Of a DNA stretch of 48,188 nt, positions 1-48,188 are shown in pieces. Position numbers and translations under genes: made by a program. The number at the start of each line of letters is the position of its first letter. Position 1 is the first letter of the stretch. The notes under the pieces are model-generated. The model did no database searches and was not told the origin of the DNA. It saw only the letters and a list, made by a program, of their open reading frames with translations. Where the stretch lies: assembly GCA_021296265.1 (NCBI GenBank), contig JAGWAT010000007.1:1-48188 (forward strand), read 5' to 3'. Source of the DNA: Alphaproteobacteria bacterium (GTDB lineage Bacteria > Pseudomonadota > Alphaproteobacteria > TMED109).

Positions 1-82
1 CAACTTCTGCCAGCGTGACCGGGCCGATCGTGCGGCCATAGCCATCGAGGGGTGTGCGCGCCGCGAGCGCGGAGTCAGACAC
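1..82 (-). CDS. soxG: Sarcosine oxidase / N-methylglutamate dehydrogenase gamma subunit, N-terminus (partial)
   Basis: Only the first 27 or so codons lie in the window. A GTG at 82-80 overlaps the end of the alpha-subunit gene by 8 nt and opens an uninterrupted frame to the edge, beginning MSDSALAARTPLDGYGRTIG when the GTG is read as Met. Position, overlap and orientation match the conserved soxB-soxD-soxA-soxG (or mgdABCD) order, where the gamma subunit follows alpha. The family is a GcvT-like fold subunit of the heterotetramer. The assignment rests mainly on context, because too little protein is visible for a domain call. Confidence 0.6.
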   Translation of the reverse strand, partial: MSDSALAARTPLDGYGRTIGPVTLAEV

Positions 83-3023
83 GAAGCCGCTCCCCGTCCG
101 GGTCGTAGAAATGCGGTGAGATAATCTCGACCGGAACGTCCTTGCCCTGCAAGGCATCCCAGGCCCGGACAGTCTCCCCGACGCGCGCGTGCCCTTCCCT
201 GATGAAGCCGAGGCCGATCGACGACCGGAGCGCCGGCGAATACGCGACCGACGTAATCCAGCCCTCGTCGTTCGCCGTCTCCGCGGTCGCACCAAGTGCC
301 AGGAGGTGGGCGCCGGCCGTTAGTTCCTCGGTCGGGTCGAGGGGTCTGAAACCCATCAGCTCCAGCCCGTCTTCGCGGTTCATCGCCGGCCGTTCGGACA
401 AGACGTTCCCGATACAGTCCTTCTTCTTCGACACCATGCGCTGCAGGCCCAGCATGCGGGCCGTGGTCTGGCCGTTCAGTTCATTGCCAGCCGCATGCCC
501 CTTCTCGATGCGCATGACACCGAGCGCCTCCGTGCCGTAGGCAACCGCGTCGAATTCCTCCCCAGCCGCCACCAGCGCTTCCATGAGGGCTTCGCCGTAG
601 CGTGCTGCCACCGCGATCTCATAGGCCAATTCACCGGAAAAGGAGATGCGGAAAAGCCGGGCCGGGGTCCCGCCGCAGACGCTGATGTCGCCGCACGCCA
701 TGAACGGAAAGGCCGCGTTGGAAATGTCGTATTCCGGATCGAGCAGCTTTTCGAGCAGCCGCCGTGAATTCGGGCCGGCGACCGCGTACTGCGCCCACTG
801 TTCGGTCACGGAAATCAGATGGACATCGAGGCCCGGCCACAGGCACTGGCGGGCAAACTCCATGTTACGGAACACGAGGACGGCATTGGCCGTGGTCGTC
901 GTCATGACGAAATGGTGGTCACCGAGGCGGGCCGTCGTGCCGTCATCGTAGGCGACGCCGTCTTCGCGCAGCATCAGCCCGTAGCGCACCTTGCCGACCG
1001 CGAGTCGAGCGAAGCCGTTGGCGTAGATCCGGTTCAGAAACTCGGCGGCATCGCGCCCCTGGATATCGATCTTGCCCAGGGTCGTGACGTCGCAGATGCC
1101 GACCGATCCCCGCGTTTGCAGGACCTCCCGGTCGACCGACTGCCGCCAGTGGGACTCGCCGGGCAGCGGGAACCACTGGGCGCGGAGCCACATCCCGGCT
1201 TCGACGAAGACGGCGCCCCGCCGTTCCGCCCAGTCGTGGCTCGGCGTCAGGCGGACGGGTCGAAAATCGTGGCCGCGGGCGCGCCCGCCCAGGGCCGCGA
1301 TCGGCACGGGCGTATAGGGCGGGCGGAACACGGTCGTGCCGGTCTCGACGATCGTGCGGCCGCTCTGTTCGGCCACGATGGCCAGCGCCAGGACATTTGC
1401 GGTCTTGCCCTGGTCCGTCGCCATGCCGAGCGTCGTGTAGCGCTTCAGAAGCTCCGCCGAACGGAAACCTTCGCAGTGCGACTGCACCACGTCCTTCACC
1501 GTCACGTCGTTCTGCAAGTCGAGCCACGCCCGGCCGCGGCTGTCACGGACGTGCCAGAAGGGCGTGACGTCGGCCGCCTCGTCGCTTGCGGTCGGCGGGG
1601 CGCCCCCGGCGGCGGGGCGTCCGAGCGCACCCAACGCCGCAACCGCCGCACGATGCCCGTCGGCGAGGGCGGCAGCGGTGGTGAACGCGCCGGCGGCGGC
1701 GCCCGCGACGGTCATACCGCCAGAAAGCCTGTCACCGGGAACGAACGCAGCAATCGCCTCGCGCCAGACGGGCCGGGTGCCCTGGTGGCAGGTCAGATGG
1801 ACGTTCGGATTCCAGCCGCCGGAAACCGCCAGGCAGTCGAGCGCGATCCGCTCGCCCGTCGCCAGCACAATCCCATTCAGGCCGTGGCGTCCCCGGGTTG
1901 CGGTCACCTGGCTGTTCATCCGTATTTGTGCATCGGGAAGGGCGGCCACCGGCTCCCGATCCCGGACATCGATGACGGTCGCGACCCGCACGCCCTTGGC
2001 CGCGAGATCGACCGCCGTGCGCCAGCCGTCGTCGTTGGTGGTGAACAGGCCGACACGCCGGCCTGCGCCCACGGCGAAGCGGTTGGCGTAGGTGCGGACC
2101 GCTCCGGCCAGCATGACCCCGGGCCGGTCGTTGCCGCCGAAGGCGATCGGCCGCTCGGTGGCGCCAGCGCAGAGAATGGCCCGCTTGGTGTACAGCCGCC
2201 ACAGGACCTGGCGCGGCTTGCCGTCAGAGGCGGCCAAATGATCGGTGCAGCGCTCCAGCGCGCCGAAGATGCCGTGATCGAAGGCGCCGATCACCGTGGT
2301 TCGCGGCATCAGGCGAACCTTCTCCATGGACGCCAGTTCGCGCACGGCGTCGGCCGCCCAGATCCGGCCGCACCTGCCGTTGACCTCGTGCGTCTCCGCA
2401 TTGAGCCGGCCGCCCATGACGAAATCCTCGTCGGCCACGATGATCCGCGCGCCGCTCCGGGCGGCCGCAAGCGCGGCGGCCAGGCCGGCCGGGCCCGCAC
2501 CGATAATCAGCAGGTCACAGTGCAGGAAACCCTTGTCGTAGCGATCCGGGTCGGGCTCACCCGACAGGCGGCCAAGACCGGCGGACGCCCGGATGGCCGG
2601 CTCGTAGACCCGTTCCCAGAAGGACTTCGGCCACATGAATGTCTTGTAGTAGAAGCCGGCCGACAGGAAGGGCGCGAGCAGGTCGTTGACCGCCAGCAGG
2701 TCATGGCGCAACGATCCCAGATAGTTCTGGCTGGCGGCTTCCAGCCCATCGAACAACTCGGCGACGGTCGCCCGCGTGTTGGGCTCCCGGCAGGCACCAC
2801 TGCGCAGTTCGACCAGCGCACTGGGTTCCTCCGAACCGGCCGTGAAGATGCCGCGGGGCCGGTGGTACTTGAAACTCCGGCCGACCAAGCGGACCCCGTT
2901 GGCGAGCAGTGCCGAGGCCAGGGTGTCGCCGGGATGGCCGGTCAGCCTCCGGCCGTCGAAGCGAAAGGCAAGACGCCGGCTGCGGTCAATCGCGCCGCCG
3001 TCCAGCCGGTACGGGCCGTTCAT
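75..3023 (-). CDS. soxA: Heterotetrameric sarcosine oxidase / N-methylglutamate dehydrogenase alpha subunit
   Basis: The 982-aa product has the usual length and domain order for SoxA/MgdC. It has an N-terminal ferredoxin-like module without cluster ligands (about 15-110), a dinucleotide-binding domain with LLIIGAGPAGLAAA near residue 172, and a C-terminal GcvT-like tetrahydrofolate-binding domain (about 590-980). The complex oxidises an N-methyl group and passes the carbon to THF as 5,10-methylene-THF. ATG 3023 is chosen because it overlaps the delta-subunit stop as ATGA and gives the family N-terminus; the longer frame from 3140 reads through soxD. With mgs and gmaS-like genes nearby the substrate may be N-methylglutamate (mgdC) rather than sarcosine; sequence alone does not settle this. 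Confidence 0.92.
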   Translation of the reverse strand: MNGPYRLDGGAIDRSRRLAFRFDGRRLTGHPGDTLASALLANGVRLVGRSFKYHRPRGIFTAGSEEPSALVELRSGACREPNTRATVAELFDGLEAASQNYLGSLRHDLLAVNDLLAPFLSAGFYYKTFMWPKSFWERVYEPAIRASAGLGRLSGEPDPDRYDKGFLHCDLLIIGAGPAGLAAALAAARSGARIIVADEDFVMGGRLNAETHEVNGRCGRIWAADAVRELASMEKVRLMPRTTVIGAFDHGIFGALERCTDHLAASDGKPRQVLWRLYTKRAILCAGATERPIAFGGNDRPGVMLAGAVRTYANRFAVGAGRRVGLFTTNDDGWRTAVDLAAKGVRVATVIDVRDREPVAALPDAQIRMNSQVTATRGRHGLNGIVLATGERIALDCLAVSGGWNPNVHLTCHQGTRPVWREAIAAFVPGDRLSGGMTVAGAAAGAFTTAAALADGHRAAVAALGALGRPAAGGAPPTASDEAADVTPFWHVRDSRGRAWLDLQNDVTVKDVVQSHCEGFRSAELLKRYTTLGMATDQGKTANVLALAIVAEQSGRTIVETGTTVFRPPYTPVPIAALGGRARGHDFRPVRLTPSHDWAERRGAVFVEAGMWLRAQWFPLPGESHWRQSVDREVLQTRGSVGICDVTTLGKIDIQGRDAAEFLNRIYANGFARLAVGKVRYGLMLREDGVAYDDGTTARLGDHHFVMTTTTANAVLVFRNMEFARQCLWPGLDVHLISVTEQWAQYAVAGPNSRRLLEKLLDPEYDISNAAFPFMACGDISVCGGTPARLFRISFSGELAYEIAVAARYGEALMEALVAAGEEFDAVAYGTEALGVMRIEKGHAAGNELNGQTTARMLGLQRMVSKKKDCIGNVLSERPAMNREDGLELMGFRPLDPTEELTAGAHLLALGATAETANDEGWITSVAYSPALRSSIGLGFIREGHARVGETVRAWDALQGKDVPVEIISPHFYDPDGERLRV

Positions 3024-3307
3024 CGGCTCCGCCCCAGCGAGAGCGCGACGTCGCGCGCCAGCTCGACCCGGATGATTTCGTGGGTCAGCGTGTTGCGGGT
3101 CACGACCAGCCAGGACCGGTCGCCGTGTTCGTGAAACCACAGTTCCCGGTGCTCGCCGGCCGGGTTGTCGCGGACATGGAGGTAGTCGTGGAACTGCCGG
3201 GCAGCATCCTCGCCCTGCCAGTCTGGCCGGTCGATCAGGCGGGCATCACCCAGGTACACGAACTCTGCCGCGTCGCGCGGGCCGAGCAGCGGGTGGTCGA
3301 TGATCAT
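3020..3307 (-). CDS. soxD: Sarcosine oxidase / N-methylglutamate dehydrogenase delta subunit, no cysteines
   Basis: This 95-aa protein has the SoxD/MgdB pattern: MIIDHPLLGPRDAAEF at the start and a C-terminal FHEHGDRSWLVVTRNTLTHEI block. It sits between beta and alpha genes and ends in an ATGA overlap with alpha. The characterised delta subunit binds zinc through an N-terminal CPxC pair and a C-terminal HxxGC. Here the first is HPLL and the second HEHGD, and the protein has no cysteine at all, so the classical zinc site is lost. Met at 3307 is preferred over 3352 because it aligns with the family start. Its role should be structural. Confidence 0.85.
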   Translation of the reverse strand: MIIDHPLLGPRDAAEFVYLGDARLIDRPDWQGEDAARQFHDYLHVRDNPAGEHRELWFHEHGDRSWLVVTRNTLTHEIIRVELARDVALSLGRSR

Positions 3308-3311
3308 CGCG

Positions 3312-3443
3312 TCACCCGCCCATTCGCGTGCGGACGATGGCGGCGCCGGCACCGACCGCCTGGCACAGGAATTCGGAGCCGGTATCCGCCAGGTGCCCGC
3401 AGCACCGCCCCCCGGTGGGCGTCCCGGTCCCCGGGCTCAGCAC
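3312..3443 (-). CDS. Possible small Cys-containing ORF between soxB and soxD
   Basis: The 160-nt gap between soxB and soxD, unusually long for this tightly packed cluster, holds a 43-codon frame from GTG 3443, ending 4 nt before the soxD start codon. A GGGAG motif (3454-3450) sits 6 nt upstream of the GTG, and 39 of 43 codons end in G or C, as in real genes here. The product carries Cys-Cys-Gly-His and a third Cys (RCCGHLADTGSEFLC). No known family is recognised. It could be a real operon-encoded microprotein or chance open sequence in GC-rich DNA. Confidence 0.4.
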   Translation of the reverse strand: MLSPGTGTPTGGRCCGHLADTGSEFLCQAVGAGAAIVRTRMGG

Positions 3444-3468
3444 GGCGCGCTCCCGGATCCAATCCCAG

Positions 3469-4719
3469 TCAATGCAAGTTGGCCTGGGCGCCCATGCCCT
3501 TCTCGTCGATCATGGCGCCAGCGGCAAAACGATCGAGGCGCATCGCTGCCGCAACCGGGTGGGAGGTCCCGGTCGCCACGAGATGGGCCAAGCAGTAGCC
3601 CCCGGCCGGGGTTGCCTTGAAACCGCCGTAGCACCAGCCGCCACTGAAATAAAGCCCGGTGACAGGCGTTCGGTCGATGAAGGGCGAGCCGTCCATCGAC
3701 ATGTCGACCACGCCGCCCCACATCCGCAGCACCCGCGCACGCCCGATCATCGGCATCAGCGCCATACCGCCTTCGCAGACATCCTCCACCGTCGGCAAGT
3801 TCCCGCGTTGGGCGTAGGTGTTGTAGCCGTCGATATCGCCACCGAAGACCAGCCCGCCCTTATCCGACTGGGAGACGTAGAAATGCCCGGCCCCAAAGGT
3901 GATCACCCCGGGAATGGCGGGCTTCAGTCCCTCGGTCACGCAGGCCTGGAGCACGTGGCTTTCGATCGGCAGACGCAGGCCCGCGAGGCCCATCACCTGG
4001 CTGGACGAGCCGGCGACGCAGACGGCCACCTTGTTTGCGCCGATGGTTCCGCGCACGGTCTCAACACCCCGGCAGACCCCGTTGCGGATATCGAAGCCGG
4101 TGACTTCGCAGTTCTGGATCACGTCGACGCCACGTCGGTCCGCCCCACGGGCATAGCCCCAAACGACCGCATCGTGCCGGACCGTGCCGCCACGCGGTTG
4201 CCACAGGCCACCCTTGATCGGGAAACGCTCGTTATCGAAATCCAGGAACGGGCATTTGCGTTGCAGGGCCGCCCGGTCGAGTAGAACCGCGTCCGCCCCG
4301 GCCAAGAGCATGGCGTTGCCGCGCCGGACGGCGGCGTCCCGCTGGGGATCAGTGTGGTACAGGTTGATGATCCCACGCTGCGAGACCATGGCGTTGTAGT
4401 TGAGCTCCTGTTCGAGGCCCTCCCAGAGCTGCATCGACAGTTCGTAGAAGGGCTCGTTGCCGGGCAGCATGTAATTGGAGCGGATGATCGTCGTGTTGCG
4501 ACCGACATTGCCGCTGCCGAGCCAGCTCTTTTCGAGGACCGCGACATCCGTCAGTCCATGCACCGTCGCCAGATAGTAGGCCGTGGCAATGCCGTGCCCG
4601 CCCCCGCCCACGACAACGACGTCGTAGTGTGGTTTCGGGTCCGGTTCGCGCCAGACCGGCTTCCAGCCGCGGTTACCGGTCAGGCCCTCCTTCAGGACTT
4701 GCAGGGCGGAATAGCGCAT
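3469..4719 (-). CDS. soxB: Sarcosine oxidase / N-methylglutamate dehydrogenase beta subunit
   Basis: The 416-aa DAO-superfamily flavoprotein is the catalytic subunit (SoxB/MgdA). It has the FAD-binding motif DVVVVGGGGHGIATAYYLA (33-51) and conserved GGTVRHDAVVWGYA (177-190), whose His182 corresponds to the histidine that holds FMN covalently in characterised tetrameric sarcosine oxidases. The C-terminus has the family ending MWGGVVDMSMDGSPFID and GLYFSGGWCYGGFKATP. It is the first gene of the minus-strand soxBDAG cluster and is divergent from a GlxA-type regulator at 4806, its likely activator. Neighbouring N-methylglutamate synthase genes make mgdA a serious alternative name. Confidence 0.92.
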   Translation of the reverse strand: MRYSALQVLKEGLTGNRGWKPVWREPDPKPHYDVVVVGGGGHGIATAYYLATVHGLTDVAVLEKSWLGSGNVGRNTTIIRSNYMLPGNEPFYELSMQLWEGLEQELNYNAMVSQRGIINLYHTDPQRDAAVRRGNAMLLAGADAVLLDRAALQRKCPFLDFDNERFPIKGGLWQPRGGTVRHDAVVWGYARGADRRGVDVIQNCEVTGFDIRNGVCRGVETVRGTIGANKVAVCVAGSSSQVMGLAGLRLPIESHVLQACVTEGLKPAIPGVITFGAGHFYVSQSDKGGLVFGGDIDGYNTYAQRGNLPTVEDVCEGGMALMPMIGRARVLRMWGGVVDMSMDGSPFIDRTPVTGLYFSGGWCYGGFKATPAGGYCLAHLVATGTSHPVAAAMRLDRFAAGAMIDEKGMGAQANLH

Positions 4720-4805
4720 ATCGTCCTCTGCCGATCAGCCGATTGATGCGCCGGTCGCTGCGTTCATGCTTTCTGAAACGAGACTGATTTTTTACTATTC
4801 GGGAC
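4720..4805. promoter_or_regulatory. Divergent soxB / GlxA-regulator promoter region
   Basis: This 86-bp AT-richer gap separates two divergent starts. It holds a possible direct repeat, TTTCTGAAAC at 4770 and TTTACTATTC at 4791, 21 bp apart. AraC-family dimers usually bind direct repeats about two helical turns apart, and a clearer related repeat lies at the second GlxA-type locus (9134-9164). The match is weak. Confidence 0.35.
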
Positions 4806-5786
4806 ATGCCCGACAGCCCGTTCGTCCGCCGCCGGATCGCCTTCGTCCTGATCGAGGGGTTCGCCCTGATGTCGTTCGCGGCCGTTACCGAACCCCTTCG
4901 CGCCGCCAACCTGCTGGCCGGCCGCCGGATCTACGAACTGTTCTATTTCGCCGGTGGAGCGAAAGTCCCGGAGAGGCTGAACAGCTCGTCCGCTGCCTCG
5001 ATCGCCGTCAGCAGCCTCGGGGAGGCCACCGGTGCGTTTGATATGGCGTTTGTCGTGGCCGGCGGCGACCCGGTCGGCTATCGCGAGACACAGGTGCTCC
5101 AATGGCTGCGGCAACAGGCACGGCACGGGTGCACGCTGGGTGGGGTGTCGGGCGGGCCCGCGGTACTTGCAAACGCCGGCGTGATGGCCAACCGGCGGAT
5201 GACGCTGCACTGGGAGCACCATGCCGCCCTCGCCGAGCGGCATCCCGGCCTCCTGCTCGAACGTACCTTGTACGTCGTGGACCGGGACCGCATGACGTGC
5301 GCCGGCGGGACGGCGCCGCTGGACATGATGCACGCCCTGATCGCCGAGCATCACGGCGCGGACTTTGCCCGGAAGGTCAGCGACTGGTTCATGCATACCG
5401 AAGTGCGGCCCGCCGGGGGTCCGCAGCGGGCCGGCCTCGCGCAACGTTACGGCACCAACCGGCACGCGGTGCTGGCCGCGATCGAAGCCATGGAAAACCA
5501 TATCGCCGACCCGCTACCGCTCGCCGACCTCGCCCGGGTGGTCGGCGTGGGCGTCCGTCAGCTCAACCGACAGTTCCGGGCCGGACTAGGCCGGAGCACC
5601 GGCGCCTTCTACCGGGATCTGCGCCTGGACAAGTCCCGCGAACTACTGCATCAGACAGGTCTGCCGATCCTCGACATCGCGATTGCTACCGGCTTCTCCG
5701 GCGCTGCTCACTTTGCGACCGCCTACCGGAAGCGGTACGGCGATGCGCCGTCACGCCATCGCCTGGAATCGCTGCACAGACATTGA
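4806..5786 (+). CDS. GlxA-family (DJ-1/PfpI plus AraC HTH) transcriptional regulator
   Basis: The 326-aa product has an N-terminal class-I glutamine-amidotransferase-like sensor domain (about 8-190) and a C-terminal AraC double helix-turn-helix (about 225-320; LADLARVVGVGVRQLNRQFR and DIAIATGFSGAAHFATAYRKRYG). The nucleophile elbow reads GGVSGGPAV, with Ser where active DJ-1 enzymes have Cys, so it should be a ligand sensor. GbdR, CdhR and SouR, which sense glycine betaine, carnitine and sarcosine in Pseudomonas, share this architecture. Divergence from soxB suggests it activates the soxBDAG-type genes in response to an N-methylated amine; the ligand is inferred. Confidence 0.88.
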   Translation: MPDSPFVRRRIAFVLIEGFALMSFAAVTEPLRAANLLAGRRIYELFYFAGGAKVPERLNSSSAASIAVSSLGEATGAFDMAFVVAGGDPVGYRETQVLQWLRQQARHGCTLGGVSGGPAVLANAGVMANRRMTLHWEHHAALAERHPGLLLERTLYVVDRDRMTCAGGTAPLDMMHALIAEHHGADFARKVSDWFMHTEVRPAGGPQRAGLAQRYGTNRHAVLAAIEAMENHIADPLPLADLARVVGVGVRQLNRQFRAGLGRSTGAFYRDLRLDKSRELLHQTGLPILDIAIATGFSGAAHFATAYRKRYGDAPSRHRLESLHRH

Positions 5787-5807
5787 TCGCCCAAGGTTGG
5801 AACCGTT

Positions 5808-5834
5808 CCAATTCTGACCAATTCTGACCAATTC
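5808..5834 (+). promoter_or_regulatory. Phased 10-bp direct repeat array (CCAATTCTGA x2 plus CCAATTC) upstream of amt
   Basis: Three CCAATT units start at 5808, 5818 and 5828, exactly one helical turn apart; the first two full units are identical (ccaattctga). The array lies between the GlxA-regulator stop and amt, about 165 bp before the amt start. The 10-mer CTGACCAATT recurs inverted upstream of the ABC importer (22855-22874), and related ACCAAT repeats lie beside the ligase, gntR and tmm. This looks like an operator for a cooperatively binding regulator. Confidence 0.6.
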
Positions 5835-5998
5835 ACGGCCCAAATCGTTGAAGTATCCGCGGGAAGGCGTCATGCTGCGCTGGAACGGATAGATAGTTGC
5901 CGGCCGGCGGTAAGTTGGTTGGAACCGGTTCTTGCGGTACGACCGATTCTGCTCGGCGCGATGAGACAGCCGTTCGAGTAACCGGGGGAGCCACGACC

Positions 5999-7351
5999 GT
6001 GGAAGGCAATCTCAATGCCCTGACAACGGTGTTCACCGAGTTCTATTACTGGGCGACCATTCCGTTGATGTTTTTCATCCATATCGGCTTTTGCATGTAC
6101 GAGGTCGGTGCTAGTAGACGTCGTAACCACTTGCATACGCTAATGAAGAACACGATGCTGATCCCACTGGTGACGATCACGTTCTTCTTTTTCGGCTGGT
6201 GGCTCTACTGGGCCATGCCGAACGGACCGTTCATCACAGGAGGCCTCGACACCGCATCCGCGGAAGCCAACACGGCCTGGTCCGAGACCATGGGTCCGAA
6301 TACCGGCGACCGCATCACCGGCGTCTTCTGGGCAGCCTTCCTGCTGTTCTCCTGGACGGCAGCTTCCATTGTCTCCGGCTCGGTCATCGAACGCATCAAG
6401 TCCGGTGCGTTCTGGATCCTTGCGGTAGTAATCGGATCGGTCGCCTGGATTATTGACGCGGCCTGGGGCTGGCACTCCGGGGGCTGGATGGTCCAGTTGC
6501 TCGGCTATCACGACGCCTACGCCTCGGGCGTGATCCACGCGATTGCCGGCGGGTTCGCTCTGGGCGTCCTCGTCGTGCTAGGGCCGCGGCTCGGCAAGTT
6601 CGCCCGAGACGGCAGCCCGCGGGATATCACCCCGCATAATCCCTGGCTGGTGTGCCTCGGCCTGTTCATGATCTATGCAGGTTTCTGGGGCTTCTACGTG
6701 GCCTGCAACGTCCCGATCATCGACCCCGGCGGCATCGGCGGTCAGATCACCGGCGATACCTGGACGGCGACAACGATTTACCTGACTCCGACGACACTCG
6801 GTGCGATCACGGTGAATTTCCTGATGTCGCTTTCTGGCGGATTGCTGGTCGGCTACCTCGCCTCCAAGGGAAATCCTTTCTGGACCTACTCAGGCGGCCT
6901 TGCCGGCATCATCACGGCGTCGGCGGGCAACGACCTGTACCATCCGATCCACGCGATGATCATTGGCGGCATCGGTACTTACTGCGCCTACAAGCTGCAC
7001 TACTGGGTGGAGCAGAAGTTCAAGATCGACGATGCGGTCGGCGCCGTAGCGGTTCACGGCTACGCGGGCTTTATCGGTCTGGTGATCTGCGGCTTTGTGC
7101 TGTGGGGTCACCCGAGTTCGCCATACGAAGGCTTTGCGGCCATCAATCCGCTTGGTCAGTTCGCCGGCGCGATCATCATGTTCTTCGTGCTCGGTTTCGT
7201 GCCGGGGTGGATCGTGGCCAAGATCCTGGCGGCCATGAACTTGCTGCGTATTCCAAGGCAGGTGGAGTTGCTGGGGCTGGACTTCGCGTCGAACCGCGAA
7301 GAACAGGCGGCGGCGGCCGACGTCCGTGCAACCGAGAAGGCGGCCGTCTGA
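5999..7351 (+). CDS. amt: Ammonium/methylammonium transporter (Amt family)
   Basis: The 450-aa multi-helix membrane protein matches Amt/AmtB channels. The pore twin histidines are visible in YASGVIHAIAGG and AVAVHGYAGFIG, and the Asp eight residues before the first His matches the recruitment Asp of AmtB. GTG 5999 is chosen over 5897 because GGGGGAG lies 8 nt before it and the first 34 residues of the longer frame are not Amt-like. Amt proteins carry ammonium and methylammonium; next to gmaS-like, mgs and sox/mgd genes this one probably imports monomethylamine or recaptures leaked ammonium. A hairpin separates it from the small membrane protein at 7434. Confidence 0.9.
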   Translation: MEGNLNALTTVFTEFYYWATIPLMFFIHIGFCMYEVGASRRRNHLHTLMKNTMLIPLVTITFFFFGWWLYWAMPNGPFITGGLDTASAEANTAWSETMGPNTGDRITGVFWAAFLLFSWTAASIVSGSVIERIKSGAFWILAVVIGSVAWIIDAAWGWHSGGWMVQLLGYHDAYASGVIHAIAGGFALGVLVVLGPRLGKFARDGSPRDITPHNPWLVCLGLFMIYAGFWGFYVACNVPIIDPGGIGGQITGDTWTATTIYLTPTTLGAITVNFLMSLSGGLLVGYLASKGNPFWTYSGGLAGIITASAGNDLYHPIHAMIIGGIGTYCAYKLHYWVEQKFKIDDAVGAVAVHGYAGFIGLVICGFVLWGHPSSPYEGFAAINPLGQFAGAIIMFFVLGFVPGWIVAKILAAMNLLRIPRQVELLGLDFASNREEQAAAADVRATEKAAV

Positions 7352-7380
7352 CAGGCTCGCTACCCCCATTCGTCTCGAAA

Positions 7381-7408
7381 GCCCGCCAGCCGTTCAGCGC
7401 TGGCGGGC
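7381..7408 (+). terminator. Intercistronic hairpin between amt and the small membrane protein
   Basis: The perfect 10-bp arms GCCCGCCAGC (7381-7390) and GCTGGCGGGC (7399-7408) flank an 8-nt loop. No T-run follows, and the downstream gene has its own strong ribosome site, so it more likely stabilises the amt message or attenuates than fully terminates. Confidence 0.55.
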
Positions 7409-7433
7409 CAGAGACCAGAGAGGAGATTGAAGC

Positions 7434-7652
7434 ATGGCTACGACAGGAATCGAGAGCTGGGCCGTCGATCTGAAGGACATCGGCGCCATCTATCCCTTCC
7501 AAGGCACGGAGGGGCTGTTCGTACTGGCCGCCGTGGTGCTGTGGCTCGGCTGGCATTTTGTGCAGATTCGGGCCGAGAACGACGAGTATGACGGGATCAT
7601 CAGCCGGCACGGTGACGACGCGAGCATCAACAAAGCCCTCGAAGGCGACTGA
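7434..7652 (+). CDS. Small single-helix membrane protein following amt
   Basis: The 72-aa product has one hydrophobic segment (about 27-46, TEGLFVLAAVVLWLGWHFVQ) and a charged C-terminal tail ending INKALEGD. AGGAG at 7421-7425 gives a good ribosome site 8 nt before the ATG. It lies 82 nt after amt on the same strand and ends at a strong hairpin. No characterised family is recognised. Context suggests a partner of the Amt channel, or of the nearby amine dehydrogenase, at the inner membrane. Confidence 0.7.
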   Translation: MATTGIESWAVDLKDIGAIYPFQGTEGLFVLAAVVLWLGWHFVQIRAENDEYDGIISRHGDDASINKALEGD

Positions 7653-7657
7653 GTACG

Positions 7658-7685
7658 CCGGGGGCGCGGGCAGCCGCGCCCCCGG
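7658..7685. terminator. Bidirectional hairpin terminator between convergent genes
   Basis: A perfect 12-bp GC-rich stem, CCGGGGGCGCGG (7658-7669) and CCGCGCCCCCGG (7674-7685), has a GCAG loop. It lies between the small membrane protein and the convergent FAD dehydrogenase. No poly-T tract follows, but stem strength and position support a terminator. Confidence 0.6.
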
Positions 7686-7726
7686 GCACAGGGGGTTGGT
7701 CGTCTCGATCCTGCTTGACCGGACGG

Positions 7727-9070
7727 TCAACTCCAGGGGAACGGACTGCTGCTTAGCGGGTGCAAGTTGCCCTCGGCGTAGCGACTGAAGCGGAAGGGTT
7801 CGAGCAGGGCCTGCTGTTCGCCCATGATCTCGTCCGCGACCAAGTGCCCCACGCCAATCATCTTGAAGCCGTGATTGCTGTCCGCAACCACGTAGACATT
7901 CTCGCAGAAGGTGTCGAACACCGGGAAACTGTCCGGCGTGAAACAGCCTAGGCCGCCGGACGGCTCTCTCTTGAACTTGCCGATCTGGCCGGAGAAGCGT
8001 TCCTGACAAAAGGCCAGGGCCGAGCACCACATGTGGGCGAAATCGGGGCCGACGACGAATTCCGGCGATTCCGGGCCGTAGGGATCGATCGCCACGTTGT
8101 CGGCCGGGGTCTTGACTTCATACGGCATGCCGCCGCCCTGGACGCCGCCGAAATGGAAATCCGGCTTGTAGTAAATGCCCCAGGGTTCCTCGGTGATGAC
8201 CGAACCATCGACATCCGAGCGCAGCGGCGCATCCGTGTCGACGTGAATCACCGGCGGCATGCCACCGTCATTGAGCTTCTGCAGGCCCGGGTCGACGCCG
8301 ATGACTCCCTCCTCCAGGCACCAGTAGCGCCACGTCGGGATGCCGTGGTGCATCGTCCCGTCGGGACCCCTGATCGACACCTCGCGTGGCAGATCGAGCA
8401 GGTCCCAGATAGTCTTGACCCACGGCCCGACGGCGACGACGACCTGATCGCACCGGATCGTCCCCCGGTCAGTCACGATCGCCGTCACAGCGCCAGATTG
8501 GTGGCCGCGCTCGAAACCGGTCACCGTCACCCCGGTGAGGACTCGGACGCCGCGAGCCTCGGCCCTGTCGGCCAGCCCGTAGATGGCGGCAGTGTTGTTG
8601 GCGTAGCCGCCTTTCCGTTCGTGCAGGATTGAGGTGATGCCCTCAGCCCGCCAGTCGTGCAGCAGGCCACGCATGTAAGCCTGGCAGTCCTTCGCGCCCT
8701 CGATGAACTCGGAGGGGTAGCCGATCTCCTTCTGCTGCTCGTAGATGCTGGTGACATCCTCGCGCATGGCCTCGTGGCTGACCTGCATGTAGCCGACCGG
8801 GTGATAGCTGAAGGCCTTCGGATCGGACTCCCAGACGGCGACGCTGTGCGCCATTAGCTCCCGCATTGCGGGCTGGAAATAATTGTTGCGCACCACACCG
8901 CAGGCGATGCCGCTGGCGCCGGCGGCGATGGCGGTTTTGTCGAGCACCAGGATGTCCGCACCATCGCCCTGGCCGGCCGCCTCCAGGCGCTCGGCCAGGC
9001 GCCATGCAGTGGAGAGGCCGTGGACTCCCGCCCCTATGACGGCATAGCGAACCTCTGTGGGAAAACTCAT
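7727..9070 (-). CDS. Stand-alone FAD-dependent amine oxidoreductase (SoxB-like DAO superfamily)
   Basis: The 447-aa flavoprotein has the N-terminal FAD motif YAVIGAGVHGLSTAWRLAE and a C-terminal VYVVADSNHGFKMIGVGHLVADEI block typical of sarcosine/dimethylglycine-oxidising DAO proteins. Unlike the tetrameric beta subunit at 3469, the covalent-flavin histidine is not conserved: the region reads GGYANNTAAIYG. ATG 9070 gives the family N-terminus; the frame to 9331 adds non-homologous sequence. No delta, alpha or gamma genes adjoin it, so it should pass electrons elsewhere. It is divergent from the second GlxA regulator. The substrate (dimethylglycine, sarcosine, dimethylamine or an N-methyl amino acid) cannot be read from sequence. 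Confidence 0.85.
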   Translation of the reverse strand: MSFPTEVRYAVIGAGVHGLSTAWRLAERLEAAGQGDGADILVLDKTAIAAGASGIACGVVRNNYFQPAMRELMAHSVAVWESDPKAFSYHPVGYMQVSHEAMREDVTSIYEQQKEIGYPSEFIEGAKDCQAYMRGLLHDWRAEGITSILHERKGGYANNTAAIYGLADRAEARGVRVLTGVTVTGFERGHQSGAVTAIVTDRGTIRCDQVVVAVGPWVKTIWDLLDLPREVSIRGPDGTMHHGIPTWRYWCLEEGVIGVDPGLQKLNDGGMPPVIHVDTDAPLRSDVDGSVITEEPWGIYYKPDFHFGGVQGGGMPYEVKTPADNVAIDPYGPESPEFVVGPDFAHMWCSALAFCQERFSGQIGKFKREPSGGLGCFTPDSFPVFDTFCENVYVVADSNHGFKMIGVGHLVADEIMGEQQALLEPFRFSRYAEGNLHPLSSSPFPWS

Positions 9071-9133
9071 GGGGAGGCCTCGTCGGACGAGATTGCAGAA
9101 GCGGAGTTCGGCCCATTCTGCGCACTTTGAATT

Positions 9134-9164
9134 GGCAGAAAAACAAACTATCCGACAGAAAAAG
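9134..9164 (+). promoter_or_regulatory. 20-bp-spaced direct repeat in the divergent FAD dehydrogenase / GlxA promoter
   Basis: GGCAGAAAAAC (9134-9144) and GACAGAAAAAG (9154-9164) match at 9 of 11 positions and are exactly two helical turns apart, as expected for an AraC-family dimer site. They lie in the 140-bp gap between divergent starts at 9070 and 9211, so the GlxA regulator next door is the natural binder. Confidence 0.5.
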
Positions 9165-9210
9165 TCATTATCCTGACGTTTACACGACTTTTCCCTGCAG
9201 ACCGTCGGCG

Positions 9211-10173
9211 ATGGAGAACCCGGTGCGCATCGAATTCGCCCTGGTACCCGGGTTCTCGCTGCTCGCGCTGTCTTGCGCCGTCGACGCCCTGCGCGCCGCC
9301 AACCTGGTCCTCGGCAGAACGGCCTACGCATGGCGCCTTACGGCCGACCTCGGGGACCCGCCCGCCGGCGACAGTGTGCCCTCTTCAAGCATGATCCGTC
9401 TCCCGGCGGCGCCGTTGGCGAACGGGAGCCCGGTCCCGGACCTGATGGCCGTTGTCGGCGGCGAACGGTCGCACGACTACGAGTCGGCAGAGCTTGCCGG
9501 ATCACTGACCCGCGCCGCAGGCCGCGGCGCGCAAATCGGATCGATCTCTGACGGCGCCTTCCCGGTCGCCGCCGCCGGACTGTTCGACGGCCACCGCTCG
9601 ACAATTCACTGGAAGTGCCTGGACGCTTACCGGGAGCGGTTTCCCGACCTTGATATCCGCACCTCGATCTTCGAGATCGACCGCGACCGGTTCAGCTGCG
9701 CCGGCGGCACCACCAGCCTGGACCTGATGCTGACTTTCGTGATGGAGACCCACGGCTCCGGGACCGCGTCCCTCGTGGCGGAAAACTACGTCCATGATCG
9801 GATCCGCGAAGCGGCGCAGGAGCAGCACGTAACTGCCGCCATTCGCATGGCCGGCCGGAACCGGCATGTGGCGGAAGCCGTCCTGCTCATGGAGCGGCAT
9901 CTGGAAGACCCGCTGCCCGTGGACCGGATCGCCGGCGCGCTTGGGATTTCGGCCCGGCAGCTCACCCGCCTGTTCCGAAGCCGGCTGGAGCGATCGCCGG
10001 GACAGTTCTATCTTGATCTGCGGGTTGACCGAGCCGCCAGCCTACTTCGGCAGACCAGCATGAGCGTGTCCGAAATCGCCGTCGGCTGTGGTTTCCATTC
10101 GGCATCCCATCTCGGCCGGTACCTTAAACGCCGCCACGGCACTACGCCGGGGCAGTGGCGGCGGAGACCCTAG
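9211..10173 (+). CDS. Second GlxA-family (DJ-1/PfpI plus AraC HTH) regulator
   Basis: The 320-aa product repeats the sensor-plus-AraC architecture of the gene at 4806. The sensor covers about 5-190, with CAGGTTSLDLMLTFV near its end, and the C-terminal HTH contains VDRIAGALGISARQLTRLFR and EIAVGCGFHSASHLGRYLKRRHG. The nucleophile elbow (GSISDGAF) again lacks Cys. ATG 9211 (MENPVRIEFALV) is preferred over 9127 because it aligns with the family N-terminus and leaves the repeat at 9134-9164 outside the gene. It probably controls the divergent FAD dehydrogenase and perhaps the downstream unknown gene. In Sinorhizobium glxA lies with glxBCD, as here. Confidence 0.87.
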   Translation: MENPVRIEFALVPGFSLLALSCAVDALRAANLVLGRTAYAWRLTADLGDPPAGDSVPSSSMIRLPAAPLANGSPVPDLMAVVGGERSHDYESAELAGSLTRAAGRGAQIGSISDGAFPVAAAGLFDGHRSTIHWKCLDAYRERFPDLDIRTSIFEIDRDRFSCAGGTTSLDLMLTFVMETHGSGTASLVAENYVHDRIREAAQEQHVTAAIRMAGRNRHVAEAVLLMERHLEDPLPVDRIAGALGISARQLTRLFRSRLERSPGQFYLDLRVDRAASLLRQTSMSVSEIAVGCGFHSASHLGRYLKRRHGTTPGQWRRRP

Positions 10174-10230
10174 TGTGCGCACTGCCGCCTTGCTGACGTT
10201 CCGGCCGGCAGACGAGACAGGTCGCGCGAA

Positions 10231-10791
10231 GTGACGCCGGAGACCCTCCGTCAACAATTTCTTCTATGGCAATGCCGCATCCGCCAGATCGCCATGCGAG
10301 CGGATGAAGGTCGCCCTTCCGAGGGCATGCGGCCCAAGATTCTATCGACTGACGACCGCATCCTGTCCGATGGCGTGATCGTCCTGCTGGTTCGCACCGA
10401 CCCGGCCGAGAGCACGGATTTCTTCCGGTTCCAGGTGCAGAAGAACCACGACCCCAACGAGGTCTACGAGAAAGGCCTGGCGTTCCTGCAATCGACGCAC
10501 TACCACCGCGCCAACCAGTTCTCGGACGAAATGACTGCCCTGTTCCTGCCGGAGTCCCGGCTGGCCACGCTGCTGATGGCGCTAGGGGCCTGCCGGCTGG
10601 AGTTCCGGCAATTCGGCCAGGCCTATCGCCTGCCGTGCGGCGTTCGCGAATTCACACCCGCCGAGCCGGCCTACCTGAACACGTTGTGGCATAACCGGCT
10701 GTTCAATACCCAGCTCTCCGACAATGTGCGGATTCTCGGCTTCCAGCCGGACTGGACGGCGGCCGCTCGCCAAATGCTCGAGGCGGGCTGA
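10231..10791 (+). CDS. Conserved-looking protein of unknown function next to glxA-type regulator
   Basis: The 186-aa product starts at GTG 10231, 57 nt after the regulator. It is soluble, with no signal or membrane segment. Blocks that look conserved include LWQCRIRQIAMR, GRPSEGMRP, TDFFRFQVQKNHDPNEVYEKGLAFLQ, SDEMTALF and LNTLWHNRLFN. No characterised domain is recognised and no catalytic motif is obvious. Its position between an amine regulator and the mgs operon suggests a role in methylamine metabolism. The ribosome site is weak, so an alternative internal start cannot be excluded. Confidence 0.75.
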   Translation: MTPETLRQQFLLWQCRIRQIAMRADEGRPSEGMRPKILSTDDRILSDGVIVLLVRTDPAESTDFFRFQVQKNHDPNEVYEKGLAFLQSTHYHRANQFSDEMTALFLPESRLATLLMALGACRLEFRQFGQAYRLPCGVREFTPAEPAYLNTLWHNRLFNTQLSDNVRILGFQPDWTAAARQMLEAG

Positions 10792-10914
10792 CCCGGTCCC
10801 GTCGGTGGCGCTTGTTCCGCGCGGATGAATTGGTTGTGGACGGGACGCCGATCCCTGCTGCCAGCCAATCCATCCCCGGCCGACCGGCAAAGAGACGAAT
10901 TCCGGCGGACAGAG

Positions 10915-11325
10915 TCAGAACTTTCGATAGGCCTTGTAGAGGTCGACCAACGGGTGATCAGGCGACATCTGGAACTTGACCAGCATTTCCCGCGCGATCA
11001 TGTCCCGATCCTGCTGATTGTCCGGCAGCTCCATCTCCTCGGGGATCGCGACCCAGCCATTGATGTTTCGGTCGAACACCGCGGCTTGGCCGTCGTCGTA
11101 GCCCATATGGACATCTTCCAGCCAGTTGAGGTCGTCCCAGCCCATGAATTCGAGGTAGTCCTTCAGGAACGGTGTCAGTCGGTCATAGTCCGGCAGGAGG
11201 TTGACATCGTAGCGGTAGCCAATGTGCTGCCCGATGTCCTGCTCGCGTTCCGTATCGATGCCACCACCCTTCAAGAAGTGGTCGACATCGTCGATCCGGG
11301 CGCCCTTGTATCCCGATCCGGGCAT
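10915..11325 (-). CDS. Small unknown protein, last gene of the gmaS-mgsABC operon
   Basis: The 136-aa product starts at ATG 11325, with AAGGGG a few nt upstream, and lies 16 nt after the mgsC-like stop. It is acidic, rich in Asp and Tyr (IDDVDHFLKGGGIDTERE, RYDVNLLPDYDRLTPFLKDYLEFMGWDD) and cysteine-free. The 163-aa longer frame from 11406 overlaps mgsC and is not preferred. No known family is recognised. Operon position implies a function with N-methylglutamate synthase, perhaps as an accessory subunit. Confidence 0.72.
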   Translation of the reverse strand: MPGSGYKGARIDDVDHFLKGGGIDTEREQDIGQHIGYRYDVNLLPDYDRLTPFLKDYLEFMGWDDLNWLEDVHMGYDDGQAAVFDRNINGWVAIPEEMELPDNQQDRDMIAREMLVKFQMSPDHPLVDLYKAYRKF

Positions 11326-11341
11326 GCTGTTCCCCTTCCGG

Positions 11342-12736
11342 CTAGATGTGGTGGTAGTCGTCGACGCCAACCGTGAAGTCAGTGCCGGCAAGCGGCACCT
11401 GCGCAATTGCAGAAGCCTCCATTGTCAGCGCGGCCAGATCTTCTGGCTCCAGGCTGTGGATGTCCGTCTTGCCGCAGGCGCGGGCCATCATCTGGGCTTC
11501 CAGGGTCAGCGTGTGCAGGAAGTTGTAAACGCGCTCGGCTGCCTCGTCCGGGTTGAGGCGCTTGCGTAACTCGGAATCCTGCGTCGCGACACCGACGGGG
11601 CAGCGGCCCGTGTGGCAGTGGTAGCACGCACCGGCAGGGACCCCCATCTCAGATGGAAAATCAGCTTCCGGAATGTCCTTGTTGCAGTTGAGCGCCATCA
11701 TCGCCGAGTGGCCGATCGCGATCGCGTCCGCGCCAAGGGCGATCGCCTTGGCCACATCGCCGCCGTTGCGGATGCCGCCGGCGTAGATCAGCGAAATCTC
11801 GCCCCGCTTACCCAAATCGTCGATGGCCCGGCGGGCTTGTCGGATTGCCGCCATGCCCGGAACGCCCGTGTCCTCGGTTGCCAGATGCGGACCGGCGCCG
11901 GTGCCGCCCTCCATGCCGTCGATATAGATCGAGTCGGGATCGCATTTCACCGCCATGCGGACATCGTCATAGACGCGCGCGGCGCCAAGCTTGAGCTGAA
12001 TCGGGATTCGCCAGTCAGTCGCTTCCCGGATCTCGAGGATCTTCAGCGCCAGATCGTCGGGCCCCAGCCAGTCGGGATGGCGGGCCGGGGAGCGCTGGTC
12101 GATACCAGCCGGCAACGAGCGCATCTCCGCGACCTGGTCGGTCACCTTTTGACCCATCAGATGACCGCCCAAGCCGACCTTGCATCCCTGGCCGATGAAG
12201 AACTCGCAGCCGTCCGCCAGCATGAGGTGGTGCGGATTGAAGCCATAGCGCGACTGGATGCATTGGTAGAACCACTTGGACGAGTAGCGCCGCTCGTCGG
12301 GGATCATGCCGCCTTCGCCGGAGCAGGTCGCGGTGCCGGCCATCGTGGCGCCGCGGGCAAGCGCGGTCTTGGCCTCGAAGGACAGTGCCCCGAAGCTCAT
12401 GCCCGTGATGTAGATCGGGATGTCGAGTTCCAGCGGGCGCTTGGCGCGCGGCCCGATCACCGTCCTGGTCTCGCATTTCTCGCGATAGCCCTCGATGACG
12501 AAGCGCGTCAGCGTGCCGGGCAGGAAGGTCAGGTCGTCCCAATGCGGGATTTTCTTGAACAGCGAAAATCCGCGCATGCGGTAGCGGCCAAGTTCGGATT
12601 TCACATGGATGTCATTGATGACTTCCGGCGTGAAAATCTGGCTCCTGCCCAGGACGTATTTTTCCTCGACTTCCAGCTTGGCGTGGGCGGCGCCACCCGG
12701 GTTCGGATCGTCCGGCATGTCGGTCTCTTTCTTCAT
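11342..12736 (-). CDS. mgsC: N-methylglutamate synthase FMN subunit (GltB-like, MgsC/GlxD)
   Basis: The 464-aa product is the FMN/iron-sulfur synthase domain of glutamate synthase as a separate protein. It shows the TIM-barrel FMN motifs IYIDGMEGGTGAGPH and YAGGIRNGGDVAKAIALGADA, and the cluster-binding CYHCHTGRCPVGV near residue 385. With MgsA and MgsB it forms N-methylglutamate from gamma-glutamylmethylamide and 2-oxoglutarate, or a related glutamate-synthase-like reaction in GlxBCD. ATG 12736 is used; ATG 12718 with an AAGAAAGAG site is a fair alternative. It follows mgsB by 29 nt and is cytoplasmic. Confidence 0.88.
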   Translation of the reverse strand: MKKETDMPDDPNPGGAAHAKLEVEEKYVLGRSQIFTPEVINDIHVKSELGRYRMRGFSLFKKIPHWDDLTFLPGTLTRFVIEGYREKCETRTVIGPRAKRPLELDIPIYITGMSFGALSFEAKTALARGATMAGTATCSGEGGMIPDERRYSSKWFYQCIQSRYGFNPHHLMLADGCEFFIGQGCKVGLGGHLMGQKVTDQVAEMRSLPAGIDQRSPARHPDWLGPDDLALKILEIREATDWRIPIQLKLGAARVYDDVRMAVKCDPDSIYIDGMEGGTGAGPHLATEDTGVPGMAAIRQARRAIDDLGKRGEISLIYAGGIRNGGDVAKAIALGADAIAIGHSAMMALNCNKDIPEADFPSEMGVPAGACYHCHTGRCPVGVATQDSELRKRLNPDEAAERVYNFLHTLTLEAQMMARACGKTDIHSLEPEDLAALTMEASAIAQVPLAGTDFTVGVDDYHHI

Positions 12737-12765
12737 ACCTCGCCGCAAGAGAAGGGAAGCGTGCC

Positions 12766-13608
12766 CTACAGGACCAGCTTCTTCTCCGTGGGTTCGAGAT
12801 TGTCGTAGCTCCAGAGCTGCTTGCCGGCGACGATCTTGGTGAAGTGATCCACGCCCTGCGCCGGCAGCAGTTCGTACATGTTCAACTTGCGGGTCAGCCA
12901 GCCGCGGTCGAGATCGGTCAGCTCCGCCTGGATGGCGTCCACGCCTAGGTCCCGTATGTCGCCGCCGACGTAGATCGTGCCGTCATACATCGAGTCGCCG
13001 AGATTCTTGCCCGCATTGCCACAGACCACGATGCGCCCACGCTGCATCATGAACCCCGAAAACGCGCCGGTATCGCCGCCGACGATGATGCTGCCGCCCT
13101 TCTGGTCGATTCCGGTCCGCGAGCCGACCGAGCCCCTGCACACCAAGTCGCCGCCGCGTAGCGCCGCGCCGAACGTGGAGCCCGCGTTCTCCTCGACGAC
13201 ACAGACGCCGGCCATCATGTTTTCGCCGAACGACCAGCCGACACGTCCGGAAACCCGGACGGTCGGGCCGTCCAGCAGCCCGCAGCCGAAATAGCCCAGA
13301 CTTCCCTCAACGACGATGTTCATCCGGTTCAGGATGCCCACGATCAACGAGTGCTTGGCACCCGGATTCCGGATCACGATGCTGCCGTGACCGGAGTCCA
13401 TCAGTTCCCGGATCCGCCGGTTGATCTCCGTCGGTTCCAGTTCGGCGCAATCGATCTCCGCGCGCCGGTTGAAGTCGACGTCCCGGGCGAAGTGGTAGGC
13501 AAAGCCGCCCTCGTTTTCGAGCGTGAACTTGGTCTTGATGTCCCGCCCGGTCAGAGATTCGGTGTGCATGCCCATCTGGGTGGAGGTGGACTCGCTCATG
13601 CCTGCCAT
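12766..13608 (-). CDS. mgsB: N-methylglutamate synthase GXGXG-domain subunit (MgsB/GlxC)
   Basis: The 280-aa product matches the C-terminal right-handed beta-helix (GXGXG) domain of GltB, with repeated turns such as GRVGWSFGENMMAG, GGDTGAFSGFMMQRG and GNAGKNLGDSMYDGTIYVGGD. In glutamate synthase this domain is structural, linking amidotransferase and FMN domains; here it is a separate subunit. GGAGG at 13620-13616 lies 7 nt before ATG 13608, so that start is kept; ATG 13599 would give an ATGA overlap with the upstream stop. It is translationally coupled to mgsA. Confidence 0.88.
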   Translation of the reverse strand: MAGMSESTSTQMGMHTESLTGRDIKTKFTLENEGGFAYHFARDVDFNRRAEIDCAELEPTEINRRIRELMDSGHGSIVIRNPGAKHSLIVGILNRMNIVVEGSLGYFGCGLLDGPTVRVSGRVGWSFGENMMAGVCVVEENAGSTFGAALRGGDLVCRGSVGSRTGIDQKGGSIIVGGDTGAFSGFMMQRGRIVVCGNAGKNLGDSMYDGTIYVGGDIRDLGVDAIQAELTDLDRGWLTRKLNMYELLPAQGVDHFTKIVAGKQLWSYDNLEPTEKKLVL

Positions 13609-14531
13609 ACCCGAACCTCCTCGTCGTAGGGATCGGACGTGTCGATCTCGTGGGGGAGGACGGCCCGGATGGCCACTTCCTCGGACGCCAGTGCGACCAT
13701 GTCGTCCGCCTCGTAGAGCACCATCGGTTTCGCGGCCATCGTGTCCTTGGCCATGCCCAGTTCATTCCTGGTCGTGATCAGGTAGGTGAACACGCCATCG
13801 ATCTCGTCGATGGACCGGCGGAGCGATTCCTCCAACGTCATGCCCTTCTCGAGATTCACCGCCGTGTAGACCGCCAGCAGCTCGGAATCGCAGTGACTGA
13901 CGAAGCGCTGTCCTTCCCGCTCGAGCTGCCGACGCATCAGCCAGTAGTTCGTGATCTGGCCGTTATGGACGACGGCGATGTCGTTGTAGGGATAAGCCCA
14001 GTAGGGGTGGGCCGAGCGGATGTCCACATCGGATTCGGTGGCCATCCGCGTATGGCCGATGCCGTGGGTGCCCTCGAACGTACTGAGACCGTAGGTCTCG
14101 GACACCGCCGCCGCGTCGCCGAGATCCTTGACCAGTTCCAGAGCATTGCCGATCGAGAGGATTTCTCCGCCCTCGACCTCCTCGACCTGGTCGGCAAGGC
14201 GCTTCAGGTCGCCGTCGAACGCGATCCGGGAACGAAGGGCGTACTCCGTCGGCTCGTCGAGCTCGAGAACATTGACGCCGAGCTCCTCCAGCACCGCACC
14301 GACCGCTGCCTTGCGCTCCTTGATCGCCCGATGGATCCGGGTTCCGCCGTCCAGATCCTCCTTCTCCGCAACCTTGTAGCGCATGACGTACTCGCTTGGC
14401 CCGGGTGCGCCGTACATGGCGAAACCGGTGGAATCCGGGCCACGGTGCCGGAGCGCCTGCAACATGGCAGTCATCTCTTCGCCGATCTTGCGAGCGCCGT
14501 CGCGATATATCAGTCCGGCAATGCCACACAT
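13596..14531 (-). CDS. mgsA: N-methylglutamate synthase glutaminase-type subunit (MgsA/GlxB)
   Basis: The 311-aa class-II glutamine amidotransferase begins MCGIAGLIY, so Cys2 is the N-terminal nucleophile. LQALRHRGPDSTGFAMYG, GIGHTRMATESD and AVVHNGQITNYWLMRRQL carry the usual glutamine-site residues. In MgsABC this subunit should cleave gamma-glutamylmethylamide (or glutamine) and channel methylamine (or ammonia) to the FMN subunit. An AAAGGAGTGA ribosome site precedes the ATG. It lies 65 nt after the gmaS-like ligase and overlaps mgsB by 13 nt. Confidence 0.9.
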   Translation of the reverse strand: MCGIAGLIYRDGARKIGEEMTAMLQALRHRGPDSTGFAMYGAPGPSEYVMRYKVAEKEDLDGGTRIHRAIKERKAAVGAVLEELGVNVLELDEPTEYALRSRIAFDGDLKRLADQVEEVEGGEILSIGNALELVKDLGDAAAVSETYGLSTFEGTHGIGHTRMATESDVDIRSAHPYWAYPYNDIAVVHNGQITNYWLMRRQLEREGQRFVSHCDSELLAVYTAVNLEKGMTLEESLRRSIDEIDGVFTYLITTRNELGMAKDTMAAKPMVLYEADDMVALASEEVAIRAVLPHEIDTSDPYDEEVRVWQA

Positions 14532-14596
14532 GGCTGATCACTCCTTTCAGGGAACGGAATCCCGGAGTCGGCGCGTGCGCCCCGCCGGGCTGTCCT

Positions 14597-16066
14597 CTAC
14601 GGCAGGCAGTCCAGATAGGTGTCGATGTCCCATTCGGTGGTCGTGTGCAGGAACCGCTCCCACTCGTCCCGCTTGTACTCGTCGTACAGGCGGTACATTT
14701 CGCCGGGCAGCGCGGACTTGATGACGTCGTCGCCGGCCAGCGCATCGAGGGCGGCGCCGAGCGTCATGGGCAGACGCCTGACCTGCTTGCCCGCTTCCAT
14801 CGCCTCATAGATGTTGCGGTTTTCCGGCGGACCGGGATCGATGTCGTTCCGGATGCCGTCATCGGCAGCCTTGAGAATGGCTCCGGCCATCAGGTGCGGG
14901 TTCACCATCGAATCCACCGACCGGTATTCGAAACGGCCCGGCGCCGACACGCGCAAGCCGGTAGTGCGGTTCTGGTAGCCCCAGTCGGCGAATACCGGTG
15001 CCCAGAATCCGGTATCCCAGAGCCGGCGGTAGGAGTTCACCGTCGAGGCGCCGATGGCGGTCAGTGCGGCCAGATGCTTGACGATACCGCCGACCACCTG
15101 CAGGCCGACCTTGCCCGGGAGCTGTGGATCGTCGGTATCCGGCATGAACGTGTTTTCGCCGCCCTTGCGGTACATGAAGTTCTCCTCCATGCCCGGCAGC
15201 GGATCGTTCTTCAACGGGTTCAACTGGTCCTGACCGCCGCGCCACAGGGAAATGTTGTGGTGGCAGCCGGAGGCCGACACCCCCATGAACGGCTTCGAGA
15301 GAAAGCAGGCAATGAGGTTGAACTCGCGAGCGACCTGTGCACAGATCTGGCGATAGGTGGTCAGTCGATCGGCTGTCCGCAGCGCATCGTCGAAGGTGAA
15401 GTTCAGCTCAAGCTGGCCCGGCGCGTCCTCGTGATCCCCCTGGATCATGTCAAGGCCCATGGCCCGGGAATACTCGATGACCCGCAGGTACACGGGGCGC
15501 AGGCTTTCGAATTGGTCGATGTGGTAGCAGTACGGGTTGGAGTAGCCGCCGTCGGGCTTGCCATCCTCGCCCTTCTTCAGCCACATCATCTCCGGTTCGG
15601 TGCCGTGGCGCAGATGCAGCCCGTCATGATCCGCCTGGAACTGCGTGTGGATGCGGCGCAGGTTGCCGCGGCAATCGGCGGTCAGGAAGGAGCCCGGGTT
15701 CTCGCGTTCCTCGCGATTGCGGAACAGCGTGCACCACACGCGACCGACCCGCTTGTCCCAGGGCAGCTGGCAGAAGGTCTCCGGCTCGGGGATGCCGACG
15801 AGTTCCTTCTCGTGCGGCCCGTACCCGAGATACTCGCCGTGTCGGTTCAGGAACAGGTTGACCGTGGCGCCATAGACGAGCTGGAAACCGCGCTCGGCGA
15901 TCGCCTCCCAGTGATCCGCCGGGATGCCCTTGCCGCAAATCCGACCGGTGACCGACACGAACTGGAGATAGAGGTACTCGATCCCCAACTCATCGATCTT
16001 GCTCCGCACCTGTCTGACCAGCTCATCCCGGCCTTCCTGCTGCACAAAGACTTCGATATCCGTCAT
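14597..16066 (-). CDS. gmaS: Glutamine-synthetase-family ligase, probable gamma-glutamylmethylamide synthetase
   Basis: The 489-aa product has the glutamine synthetase fold signatures: GTEPEMMWLK (155-164), GDHEDAPGQLELNF (210-223), SGCHHNISLW (266-275), STVNSYRRLW (341-350) and APGRFEYRSVDSMVNPHLMAG (375-395). Heading the mgsABC operon and close to amt and sox/mgd genes, it most likely joins glutamate and methylamine with ATP to make gamma-glutamylmethylamide. It is some 50 residues longer than the roughly 435-440 aa I expect for GmaS/GlnT, so it may be a distinct type III-like branch; ammonia as substrate is the alternative. It is divergent from gntR across a 296-bp gap with ACCAAT repeats. 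Confidence 0.78.
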   Translation of the reverse strand: MTDIEVFVQQEGRDELVRQVRSKIDELGIEYLYLQFVSVTGRICGKGIPADHWEAIAERGFQLVYGATVNLFLNRHGEYLGYGPHEKELVGIPEPETFCQLPWDKRVGRVWCTLFRNREERENPGSFLTADCRGNLRRIHTQFQADHDGLHLRHGTEPEMMWLKKGEDGKPDGGYSNPYCYHIDQFESLRPVYLRVIEYSRAMGLDMIQGDHEDAPGQLELNFTFDDALRTADRLTTYRQICAQVAREFNLIACFLSKPFMGVSASGCHHNISLWRGGQDQLNPLKNDPLPGMEENFMYRKGGENTFMPDTDDPQLPGKVGLQVVGGIVKHLAALTAIGASTVNSYRRLWDTGFWAPVFADWGYQNRTTGLRVSAPGRFEYRSVDSMVNPHLMAGAILKAADDGIRNDIDPGPPENRNIYEAMEAGKQVRRLPMTLGAALDALAGDDVIKSALPGEMYRLYDEYKRDEWERFLHTTTEWDIDTYLDCLP

Positions 16067-16128
16067 GTCGCCGTCCCTTTCTGGCGCACTGTCCCCACAC
16101 CGGCCACGTTCCTAACGCGGTCAACGTG

Positions 16129-16144
16129 ACCAATACGAACCATT
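16129..16144 (+). promoter_or_regulatory. ACCAAT/ACCATT 10-bp repeat upstream of the gmaS-like gene
   Basis: ACCAAT at 16129 and ACCATT at 16139 are exactly 10 bp apart, 63-78 bp upstream of the ligase start. On the ligase strand they read ATTGGT. They match the repeat family at amt, gntR, tmm and the importer. Confidence 0.5.
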
Positions 16145-16282
16145 CAGCTGGATCCGGCCAGATCATCCCGGTTGAAACGATTAGCGGCGAAAAATCAGGA
16201 ATCCGCGCTAAATCTGGCTTTCGGCGGGCGCGGCCGGACAACCCAGCTTGACTGAACGGGCGCTACTTTGCACAGTTGCTTG

Positions 16283-16319
16283 ACCATTTGCAAACCAATT
16301 TCGCCAATATCGACCAATT
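16283..16319 (+). promoter_or_regulatory. Four-copy ACCAAT array upstream of gntR
   Basis: ACCATT (16283), ACCAAT (16294), GCCAAT (16303) and ACCAAT (16313) are spaced 11, 9 and 10 bp and all on the same strand. The last unit, GACCAATT, equals the core at the amt and importer sites. The array ends 44 nt before the preferred gntR start, so autoregulation is likely. Confidence 0.6.
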
Positions 16320-16362
16320 GGCGCAAGAATGCACTTGGCGGGAATTTGGAGAGGATGCTGTC

Positions 16363-17103
16363 GTGGCTGACGGACGCACGCCCGGACAGGAATCGCGATT
16401 TGCCACCGGCCCGAGCCTAGCCGAGGACGGCCGCCACGTCGGGTATATCACGGCCCAGTTGCGTGAGGCCATCCGCAGCGGTTTCTACGTGAACGGCGAC
16501 CAGTTGCCCGCCGAGCGGGAACTTGCCGAGCGGTTCGACACCGCGCGGAGCACCATTCGCAAGGTCCTGCTCAGTCTCGAGACCGACGGGCTGATCGAGC
16601 GGCGCGTCGGCAGCGGCACATTCGTCAAGTGCGAGGACATGGCGATCAGCGCCGCACTCGACATCGTCAGCCAGGTCAGCCCGCTGGAGCTGATCGAGGC
16701 ACGCATGGCCGTCGAGCCGTACATGACGCGTCTTGCGGTGCTCAATGCGACCGCCAACGAAATCAAGATGCTCGGATCGATTCTCCATGACCTCGAGCAG
16801 TGCCGGAACGACAAGGAGGCGTTTTCCCGGCACGACAGCATGTTCCACGAATGGCTCGCCCGCAGCTCCAAGAACCCCCTGATGCTGCACCTGTACCAGC
16901 AGATCAACGCAGTCCGCGGCCATGACCAGTGGGACGCCATGAAAAACAAGATCCTGGTGCCCGACGAGATCGACGAATACAACCGCCAGCACCGGGAGCT
17001 GTTCGAGGCGATCAAGCGACGGGACCTCGTCTCCGCGGTCAAGCACATCAATGACCATCTGGAAAAGGCGCGCCGGGACCTGATGGGCGCCGCGGCGCTC
17101 TAG
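16363..17103 (+). CDS. GntR-family (FCD/FadR-type) transcriptional regulator
   Basis: The 246-aa product has an N-terminal winged HTH (AQLREAIRSGFYVNGDQLPA, then AERFDTARSTIRKVLLSLE) and a helical FCD effector domain (about 95-235). GTG 16363 is chosen because GGAGAGGA lies 8 nt upstream, and because ATG 16276 would place the ACCAAT array inside the gene. It is divergent from the gmaS-mgsABC operon, and FCD regulators usually sense small metabolites as repressors. It is the best candidate to bind the GACCAATT repeats across both amine blocks, though FCD operators are usually inverted TGGT-N-ACCA rather than direct repeats. Confidence 0.87.
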   Translation: MADGRTPGQESRFATGPSLAEDGRHVGYITAQLREAIRSGFYVNGDQLPAERELAERFDTARSTIRKVLLSLETDGLIERRVGSGTFVKCEDMAISAALDIVSQVSPLELIEARMAVEPYMTRLAVLNATANEIKMLGSILHDLEQCRNDKEAFSRHDSMFHEWLARSSKNPLMLHLYQQINAVRGHDQWDAMKNKILVPDEIDEYNRQHRELFEAIKRRDLVSAVKHINDHLEKARRDLMGAAAL

Positions 17104-17131
17104 CGGCCGCTCCCGCTGCCAGGACGCTGGA

Positions 17132-17959
17132 CTACGGCGTCTCTGGAGTAATCGGCCGGTCGTGATCGAGCACGGGGATCTTTCCCCGCGCCGCGGCCAC
17201 CGCCGCAAGGTCGATGTCGGCCAGGACGATGCCCTCGCTGTCGCCCCCGTCGGCCAGCACCGCGCCCCAGGGATCGACGATCAGCGAATGGCCGAAGCAG
17301 GCGCCGCCACCCTCGACCTCTCCGTACTGGCAGGGGGAGATCATGTAGCAGGCGTGTTCAATGGCCCGGGCGCGGTTCAGCACGTGCCAGTGCGCCTCGC
17401 CCGTCACCCGGGTGAAGGCGGCCGGCGCGGCCAGCATCGACGCGCCGTTGTGGGCCAGCTGCCGGTACAGCGGCGCGAAGCGCAAGTCGTAGCAGATCGA
17501 CAGGCCGAGCCCGCCCCACGGCGTCGGCGCCACGACCGACCGGTCGCCCGGCGCGATTGTGGCCGATTCGGTGAGCGGACCCGAGTCGAGCACGACATCG
17601 AACATGTGCACCTTGTTGTAGCGCGCCACGATTTCGCCATCGCTGTCGATGACGTAGGAGCGGTTCGAGATGCGCCCGTCCGGATTCAGCACCCCGAGCG
17701 AGCCGAGCAGGAACCAGACGTTCCACTTGCGCGCCGCTGTCGCGAAAGCCGGCAGGACCGGATGCTCCGCCTCGACGAAGGCCGCGGGATGAAAAAGACC
17801 GTTCTCCGTCCGGAGGCCGGAGAAGTACTCCGGCGTGCAGATCAGGTCGGCTCCGGCCGTCGCCGCTTGCTCCGCGAGCGTCAGCGTCGTCTCGATGTTG
17901 AAGTCGACATCCGGAGTGGCGTTGTTCTGGACGCAGGCGGCGACAAACCGTTTCGACAT
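17132..17959 (-). CDS. Nitrilase-superfamily amidohydrolase downstream of tdm
   Basis: The 275-aa product has the Glu-Lys-Cys triad of carbon-nitrogen hydrolases: Glu in CTPEYFSG (about 44), Lys in YNKVHMFDV and Cys in LSICYDLRF. Length and motifs are closest to the Nit1/Nit2 group, which hydrolyses omega-amides such as 2-oxoglutaramate or deaminated glutathione. It begins 24 nt after tdm with AGGAGC 6 nt before the ATG, so it is co-transcribed with TMAO demethylase. It may repair deaminated amides such as 2-oxoglutaramate derived from gamma-glutamylmethylamide; this link is inferred. It is cytoplasmic, with no signal peptide. Confidence 0.87.
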   Translation of the reverse strand: MSKRFVAACVQNNATPDVDFNIETTLTLAEQAATAGADLICTPEYFSGLRTENGLFHPAAFVEAEHPVLPAFATAARKWNVWFLLGSLGVLNPDGRISNRSYVIDSDGEIVARYNKVHMFDVVLDSGPLTESATIAPGDRSVVAPTPWGGLGLSICYDLRFAPLYRQLAHNGASMLAAPAAFTRVTGEAHWHVLNRARAIEHACYMISPCQYGEVEGGGACFGHSLIVDPWGAVLADGGDSEGIVLADIDLAAVAAARGKIPVLDHDRPITPETP

Positions 17960-17983
17960 CGAATGCTCCTGCCGGCGGGCGGG

Positions 17984-20356
17984 CTAAGCCCGAACCCGGG
18001 ACTTCGTCGGATCGTAGAAGGGGAATGGCACCACCCGGGCCGGAATGCGCTTCTGGTGGCCGTCCAGCTTGCCGACCTCGACGGCGGTTCCCTCGCCCGC
18101 AGCGGTCACGTCCATCCGGCACAGTGCGATGTTCTTCCGCAGGACGGGTGAGCGCATGCCGCTGGTAATGGTGCCGACCTGGGATCGCCCGACGTGGACG
18201 CAGTCGCCGTGGGCGGCCGGCTCCTGCCCGTCCAGCTCCAGGCCGACCAGCTTGCGCTGCGGCAATTCCTTGCGCCGGACCAGGGCTTCCCGGCCGACGA
18301 AATCGTCCTCCTTCGTCTTCAGCGGCACCGTGAAACCGATGCCGGCCTCGAAGGGATCGGTCTGGTCGTCGAACTCGTGGTTGGCGAAGATCAGGCCGGC
18401 CTCGATCCGCACCATGTCAAGCGCCTCCAGACCGAAAGGCGAGAGACCGTGCGGTTCTCCGGCGGTCCAGATGGCATCCCACACACCGGTGGCGTCGCGC
18501 GGGTGGCACCAGACCTCGAAGCCCAACTCACCCGTGTAGCCGGTGCGGGAGACAATGATCGGGATTCCTGCGTGATCGCCGACCCGGGCGATCGTGAACC
18601 GGAACCAGCCGAGCTCGGAAATGGCCGGCTGGGCGGGCGGCGTCCACAACACCTCCTTGAGGATGTCCCTGCTCCGGGGGCCTTGGACCGCGACGTTGTG
18701 AAGCTGGTCGGTCGACGATCGCACCCAGACGTTGAGCCCGAGCGCAGCTGCCTGCTCGCGCATCCATTCGCCGCCGTAGTCGCAACCGCCGATCCAGCGG
18801 AAATTGTTATCTCCCAGCCGGAAGGCGGTGCCGTCATCGATCATGCCGCCGGTCTCGTAGCACATGGCGGTATAGACCACCTGGCCGGTGGCCAGCCGGC
18901 GCATGTTCCGGGTCAGCACCCACTGCATCAGGCGCTCGGCGTCCGGTCCCAGAACCTCGAACTTGCGGAGTGCCGAGAGGTCCATGATCGCCGCCCGCTC
19001 GCGACAGGCCCAGTATTCGTCCAGCGCGCCACGGTTGGTGAAACTGTTGGCCAGCCAGTAGCCGTTGTATTCGGTGAAGTTCCGCGTGTGCGCGGCAAAT
19101 CGGCTGTGGAAACCGGTTTCCTTGGTCAGCTTGGGGTCGGCGTCGGGGGTCATGCGATAAGCCACCGCTTTCGAAAACACGTTCTCGCGCGGGTAGACCC
19201 GCACGTGAATGTCAGAGGGGTCCCAGCCATTGGCGGCGTCGATATCGTCCGGGCACGCGGACGACACGCAGACCAGATCGGTCAATGCCTGCAAGAGCAC
19301 GTAGTCGCCGGGCCGCGACCACGGATTGTCGTGGAACGCCTGGTTGGCGTCGTCGAACCCGGTGTTGAAGAAGAAATTCAGCGCCATCCAGCCGCGGCGC
19401 GGGGCGATCGCGAACGGCGCGAGTGCCGCGTTGAAGTTTTCCGTGCAGTTGACATGGCCGGGATAGCCCATGTCGTCGTAGTACTTCGCCGTGCAGGCAT
19501 AGAGGAAGCTGTCGTGCCGGCCGCAGGTGTCGCGGACCACCTCGACCATCGGCTGCAGGCCCTGATCGAAGCATTTCGACAGCAGGCCGGGCGCCGGATA
19601 GGCGCTGCCCATCAGCGTGCGGGTGGCCGTCGCGTCCAGGCAGAGTTCCCTCCCCTGGTCGAGACTGGCGACGGTGAAGGCCTGGAAATCCGAACACTGC
19701 CGCCCCTGCACGTCGATGATCTGGATGAATTCGCCGGCCTTGACCTCATAGGCTTCGGCCGTCCGGGCGCCGATACGCCGGTCAAGGCGCGGATCGGCCA
19801 GGGGCTCCGGCACCACGTGCTCGGCGGACGCCGCCGGGTTGGCGCGGGTGACGAAGACCTCGATGGGGGTCGGCGGATCCTGCCGGTCGACCCGCATCGC
19901 GGATCCCGGCGCTGCGATGATGCACACCAGCGGCCGCTCGGCAGTGAACGTCTGCTCGTCACCGGGCCGGGAGTCGCCCCCCAGGACGTTGATCGATCGC
20001 GCACCTGCGATATCGAGTCCGCGCCGTTGCAGGCAGCCGGCAAGCGAGCGGGCCGGTCCGTCATCGCCGATCAGAATGGCCTTGAGGCCATCCGCGGTCC
20101 CGTTCGGCGCGACCCCCAGCGCCTCTGTGTCGGCCGATCCGACCGGCGCAAATCCAGCAATCTCGGCCGCCTGCCGGCCCTCGCGGTCACGCACCGCGAC
20201 GGTATCGCCCGGCTCCAGCGAGAACACGGTCGCGCCGGCGCCTTCAGCGACGTAGCGCTCGACCCCGATGCCCAGCGAGGGCACCCCGGGGACCAGCACG
20301 CCGCCGGCTATCGACGGCTGTTGCCTAAGCCGCGGTCGCGGCGTCTCGATCCTCAT
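17984..20356 (-). CDS. tdm: Trimethylamine N-oxide demethylase (aldolase)
   Basis: The 790-aa fusion matches bacterial Tdm: an N-terminal DUF1989 metal-binding module (about 195-400) joined to a C-terminal GcvT-like tetrahydrofolate-binding domain (about 425-785). Cysteines likely to bind zinc stand in GRQCSDFQAF (221), LLSKCFDQG (262), RDTCGRHDS (278) and DLVCVSSACPDD (363, 368). Tdm converts TMAO to dimethylamine and formaldehyde, the carbon being captured by THF. Residues 35-70 (YVAEGAGATVFSLEPGD, GRQAAEIAGF) resemble a degenerate second DUF1989 start. Tmm lies two genes upstream, matching the known tmm-tdm pairing. It is cytoplasmic. Confidence 0.92.
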   Translation of the reverse strand: MRIETPRPRLRQQPSIAGGVLVPGVPSLGIGVERYVAEGAGATVFSLEPGDTVAVRDREGRQAAEIAGFAPVGSADTEALGVAPNGTADGLKAILIGDDGPARSLAGCLQRRGLDIAGARSINVLGGDSRPGDEQTFTAERPLVCIIAAPGSAMRVDRQDPPTPIEVFVTRANPAASAEHVVPEPLADPRLDRRIGARTAEAYEVKAGEFIQIIDVQGRQCSDFQAFTVASLDQGRELCLDATATRTLMGSAYPAPGLLSKCFDQGLQPMVEVVRDTCGRHDSFLYACTAKYYDDMGYPGHVNCTENFNAALAPFAIAPRRGWMALNFFFNTGFDDANQAFHDNPWSRPGDYVLLQALTDLVCVSSACPDDIDAANGWDPSDIHVRVYPRENVFSKAVAYRMTPDADPKLTKETGFHSRFAAHTRNFTEYNGYWLANSFTNRGALDEYWACRERAAIMDLSALRKFEVLGPDAERLMQWVLTRNMRRLATGQVVYTAMCYETGGMIDDGTAFRLGDNNFRWIGGCDYGGEWMREQAAALGLNVWVRSSTDQLHNVAVQGPRSRDILKEVLWTPPAQPAISELGWFRFTIARVGDHAGIPIIVSRTGYTGELGFEVWCHPRDATGVWDAIWTAGEPHGLSPFGLEALDMVRIEAGLIFANHEFDDQTDPFEAGIGFTVPLKTKEDDFVGREALVRRKELPQRKLVGLELDGQEPAAHGDCVHVGRSQVGTITSGMRSPVLRKNIALCRMDVTAAGEGTAVEVGKLDGHQKRIPARVVPFPFYDPTKSRVRA

Positions 20357-20471
20357 TGCGAACCTTGCGCCTCCTTCCGTTCCCTAGCCTATGAACTGCT
20401 CTGTCCGACGGCAATCTGCCCCGGCAGCCCGGAGCGGCAGCGATCGTGGAACTGGCCACATCGCGACCCCG

Positions 20472-21206
20472 CTACAGGAAATCCCGTTGATGCGCCATTG
20501 CCGTGAGATAGCCCGCTGCCAGCAGTCGACGAGTGTCGTTCATGTCCAGCGGCTGCTCCCGGCGCCACGCATCGAGGACATCGGGCGCCGGCCGGCCGCC
20601 AGCGGTCTGGATCTTGGCGTCGTACTGCGCCATCCGGGAGTCGTCCGCGGCGGCGTCGGCCCGGCCCGACAGCACCCGCGCAATGGCCACGACTTCCGGA
20701 TTGTTCGGCCCGAACGCCTGCTCGCGTTCGGCAAGCGCGGCGACGAGCAGGTCGTCGGCCGTTTCGTCGTCGTCCACGAAGAGCCGGGCAATCGCAAGAT
20801 TGAAGCGGGTCAGGGCGACGGCGCCCATCAGGAGCGCACGGTGCCGGGCGCGCCGGACATCGCCGTAGGTCCGGACATGGCGCTGTTCGAGGCGTTGGTG
20901 ATACAGCGAACTGCGGGCCACGGCTGCAACCGCCATGCCGCGCGTCCACTCGAGCGACACCTCCCACGCCGACAGGGCCGACGACAGGGCTGCAACGGCG
21001 CCGTCGTGATCCTGATCGATCAGGAGAGCGAGCGCGGAATTGTTCGCGCTGGCGGCCCGGCGCGGGTCGCCCTCGGGAAAACCCCGCGCGAGCGCGCCCG
21101 CCCGCTGCCACAGGTGGACTGCTTCGGCGCGGCGCGCCGCGCGATAGGCGTCCAGCGCGGCGGCCGAGAGCGCGTCCCACTCCCATTCCGTCGACAGATC
21201 GCCCAT
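20472..21206 (-). CDS. Helical-repeat (TPR-like) protein between tmm and tdm
   Basis: The 244-aa alpha-helical product has TPR-like helix pairs (ALSAAALDAYRAARRAEAVH, NNSALALLIDQDHDGAVAAL, RFNLAIARLFVDDDETADDL). It has no signal peptide or catalytic motif. It starts 20 nt after tmm and precedes tdm by 115 nt in the same orientation, so it should be made together with both. I know no function for a TPR partner in this pathway; a scaffold passing TMAO from Tmm to Tdm, or a stability factor, are possibilities. The repeat match is by eye and imperfect. Confidence 0.75.
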   Translation of the reverse strand: MGDLSTEWEWDALSAAALDAYRAARRAEAVHLWQRAGALARGFPEGDPRRAASANNSALALLIDQDHDGAVAALSSALSAWEVSLEWTRGMAVAAVARSSLYHQRLEQRHVRTYGDVRRARHRALLMGAVALTRFNLAIARLFVDDDETADDLLVAALAEREQAFGPNNPEVVAIARVLSGRADAAADDSRMAQYDAKIQTAGGRPAPDVLDAWRREQPLDMNDTRRLLAAGYLTAMAHQRDFL

Positions 21207-21226
21207 GGCGCGGCCCCGGGGCCGCG

Positions 21227-22570
21227 TTATTCGTTCCCGAGATAGCTCTCCATCGAATCATCCATGGCATCGACCCAGGGGGTGTGGTGGGTCGGCGCCA
21301 TGGTGCCGGTCATCACCGACTTGTACCCGTTGTCCCGGAACGTCATGATGTTCTGCTTCTTGTGCTTCTTCCACTGGAAGAAGGCCTCGTTCGCGCCGTC
21401 CACATCGAAGCTGGGATAGTCCGTCTCGGCAATCAGCTCCCGTACGTAGTCGCCCTGGTAGCGGATCGCGCCGTAGTCGTCTTCGAGGGCGTCCTCCCGG
21501 GCCTCCCGGTCAGCGACGTCGGCGGCCATTGCGGCCCGGTCCGGCACCTGGATGCGGGCCATAATGATGTCGCGGACGTACCAAGCCTGAGCGTCGAACA
21601 TGTTGAAGGTGTACCACTGGTCCTGCATGCCGAGATAGAACAGCTTCGGATTGTTGATCCACACCACGCCCTTGTAGAGGTCGGCCGCCGCGAGCCGGTT
21701 GGCGGTCTGCAGGCGAAGCTCCGGCGCCATGAAGGGGAAGTAGTGCAGATAGCCGGTGCACAGGATGATCGCATCGACGACCGCCGTTGAGCCGTCCTTG
21801 AAGGTGCAGGTGTTACCCACCACCTTCTGCAGCAGCGGCACCTCTTTCCAGTTATCGGGCCAGTCGTAGCCCATGGCCGCGGTGCGATGGCTGACGGTGA
21901 CCGATTTGCAGCCGTATTTCCAGCACTGAGACCCGATGTCCTCGGCCGAATAGCTGGTGCCGATGATCAGGATGTCCTTGTCCTTGAACTCGACGGCGTC
22001 ACGGAAGTCGTGGGCGTGCATCACGCGGCCGTTGAACCGGTCGAGACCGTCGAAGTGCGGCACGTTCGGGGTGGAAAAATGGCCGGTTGCGACCACGACG
22101 TGGTCGAACCGCTCGCTGGACTCGCTGTCGGTCGGCAGGTCGTGCGCGGTGACCGTGAACTGGCCCGTCGCGTCGTCGTAGTCGACCCGCCGGACTACCG
22201 ATCGGAAGCGGATCGAGTCGCGCACGGCCGCCTTCTTCACCCGGCCCTCGATGTAATCGAAGAGCACCTCGCGCGGTGGATAGGAGGCGATCTGCCGGCC
22301 GAAATGCTCCTCAAACGAATAGTCGGCAAACTCGAGTCCTTCCTTGGGGCCATTCGACCACAAGTACCGGTACATCGAGCAATGGACCGGCTCGCCGTAT
22401 TCGTCGAGCCCAGTGCGCCACGTGTAGTTCCACAAACCGCCCCAGTCCGCCTGCTTCTCGTAACAGACGACCTCAGGCACGTCCGCCCCGCCGGCCTTCG
22501 CCGACTGGAACGCCCGCAACTGGGCGAGGCCGGACGACCCCGCGCCGATCACCGCAACTCGTTTGCCCAT
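21227..22570 (-). CDS. tmm: Trimethylamine monooxygenase (flavin-containing monooxygenase)
   Basis: The 447-aa product has the Tmm/FMO fingerprints: FAD motif [17 protein letters not shown] (5-21), the FxGxxxHxxxF motif [11 protein letters not shown] (179-189), and the NADPH-binding [10 protein letters not shown] (204-213). Blocks [20 protein letters not shown] and [19 protein letters not shown] are characteristic of bacterial Tmm rather than other FMOs. It oxidises trimethylamine to TMAO with NADPH and O2 in the cytoplasm. ATG 22570 fits AGGAAG just upstream; the GTG at 22582 is less likely. It leads the operon tmm, TPR protein, tdm, amidase, and is divergent from an ABC importer. Confidence 0.94.
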
Positions 22571-22651
22571 AGTCTTCCTCACTGTCCTGGCCGGCGGTCC
22601 CGTCTGCCGCGGACCGCCTGCGCGGTTGGAAGTTTGGCCTCGGCAGCCGAA

Positions 22652-22677
22652 ACCAATCTACACCAATCTACACCACT
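22652..22677 (+). promoter_or_regulatory. ACCAATCTAC direct repeat array upstream of tmm
   Basis: ACCAATCTAC occurs twice in tandem (22652, 22662), followed by ACCACT (22672), all 10 bp apart, 82-107 bp upstream of the tmm start. On the tmm strand the units read ATTGGT, as at the importer and ligase promoters. Confidence 0.55.
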
Positions 22678-22854
22678 ATGGGTGCCCATACGCCCATGCG
22701 GCGGTGATTTCTGGCTGGCATCGGGTTCGGCAGGGCCGGACCCAATTGCGTCGAACGGCGACAATAGTGCCTATTTCGCTTGCATCCAGCCCCCAAACTG
22801 TCATGCTGTGGGGGATTGACCGCAATCGTGCACATTCGGGCGACCCGTCGTGCA

Positions 22855-22874
22855 AATTGGTCAGAATTGGTCAT
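22855..22874 (-). promoter_or_regulatory. GACCAATT direct repeat upstream of the ABC importer
   Basis: AATTGGTCAG and AATTGGTCAT stand in tandem, 10 bp apart, 125-144 bp upstream of the binding-protein start. Their complement contains CTGACCAATT, identical to the amt-upstream unit. Together with the tmm array this gives two facing arrays in one 428-bp divergent intergenic region. Confidence 0.58.
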
Positions 22875-22998
22875 GACGCTGACGGATTGGCCCCCGGTTA
22901 CGGTCGCGCAGACCCTGCGGTGGGCTGCCGGGCGGCGCTTCGGCCCCACTGCCGGGAAACGAGCGCCAGCGCAGGCGTATCAATTCTGGGAGGCACGT

Positions 22999-24309
22999 AT
23001 GTCGCGCAAGTCACTTCACCGCAAAATCAGTAGGCGGAAATTCCTCGGCACCTCCGCGGCAGCGGGGGCGGCGCTGGCGGCAACGGGCACCGGCCTGCCG
23101 CGCGTCTCCTTCGCTGACAGCCACACCATCAAGATCGGTTTCCTGGCCCCCCTCACCGGCCCGGTGGCGGCCTGGGGCAAGCCCGGCCTGGACGGCTGCC
23201 TCATCTGGGCGGACTGGGTCAACGCCAAGGGCGGGGTCAGCATCGGCGGCCAGTCGTACAACATCGAATTCGTCGGCTACGACAACGAGTACGATGCCGC
23301 GAAGGCGCGCACAGGCGCCACCAAGCTGATCAAGGAAGACGGCGTCAAGTTCATCATGATGCTGGGCGGCGACACTTGGCCCGGCGTGCAGACGATCGCC
23401 GAGCGCGAAGGCATGCTCTTCTCGACCCTGCTGCCGAGCGACCTGTCGCCGGACAGTACCACGCTGCTCGCGCCCTGCGAGGTGCACCCGATCTACAACG
23501 TGACTGGCGTCGAATGGCTGGCGGAGAACAAGCCGGAGCTGAAGACCGCCGCCATGTGCGCACAGGACGACTCGCTCGGCAAGCCCTCGGTGGCCACCTA
23601 CTTGGCGGCCTTCGAAGCGGCCGGGATAGAGATGGTCGACGCGCCCCTGTTCTTCGACCCCGCGACGACGGACTTCGCGCCAGTCATGACCAAGCTCATG
23701 GCCGGGAACCCGGACATCCTCTGCCTGGACACCTGCTACGCCGACTACGTCCACCCGTTGTGCGAGCAGGCATTCCAGCAGGGCTACCAGGGGCAGATCA
23801 TCTCCTGCACGGCCGACTTCTATCAGAAGATCATCGAGAAGACATCGGAAGAGTTCATGGAAGGGTTCATCTTCCAGTTCCCGGACTTCGACGACCCGGC
23901 GCTGAACAGCGAGGATGTCAACTTCGTCAATCCGAACGAGTTCTACGTTGAGTACGCCAACCGGTACGGCGCCTCGGAATGGAGCGCCGTTTCCTGGGAG
24001 TACGCCTCGATCATGGATCTCTGGGCAGACGCCGCCGCCAACGCCGGCAGCGCCGAACCGGCGGCCGTCCTGGAGGCGATGAAGGCCGACGGTACCGGCA
24101 AGCACGCCTTCGGCACAGCCGACTGGTGGGGCACGGAGCTGTTCGGAATCGACAACGCCCTGGTCGGCAACTGGCCGGTCGTGGTGATTGAGGGCGGCAA
24201 GGCCCGGATCAAGGGCTTCAAGTCCATCCCCGCCTGGTGGAACCAGCACAAGGACCTGATGATCAAGCACATGACGGACCTGGGCCAGATGTGGAACCAG
24301 CGCGGATAG
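22999..24309 (+). CDS. ABC transporter substrate-binding protein (branched-chain amino acid/amide type, Tat-exported)
   Basis: The 436-aa periplasmic binding protein of the Peripla_BP_6 group carries a twin-arginine signal SRRKFLGTSAAAGAALAATG (11-30) followed by ADSHTIKIGFLAPLTGPVAAWG. ATG 22999 has GGGAGG 5 nt upstream. Liv-, Urt- and Fmd-type systems of this class import amino acids, urea and amides. Divergence from tmm and the shared GACCAATT repeats suggest the ligand is a methylated amine or a related nitrogen compound; known TMAO importers (TmoXWV) are of a different, betaine-type family. A T-tailed hairpin follows, normal for overproducing the binding protein relative to the permeases. 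Confidence 0.88.
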   Translation: MSRKSLHRKISRRKFLGTSAAAGAALAATGTGLPRVSFADSHTIKIGFLAPLTGPVAAWGKPGLDGCLIWADWVNAKGGVSIGGQSYNIEFVGYDNEYDAAKARTGATKLIKEDGVKFIMMLGGDTWPGVQTIAEREGMLFSTLLPSDLSPDSTTLLAPCEVHPIYNVTGVEWLAENKPELKTAAMCAQDDSLGKPSVATYLAAFEAAGIEMVDAPLFFDPATTDFAPVMTKLMAGNPDILCLDTCYADYVHPLCEQAFQQGYQGQIISCTADFYQKIIEKTSEEFMEGFIFQFPDFDDPALNSEDVNFVNPNEFYVEYANRYGASEWSAVSWEYASIMDLWADAAANAGSAEPAAVLEAMKADGTGKHAFGTADWWGTELFGIDNALVGNWPVVVIEGGKARIKGFKSIPAWWNQHKDLMIKHMTDLGQMWNQRG

Positions 24310-24350
24310 CCCACCGCGTTCCGCATGGCCCCGCTGCCGTGCTAGTACAG

Positions 24351-24391
24351 GCTGCCGGGGCCGGGCATCGCCCGGTCTCGGCAGCATTTTT
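24351..24391 (+). terminator. Attenuating hairpin after the binding-protein gene
   Basis: GCTGCCG (24351-24357) and CCGGGC (24361-24366) pair with GCCCGG (24370-24375) and CGGCAGC (24379-24385) around a 3-nt loop, followed by ATTTTT. It is a well-formed intrinsic terminator placed so that only some transcripts reach the permease genes. Confidence 0.75.
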
Positions 24392-24415
24392 CCGCCCGAC
24401 CGGCGAGGCCCGCTG

Positions 24416-25279
24416 ATGGACCTGCTGTGGCAGACCGCCGTCAATGCGACGTATGCCGCCAGCTACATGGCGCTGATCGCGGTCGGGCTGGTCATGATCT
24501 TTGGCGTCATGGGCGTCATCAACTTCGCCCACGGCGAGCTGTACATGGTCGGCGCCTACTGCGTCGTATTCCTGTACGCCCAGGAGAACTTCCCCTTTCT
24601 CCTCGCGGTCGCCGCCGGACTGGTCTTCGTCGGAATGGTCGGCCTCGTCATGGAACGCACCATGTTCCGACCGTTGCGCAACAATCCCCTGGGCGGTCTC
24701 ATCGCGTCGATCGGCTTCCTGCTCATCCTCCAGACCCTGGCCGTGTTCGGGTTCGGCCGACGCATGGGCCATGTCCCACCTTCAACCCAGGGCAAGCTGG
24801 AGATCTTCGGCGCAATCCTGACGTACCAGCGATTGTTCGTGATCGTGGCCGCTGTCCTGCTGCTGGCCGCCCTGTGGACGTTTCTCAGGCGCTCGAAATT
24901 CGGCCGGGCGTTGCGCGCCTGCGCCCAGGATGCCGAGGCGGCCTCCCTGCAGGGCATCTCGATGAACCAGACGGCGCGCATCGCCATGTTCATCGGTGCC
25001 GCCCTGGCCGGCGTCGCCGGCGCCCTGACGGCGCCTCTGGTCAGCCCGACACCCTATATCGGCCACTCGATCATCGTCACCGCCTTCATCATCATCATCG
25101 TCGGCGGCGTCGGCAGCCTCGAAGGCGCGGTCATTGCCGCGGTCCTGTACGCCTTCGTCCACACCTTCGTCACGACCTTCTTCGACGGTGTGATCGCCAA
25201 CATCGTCGGGCTGGCCCTGATGCTCGCCGTGCTGGTGGTGCGGCCGACCGGCCTGTTCGGGGCGAAGGAACGTGCCTGA
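24416..25279 (+). CDS. Branched-chain-type ABC permease (LivH-like)
   Basis: The 287-aa inner-membrane permease has about eight hydrophobic helices and LivH signatures: VMIFGVMGVINFAHGELYMVGAY near the N-terminus, RACAQDAEAASLQGISMNQ in the coupling region and FIIIIVGGVGSLEGAVIAAV near the C-terminus. It starts 106 nt after the binding-protein stop and overlaps the next permease by 8 nt. It forms half of the transmembrane channel. Substrate choice cannot be read from the permease. Confidence 0.9.
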   Translation: MDLLWQTAVNATYAASYMALIAVGLVMIFGVMGVINFAHGELYMVGAYCVVFLYAQENFPFLLAVAAGLVFVGMVGLVMERTMFRPLRNNPLGGLIASIGFLLILQTLAVFGFGRRMGHVPPSTQGKLEIFGAILTYQRLFVIVAAVLLLAALWTFLRRSKFGRALRACAQDAEAASLQGISMNQTARIAMFIGAALAGVAGALTAPLVSPTPYIGHSIIVTAFIIIIVGGVGSLEGAVIAAVLYAFVHTFVTTFFDGVIANIVGLALMLAVLVVRPTGLFGAKERA

Positions 25280-26318
25280 ACCGACGGGCTCCACACCTGG
25301 ACCTGGAACCGGAAGGCGGATCCGGCGGATCGCCTGGCAGCTGCGAGTGGTCTTCCTGTTCGCAGCGCTGGCGGTGCTGCCGTATCTCCTGAGCTATTCG
25401 CAGCAGGAAATCGCGGTCCTGCTCGTCATCAACGTTCTGCTGGTGTCCAGCTACCGGCTGCTGACCCTGACCGGCGAATGGTCGCTCGGGCACGTGGTCA
25501 TCATGGGGGTCGGAGCGTATGCCAGTGCGCTGCTGGCGAAGCGGCTCGGTGTGCCGGTGCCGCTGTCCATGTTGCTGGGCGCCAGCATGGCGGCCGCGAC
25601 CGCCGCACTCCTGAGCTTCCCGCTGTTCCGGATGAAGGGCTTCTATTTCCTGATCGGCTCGTTCGCGGCCGGTGAGATCATCCGCCTGATCTGGAAACGC
25701 TTCACAGACCCCTTCGGCGGACCGAAGGGGCTGAAGCGTATCGACCCCTTTCCCGACATCGATGCCGGTTTCCTTTCGATCGATTTCTACGAGCCGGTCA
25801 ACTACTACTTCCTGGCGCTGATCATCGTCTCCGCATCGCTGTTCGTCCTCCACCGCATCGAACGCTCGCGCATCGGTCTGACATTCCACGCGATCCACTG
25901 GCAGGACCGCCTCGCCGAATCGGTCGGCGTCGACACGTTCCGCTACCGAACGCTCGCCTTCGTCATAGCGTCCTTTTTCGCCGGGCTCGCTGGCGGGCTG
26001 TACGCCCACTACGTCGGCGCCGTGAACCCCACCCGTTTCAGCGTCGACCAGATGGTGTATGTCCTAGTCTGGGCGGTCGTCGGCGGCACGGCGACCTTCT
26101 ACGGCCCAATCCTAGGCGTCGTCGTGCTGACCGTCATCAACGAGATCGTCTTGCGCGCGCTGGGCCTCGACACCGCCCGACCCCTGATCTACGGCGCCAT
26201 CCTGATCCTTTCGGTCCTCTACCTGCCGGACGGACTCGAAAGCCTCGGGCCGCGGCTTCGCGCCCGGTGGCAGCGCTGGCGCGGAGGTCCTGCCGCGGCC
26301 CGCGGGGAAGCCGCATGA
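25272..26318 (+). CDS. Branched-chain-type ABC permease (LivM-like)
   Basis: The 348-aa permease begins at GTG 25272 inside the end of the LivH-like gene. It has multiple hydrophobic helices and LivM motifs such as [39 protein letters not shown] and [20 protein letters not shown]. The loop [17 protein letters not shown] corresponds to the ATPase-coupling segment. The C-terminal tail is Arg-rich. It ends in an ATGA overlap with the first ATPase gene. Confidence 0.9.
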
Positions 26319-27112
26319 CTGCGCGGAACGAGCGGCCGATCCTTGAGGCGCGCGGGCTGACCCGCCGGTTCGGCGGTCTGGTGGCGGTGGACAATTTCAA
26401 CTTTTCGGTCCGCGCCGGCGCAATCCACGGCCTGATTGGCCCGAATGGCGCCGGCAAGACAACGACCTTCAACGTGATCAGCGGCTTCTACGCACCGACG
26501 GGGGGTCAGGTGTTCTTCCGCGGCCTTGACATCTCGGGCCGGAAGACCAGCGCGCTGGCGGCCATGGGCCTGGTGCGCACGTTTCAGGGTTCGACCCTGT
26601 TCCAGGAATTCTCGGTGCTGGAGAATGTCCGGGTCGGACGCCATCTCGGTGCCCGCGCCGGTTTCTTCAGTCGCCTGCTCGGTGCCGACCGGCGTGCCGA
26701 GGAGAAGGCGGACGCGGAGGCGCAGGAAACGCTGGCCTTCTTCGGTCTCGAGGACCTGGCCAACGAACCCGTGTCGAACCTGCCCCATGGACACCAGCGC
26801 ATGCTCGGCCTGGCGGTCGCCCTGGCGGCGGAACCTGAAGTACTGCTGCTCGACGAGCCCTTCACCGGCATGAATCCGGAGGAAACCGGTCGGATGATGA
26901 CGCTGGTGCAGCGTATCCGCGACCGCGGCGTCACCGTGATGCTCGTCGAGCACGACATGCGGGCGGTGATGAATCTCTGCGATGTCATCACGGTGATGAA
27001 TTTCGGCGCATTGCTGGTCGAGGGCTCGCCGGAGGCGGTGCGCAGTGATCCCGCCTTCATCGAGGCCTATCTCGGCTCGGCCACGACCGACGGAGCCGGC
27101 GATGCTGCTTGA
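26315..27112 (+). CDS. ABC transporter ATPase (LivG-like)
   Basis: The 265-aa ATPase has Walker [11 protein letters not shown]-loop [11 protein letters not shown], a signature region [16 protein letters not shown] in place of a strict LSGGQ, Walker [13 protein letters not shown] and switch His in [12 protein letters not shown] 26315 overlaps the LivM-like stop. It energises the importer at the cytoplasmic face. The non-canonical signature loop is common in the LivG group. Confidence 0.9.
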
Positions 27113-27809
27113 GCTCCGCGACATCGAGGTCCGCTACCAGAAGACCGCGGCCCTCAAGGGCGTCTCGATGGCGGTGCCGGCGGGCGGCATCGTCACCATC
27201 ATCGGCGCGAACGGCGCCGGCAAGACGACGACCCTGCGGGCCATTTCCGGCCTCGAACCGCTCAGCCGGGGAGAGATCCGCTTCGACAATGCGAGGATCG
27301 ACGGACTGGCGCCGGAAGAGATCGTCCGCCGCGGCATCGCGCACGTGCCGGAAGGCCGGCGCGTGTTCCCGGATCTGACCGTCGAGGAAAACCTGCGCAC
27401 CGGCGCATTCCTGCGCCGGGACAAGACCGCCGTTCAGGACTCGCTCGCAGAGGTGTTCGATCACTTTCCCCGCCTCGCCGAGCGGCGTCGGCAATGGGCG
27501 CGATCCATGTCTGGCGGAGAACAGCAAATGCTGGCGATCGGGCGGGCGTTGATGAGCGCCCCTCGGGTGCTGCTGCTGGACGAGCCGTCCATGGGCCTGT
27601 CGCCGGTGATGGTTCAGGAAATCACGCGAATCGTCACCGAGATTTCGGGCCGGGGAATCCCGGTTGTGCTGGTCGAGCAGAATGCGGAGATGGCGTTGCT
27701 GCTGGCGCAATATGCCTATGTGCTGGAAACCGGCACGGTAGCGCTCGAAGGGGCGGCGACCGATCTCCACGAGAATGCCCACGTCTGCCGCGCCTATCTC
27801 GGCGGGTAG
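27102..27809 (+). CDS. ABC transporter ATPase (LivF-like)
   Basis: The 235-aa ATPase has Walker [11 protein letters not shown], signature MSGGEQQML, Walker B VLLLDEPSMGLS and switch His replaced in VEQNAEMAL, the usual LivF form. ATG 27102 overlaps the LivG-like stop by 11 nt. It completes a five-gene importer whose order (binding protein, H, M, G, F) is standard. Confidence 0.9.
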   Translation: MLLELRDIEVRYQKTAALKGVSMAVPAGGIVTIIGANGAGKTTTLRAISGLEPLSRGEIRFDNARIDGLAPEEIVRRGIAHVPEGRRVFPDLTVEENLRTGAFLRRDKTAVQDSLAEVFDHFPRLAERRRQWARSMSGGEQQMLAIGRALMSAPRVLLLDEPSMGLSPVMVQEITRIVTEISGRGIPVVLVEQNAEMALLLAQYAYVLETGTVALEGAATDLHENAHVCRAYLGG

Positions 27810-27862
27810 CGCCGACGATGCCTCGGCGGGAGGACGGGACGCCAACGGCCTGAACGCCCATC

Positions 27863-27920
27863 GCCTCCCGCGTCCGGAGTGCATGACGATCGCGGACGCG
27901 GGATGCCAGGGCGGGAGGCC
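27863..27920 (+). terminator. Nested inverted repeats after the importer operon
   Basis: TCCCGCGTCCG (27866-27876) pairs perfectly with CGGACGCGGGA (27893-27903). GCCTCCCGC (27863-27871) can instead pair with GCGGGAGGC (27911-27919). The two hairpins share bases and exclude each other. No strong T-run follows, so this may be a terminator or a regulatory switch before gntR. Confidence 0.5.
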
Positions 27921-28021
27921 GTCTTGCTCAAGGTGCCGGGGACCCGCCTACGCTCTCGATGGGCTACGGTCGGACCGTCAACGCAACCCGCATTCCCGGA
28001 AGACTTGACGAGGGCAGGCCG

Positions 28022-28702
28022 ATGGACGGGCGGCAGAAGCTGGACGCCTACAGGGGGCTTAGGGGGGAAAATCGGTCTTCCCTTACCGACCAGGCCTACC
28101 TGCGGATCGAAGAGATGATCGTGACGCTGCGGCTGGCACCAGGCCAGATGCTCACGGAAACCGCACTGATGCGTGAATTGGGCATCGGCCGCACGCCCAT
28201 TCGAGAGGCGCTGCAGCGACTCGCCTTCGAAGGGCTGGTCACGATCCTGCCGCGCCGCGGCGTGATGGTGGCCGAAATCAATCATGCGCGCCAGTTGCAA
28301 CTGCTCGAGCTGCGCCGAGAAGTCGAGCGCATGATCATGCGCGATGCCGCCCGCCGGGCTACGCGCGAGGAACGGGCGTCCTTTGCCCGTCTGGCCAGCG
28401 ACCTTGACGCCGCCGCACAGGCTGGCGACGACGTGATGTTCATGCGGCTCGACCTCAAGTTCAACGGGCTCACCGTCGCCGCCTGCCGCAACGAGTACGC
28501 CGCCAGGACGATGCAGTTGATGCAGGGCCTTGCCCGTCGGTTCTGGTATCAGCACTACCGCGAGGCGCTGGACCTGAAGCGCTGCGCGACGCTGCACGCC
28601 GTGGTCGCCAGGGCAATAGCCGAGGGGCGGGCCGACGAGGCCGCCCGCGCATCGGACCGGCTGATCGACTACATGGCCGAGTTCACGCGCGCCAGCCTGT
28701 GA
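28022..28702 (+). CDS. GntR-family (FCD-type) transcriptional regulator
   Basis: The 226-aa regulator has an N-terminal winged HTH (MLTETALMRELGIGRTPIRE, then ALQRLAFEGLVTILPRRG) and an FCD-like helical domain (LLELRREVERMIMRDAARRA through FMRLDLKFNGLTVAACRNEY). ATG 28022 is preferred to 27959, which would enter the hairpin region side. It follows the ABC importer on the same strand, about 210 nt after the last ATPase, and probably controls it. No GACCAATT repeat is seen directly before this gene. Confidence 0.87.
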   Translation: MDGRQKLDAYRGLRGENRSSLTDQAYLRIEEMIVTLRLAPGQMLTETALMRELGIGRTPIREALQRLAFEGLVTILPRRGVMVAEINHARQLQLLELRREVERMIMRDAARRATREERASFARLASDLDAAAQAGDDVMFMRLDLKFNGLTVAACRNEYAARTMQLMQGLARRFWYQHYREALDLKRCATLHAVVARAIAEGRADEAARASDRLIDYMAEFTRASL

Positions 28703-29014
28703 ACGGCGGGCCATTGGCCCACAAGCCAGTCCCGGTCGGGCTGCCGACCGCAGCATCTCCCTGCGGCGCCGGCACCACTGTCGCTGGCGACGGGCGGCAA
28801 CCGGTCGCCGGCTGCATCGCCAATCCGCCCGCCCAGGCCGGATCCAGGACCGGGACCGATCGGGCGTTGGCGCGGCCGGCATCGCCCAGTCCACCAGATC
28901 CCGTCACTCGCACCCCCGGCGACGGGTTTCCGACGAGTGGTAACCATGGCGAGGTCAGCCCGTGTCCCGACGGACGATGTTCTGAAACGAACCCGAGGAT
29001 CCCAGGGTCGGCGG
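28703..29014. other. Intergenic stretch, no supported gene
   Basis: This 312-bp GC-rich stretch lies between gntR and a minus-strand small membrane protein. Open frames exist on both strands but have implausible composition and no ribosome site. No repeat or RNA gene was recognised. Confidence 0.5.
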
Positions 29015-29200
29015 TTACCGTTTGGTGCTGTCCTGTTTCTTGACCTCGGGAAACAGCCAGACGGCGACACACATGAATGCCGTCAACCCGAACAGCAGCC
29101 CGGCCGACACATCCAGCGAGATGCGTTCTCGCACGAAACAAAGCAGGATGCCGACGATAATCACCGTGGCAGTCAGGATCGCGCGGATCTTCGGCGGCAT
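29015..29200 (-). CDS. Small two-helix membrane protein
   Basis: The 61-aa product from ATG 29200 has two hydrophobic segments, IRAILTATVIIVGILLCFV and VSAGLLFGLTAFMCVAVWLF, joined by a short charged turn, and a Lys-rich tail (PEVKKQDSTKR). GGAGAAAG lies 5 nt before the ATG, which decides the start over the longer frame from 29323. It is an inner-membrane protein of unknown function, transcribed alone. Confidence 0.65.
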   Translation of the reverse strand: MPPKIRAILTATVIIVGILLCFVRERISLDVSAGLLFGLTAFMCVAVWLFPEVKKQDSTKR

Positions 29201-29490
29201 CTGCTTTCTCCGTTCAGACGGGTTTGGATCCGTACGGCGTGCACGAAGCCGCCGCACACAGCGTCCATACGGCCAGCGATCCGGATCGTGAGCTTCGGAA
29301 CCACCAGGGCAGGAATTCTGCAAAGATCACGCCCGCCGGGTCACGCGCAGCGGCCGGACTGAGCGCGCTTGGCAGGTAGCCGCGGATCGGAACCGCGGAA
29401 CCAGCGGGCACGAAGGCACCTGCCGGAAACGCCGTCAACACGTGGTGGGCCAGATGCCCCAACGGCACGGCCGCCGTCACCCCAATCCGA

Positions 29491-29520
29491 TTGCAGGCTG
29501 ATACATGCTTGATATATTAT
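29491..29520 (+). promoter_or_regulatory. Putative sigma70-type promoter with embedded palindrome
   Basis: TTGCAG (29491-29496) and TATATT (29513-29518) are 16 bp apart in an AT-rich island. TGATATATTATCA spans the -10 and has 5-bp palindromic arms, so it could be an operator. It supports a downstream start at GTG 29557 for the next gene. Confidence 0.4.
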
Positions 29521-29556
29521 CAGGCTGCATGGAATTGCAAGCGCTTGGTGGAGGCA

Positions 29557-29865
29557 GTGGACAACCGCACCTACAAGGGCGAGCGCAATATTGACGGCGC
29601 CGAGGTCACCGTGGATGGCGGGCCCCTGGACCCCCGTCTGGACCTCCACACGTTCACGAGCCGCGGGTTCGAATGGGGCTACGAGGGCGACGGGCCGCAC
29701 CAGCTGGCTCTCGCGATCCTCGCGGATTACTTCGAAGACGATGCCCAGGCCAGAGCCGAGTGCGAGGCATTCATGTCGAGGGTCGTCGCCAATTTCAGTA
29801 ACGAGTGGGAGATGACGTCGGCCGACATCGATCTCGCGCTAGCCAACGTCCACGCCGCGAACTGA
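29557..29865 (+). CDS. DUF6166-like small protein
   Basis: The product, about 102 aa from GTG 29557, matches my recollection of the DUF6166 pattern: NRTYKGERNIDGAEVTVDG, LDPRLDLHTFTSRGFEWGYE, GPHQLALAILADYFEDDAQA. The family has no known biochemical role. The start is uncertain: TTG 29491 would fall inside the likely promoter, and GGAGG lies very close to the GTG. It is 19 nt from the following hydroxylase-like gene, so the two are probably co-transcribed. Confidence 0.65.
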   Translation: MDNRTYKGERNIDGAEVTVDGGPLDPRLDLHTFTSRGFEWGYEGDGPHQLALAILADYFEDDAQARAECEAFMSRVVANFSNEWEMTSADIDLALANVHAAN

Positions 29866-29884
29866 CCGGCCACGGGGAGGAACC

Positions 29885-30685
29885 ATGTCTCGCGAACTGC
29901 AACAGACTCGCATGTCGGACCGCCAGCGCCGGTACCGCGACACGTACCGCCGGCGCATTGTCGGCTGGTACAACGGGTGGCTCCACGTAGTCGTGATCTA
30001 TGCGATCGGCCTGGCTGCCATGACGATCTATTTCCAGAGCATGGCCGACGTTCGCTGGCATGAGCTGCTGATCGTCCCGGTAGCTTTCCTCGGTGCCAAT
30101 TTCTTCGAGTGGTTTCTCCATACCCACATCATGCACAGGCCGCAGAAGAACCCGGCATTGCGGGCCATCTACATGCGCCACACCATGATGCACCATCAGT
30201 TCTTCACCGACGACGAGATGCGGTTCGCCGGTCAGCACGACTGGCGTGTCACATTCTTCCCTCCGTTTGCGCTGGTGACGTTCATCTGCATGTCGGTACC
30301 CATCGCGCTCGTCGCCGGCTGGTTGTTCACTCCCAACGTGGGCTGGCTTGTCATCACGACCACCACCGCCATGTATCTCATTTACGAGTTCATGCACTTC
30401 TGCTGTCACGTGGACGAGAACTGGTTCGTCCGCAACATGCCGTTCGTGAACACCATCCGACGGCACCACACGGCCCACCACAACCAGTCGCTGATGATGG
30501 AACGCAACATGAACCTGACGTTCCCGATCATGGACTGGCTGTTCGGGACCTCCGATCTTGATTGCGGCCTGCTGGGTCACTTGTTCAATGGCTACGACAC
30601 CCGCCACGTCAAGACGGACATGCGGCGGACCGCTCGGACACCGGACGGTCGTCTGCCGGGCGGAGTACAACTCGCATCGGAATAG
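29885..30685 (+). CDS. Fatty acid hydroxylase / sterol desaturase superfamily membrane protein
   Basis: The 266-aa membrane protein has several hydrophobic helices and histidine clusters expected of di-iron membrane hydroxylases: FLHTHIMHRP, RHTMMHHQFF, FMHFCCHVDE and RRHHTAHHNQS. GGGGAGG lies 4 nt before the ATG. Members hydroxylate or desaturate lipids, sterols or carotenoids using O2; the substrate here is unknown. It follows the DUF6166-like gene and ends before a long hairpin. Confidence 0.82.
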   Translation: MSRELQQTRMSDRQRRYRDTYRRRIVGWYNGWLHVVVIYAIGLAAMTIYFQSMADVRWHELLIVPVAFLGANFFEWFLHTHIMHRPQKNPALRAIYMRHTMMHHQFFTDDEMRFAGQHDWRVTFFPPFALVTFICMSVPIALVAGWLFTPNVGWLVITTTTAMYLIYEFMHFCCHVDENWFVRNMPFVNTIRRHHTAHHNQSLMMERNMNLTFPIMDWLFGTSDLDCGLLGHLFNGYDTRHVKTDMRRTARTPDGRLPGGVQLASE

Positions 30686-30749
30686 CTTTCCGCGGAACCC
30701 CCAAGGAATTGCGCGGGCAATCGATCGGTTCGGTCGCCCGAACACGCTT

Positions 30750-30789
30750 GGGTCAGGTCCTCGCTGACGGGAATCCCAGCACCTGACCC
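30750..30789 (+). terminator. Long hairpin downstream of the hydroxylase gene
   Basis: GGGTCAGGT (30750-30758) pairs with ACCTGACCC (30781-30789). The loop holds a nested GCTG...CAGC and GGG/CCC stem. No T-run follows; it is a likely transcript end. Confidence 0.5.
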
Positions 30790-31720
30790 GGCATCGTTGC
30801 GTGACCGGCGTCCTACGTCGTCCCAGGTGGTCGCGCCGCCCGACGCCACCCACGATCTTGGTGACCTCATGGCCGATAGGGGCCGTACCGTCCGAGTGGT
30901 CGTCATCCTCGCGGCGAAACAGCTCTATCTCGTGCCGCACGTTCCAGCCGTTCCGACCACCGAACCAGAAATCTGTCGGCTGGTCATCGCCGTCCGGGCT
31001 ACACGCGAGGGCAATGCCAGGGCTGCAATCCATCCCGGTGATCCGCACCATTGCCTCGTCGACACATCGCGCCAAGGCAGAGGCCTTGGACGGGTTGATG
31101 GCGGTGGCGGAGGCCGCCGACGGCCCGTCTTCCCGGACGGTGAACTCATTGCTGGAGGCCTCGGGACAGTCAGTCACGCCGGGCGGTGGGGGCGGAGAAG
31201 TGTGACGCTCGGGTGTCCTCGCAGGTAGCGGCGGCGAAGAGTTCCTCGGGGCCATCGAATCGGGTGACGTCGGATCCGGACCCGGATCAGGCAGCGGCCG
31301 GGGCCGTCACGGCGGAGCCCCGAGCGACATGCAGCCGCTCACAAAGTTGCCTGAGCGCCTCGAAGCTCGTGTACCTTCCACGGGCTCAGCACCTGCCGTC
31401 GACCGGGAAGACGCCGCCAGCCACGTCGTGGAGCCCCACCTGGACCACGCCGCGCCTGGCACTCCCTGAATCGTTCGATTGCCGGGACCAGACGGAAGAA
31501 CCGAATGGTCGCGGTGTCACCCCTCCGGGTGGACCGATCGATCGGGGCCGGTCATGCTGGTAGCCGCACGGCCGGCCATGGCAAGTGTGCGGTCCGGCCC
31601 GGGTCTTGCTCGTGACGAAGTTTCTGGCGCGACCTCGTTCATCGGCTGCAAAGGTGACTGCAGACTCCAGGCAATGCGTGCCCGTGCACGCCGTGGCCGC
31701 GGAACCGTGGGAACAGGAGT
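30790..31720. other. Gene-poor stretch, possible gene relic on the minus strand
   Basis: About 930 bp without a supported gene. On the minus strand, 31150-30800 stays open with coding-like codon use (for example MVRITGMDCSPGIALACSPD from 31051), but it runs on into the antisense of the hydroxylase and has no spaced ribosome site. It may be a decayed gene. The rest up to moxR shows nothing recognisable. Confidence 0.4.
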
Positions 31721-32695
31721 ATGGATCACGTGTCAGTTCGTCCGTCTTTCGTTGAGCTGAGACGTCGGCTCGAAGCCGGCATGGTCGGCCAGAACCAAAC
31801 CGTGCTCAGTCTGATGATCGGGCTTCTGGCTGACGGTCACATCCTGCTGGAAGGCGCGCCGGGGCTGGCCAAGACCCGTGTCGCGCGGCTGCTGGCACTG
31901 GGCATGGAAGGTGTGTTCAACCGCATCCAGTTCACCCCGGACCTCCTGCCCTCCGACCTGACCGGATCGTCGATTTACGATGCGCGCGAACAGCGCTTCG
32001 ACTTCCAGACGGGGCCGGTCTTCGGGAACTTCATTCTGGCCGACGAGATCAACCGGGCGCCGGCCAAGGTCCAATCGGCGCTGCTCGAGGCGATGGAGGA
32101 ACGGCAGGTCACCAGTGGTACCCGGAGCTTCAAGCTCGAGTCCCCGTTCTTCGTCATCGCGACCCAGAACCCGATCGAGCACGAGGGGACCTGGGAGCTG
32201 CCCCAGGCGCAGCTCGACCGCTTCCTGCTGCACGTGACGGTCGACTATCCGGATCTCGCCACCGAGAGAGAGATTCTCGACCTGGTCCTCCAGGAGGCGG
32301 TCGATGCCCTGACACCGGGCGAAGCGCCGGCTTCGATCCCAAAGGCCGACCTGGCCGAAGCGCGGCGGCTGGTGCTCGACGTGCACCTTTCCGAACCCAT
32401 CCGTGACTACATCGTGCGCCTGATGTCCGGCACGCGCGGCGATCCGGAAAGCCTGAACGGAGTCGACGAGCACCTGTCCCACCCGGTGAGCCCGCGCGGA
32501 TCGGTGTCGCTGGCGCGCACCGCACAGGCACGCGCCTGGCTCATGGAACGCGATCACGTGCTGCCCGAGGACGTCTACGCGCTGGTGCCCGACGTCCTGC
32601 GGCACCGGATGGGCCTGACCTATCGCGCTGAAGCGGACGGCGTGACGCCGGATCAGATCATCCAGAATCTGCTGGAGCAGGTCAGTGTGGTCTAG
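31721..32695 (+). CDS. MoxR-type AAA+ ATPase
   Basis: The 324-aa AAA+ protein has Walker A EGAPGLAKTR (44-53), Walker B FILADEINRAP (about 104-114), sensor-1 FFVIATQNPIEHEGTWELP and sensor-2 SPRGSVSLARTAQARA. MoxR ATPases work as chaperones with VWA proteins to insert metals or assemble complexes. It leads a seven-gene operon with overlapping starts and stops. The order resembles both general Bat operons and mxaR of methylotrophs. Confidence 0.9.
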   Translation: MDHVSVRPSFVELRRRLEAGMVGQNQTVLSLMIGLLADGHILLEGAPGLAKTRVARLLALGMEGVFNRIQFTPDLLPSDLTGSSIYDAREQRFDFQTGPVFGNFILADEINRAPAKVQSALLEAMEERQVTSGTRSFKLESPFFVIATQNPIEHEGTWELPQAQLDRFLLHVTVDYPDLATEREILDLVLQEAVDALTPGEAPASIPKADLAEARRLVLDVHLSEPIRDYIVRLMSGTRGDPESLNGVDEHLSHPVSPRGSVSLARTAQARAWLMERDHVLPEDVYALVPDVLRHRMGLTYRAEADGVTPDQIIQNLLEQVSVV

Positions 32696-33605
32696 CCGCG
32701 CCAGAACATCCAAACCGGAACCGACGAACCCGAGTACGCTGACGCTCCGCGAACTCATGGCGACACAGCCCCGGCACGTGCGTGGCCGGCTGCTGCCCGG
32801 CGAACGCTATCCCACCGGCATGCGCCCCGGCCGCCGCCGCGCCCAGGGCATGGACCTGGACAGTGTCGGCCCGTACGTACCGGGAGATGACATCCGCTGG
32901 ATGGATTGGCGCGCCACGGCCCGCACGGGCCGGGCCCAGATGAAGCGTTTCGTGGCGGAATCGCATCTCGCCCGCATGCTGATTGTCGACTTCCGGGGGC
33001 ATCTTCTGTTCGGTACCGAAACGCGGCCGATGGCCAAGACCGCCGCTCTCCTCGCGGCCCACATGGCCTGGGAAGCGGTCGCGCTGCAGGAACCTGTCGG
33101 GATGGTCATCGTGCCCGACCAGGTGCTGGTGCGCCCGCGGCGCGGGCGGAGCCATGTCCTGTTTCTCCTGAAGCACCTGGAGGACAGTTACGGCGCGGCA
33201 CTGGCGCGGACCGAAGGGCACAACGGGGACGAACTGGCCATGGCGGTCGACGCCGCCAGCCGGCTGCTCAAGTTCGGCGATGAGATCTGCGCCTTCAGCG
33301 ACTTCGGCGACGCGAATCCCGCCCTGACCGAAAAGGTGCGCGAACTGAACGCATTCCGGCATTTCCGCGCGATCATCGTCGAGGATCCGATGTTTCGCCG
33401 CCCGCTGGCGTCCGGACGGTACCCCTACCAAGCGGCCGGCGACCCTTTGCGCCGCCTGGCCACGGTCTCGAAATCGATGACGGACCGGCATCAGGACGTG
33501 GTGCGGGAACTCCGTCGCGACCTGCGCCGCACCCTTCTCAGGGACGGCTGGCGGATCACTGAAGCCGCGAGCGGCGGCTTCCTGTCGCCGGGGGTAGGGC
33601 GGTGA
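32685..33605 (+). CDS. DUF58 protein (MxaS/BatA-associated type)
   Basis: The 306-aa product has the DUF58 core GDDIRWMDWRATARTGRAQMKRF in the first third, followed by a degenerate VWA-like fold. It starts at GTG 32685 within the end of moxR (11-nt overlap) and ends overlapping the next gene. In mxa operons the equivalent is mxaS. It probably acts with MoxR in the cytoplasm or at the membrane. Confidence 0.85.
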   Translation: MWSSRARTSKPEPTNPSTLTLRELMATQPRHVRGRLLPGERYPTGMRPGRRRAQGMDLDSVGPYVPGDDIRWMDWRATARTGRAQMKRFVAESHLARMLIVDFRGHLLFGTETRPMAKTAALLAAHMAWEAVALQEPVGMVIVPDQVLVRPRRGRSHVLFLLKHLEDSYGAALARTEGHNGDELAMAVDAASRLLKFGDEICAFSDFGDANPALTEKVRELNAFRHFRAIIVEDPMFRRPLASGRYPYQAAGDPLRRLATVSKSMTDRHQDVVRELRRDLRRTLLRDGWRITEAASGGFLSPGVGR

Positions 33606-33973
33606 ACGAAGACACGGTGCTCGCCCAGCTGCGCGACATTCACCTGCCCGCGGACCTCGGCGCGACCGCACCGGCCACCATGGCCACCTGGCCGTTCCTC
33701 GTGCTGGCGGGCATCGCGGGCGTGCTCTTCGCAGTGCACATCTGGCGCGCGCGTCGGTGGCGACAAAGCGCCCGGGCCGAACTGTCCGGCATCGTCCAGA
33801 TGGAGAATCGCGCGACGCAGTGGTCCATGCTGCTCGCCTTCGCCGCCGAACTGTCGAAACGGGCGCGACACCCGCTCACCCTGCCCGCCTTTGCCTACCG
33901 TCATCCCGATACCGTTTCCGACTCCGAACGGGCCGAATTCATCGTTTTCCTGGGCGCAGAACTCGGGCGATGA
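33602..33973 (+). CDS. DUF4381-like single-pass membrane protein
   Basis: The 123-aa product has LAQLRDIHLPADLGATAPAT, then one membrane helix (WPFLVLAGIAGVLFAVHIW, about 30-48), then a basic, helical cytoplasmic part ending FIVFLGAELGR. Size, topology and place between DUF58 and VWA genes fit DUF4381. It overlaps the DUF58 gene by 4 nt and the VWA gene as ATGA. It occupies the mxaA slot of an mxaRSAC-like order but is far shorter than MxaA. Confidence 0.75.
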   Translation: MNEDTVLAQLRDIHLPADLGATAPATMATWPFLVLAGIAGVLFAVHIWRARRWRQSARAELSGIVQMENRATQWSMLLAFAAELSKRARHPLTLPAFAYRHPDTVSDSERAEFIVFLGAELGR

Positions 33974-34908
33974 TGTTGGAGTTGCTGCGTCCCTGGGCCC
34001 TCGTGCTCCTGCCGCTGCCGTTCCTGGCGTGGCGCGCCCTGCCCGCGATCGCCGCCAATGCGGCGCTGCCCGTGCCTGCGCCGATCCGGGGACTGATGGC
34101 GGGCCTGTCCGACCAGGGGCGGCGGAGGCGACGGCGGCCGGAAGACGTCTGGCTCAAGGCCCTTGGCTGGATCCTGCTCCTGGTGGCGCTCGCCGGACCG
34201 TACAGCCGGGACTCGATCCTGCTGACGCCGACCGGCCGCGACCTGATCATCGCCATCGACCTGTCGGCCAGCATGGAGCAGCAGGACATGGTCCTGGGCG
34301 GCGCCAGCGTGCCGCGCTACGCGGCCGTCCGGGAAATGCTCAAGGACTTCATCAAGGCGCGCCGGGGCGATCGCGTCGGACTGATTGCCTACGGCCACGA
34401 GGCGTACCTGGTCGCGCCGCTGGGCTACGACGTCGACGCGGTCGCGGCAGTCCTGGACGAACTGGAAATCGGCCTGCCGGGGCACCGGACCGACCTCGGC
34501 CGGGCCATCGGCCTCGCCATCAAGACGATCGAGCCGGAACCGGGCGAAAGCCGCGTGCTGGTGCTGCTCTCTGACGGCGAAGACAACTCGGGCGAGCTGA
34601 CCGGGTTCGACGCGGCCGACCTCGCGGCGCAACGCGGCATCCGGGTCCACACCATCGGCTTCGCCTCCAACATCGAGGCCGACGGCGCAGAGGTTCTCCG
34701 GAACATCGCGCAGATCGCCAACGGCAAGTTCTTCTGGGCGAAGACGACGGCCGACCTAGCGGCAACGTCGCGCGCGATCAGCGACATGGAACCCACGGAA
34801 CGGCCCGAGGCGGAAAACCACATCCTCCGCGACTGGTCGCTGTACGCGGTCGCCCTGGCGCTGTGCGTGCTCGCCGGCCTGGTTGTGCAAGAGATACGCA
34901 AGGCATGA
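33970..34908 (+). CDS. VWA-domain membrane protein (BatA/MxaC-like), intact MIDAS
   Basis: The 312-aa product has N-terminal hydrophobic segments, a VWA domain (about 90-280) with the metal-binding motif AIDLSASMEQ, a conserved Thr in GHRTDLGRA and Asp in LLSDGEDNSG, and a C-terminal membrane helix. ATG 33970 overlaps the upstream stop, replacing the longer frame from 33757. It likely binds a divalent metal and a partner protein in the periplasm under MoxR control. Confidence 0.87.
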   Translation: MMLELLRPWALVLLPLPFLAWRALPAIAANAALPVPAPIRGLMAGLSDQGRRRRRRPEDVWLKALGWILLLVALAGPYSRDSILLTPTGRDLIIAIDLSASMEQQDMVLGGASVPRYAAVREMLKDFIKARRGDRVGLIAYGHEAYLVAPLGYDVDAVAAVLDELEIGLPGHRTDLGRAIGLAIKTIEPEPGESRVLVLLSDGEDNSGELTGFDAADLAAQRGIRVHTIGFASNIEADGAEVLRNIAQIANGKFFWAKTTADLAATSRAISDMEPTERPEAENHILRDWSLYAVALALCVLAGLVVQEIRKA

Positions 34909-35762
34909 GTTTCGCGGAGCCGTTCGCGTTCCTCCTGCTGCTACCAGCCTTCGGACTGGTGGCGTGGCTGATGCTTTGGCGTGGCCAGGCGGGAATGGGC
35001 CTGCCCGGCCACTGGCATCGGGTCATCGATACCGCGATGCAAACTTTCATGGCGCGCCGGGTCGTGTCGCAGACTCGCCTTCCGGTCGTGCTCTGGCTGG
35101 TGATCTGGACCCTCCTGGTCCTTGCCCTGGCCCGACCAATCCTGGATTCCGGGGACCCGACCCCGTCCGGCAACCTGGCCGGGAGGGTGATCGCTCTGGA
35201 CCTTGGCGCAGGCGTCGATGCCGAACGCCAGCGGGTGATCGCCTACCGGATCCTGGATGCTGCCCCGACGACCCCCACCGCCGTGGTCGTAGCAACAGGG
35301 GAAGCGTTCGACATCGTGCCCTTCACGGTCGACCGGACGCACCTCGATCGGTACCTGCAGGTACTCGAGCCCGCGGTCATGCCGGTTTCCGGACGGGCAC
35401 CCGGCATGGCAATCACGCACGCAGAATCGCTGCTGGCGAGGGCCGGGATGGTCGTCGGCCAGCTCGTTCTGGTGACCGGCGGGGCGGTACCTGCCGCCGA
35501 TGTCACCGAAGCCGGCGACTGGCTGCGGGCAGTGGTGGTGAACGGCAACCCCGACGCTGCCTGGGAAGCGTATGCCGACCGGATCGGGGCGCGGCTGGCT
35601 GACGAGACCACGATCCGCGACATCATCGATGACCTCGACGGCATGGTCGCCGATGCCGTCCGGGACAGCGACGACGCGTCGGAGTTCACGGTGGCGCCCT
35701 GGCTGGTCGCGGCCGCGGCATTGTTGTGGCTGCTCTTCTTCCGCCGGATTCGGTCCTCATGA
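34905..35762 (+). CDS. Degenerate VWA membrane protein (BatB/MxaL-like)
   Basis: The 285-aa product mirrors its upstream neighbour in layout: N-terminal membrane segments, a VWA-like domain (about 95-240) and a C-terminal helix (WLVAAAALLWLLFF). The MIDAS motif is lost: VIALDLGAGVDAE replaces DxSxS, and LVLVTGGAVPAAD replaces the LLTDG strand. It should therefore not bind metal in the usual way and may be a structural partner of the intact VWA protein. ATGA overlaps occur at both ends. Confidence 0.8.
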   Translation: MSFAEPFAFLLLLPAFGLVAWLMLWRGQAGMGLPGHWHRVIDTAMQTFMARRVVSQTRLPVVLWLVIWTLLVLALARPILDSGDPTPSGNLAGRVIALDLGAGVDAERQRVIAYRILDAAPTTPTAVVVATGEAFDIVPFTVDRTHLDRYLQVLEPAVMPVSGRAPGMAITHAESLLARAGMVVGQLVLVTGGAVPAADVTEAGDWLRAVVVNGNPDAAWEAYADRIGARLADETTIRDIIDDLDGMVADAVRDSDDASEFTVAPWLVAAAALLWLLFFRRIRSS

Positions 35763-36565
35763 TCGGGCGCGGGCTCGGCTGGGGTGCCATCGTGGCGGCG
35801 GCCGTGGCCGTATCGTGGCTGTGGCCACGCATCGAGGGGGTCCCGACCGATTTCGAGATCGCTGCCGAGTATCTGGGCGACCAGCGCCCGGACCTGGCGC
35901 TGCTGTTCTTCCGTGAGGCAGCTTGGCGCGGCGTGGCGGCCTACCGGGCAGGCCGCTACGCGCAGGCTCTCCGCGAATTCTCGGCCGAGGAGACGGTGCT
36001 AAGCCTGTACAACCTGGGCAACAGTTACGCCTATTTGCGCGACTGGCCCAATGCCATCGCGACCTATCAACGGGTGTTGCGGTTCGACCCCGACCACGCG
36101 GATGCGCGCCACAATCTGGCGCTGGTGCAGCAGCTGGCCCAACCGGCACCAGAGATTGCGGAACCGGAAGAGCCCCCCGAGCACGTGCCGACCGAGGTCG
36201 AAGAGCACATGGTCACGGAACCGCAGGAAGGAATCTCGAACTGGGCGCAGGCGGCCGATTCCCCGCAAAGCGATACCGCCGGGAATACCAACGACACAGA
36301 CGAGGTCAGCGACAGTGAGGCCGCAGAACGCCCGAAGCCGGTCGACACGACCGGCGAGGTGGGCACCGCTACCGCCATCGGCCGGTCGAGTGAAGATCGC
36401 GGACGCAACGACCACAGGGTGGTGGGCACCGTGGACCTGAAGCCAAGAACGAGCGCTCGGCCCGCCACCGTACTGCTCCGGAGAATTCACGATGATCCGG
36501 AAAAGGTGGTCCGCGCACGATTGCTATCGGTCTACGAGTCCAGGATCGCGAGGCCGATCGAATGA
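35759..36565 (+). CDS. TPR membrane protein (BatC/BatE/MxaK-like)
   Basis: The 268-aa product has an N-terminal membrane anchor (GLGWGAIVAAAVAVSWLW), TPR repeats (about 35-125; LSLYNLGNSYAYLRDWPNAIATYQRVLRFDPDHADARHN) and an acidic low-complexity stretch (about 130-220), then a basic C-terminus. The TPR part probably faces the periplasm and holds VWA partners. ATGA overlap at its start couples it to the degenerate VWA gene, and its stop overlaps the next start. Confidence 0.82.
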   Translation: MIGRGLGWGAIVAAAVAVSWLWPRIEGVPTDFEIAAEYLGDQRPDLALLFFREAAWRGVAAYRAGRYAQALREFSAEETVLSLYNLGNSYAYLRDWPNAIATYQRVLRFDPDHADARHNLALVQQLAQPAPEIAEPEEPPEHVPTEVEEHMVTEPQEGISNWAQAADSPQSDTAGNTNDTDEVSDSEAAERPKPVDTTGEVGTATAIGRSSEDRGRNDHRVVGTVDLKPRTSARPATVLLRRIHDDPEKVVRARLLSVYESRIARPIE

Positions 36566-37878
36566 TCCGCGTTCTGCTCGGTTGCCTCGTTCTATGTGTT
36601 ACTGGCTCTGCTGCTCTCGCGCAGCAGGCGAGCGAGGCTGAGAGCCGATGGTTCCAGGTCACCCTGGAACCATCGTTCGTGGCCGCGCAAGGTGCCTACG
36701 TCGGCGGCGAAATCGTCCTCCACATCCAATTTATTTCGTCCGATCCCTTCAAGCGTGTCCGCCTTCACCTGCCGGCAATCGAGGGCGTGCGCTCAGCTGT
36801 GCTCGCACGTCCCCACACGCGCCAGGTCGAAGTTCTCGATGCCGACGGCTACAGCACGCTGGGGAGCAGCAAGTACAGCCACGAGACGCGGCTCGCGATC
36901 GTACCCGAGCGGAGTGGCACCATCGTCATTCCCCCGATCACCGTCACCGGCATTTCCGAGCCAGCCGATCGCCAGAGTTTCGAATTCACGGAAATGCACC
37001 CGGAGGAGGTGATCGTCGTACATCCCGCAGCCCCGGAATTTGCCGGGGCGGTCTGGATTGTCGCACGCGACGCGACGATGAAGGACGCATGGTCGCACGC
37101 CATCAACGAAATCCGCAACGGCGACACGGTGCGCCGCACGGTCACGCTGCGCGTCGTGGGCGTGACCGGCGACGACCTGCCTGAACTCGTTCTCGACCCG
37201 GACGACGGGCACCGGGTGTTGAGTACCGAGGTATCGACCAGAACCGAGAAGACCGACCTTGGCTTCATCGCCCACCTCGAGCAGTCGTGGGACATCTACA
37301 TCGAAACGGAAGACATCACCCACATCAGCGGAATCCGGTTTCCGTACTGGAACCCTGAGCTAGGACAGCCGGCTGACATCGCCGTCCCGCCACAGCGCAT
37401 CGAGCCCCTCAAACGGGACGCGGTGGCGCTGCGCCAGGCATTGCGTGAGGAAGCGTTCGCGGGGCACCGGGCCAATCAGCTGGGGTTGATCGGGCTGCTG
37501 TCGGTGCCGATGGCAGCTCTGACTCTGGCCATCGGCCTCCTGCTCTGGCGTGCGCTCCCGACCAGGGCGGATCTGCGTTTCTGGCGGGCTTCCAGGCGGG
37601 AAGCCGACCCGCTCGAGTTCTACGGCTCCTTCCTGGCCTGGGGCCGGGACACGTTCGGGCCGCACACCACCATGGGCCGCGAGCAGGCACTGCTGCTCGG
37701 CACCCGCGCGACCGAGCAGGTGGGCCGCTTGCACCGCTCGATCTTTGGGCGGTCCGGGGGCAGCGTGCAGCCGGGCCACCTCGCCGCGACCCTGATCCTC
37801 GCGTCACGGCGGCTGGTCATGCGGCGATTCCTGTCGACGGTCCTGCCCAGCATGTCACGGTTCCTGTTCCTGCGCTGA
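36562..37878 (+). CDS. BatD-like protein
   Basis: The 438-aa product has a signal peptide (MIRVLLGCLVLCVTGSAALA), a long beta-rich periplasmic part (about 25-300) with repeated BatD-type strands (LEPSFVAAQGAYVGGEIVLHIQF; VRRTVTLRVVGVTGDDLPEL), one membrane helix (LGLIGLLSVPMAALTLAIGLLLW, about 310) and a basic cytoplasmic tail. Being a BatD homologue argues for a Bat-type rather than strict mxa operon. It is the last gene; no clear terminator follows. Confidence 0.82.
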   Translation: MIRVLLGCLVLCVTGSAALAQQASEAESRWFQVTLEPSFVAAQGAYVGGEIVLHIQFISSDPFKRVRLHLPAIEGVRSAVLARPHTRQVEVLDADGYSTLGSSKYSHETRLAIVPERSGTIVIPPITVTGISEPADRQSFEFTEMHPEEVIVVHPAAPEFAGAVWIVARDATMKDAWSHAINEIRNGDTVRRTVTLRVVGVTGDDLPELVLDPDDGHRVLSTEVSTRTEKTDLGFIAHLEQSWDIYIETEDITHISGIRFPYWNPELGQPADIAVPPQRIEPLKRDAVALRQALREEAFAGHRANQLGLIGLLSVPMAALTLAIGLLLWRALPTRADLRFWRASRREADPLEFYGSFLAWGRDTFGPHTTMGREQALLLGTRATEQVGRLHRSIFGRSGGSVQPGHLAATLILASRRLVMRRFLSTVLPSMSRFLFLR

Positions 37879-38056
37879 CCGGTGTTCGCAGCACCCGGAT
37901 CGGGCAAGGTGTCGCTCCAGCTGTGCGATTCCCCCTACCAAGGCCGGTCAACGCGGTTGTCTGTCGACCAGGCGGGCTGAACGCGCAGCTAGGAACTCAA
38001 CGACTCTGGTCGTGATGGCCGTACGGTCGCATTTCGATTTCGGGAAGGGTCTCGCC

Positions 38057-38389
38057 ATGCATGTCGTCATCTTCGAGGTCGAGCCGACTGCTGACGGCAG
38101 GGACGAATACCTGGATATCGCCGCCCAGCTCCGCAGTGAGCTGGAAACCGTGGACGGCTTTGTCGCCATTGAACGGTTCGAGAGCCTGGTGCAGCCCGGG
38201 AAGATCCTTTCCCTGTCGACCTGGAGGGACGAGGCGGCGATCCGGCGATGGCGCGAAACGGCGCCTCACCTGGACGCCCAGGAACGAGGTCGGACCGCGC
38301 TGTTCGAACGCTATCGCATTCGGGTGGCTGAAGTCGTCCGGGACTATGAACTCGAAACCTCGCCGTGGCGACGCAACGAAACCCGCTGA
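38057..38389 (+). CDS. ABM-domain (antibiotic biosynthesis monooxygenase-like) protein
   Basis: The 110-aa dimeric ferredoxin-like-fold protein begins MHVVIFEVEPTADGRDEYLD and contains VDGFVAIERFESLVQPGKILSLSTWRDEAAIRRWRE, a typical ABM pattern. ATG 38057 fits the fold better than 38012. Members include heme-degrading and quinol monooxygenases and many of unknown role. It stands alone, convergent with ilvA. Confidence 0.78.
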   Translation: MHVVIFEVEPTADGRDEYLDIAAQLRSELETVDGFVAIERFESLVQPGKILSLSTWRDEAAIRRWRETAPHLDAQERGRTALFERYRIRVAEVVRDYELETSPWRRNETR

Positions 38390-38557
38390 CCGGGGCATCC
38401 AGGTCGGCGACGGGACGCGCTTGTTGGTGAAGGGCAGCGCGAGGCGCCGCACTTGGCTGGCGATTGCCGCCGTCCCGCCTGGGGGACAGGCGTTTCGTCA
38501 CGAACCCGGCCGCAGGGGGGACCTCGCCGGATTTCACCACGGGGCTGGACACGGGCA

Positions 38558-38581
38558 GGGGACGGGATCGCACCCGTCCCC
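38558..38581. terminator. Hairpin at the end of the threonine dehydratase gene
   Basis: GGGGACGGG (38558-38566) and CCCGTCCCC (38573-38581) form a perfect 9-bp stem with a 6-nt loop directly after the stop codon of the minus-strand gene. It lies in a convergent intergenic region. Confidence 0.6.
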
Positions 38582-40099
38582 CTACCGCAGGAACATCCGA
38601 TACGCCGGATTCCCGGTTTCTTCCCGGTACTCGTATCCCACCTCGTCCAGGAACGATTGAAAGTCGCCGCGTTCGTCCGGGGGCACTTGCAGGCCGATGA
38701 GCACGCGGCCGTAAGCCGAGCCGTGGTTGCGGTAGTGGAACATGCTGATGTTCCATGGGTTGCTGCCCATCCGGGTGAGAAAGTGCATCAGCGCTCCCGG
38801 ACGCTCCGGGAATTCGAACCGATAGACAACTTCGTCCAATTCCCGGGGCGCATGCCCGCCCACCATGTAGCGGACGTGGAGTTTGGCCATCTCGTCGTCG
38901 GTTAGGTCGAGCAACGGGTAACCGGCACGCTCAAGCGCATCGACGAGCCCCTGCTTGTCGGTACGCGGATTGCCGATCTCAACTCCCACGAAAATGTGCG
39001 CGCCCGCCTCCGTGGCATAGCGGTAGTTGAATTCGGTGATCGAACGATCGCCGATGAGCTCGCAGAACCTGAGCAGGCTACCGGGACGTTCCGGAATCGT
39101 CACCGCGAGCAGGCTCTCGCGGTGCCCGCCGAGTTCGGCGCGCTCGGCAATGTGGCGCAGGCGGCCGAAGCTCACGTTGGCACCGCTCACGATTGCCGTA
39201 AATCGCTGGCCGGCGACGCCTTCGCGCTCGACGTAGCGCTTCAGGCCCGCCACCGCGAGCGCGCCCGCCGGCTCGGCGATCGATCGGGTGTCCTCGAAGA
39301 TGTCCTTGATCGCGGCGCAGATCTCGTCGGTGGAGACAAGCACGACCTCGTCCACGCACTCGCGCGCGATCCGAAACGGCTCCTCCCCGATCTGCCTCAC
39401 CGCCACGCCGTCGGCGAAGATGCCCACGCGCTCCAGGATCACGCGCTCGCCCGCCGCAAGCGATGCGTGCAGCGTCGGGGTGTCGTGCGGCTCGACGCCG
39501 ACGATCCGCGTCTGCGGCCACAACGCCTTGACGTAGGCGGAGATGCCGGCGATGAGCCCACCGCCTCCGACCTCGATGAAGATCGCATCGAACGGCCGGC
39601 CCTGCTGACGCACGATCTCCATTCCCACCGTGCCCTGTCCGGCGATCACGTCCTCGTCGTCGAATGGGGGAATGGCGACCATCCCGCGCTCGGCCGCGAG
39701 GACCGCCGCCCGTTCCTTGGCGCCGTCGAACGAGTCACCGGCGAGGAGCACTTCCGCCTCGAGCCGCTTCACGGCCTCAACCTTGATGCGGGGTGCCGTT
39801 TCCGGCATGACGATGAGCGCGCGGACGCCGAGCCGGTGCGCTGCCAACGCGACCCCTTGGGCGTGATTGCCAGCTGACGCCGCAATGACCCCCCGCGCGC
39901 GCTCCGCCGCGGTGAGGGATGCGAGCTTGTTGTAGGCCCCTCGGACCTTGAAGGAGAAGACCGGCTGAAGGTCTTCGCGCTTGAGCCATACCTCGCTGTC
40001 CAGTTTCGAGGACAGCCTCGACGCCAATTCCAGAGGCGTCTCGCGGGCGACATCGTAGACGCGTGCTTTCAGGATCCGGGTGACGTAGTCGCGAAGCAT
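38582..40099 (-). CDS. ilvA: Biosynthetic threonine dehydratase (L-threonine ammonia-lyase)
   Basis: The 505-aa PLP enzyme converts threonine to 2-oxobutanoate and ammonia, the first step of isoleucine synthesis. The PLP lysine is in VFSFKVRGAYNK (Lys51), substrate loop ASAGNHAQGVAL follows, and the phosphate-binding VGGGGLIAG lies near residue 175. Two ACT-type regulatory domains occupy about 330-505, as in the long, isoleucine-inhibited form. Genes for the rest of the pathway are not in the window. Confidence 0.93.
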   Translation of the reverse strand: MLRDYVTRILKARVYDVARETPLELASRLSSKLDSEVWLKREDLQPVFSFKVRGAYNKLASLTAAERARGVIAASAGNHAQGVALAAHRLGVRALIVMPETAPRIKVEAVKRLEAEVLLAGDSFDGAKERAAVLAAERGMVAIPPFDDEDVIAGQGTVGMEIVRQQGRPFDAIFIEVGGGGLIAGISAYVKALWPQTRIVGVEPHDTPTLHASLAAGERVILERVGIFADGVAVRQIGEEPFRIARECVDEVVLVSTDEICAAIKDIFEDTRSIAEPAGALAVAGLKRYVEREGVAGQRFTAIVSGANVSFGRLRHIAERAELGGHRESLLAVTIPERPGSLLRFCELIGDRSITEFNYRYATEAGAHIFVGVEIGNPRTDKQGLVDALERAGYPLLDLTDDEMAKLHVRYMVGGHAPRELDEVVYRFEFPERPGALMHFLTRMGSNPWNISMFHYRNHGSAYGRVLIGLQVPPDERGDFQSFLDEVGYEYREETGNPAYRMFLR

Positions 40100-40447
40100 G
40101 CGGCGGGACTCTGACGGCGGCCGGCGATGATAACCGCTGTTTCCTCCCCGAGGTCCGCAAGGCCGAACCTGCCGAGCGAAATGGCACGGAAACGTTGCGT
40201 TGATTCAGCTGCGCCCGAAACGCGCTATCGTGCGGGCCGCACCGGAATTGGCGGCCCCCGGAGCGAATCGTGGCCGCCTCAGGACGGACCGCGAACGGTC
40301 GCACCCGCCTCCGCGGCCTCTTTCTCTTCCCGAGCCATGACGTCTTCCTCAAAGGCGACCGGGCGTCGGTATCCGAGAGCCCATGCGAACGCGGCTGCGG
40401 CTGCAGGAGCGTTCGCACTTACGGCTGTGGGACCAAGGGAAAAGCCC
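40100..40447. other. Divergent ilvA / metF-like intergenic region
   Basis: This 348-bp region separates divergent starts. A plus-strand frame continuous with the downstream gene extends back to 40127 but has non-homologous composition. No operator, riboswitch or strong promoter was recognised. Confidence 0.4.
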
Positions 40448-41311
40448 ATGACGATCGTCGAAGACTTTTCGATCGAGGCGCTGCCCAGAGCCGCAGCCCT
40501 GGGGACCGGCCCGCGTGAGATGTTGCCGGCGGGCACACGGATTTACATCGCCCATGTGCCGGGAACGCCGATTGAAGACATGGTCACCGCCGCCCGGCAT
40601 CTGCGCGTGCAGGACTTTCCGGTGATGCCACATGTGCCCGCCCGCCTGATCGACACTCGCTCGACGCTGGAGGACTGGCTGGAACAGTACCGGGAAGCCG
40701 GCGTTGAGGAGGCCCTCGTGATTGCCGGGGACGTCCGGGTGCCGGCAGGTGACTATTGCAGCGCAATCGAACTCCTGGAATCCGGGCTCTTCGACCGGCT
40801 CGGATTCACCAGGCTCCACGTCGCCGGTCATCCCGAGGGCAACCGCGACATTGACCCGAACGGCGGCACCCGGGTCGCCGACAGGGCGGTCCTCTGGAAG
40901 GACAGGTTTGCGAAGGACGGGACCGACTGCGAAATGGCCATGGTCACCCAGTTTGCATTCGACCCGGTGCCGATCATCGCTTGGGCGAACCGTCTGCAGG
41001 ACCTAGGAGCGACCCTTCCCATTCACGTGGGCGTCGCCGGCCCCGCCAAGCTCCCGACGCTCATCCGTTTTGCGCTCCGCTGCGGGGTCGGCCCCTCCCT
41101 GTCAGTGCTGAAGAAGCGCGCCCGCGACCTGACACGCCTCATGCGATCGTATACGCCGGACGACCTCGTGGCCGCCCTAAATGATTTCAAGCAGACGCAT
41201 CCCGAAAGCAATATTGAACGGATTCATCTGTTCCCCTTCGGCGGGATCGCGGCCAGTGCTCGTTGGGCAGCGCATGCGCGCCGGCCGGGAAACAGCAAAC
41301 ATCCCGCGTAG
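40448..41311 (+). CDS. Methylenetetrahydrofolate reductase-like protein (MetF family, divergent)
   Basis: The 287-aa TIM-barrel protein matches the MetF family, with IYIAHVPGTPIEDMVTAARHLRVQDF near the N-terminus, VAGHPEGNRDIDPNG in the middle and TQFAFDPVPIIAWANRL plus HIHLFPFGG-like IERIHLFPFGGIAASARWA at the end. AAGGGAAAA lies before ATG 40448. It would reduce 5,10-methylene-THF to 5-methyl-THF, or work in reverse. In this genome the sox/mgd and tdm products feed methylene-THF, but the gene is 18 kb from tdm and not in its operon. It is a divergent branch of the family, so the exact activity is unproven. Confidence 0.75.
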   Translation: MTIVEDFSIEALPRAAALGTGPREMLPAGTRIYIAHVPGTPIEDMVTAARHLRVQDFPVMPHVPARLIDTRSTLEDWLEQYREAGVEEALVIAGDVRVPAGDYCSAIELLESGLFDRLGFTRLHVAGHPEGNRDIDPNGGTRVADRAVLWKDRFAKDGTDCEMAMVTQFAFDPVPIIAWANRLQDLGATLPIHVGVAGPAKLPTLIRFALRCGVGPSLSVLKKRARDLTRLMRSYTPDDLVAALNDFKQTHPESNIERIHLFPFGGIAASARWAAHARRPGNSKHPA

Positions 41312-41409
41312 TGAGGATCGGCCGATTCGGCGGCGGCACCCACGTTGACCTAACATTTGGGACTTATACCGAAAGGTTGACAGCTCACGCCGCCAGCTGC
41401 CGATCCGTT

Positions 41410-41640
41410 TCACGGATCACTGGAGTCGGCCAACCCAAACGCTCCTCCCCGTGCAGCTGCGCCAGTCTCGTTCCAGACGAGCCGGCAGGCACCGGCCACC
41501 GCCGCCAGGCGCCTGGCGGTCGCCGGACGGTCGAACAGCACGCGGTAGACGATCTGGCGATGCTCTACGTTATCCGGCATCTTGGTCGCCGGTTCCTCGG
41601 CGGCTTGATCCAGCCGGACGGGAGGAGACTCCTGTTTCAT
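41410..41640 (-). pseudogene. IS200/IS605-type TnpB N-terminal remnant
   Basis: The 76-aa frame from ATG 41640 contains HRQIVYRVLFDRPATARRLA followed by AVAGACRLVWNETG, a good match to the N-terminal helix-turn-helix of TnpB/OrfB proteins. The frame then runs into unrelated sequence and stops; the RuvC-like and zinc-ribbon parts are absent. It is a truncated relic beside an AT-rich spot (41640-41680), showing past insertion near the molybdoenzyme gene. Confidence 0.5.
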
Positions 41641-41920
41641 ACATGTTCTTATAGAATAGAATAATAAAGGAACACCACCGGTGGCCGACACGATGATGTC
41701 AAGTATGTCGGATAAGCTCCTAACATTTCGCTTGGACCAGCCGACCGGGGCCGGTGCGCGGCACGCACACTGGAACTCGGTTCTCCATGCAAAGCGCCGG
41801 ATTCCGACGATCCGCCGCACGTTGTTGAAGAGCGGGTGCAGTACCGCAATTTTGCGGCCGAGAGTGCCTGAGGCCGACGGGACGAGAAGTTGACACCCGG
41901 CGACCATGGTGGAGCAAGAC

Positions 41921-44227
41921 ATGCCGCGACGCGCTGAAGCAATTTCGGCGGCGGGCCGAAGAACAAGAGTCACCACCAGTCACTGGGGGGCCATAGAGGT
42001 AACGACCGAGAACGGCAGAATGGTCGCGGCAGCGCCCTTTTCTGACGATCCGAATCCCCCCGACATCTCCGATATTCTTCCCGCAGCCATCCACCACCGT
42101 ACTCGGGTCCTGCATCCATCGATCCGCAAGGGATGGCTCGACGGGCGCGGTGACCGAGCGCGTAAACGGCGCGGGCAGGACCCGTTCGTTGAACTTCCCT
42201 GGGACGAGGCACTGGACATCGCCGCCGCTGAACTCGAACGCGTTCGGCGCGAACACGGGAACGGTGCAATCTTCGGCGGCTCCTACGGATGGGCGAGCGC
42301 CGGCCGGTTCCACCATGCGCTGGGGCAGGTCCACCGATTCCTGAACTCGATCGGCGGCTACGTCGCCTCGGTAGCGAGCTACAGCACCGCCGCCGCGCAG
42401 GCGATCATTCCCCATGTGTTCGGCATGCCGTTTCTCAGGCTGCTCTGGGGCCATCAGAACTCGTGGCCGATGATCGAAGCACACACCGAGACGCTCGTCA
42501 TGTTCGGCGGGATCAGCCCGAAGAACTCACAGGTGAGCATGGGCGGTGTGACGGAGCACCAAGCGCTTGGGTGGCTGGAACGCTACCAGGCGAAGGGCAT
42601 GCATCTCATCAATATCGGCCCGCAGCGAACGGACACCATCGCGAGTTCCAAGTGGCTGCCGACCATACCTGGCACTGATACCGCCCTGATGCTCGGTCTC
42701 GCCCATGTTCTGGAGACGGAGGGCCTCGTCGACCGCGCGTTCCTCGAGCGGTGCACGACCGGCTACGACCGGTTCCGCCGATACCTTTTCGGCGAGACGG
42801 ACGGCGAGTCCAAGTCCCCCGAATGGGCAACCGGCATTTGCGGGATCGAGGCAGGCGAAATCCGTGCCCTTGCGCACAGGATGGCGGGCACCCGCACGCT
42901 GATCACCGTCGCGTGGGCGCTGCAGCGGGGACAGAACGGGGAACAGCCCTACTGGATGGCCGCGGTGCTCGCAGCGATGCTGGGCCAGATCGGCCTGCCC
43001 GGAGGTGGCATCGGCTACGGGTATGGCGCGATCGGTGGAGTTGGCGTTCCCCTCAAGCGCCTGGGCGGCCTGCGACTCCCCCAAGGGGACAATCCCGTCG
43101 CCGATGCCATCCCTGTGGCACGTATCGCGGACATGCTGCTCAATCCCGGCGACCAATACGAATTCAACGGGCAGCGCCGGGTCTACCCGGACATCCGGCT
43201 GGTCTACTGGTGCGGCGGCAACCCCTTCCACCACCACCAAGACCTGGGCAGGCTGAGCCGGGCTTGGGAGAAGCCTGACACGATCATCGTGCACGAACCC
43301 TGGTGGACTGCCACGGCCAAGCGGGCGGACATCGTGTTTCCGGCCACGACTCCCTTCGAGCGCGAGGATATCGGGCGTTCCCCGAACGACGCGTACCTCT
43401 TTCACATGGGCCGGCTGGTCGAGCCCGTGGGCGAGGCCCGCGATGACTACGAAATCTTCACTGACCTTGCCCGTCGACTGGGCACAGGTGAGGTGTTCTC
43501 GGAAGGCCGGACCGCCGCCGATTGGCAGCGCCACCTCTACGACCGTTTCCGCCAGGAAGCCGCACGACTAGGGGTCGAAACTCCAGGCCTTGACGAATTG
43601 CGGAGGCGGAACTGGGTCAAGCTTCCCATTGAGGGCGCGGAGTACGCGCCGGTTCCCTTCGCTGCATTTCGCGAGGATCCGCTCGCACATCCGCTCAATA
43701 CCCCTTCCGGCCGGCTCGAGATCTACTCGGAGACGATTGCAGGCTTTGGATATGACGAGTGCCCGGGCCATCCGGTCTGGCGCGCACCCGATGAATGGCT
43801 TGGCGGACCGTCTGCAGCGGCCTACCCGCTCCATCTCGTATCGCCGCAGCCCGGTGACAAGCTGCACAGTCAAATGGAGAGCGCCCTCGCGGACATAGAG
43901 GACGCACGCCCCATGCCAGTCATCATGAATCCCGAAGACGCGAAGGCCCGAGCGATCCGCGACGGGGACCCAGTGGTCGTCTTCAACGGTCGGGGACGAT
44001 GTCGCGCCCGGGCCAGGGTTTCCGACCACATTCGGGAACATGTCGTCGCCATTTCCACGGGCGCTTGGTTTGATCCCGACGACCACGATACCGACCGACA
44101 GGGAAACCCGAACGTGCTGACGCGGGACATCGGCACATCGCGCATCGGCCAAGGCTGCTCTGCACACACGACCCTGGTTGACGTAGCTCGGCAGGAACGC
44201 GGACACCCCCCAGAGCCGTCTACGTGA
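41921..44227 (+). CDS. Cytoplasmic molybdopterin oxidoreductase (BisC/TorZ/DMSO reductase type)
   Basis: The 768-aa product has the DMSO-reductase family layout with an N-terminal THSHWGAIEV-like start, WDEALDIAAAELERVRREHG, the molybdenum-ligand serine in SYSTAAAQAI (Ser155), LGQIGLPGGGIGYGYG, and the C-terminal dinucleotide-binding FNGRGRCRARARVSDHI. There are no N-terminal cysteines for an iron-sulfur cluster and no Tat signal, as in BisC. Likely reactions are reduction of biotin or methionine sulfoxide, or of TMAO. ATG 41921 has GGAG 6 nt upstream; ATG 41906 is an in-frame alternative. No electron-donor gene is adjacent. Confidence 0.85.
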   Translation: MPRRAEAISAAGRRTRVTTSHWGAIEVTTENGRMVAAAPFSDDPNPPDISDILPAAIHHRTRVLHPSIRKGWLDGRGDRARKRRGQDPFVELPWDEALDIAAAELERVRREHGNGAIFGGSYGWASAGRFHHALGQVHRFLNSIGGYVASVASYSTAAAQAIIPHVFGMPFLRLLWGHQNSWPMIEAHTETLVMFGGISPKNSQVSMGGVTEHQALGWLERYQAKGMHLINIGPQRTDTIASSKWLPTIPGTDTALMLGLAHVLETEGLVDRAFLERCTTGYDRFRRYLFGETDGESKSPEWATGICGIEAGEIRALAHRMAGTRTLITVAWALQRGQNGEQPYWMAAVLAAMLGQIGLPGGGIGYGYGAIGGVGVPLKRLGGLRLPQGDNPVADAIPVARIADMLLNPGDQYEFNGQRRVYPDIRLVYWCGGNPFHHHQDLGRLSRAWEKPDTIIVHEPWWTATAKRADIVFPATTPFEREDIGRSPNDAYLFHMGRLVEPVGEARDDYEIFTDLARRLGTGEVFSEGRTAADWQRHLYDRFRQEAARLGVETPGLDELRRRNWVKLPIEGAEYAPVPFAAFREDPLAHPLNTPSGRLEIYSETIAGFGYDECPGHPVWRAPDEWLGGPSAAAYPLHLVSPQPGDKLHSQMESALADIEDARPMPVIMNPEDAKARAIRDGDPVVVFNGRGRCRARARVSDHIREHVVAISTGAWFDPDDHDTDRQGNPNVLTRDIGTSRIGQGCSAHTTLVDVARQERGHPPEPST

Positions 44228-44991
44228 GAACCCGCTATGGAAGGGGCTCACTGTGCGACGTGGCGGACCAGCCGAATGACCCCGCTTCCTCGCGCGGCAC
44301 CCCTGCCGGCCAGTCCCCATTCAAAATCGGACCCTAAATCGCAAAATCCTATGTCCCGCGGTCTTCGACCGACACTCGCCCCGAGCGATCTTCCGGCACA
44401 GTGTTCGCAGGCACGCACCTCTCCGTAACCTGTCGGAACTTCATCAGGTTGGCGCTCGGGGGCGCACCAAGATCGGGATGGCCGACCTCGCCAACAACCT
44501 CCGCCACCCTGCCCGACTTCGCAATTGGGTCATCGGCTGACGGGCACGCCCGCAGGACCAGTTGGGCTGAGCCGCCTGATGGAGAGGCGCTCAGTTCCTC
44601 GCACACATGGATTTGCTCTCGAAGCGACGCACCCCTGAGCCGATCCGTTCGATTCAGGTCGCCAAACGGTTGAAGGGCCCGCTTGTTCGGGTTCCGAACC
44701 AAGTGTCCAGAAGCGCCGAGGAAGAATCAGGCCGGGCCAAGGCGGGTTGTTTGACGATCTTGACGAGGCCAGCGGGTTCACGAGCACCGGAATGACCCAC
44801 ACTGATATCACGCCCAGACACCCCCCTAATCGGCGAGCCTCCTGACGAAGGGTCGCCCATGGCCAAGTCGTCCAAAATCACCTGATCGGACAAACGCAAC
44901 GAAACCGCCGGGGCTTCCATATGTCTTGACATCAGTTCAAGAGCTATCTCCTCAGTTTGATCCGTCTGTGTCTGCAGAACTACGCTTGGTG
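44228..44991. other. Gene-poor stretch
   Basis: About 760 bp with only short open frames of implausible composition on both strands. GC is lower than in flanking genes. No repeat, RNA or operator was recognised. Confidence 0.45.
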
Positions 44992-45342
44992 TCAGCCGTG
45001 CAATTTAGCCAGGCGTTCGGCACATACGTTGGCGACGTTCCTCGTCGGAGACTCGCTACCAGGCATCGTTGCCCAACCTTGATCAGTGACGTATGTGCTG
45101 CGCCTCCAAGTGTCTGTCTCGACCAGCGTGTTGAGTTTCTCGTCCCTGTCTTCGGCACGCTCAAACTGGGCGACGCATATGCCAGCCAGGTTATCGACCA
45201 CGGCTGCCTGCGACATCTTTCGGGCGTTCGAATTCGAGGTACTGCCAGTAACCGCCCAGCCGGTCGCAAACATGACTATAGACAATGTGATGGCGCCGGC
45301 CACGGCACCCCATGCGAACGGCTTGATTTGGTTCTTATCCAT
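44992..45342 (-). CDS. Small membrane-anchored conserved hypothetical protein
   Basis: The 116-aa product from ATG 45342 has an N-terminal membrane helix (PFAWGAVAGAITLSIVMFATGWAV, about 8-31) and a soluble part with AAVVDNLAGICVAQFERAEDRDEKLNTLVETDTW and a C-terminal VANVCAERLAKLHG. Two cysteines face the periplasm. AAGGGGAT a few nt before the ATG decides the start over 45450. I recall similar proteins being widespread and uncharacterised in Alphaproteobacteria; the function is unknown. Confidence 0.72.
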   Translation of the reverse strand: MDKNQIKPFAWGAVAGAITLSIVMFATGWAVTGSTSNSNARKMSQAAVVDNLAGICVAQFERAEDRDEKLNTLVETDTWRRSTYVTDQGWATMPGSESPTRNVANVCAERLAKLHG

Positions 45343-45802
45343 TTCTATCCCCTTCAAGAGAAAACATCGCAACTCGAAAATGCCTCGCTGTCCCGAGTCA
45401 CACGAAGCAATTGCGACAACTTCTTGTGGAGAGATAGTCTGCCGAATCACCGTGTGCAGGCTACCACGTTTAACCGGAATACCACTTTCTGGTTTTCTCC
45501 TCCCCTTTGCATCGGCGCGGATAGGAAGATCCCATCGGGCATCGCTCGGGCTCTACCCGAGAGCAGGATGATCGCCTGGCCGCCTCGATGATCTGCGGGT
45601 ACCGCCCGGCAGCCGGTTGGAAGCTCTTCGTGGCGACCGACTTGGGCAACATAAAGTTCGCGTCAACAAGCAGTTGCGTATCGCTCGACGAACTCCGCGA
45701 ACTTACCCCGGTCTTGATTGTACGATCGGAGTCACGTGGACATGGCCGTTGGAAACGCGAAACACTCTCTACCGACGGGTTGATTAGCTGTTGGGCGCCC
45801 GT
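45343..45802. other. Intergenic stretch before arsR
   Basis: About 460 bp of lower-GC sequence between divergent genes. No supported ORF, repeat or RNA was recognised apart from the palindrome at its right end. Confidence 0.4.
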
Positions 45803-45826
45803 ATGCTCAACTGCATGGTTGAGCAT
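45803..45826. promoter_or_regulatory. ArsR operator palindrome overlapping the start codon
   Basis: ATGCTCAAC (45803-45811) and GTTGAGCAT (45818-45826) are perfect 9-bp inverted arms around a 6-bp spacer. The first arm begins with the start codon, so repressor binding would block its own transcription. Confidence 0.65.
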
Positions 45827-46153
45827 GATCTGAATCGAGTTTTCCATGCGCTCGGGGATCCCACCCGCCGCGCAATCCTCAATCGCCTAGCTGCGGGGGA
45901 GGCGAATGTCAGCCATCTCTCCCGGCCCTTTGACCTCACGTTGGCCGCGGTGTCGAAACACCTCGGCGTGCTCGAACGAGCCGGCCTCGTGACGCGCGAA
46001 GCACGGGGACGGGAACGGGTGTGCCGGATCAACCCGGCTGCACTCGCTGACGCCCGCGCCTGGCTCGAGTTCCACGAGCGCTTCTGGACGGATCGCCTGG
46101 AAGCGCTCGAGGCGCTGGTCGGAACCACCCCGGATAGCGCGGATGAATCTTGA
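45803..46153 (+). CDS. ArsR-family transcriptional repressor
   Basis: The 116-aa winged-helix protein begins MLNCMVEHDLNRVFHALGDP and has TRRAILNRLAAGEANVSHLS, then FDLTLAAVSKHLGVLERAGL as the recognition helix. It lacks the metal-binding ELCVCDL motif of arsenic sensors and belongs to the type paired with SRPBCC proteins. ATG 45803 is kept because the MLN-M-V start is common in this group. It overlaps the next gene by 1 nt and lies on its own palindrome, so it is autoregulated. Confidence 0.85.
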   Translation: MLNCMVEHDLNRVFHALGDPTRRAILNRLAAGEANVSHLSRPFDLTLAAVSKHLGVLERAGLVTREARGRERVCRINPAALADARAWLEFHERFWTDRLEALEALVGTTPDSADES

Positions 46154-46614
46154 TGACCCAACTCGAACTATCGGCGCGAGGCACCGAACGGAGCATTTGC
46201 CTGACGTTGCATCGCGTGATCGACGCGCCGGTCGAAGCGGTCTATGGCGCGTGGACCGAGCCGGAGATGTTGCGTCGCTGGCTGGCGCCCGGCAATGCCA
46301 CGGTCGTGCGCGCGGTCGCCGAGGTGGCGGTCGGCGGAATGTTCCTCGTTGAGATGCGGGGAGCGGACGGACGCAAATGGCTTACCCGCGGCGTTTATCG
46401 GGAAGTCGTGCCCCACCGTCGTCTGGTTCACACCTGGCGCTGGGAGGGTAGCGAGGTCGAGTCACTCGTAACTGTCGAGTTCCAGCCGGAGGCGTCCGGC
46501 AGGACGCGCCTGACCCTGACGCATTCCCGGTTCGCAGAGGACGCGGCCCGCGACGAGCATGAGCAGGGCTGGAGCGGCTGCCTAGCGAAACTGGATGCGT
46601 TGTGGGCGGAATGA
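46153..46614 (+). CDS. SRPBCC/AHSA1-domain protein
   Basis: The 153-aa product has the AHSA1 pattern: RVIDAPVEAVYGAWTEPEML, RRWLAPGNATVVRA, GGMFLVEMRGADGRKWLTRG, and a terminal helix EQGWSGCLAKLDALW. The fold forms a hydrophobic ligand pocket. It partners the upstream ArsR gene, a frequent pairing in which the SRPBCC protein may bind or remove the inducing compound. It is coupled to the dehalogenase-like gene through an ATGA overlap. Confidence 0.85.
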   Translation: MTQLELSARGTERSICLTLHRVIDAPVEAVYGAWTEPEMLRRWLAPGNATVVRAVAEVAVGGMFLVEMRGADGRKWLTRGVYREVVPHRRLVHTWRWEGSEVESLVTVEFQPEASGRTRLTLTHSRFAEDAARDEHEQGWSGCLAKLDALWAE

Positions 46615-47531
46615 ACCCGATTTCGTCGACCCTGCGCCCGGGCTGGGTGTCCGACGACATGTATCCGTTCGAGAGCAGGTTCTTCGCCGATGCGTCGGGA
46701 CATCGGATGCACTTCGTCGATGAGGGCGAAGGCGAGCCGATCGTGTTCGTGCATGGCAACCCGGCCTGGTCGTTCGAATTTCGTCATGCGATCCGGAAAC
46801 TTCGCTCGGCGTTCCGCTGTGTCGCGCCGGACCATGTCGGCTTCGGCCTCTCGTCGCGCAGCGGCCAGCGCGAGGACCATCGTCCGGAAAGCCACGCACA
46901 CCGGTTCGCCGCCCTGCTCGATGATCTCGGCCTTCGCGACATCACCCTGTTCATGAACGACTGGGGCGGGCCGATCGGTCTCGACTTTGCGCGCAGGCAG
47001 CCGGAACGCGTCCGGCGTCTCGTCATCGCGAACACCTGGTGCTGGCCGGTCGGCGACGACTTCCACTTCAAGGCGTTCAGCTTCCTGATGTCGAGCTGGA
47101 TCGGCCAGTATCTGATCCGGCATCGCAACACATTCGTGAACACGGTGATGCCGAAGGCGATGGGGAACCGAAGCGTCCTGACGCCGGAGATCATGGCGCA
47201 CTACCGCAACGCGCAACCGTCGCCCGATGCGCGGGCCGCGATGGCTGCATTCCCGGGCCACATCGTCGGCGCGGGCGACTGGCTGCGCTCGATCTGGGAC
47301 GATCGCGCGGCCTTCGCCGACAAGCCGGCACTCCTGCTGTGGGGCCTGCAGGACATTGCGTTCCGAGGGAAGGAGCTCGAACGGTGGAAGACCGCGCTGC
47401 CGAACCACGAACTGCACGAATTCGCGGACTGCGGGCACTTTCTCGCCGAAGAGGCGCCCGACCGGGTCGTGTCGGCGCTCCGCGACTTCATGGAGCGGGC
47501 GAGACTTCAACCCGGCAAGCGAGACGGCTGA
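46611..47531 (+). CDS. Haloalkane dehalogenase-like alpha/beta hydrolase
   Basis: The 306-aa product has HGNPAWSFEFR with the oxyanion/halide Asn, an aspartate nucleophile followed by Trp in LFMNDWGGPIGLDFA, and the catalytic His in DCGHFLAEEAP. Nucleophilic Asp plus neighbouring Trp is the signature of haloalkane dehalogenases rather than serine esterases; fluoroacetate dehalogenase or epoxide hydrolase are alternatives. It would release halide and an alcohol. Operon position after ArsR and SRPBCC suggests induction by its substrate or a related hydrophobic compound. Confidence 0.8.
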   Translation: MNPISSTLRPGWVSDDMYPFESRFFADASGHRMHFVDEGEGEPIVFVHGNPAWSFEFRHAIRKLRSAFRCVAPDHVGFGLSSRSGQREDHRPESHAHRFAALLDDLGLRDITLFMNDWGGPIGLDFARRQPERVRRLVIANTWCWPVGDDFHFKAFSFLMSSWIGQYLIRHRNTFVNTVMPKAMGNRSVLTPEIMAHYRNAQPSPDARAAMAAFPGHIVGAGDWLRSIWDDRAAFADKPALLLWGLQDIAFRGKELERWKTALPNHELHEFADCGHFLAEEAPDRVVSALRDFMERARLQPGKRDG

Positions 47532-47581
47532 TCAGCCCAGTTTGATCACCCATCGCGTGAAGTGGGCCACATGTAGGCCGA

Positions 47582-47935
47582 ATGGGCTCGATCAGGGTTG
47601 GGGGTGCGCACATCTGGGCGGCTGCAGATGTCGGCGGAGCCGATATGGCATCGTTGATGGGCACAGCACAGATCGGCGGTCACCGGTTGGTCGGACGGAC
47701 GGACGGCCGTGGGGCGTGCGTCACCCTCGGCGGGACGCCGATCGGCCGGGAGATATTGAGGGAGCGCCTGGCAGGCTATCCGGGCGGCAGCCGCCACACC
47801 GGCTGGCGGTGCAGGTTGGCGAAGATACGGGCAGTGAAGTGCGGGGACGGCCGCTGGCAACTCGTGAGCGATCATCCGGCGTGGGAGCCGGTGGTATTCC
47901 CCTACGACGCCGCGATCCTCGGCCGGGTGGTGTGA
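47582..47935 (+). CDS. Hypothetical protein
   Basis: The 117-aa frame has coding-like codon use and a plausible C-terminus GRWQLVSDHPAWEPVVFPYD ending ILGRVV, which faintly resembles the end of LexA/S24-type domains, but the catalytic serine motif is absent. No ribosome site is clear. It may be a short real gene or the truncated end of a phage-type regulator. Confidence 0.4.
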   Translation: MGSIRVGGAHIWAAADVGGADMASLMGTAQIGGHRLVGRTDGRGACVTLGGTPIGREILRERLAGYPGGSRHTGWRCRLAKIRAVKCGDGRWQLVSDHPAWEPVVFPYDAAILGRVV

Positions 47936-48188
47936 ACGGCGTGGGCGCCGGCGTAGGGGGTTGGCTTGTAGGTCAGAACTGAACCGCTAAGCCTCGAGCC
48001 CAGCATGCGGAACACCTTGTTCAAGCCCCTTCTTATTTCATGATTCCCATGCGATTCCCACTCCTTAAACGCGTCTCGGTCCAGAATGTAGCTAGCAACC
48101 GTAATTTTTCCATTCCTGGCAACTTAAAACCGCACACCTGACGGATTGGCGGTGGCGGCGACCGGTCCCACGCTGTTGGCGAAGCCAA
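47936..48188. other. AT-richer right end, no supported gene
   Basis: GC falls between about 47980 and 48130. A minus-strand frame ending at 47902 is open for about 74 codons but has no usable start and is closed upstream by TAA. Nothing is recognised with confidence. Confidence 0.4.

Follow-up and report, generated by a model that had tools for sequence, protein, structure and literature searches.

Methylated amines make up an important share of marine dissolved organic nitrogen. The regulation of their breakdown has been elucidated in Ruegeria pomeroyi, where TmaR (SPO1584), an AraC-type protein, acts as master activator of the methylamine operons and of its own gene, and where TmoR (SPO1553), a GntR repressor encoded near tmm, regulates tmm alone within the pathway (PMC13390433). 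Induction through TmaR requires a methylamine catabolite rather than any methylamine of the pathway, and that paper gives no binding motif or operator sequence, the terms 'motif' and 'binding site' having zero occurrences in it (PMC13390433). Among GntR/FCD proteins, E. coli NanR binds (GGTATA)3 as three cooperative dimers; two or more close repeats are needed for tight binding, cooperativity depends on an N-terminal extension of 32 residues, and Arg128 binds the effector carboxylate (PMC8012715). In Streptomyces, several copies of BldC occupy direct repeats about one turn apart, with a variable number of units (PMC5859096). No operator published for the breakdown of trimethylamine or N-methylglutamate was encountered in a search of the open-licence literature, which makes a candidate pairing of operator and regulator for these pathways useful.

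The window analysed here, the whole stretch of 48,188 nucleotides of an alphaproteobacterial contig, carries a methylamine gene cluster. Two of its genes were identified by models above their cut-offs, namely tmm, encoding trimethylamine monooxygenase (21227..22570, minus strand; NF058570, 828 bits, cut-off 675), and tdm, encoding TMAO demethylase (17984..20356, minus strand; NF053776, 1231 bits, cut-off 1100). The glutamine-synthetase-family ligase at 14597..16066 (minus strand; PF00120) is called gmaS-like by family, domains and synteny, its TIGR03105 score of 298 bits lying under the cut-off of 470, and the adjoining mgsABC-like three-gene N-methylglutamate synthase set (11342..14531, minus strand; GATase, GXGXG and Glu_synthase domains) was likewise named by domain and synteny. 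The cluster further includes amt, of the ammonium/methylammonium transporter family and a proposed regulon member (5999..7351, plus strand; PF00909), the substrate-binding protein of an importer, first gene of an ABC operon (22999..24309, plus strand; PF13458), a GntR/FCD regulator (16363..17103, plus strand), and two AraC/DJ-1 (GlxA-type) proteins, GlxA1 and GlxA2 (4806-5786 and 9127-10173). A single-chain FAD oxidoreductase (DAO; 7727-9331, minus strand) is also encoded; 35 of 60 distant loci (described below) have such an oxidoreductase and gntR within the fetched stretch, the former usually adjoining gmaS, and it may substitute for the multi-subunit N-methylglutamate dehydrogenase mgdABCD. 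The frame at 20389-21270 (minus strand), between tdm and tmm, had no Pfam or NCBIfam match, and among five same-genus loci it was matched in one (L036), there in pieces.

Analysis of the intergenic regions revealed arrays of short head-to-tail units before five transcription units of this cluster. Upstream of amt, the putative operator array O1 (5806..5833, plus strand) contains three CCAATT units starting at 5808, 5818 and 5828, exactly 10 bp apart as the original prediction on this DNA had claimed, the first of them being degenerate (TCCAAT). A degenerate second array, O2 (5913..5929, minus strand), inferred to be an operator as well, consists of ACCGGT and ACCAAC 10 bp apart and sits 3' of the putative amt promoter. 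The inverted copy that had been predicted before the branched-chain-type importer was found at 22855..22872 on the minus strand (GACCAATTCTGACCAATT), and is likewise a putative operator. Repeats of ACCAAT at 10-bp intervals had also been claimed before the ligase, gntR and tmm. This spacing applies to the putative gmaS-mgs array (16129..16144, plus strand; ACCAAT at 16129, ACCATT at 16139) and to the putative tmm array (22652..22677, plus strand; ACCAAT at 22652 and 22662, ACCACT at 22672), but not to the putative gntR array (16283..16319, plus strand), whose four units at 16283, 16294, 16303 and 16313 are spaced by 11, 9 and 10 bp. Similarly, the claim that all copies are intergenic holds for the tandem pairs, which in the window are restricted to promoters, and fails for single RACCAATY 8-mers, one of the ten in the window (at 15510) lying within gmaS.

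The arrays were conserved among relatives of the same genus. The GntR protein was present in six of the seven genomes searched, with 92-97% identity in the five relatives, while the seventh (G002) had no match to GntR, to gmaS or to ACCAATN3-5ACCAAT. Arrays before gmaS and gntR were carried by all five fetched same-genus loci (L036-L040); those of tmm and the importer were present in all four loci that extend to them, and the amt array in all three that reach amt, with two or three units, some degenerate. In alignments of the amt, gmaS-gntR and tmm-importer regions (eight or nine sequences, window included), the units stood out as conserved blocks amid diverged intergenic DNA. The gmaS array was kept in 9/9 aligned sequences, as was the gntR array, with single-base degenerate units in some, and amt O2 read AATTGGT in four and AGTTGGT in four of the eight sequences. 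The exact search for ACCAATN3-5ACCAAT gave matches in 6/7 genomes within the genus, with 0 control matches; among 192 relatives it matched 109 genomes, many of them A+T-rich or unrelated with several matches each, and is therefore uninformative outside the genus.

To reach more distant relatives, 14 GntR orthologs were aligned and the alignment was run against 84,980 species genomes. The best 80 of the 138 relatives found were kept, comprising 20 near (70-96% identity) and 60 distant ones (44-57%). The near relatives are mostly metagenome-assembled alphaproteobacteria, with L060 named from Spongia, and the distant set consists mainly of alpha- and gammaproteobacteria, together with, by title, one betaproteobacterium and one acidobacterium. 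Each of the 4096 hexamers was counted as tandem pairs at 9-11 bp in the 450 bp preceding gntR of the 60 distant loci, and ACCAAT came out on top. On the gntR-sense strand such pairs occurred in 23/60 loci, against a mean of 0.95 for the 60 hexamers of the same composition (ACCAAT included) and 5 for the next best. With both strands considered, 37/60 loci had an array, whereas 50 draws of random stretches averaged 0.62 of 60 and never exceeded 3, and the best permuted hexamer reached 9; these counts come from related sequences, some loci belonging to the same or close organisms (L126 and L127; several near loci repeat same-genus contigs), and overstate independence. Together with the same-genus alignments, this bears out the expectation that the arrays are conserved in related clusters. 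The strict array was absent upstream of gntR in the remaining 23 of the 60 distant loci.

A position weight matrix built from the near relatives alone reached a score of 12 in 46/60 distant loci, 14 in 37 and 16 in 31, compared with 2.3, 1.5 and 1.2% of random stretches, respectively, and 0.4% of shuffled stretches at 12. Fourteen of the 60 loci stayed under 12, and in L095, L106 and L128 (scores of 5 or less) nothing convincing was seen upstream of gntR. In L106, a perfect 11-bp pair does occur elsewhere, in the region separating two divergently transcribed oxidoreductase genes, one of which heads a dao-gmaS-mgs run, and the SUP05-clade locus L108 has a degenerate pair only. Pair spacings in the distant loci were 9 bp (9 pairs), 10 bp (13) and 11 bp (30), with lesser peaks at 20-22 bp (11) and 32-35 bp (11). 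The units thus recur at about one helical turn, 9-11 bp; distant loci most often use 11 bp, and 10 bp prevails in the window. In L071 (9126-9923) a gntR paralog of 70% identity stands alone, the other window proteins having no match in the fetched stretch of that locus, and a perfect array of two units lies 45-60 bp ahead of it.

Arrays were observed before further transporter genes as well. In L057 (16372-17017) a perfect array precedes a glycine-betaine-type (OpuAC) substrate-binding protein, possibly TMAO-binding and TmoX-like, and arrays similar in sequence to it were seen in L059, L064, L065 and L067. In L205 (13668-15547) and L076 (10709-12669), arrays precede an AA_permease_2 transporter close to methylamine genes. 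Judged by these upstream sequences, the OpuAC-type protein (L057) and the amino-acid permease (L076, L205) would extend the regulon in relatives.

The protein encoded at 16363-17103 combines an N-terminal GntR winged helix-turn-helix (PF00392, 68.8 bits, cut-off 27) with a C-terminal FCD domain (PF07729, 88.7 bits, cut-off 24.3). It scored 97.1 bits with the NanR model NF003011, below the cut-off of 260, and E. coli NanR scored 86.6 bits against the ortholog profile. A predicted metal site (D158, H162, H210 and H232), invariant in 14 orthologs, aligns with the NanR Zn ligands Asp172, His176, His222 and His244; the invariant R52, R62 and R66 align with Arg59, Arg69 and Arg73, likely base contacts in NanR, and the invariant R114 aligns with NanR Arg128. 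The window protein has about 26 residues ahead of its first conserved helix; the figure is about 4 for L051 and about 50 for L048, the chosen starts being uncertain. On the other strand the ACCAAT unit reads ATTGGT and contains the FadR-type TGGT half-site, the consensus for FadR half-sites being TGGT/ACCA. The palindromic operator typical of the FadR subfamily was not what these loci contain: direct repeats dominate, and of the palindromes TTGGTN2-6ACCAA just the form TTGGTN4ACCAA was found upstream of gntR, in 3/60 distant loci (L126, L127 and L130), two of which (L126 and L127) share one Acidiferrobacteraceae assembly. Direct repeats do not exclude membership of that subfamily, since its operators are known to include exceptions such as NanR (PMC4494728). 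The original prediction had regarded direct repeats as unusual for GntR/FCD proteins; palindromes are indeed typical, and NanR on (GGTATA)3 provides a precedent to the contrary (PMC8012715).

We consider it probable, judging from these comparisons, that the arrays are operators of the GntR protein encoded at 16363-17103, bound by cooperative dimers that repress transcription and are released by a carboxylate. The regulator would control its own gene by autorepression, together with gmaS-mgs, amt, tmm and the importer. With successive units repeated in the same direction at intervals of about one helical turn (9-11 bp), two to four dimers could line up along the same face of the helix and bind cooperatively, like NanR on (GGTATA)3; they would be released once a carboxylate intermediate of the pathway occupies the FCD metal site. 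The TGGT half-site, the kept arginines and metal ligands, R114 and the NanR precedent together point to cooperative side-by-side dimers and a carboxylate effector. Carboxylates serve as effectors of FCD proteins beyond NanR. N-methylglutamate and gamma-glutamylmethylamide are our guesses for the effector here; by analogy, such an intermediate would agree with the catabolite requirement of TmaR, which is another protein.

The proposed sign of regulation, repression, is suggested by the family and by the position of the arrays relative to promoter-like blocks. Putative promoters were recognised as conserved blocks before amt (5848..5876, plus strand; TTGAAG, 17 bp, CATGCT; eight sequences, window included) and before the importer (22780..22807, plus strand; TTGCAT, 16 bp, CATGCT). 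Three intergenic regions, those of amt and the importer included, were scanned for sigma-70 promoters and gave no match, and the operator-to-promoter geometry accordingly rests on these blocks, read by eye. The amt block lies between O1 and O2. Measured from the second hexamer of the promoter-like blocks, the importer array and amt O2 start 37-48 bp further downstream, and several distant gntR arrays also follow promoter-like sequence, again by eye. These positions speak for repression and against a principally activating role of the same GntR protein on the same arrays, as does the presence of the repressors NanR and PdhR among the characterised relatives found by sequence. The array O1, in turn, precedes the first hexamer of the putative amt promoter by 15-42 bp, a position that is also suited to activation, and mixed control with a sign depending on position is therefore conceivable. 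All in all, we regard binding by this GntR with mainly activation, or with mixed sign, as rather unlikely.

The original prediction had named both the GntR product and the two GlxA proteins as candidates for the single regulator, and the comparisons favour the former. At a typical AraC site, two helix-turn-helix motifs enter successive major grooves. An AraC/GlxA-type protein (4806-5786 or 9127-10173) might in this way place the two motifs of its DNA-binding domain in grooves one turn apart and activate the regulon, like TmaR of R. pomeroyi. Both glxA genes lie within the cluster, amt O1 is upstream of the putative promoter, and the AraC-type master activator of R. pomeroyi binds all TMA promoters tested (PMC13390433). 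Arrays were moreover carried by 8/8 near loci with glxA, yet also by 10/12 without it. A glxA homolog was found in just 3/60 distant loci, and arrays upstream of gntR were present in 34 of the 57 distant loci without one in the fetched stretch, a count limited by the shortness of many loci and leaving room for a regulator encoded elsewhere in the genome. An array also stands before the lone gntR paralog of L071, and arrays of up to four near-identical units do not resemble two different boxes. With arrays persisting in loci that have no glxA, an AraC/GlxA protein was set aside as main binder, and we consider this explanation improbable.

Loci with tmm in genomes lacking this GntR agreed with that choice. 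Of 15 tmm stretches fetched, eight (L192, L196, L197, L198 and L201-L204) served as negatives, coming from genomes whose best GntR match was at most 33% identical or which had none at E 1e-12, and these contained no intergenic strict pair; L203 had one strict pair, inside tdm. The other seven (L193, L194, L195, L199, L200, L205 and L206) had at least one strict pair each. Four of them (L193, L194, L195 and L206) correspond to the GntR-bearing contigs L065, L069, L058 and L102, and L200 (genome G218) has a 37% GntR match (5e-39), just beyond the threshold, its two pairs not lying beside tmm. In L196, a GntR gene at 5011-5751, 31-33% identical, is located near tmm without ACCAAT arrays and is a candidate TmoR by synteny only. 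This GntR was present in 17 of 192 genomes (E <1e-40, a threshold placed at a visible gap from 5e-41 to 3e-31 after the table was seen), and all 17 have gmaS (E <1e-120), which occurred in 19 genomes, two of them without this GntR. The corresponding gmaS loci without GntR (L223 and L225) showed no strict pair in their short flanks, a weak control because several GntR-bearing loci also lack a pair in short gmaS flanks. With the matrix, hits of at least 14 were found in 4/10 negative loci (five hits), four of the hits being in coding sequence by position (L198 at 9097, in a frame; L203 at 11626 in tdm and 8133 in tmm; L225 at 2037 in gmaS) and the fifth, in L202 at 8668, directly before tmm at the likely ribosome-binding region. 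Across the loci compared, the arrays thus track the presence of the GntR/FCD regulator, not that of the enzymes or of the AraC/GlxA proteins, and they are most likely docking sites of the neighbouring GntR-type regulator (16363-17103). One amine regulon under one regulator on helix-phased units, as originally proposed, fits this comparative evidence.

Genome-wide counts showed that the repeats are concentrated in the window. The exact pattern CCAATN5CCAAT occurred six times in the 2.54-Mb genome, five of them in the window, and ACCAATN4ACCAAT with at most one mismatch occurred ten times, seven of them in the window (binomial p of about 1.5e-8 and 1e-10, respectively, overlapping pairs inside one array not being independent), so that the motif is not scattered at random across the genome. 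Raising the limit to two mismatches gave 54 matches in all (21 for the reversed-pattern control) and no additional match in the window, with 47 outside it (three with one mismatch and 44 with two). Four out-of-window sites of the same genome were inspected, and none of the stretches had a match to any window protein; all four sites fell inside mechanically called reading frames of 120 or more residues, one or more frames per site. Repeats of this kind, which do lie near promoters, might also be kept because they bind a nucleoid protein or a global one, form part of an RNA element or belong to the promoter itself, and one array overlaps a terminator-like hairpin (minus strand, 16302-16323; one found, 0.5 expected). 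A global factor should nevertheless have sites throughout the genome, where 1/6 exact and 3/10 near-exact pairs fall outside the window, and was rejected on these counts and on the hexamer ranking; an RNA element does not suit array copies that occur in both orientations relative to genes. We judge such explanations very improbable. Pairs were counted in annotated coding sequences and in gaps, giving 0 versus 86 in the near and 1 versus 55 in the distant loci, although coding sequence is in total about ten times longer. Chance in A+T-richer intergenic DNA is practically negligible as an explanation: control hexamers of the same composition were also commoner in gaps (4.3 and 2.5 pairs per hexamer) than in coding sequence (0.5 and 0.7), but far below the 86 and 55 observed in gaps, and chance is ruled out by this comparison together with the genome-wide counts, the first rank among 4096 hexamers, the random stretches and the conservation across diverged intergenic regions.

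Returning to the arrays as GntR operators, a more tentative thought is that a widespread GntR/FCD clade of alpha- and gammaproteobacteria has turned the palindromic site of one dimer into an open-ended, helix-phased array, in which the number and phase of units would set how tightly each methylamine operon is shut. In addition, a repression loop might form between convergent pairs of arrays, those flanking the amt promoter and those between tmm and the importer; we hold this reading as possible but somewhat doubtful. The arrays offer a testable operator for a marine nitrogen pathway, and the motif gives a sequence-level handle for predicting co-regulated genes in lineages represented chiefly by metagenome-assembled genomes. 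They also provide an example, apparently a widespread one in nature, of a GntR/FCD protein on direct repeats, whose many variants in spacing and copy number offer material on how such proteins assemble.

Compared with the described systems, the present regulator shares with TmoR the GntR family and a trimethylamine cluster; it differs in that its gene adjoins gmaS and that arrays stand at five promoters, its own included. With TmaR it would share the control of methylamine operons and of its own gene by one regulator, although it is a GntR/FCD protein with no AraC-type DNA-binding domain. This suggests that the same enzymes have been wired to different regulators by lineage, TmaR and TmoR in R. 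pomeroyi and this GntR here. The palindromic operators of the FadR subfamily have the TGGT/ACCA half-site in common with these arrays and differ from their tandem direct repeats (PMC4494728). BldC is likewise placed along repeats and belongs to another fold family, being MerR-like, with head-to-tail subunits on 9-bp AATTXXXX(C) sites (PMC5859096). The closest likeness is to NanR, also a GntR/FCD protein on direct repeats of a GGT-containing unit (two to four units here), and its recognition arginines and Zn ligands are conserved in the present regulator. The repeats of NanR are more closely spaced than those of the present arrays. The unit itself is ATTGGT instead of GGTATA, the N-terminal extension varies in length among the present orthologs, and the regulon, and presumably the effector, are others. 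The use of direct repeats by a GntR/FCD protein is thus already known from NanR, and what is new, as read from the sequences compared, is the pairing of this putative operator with this regulator.
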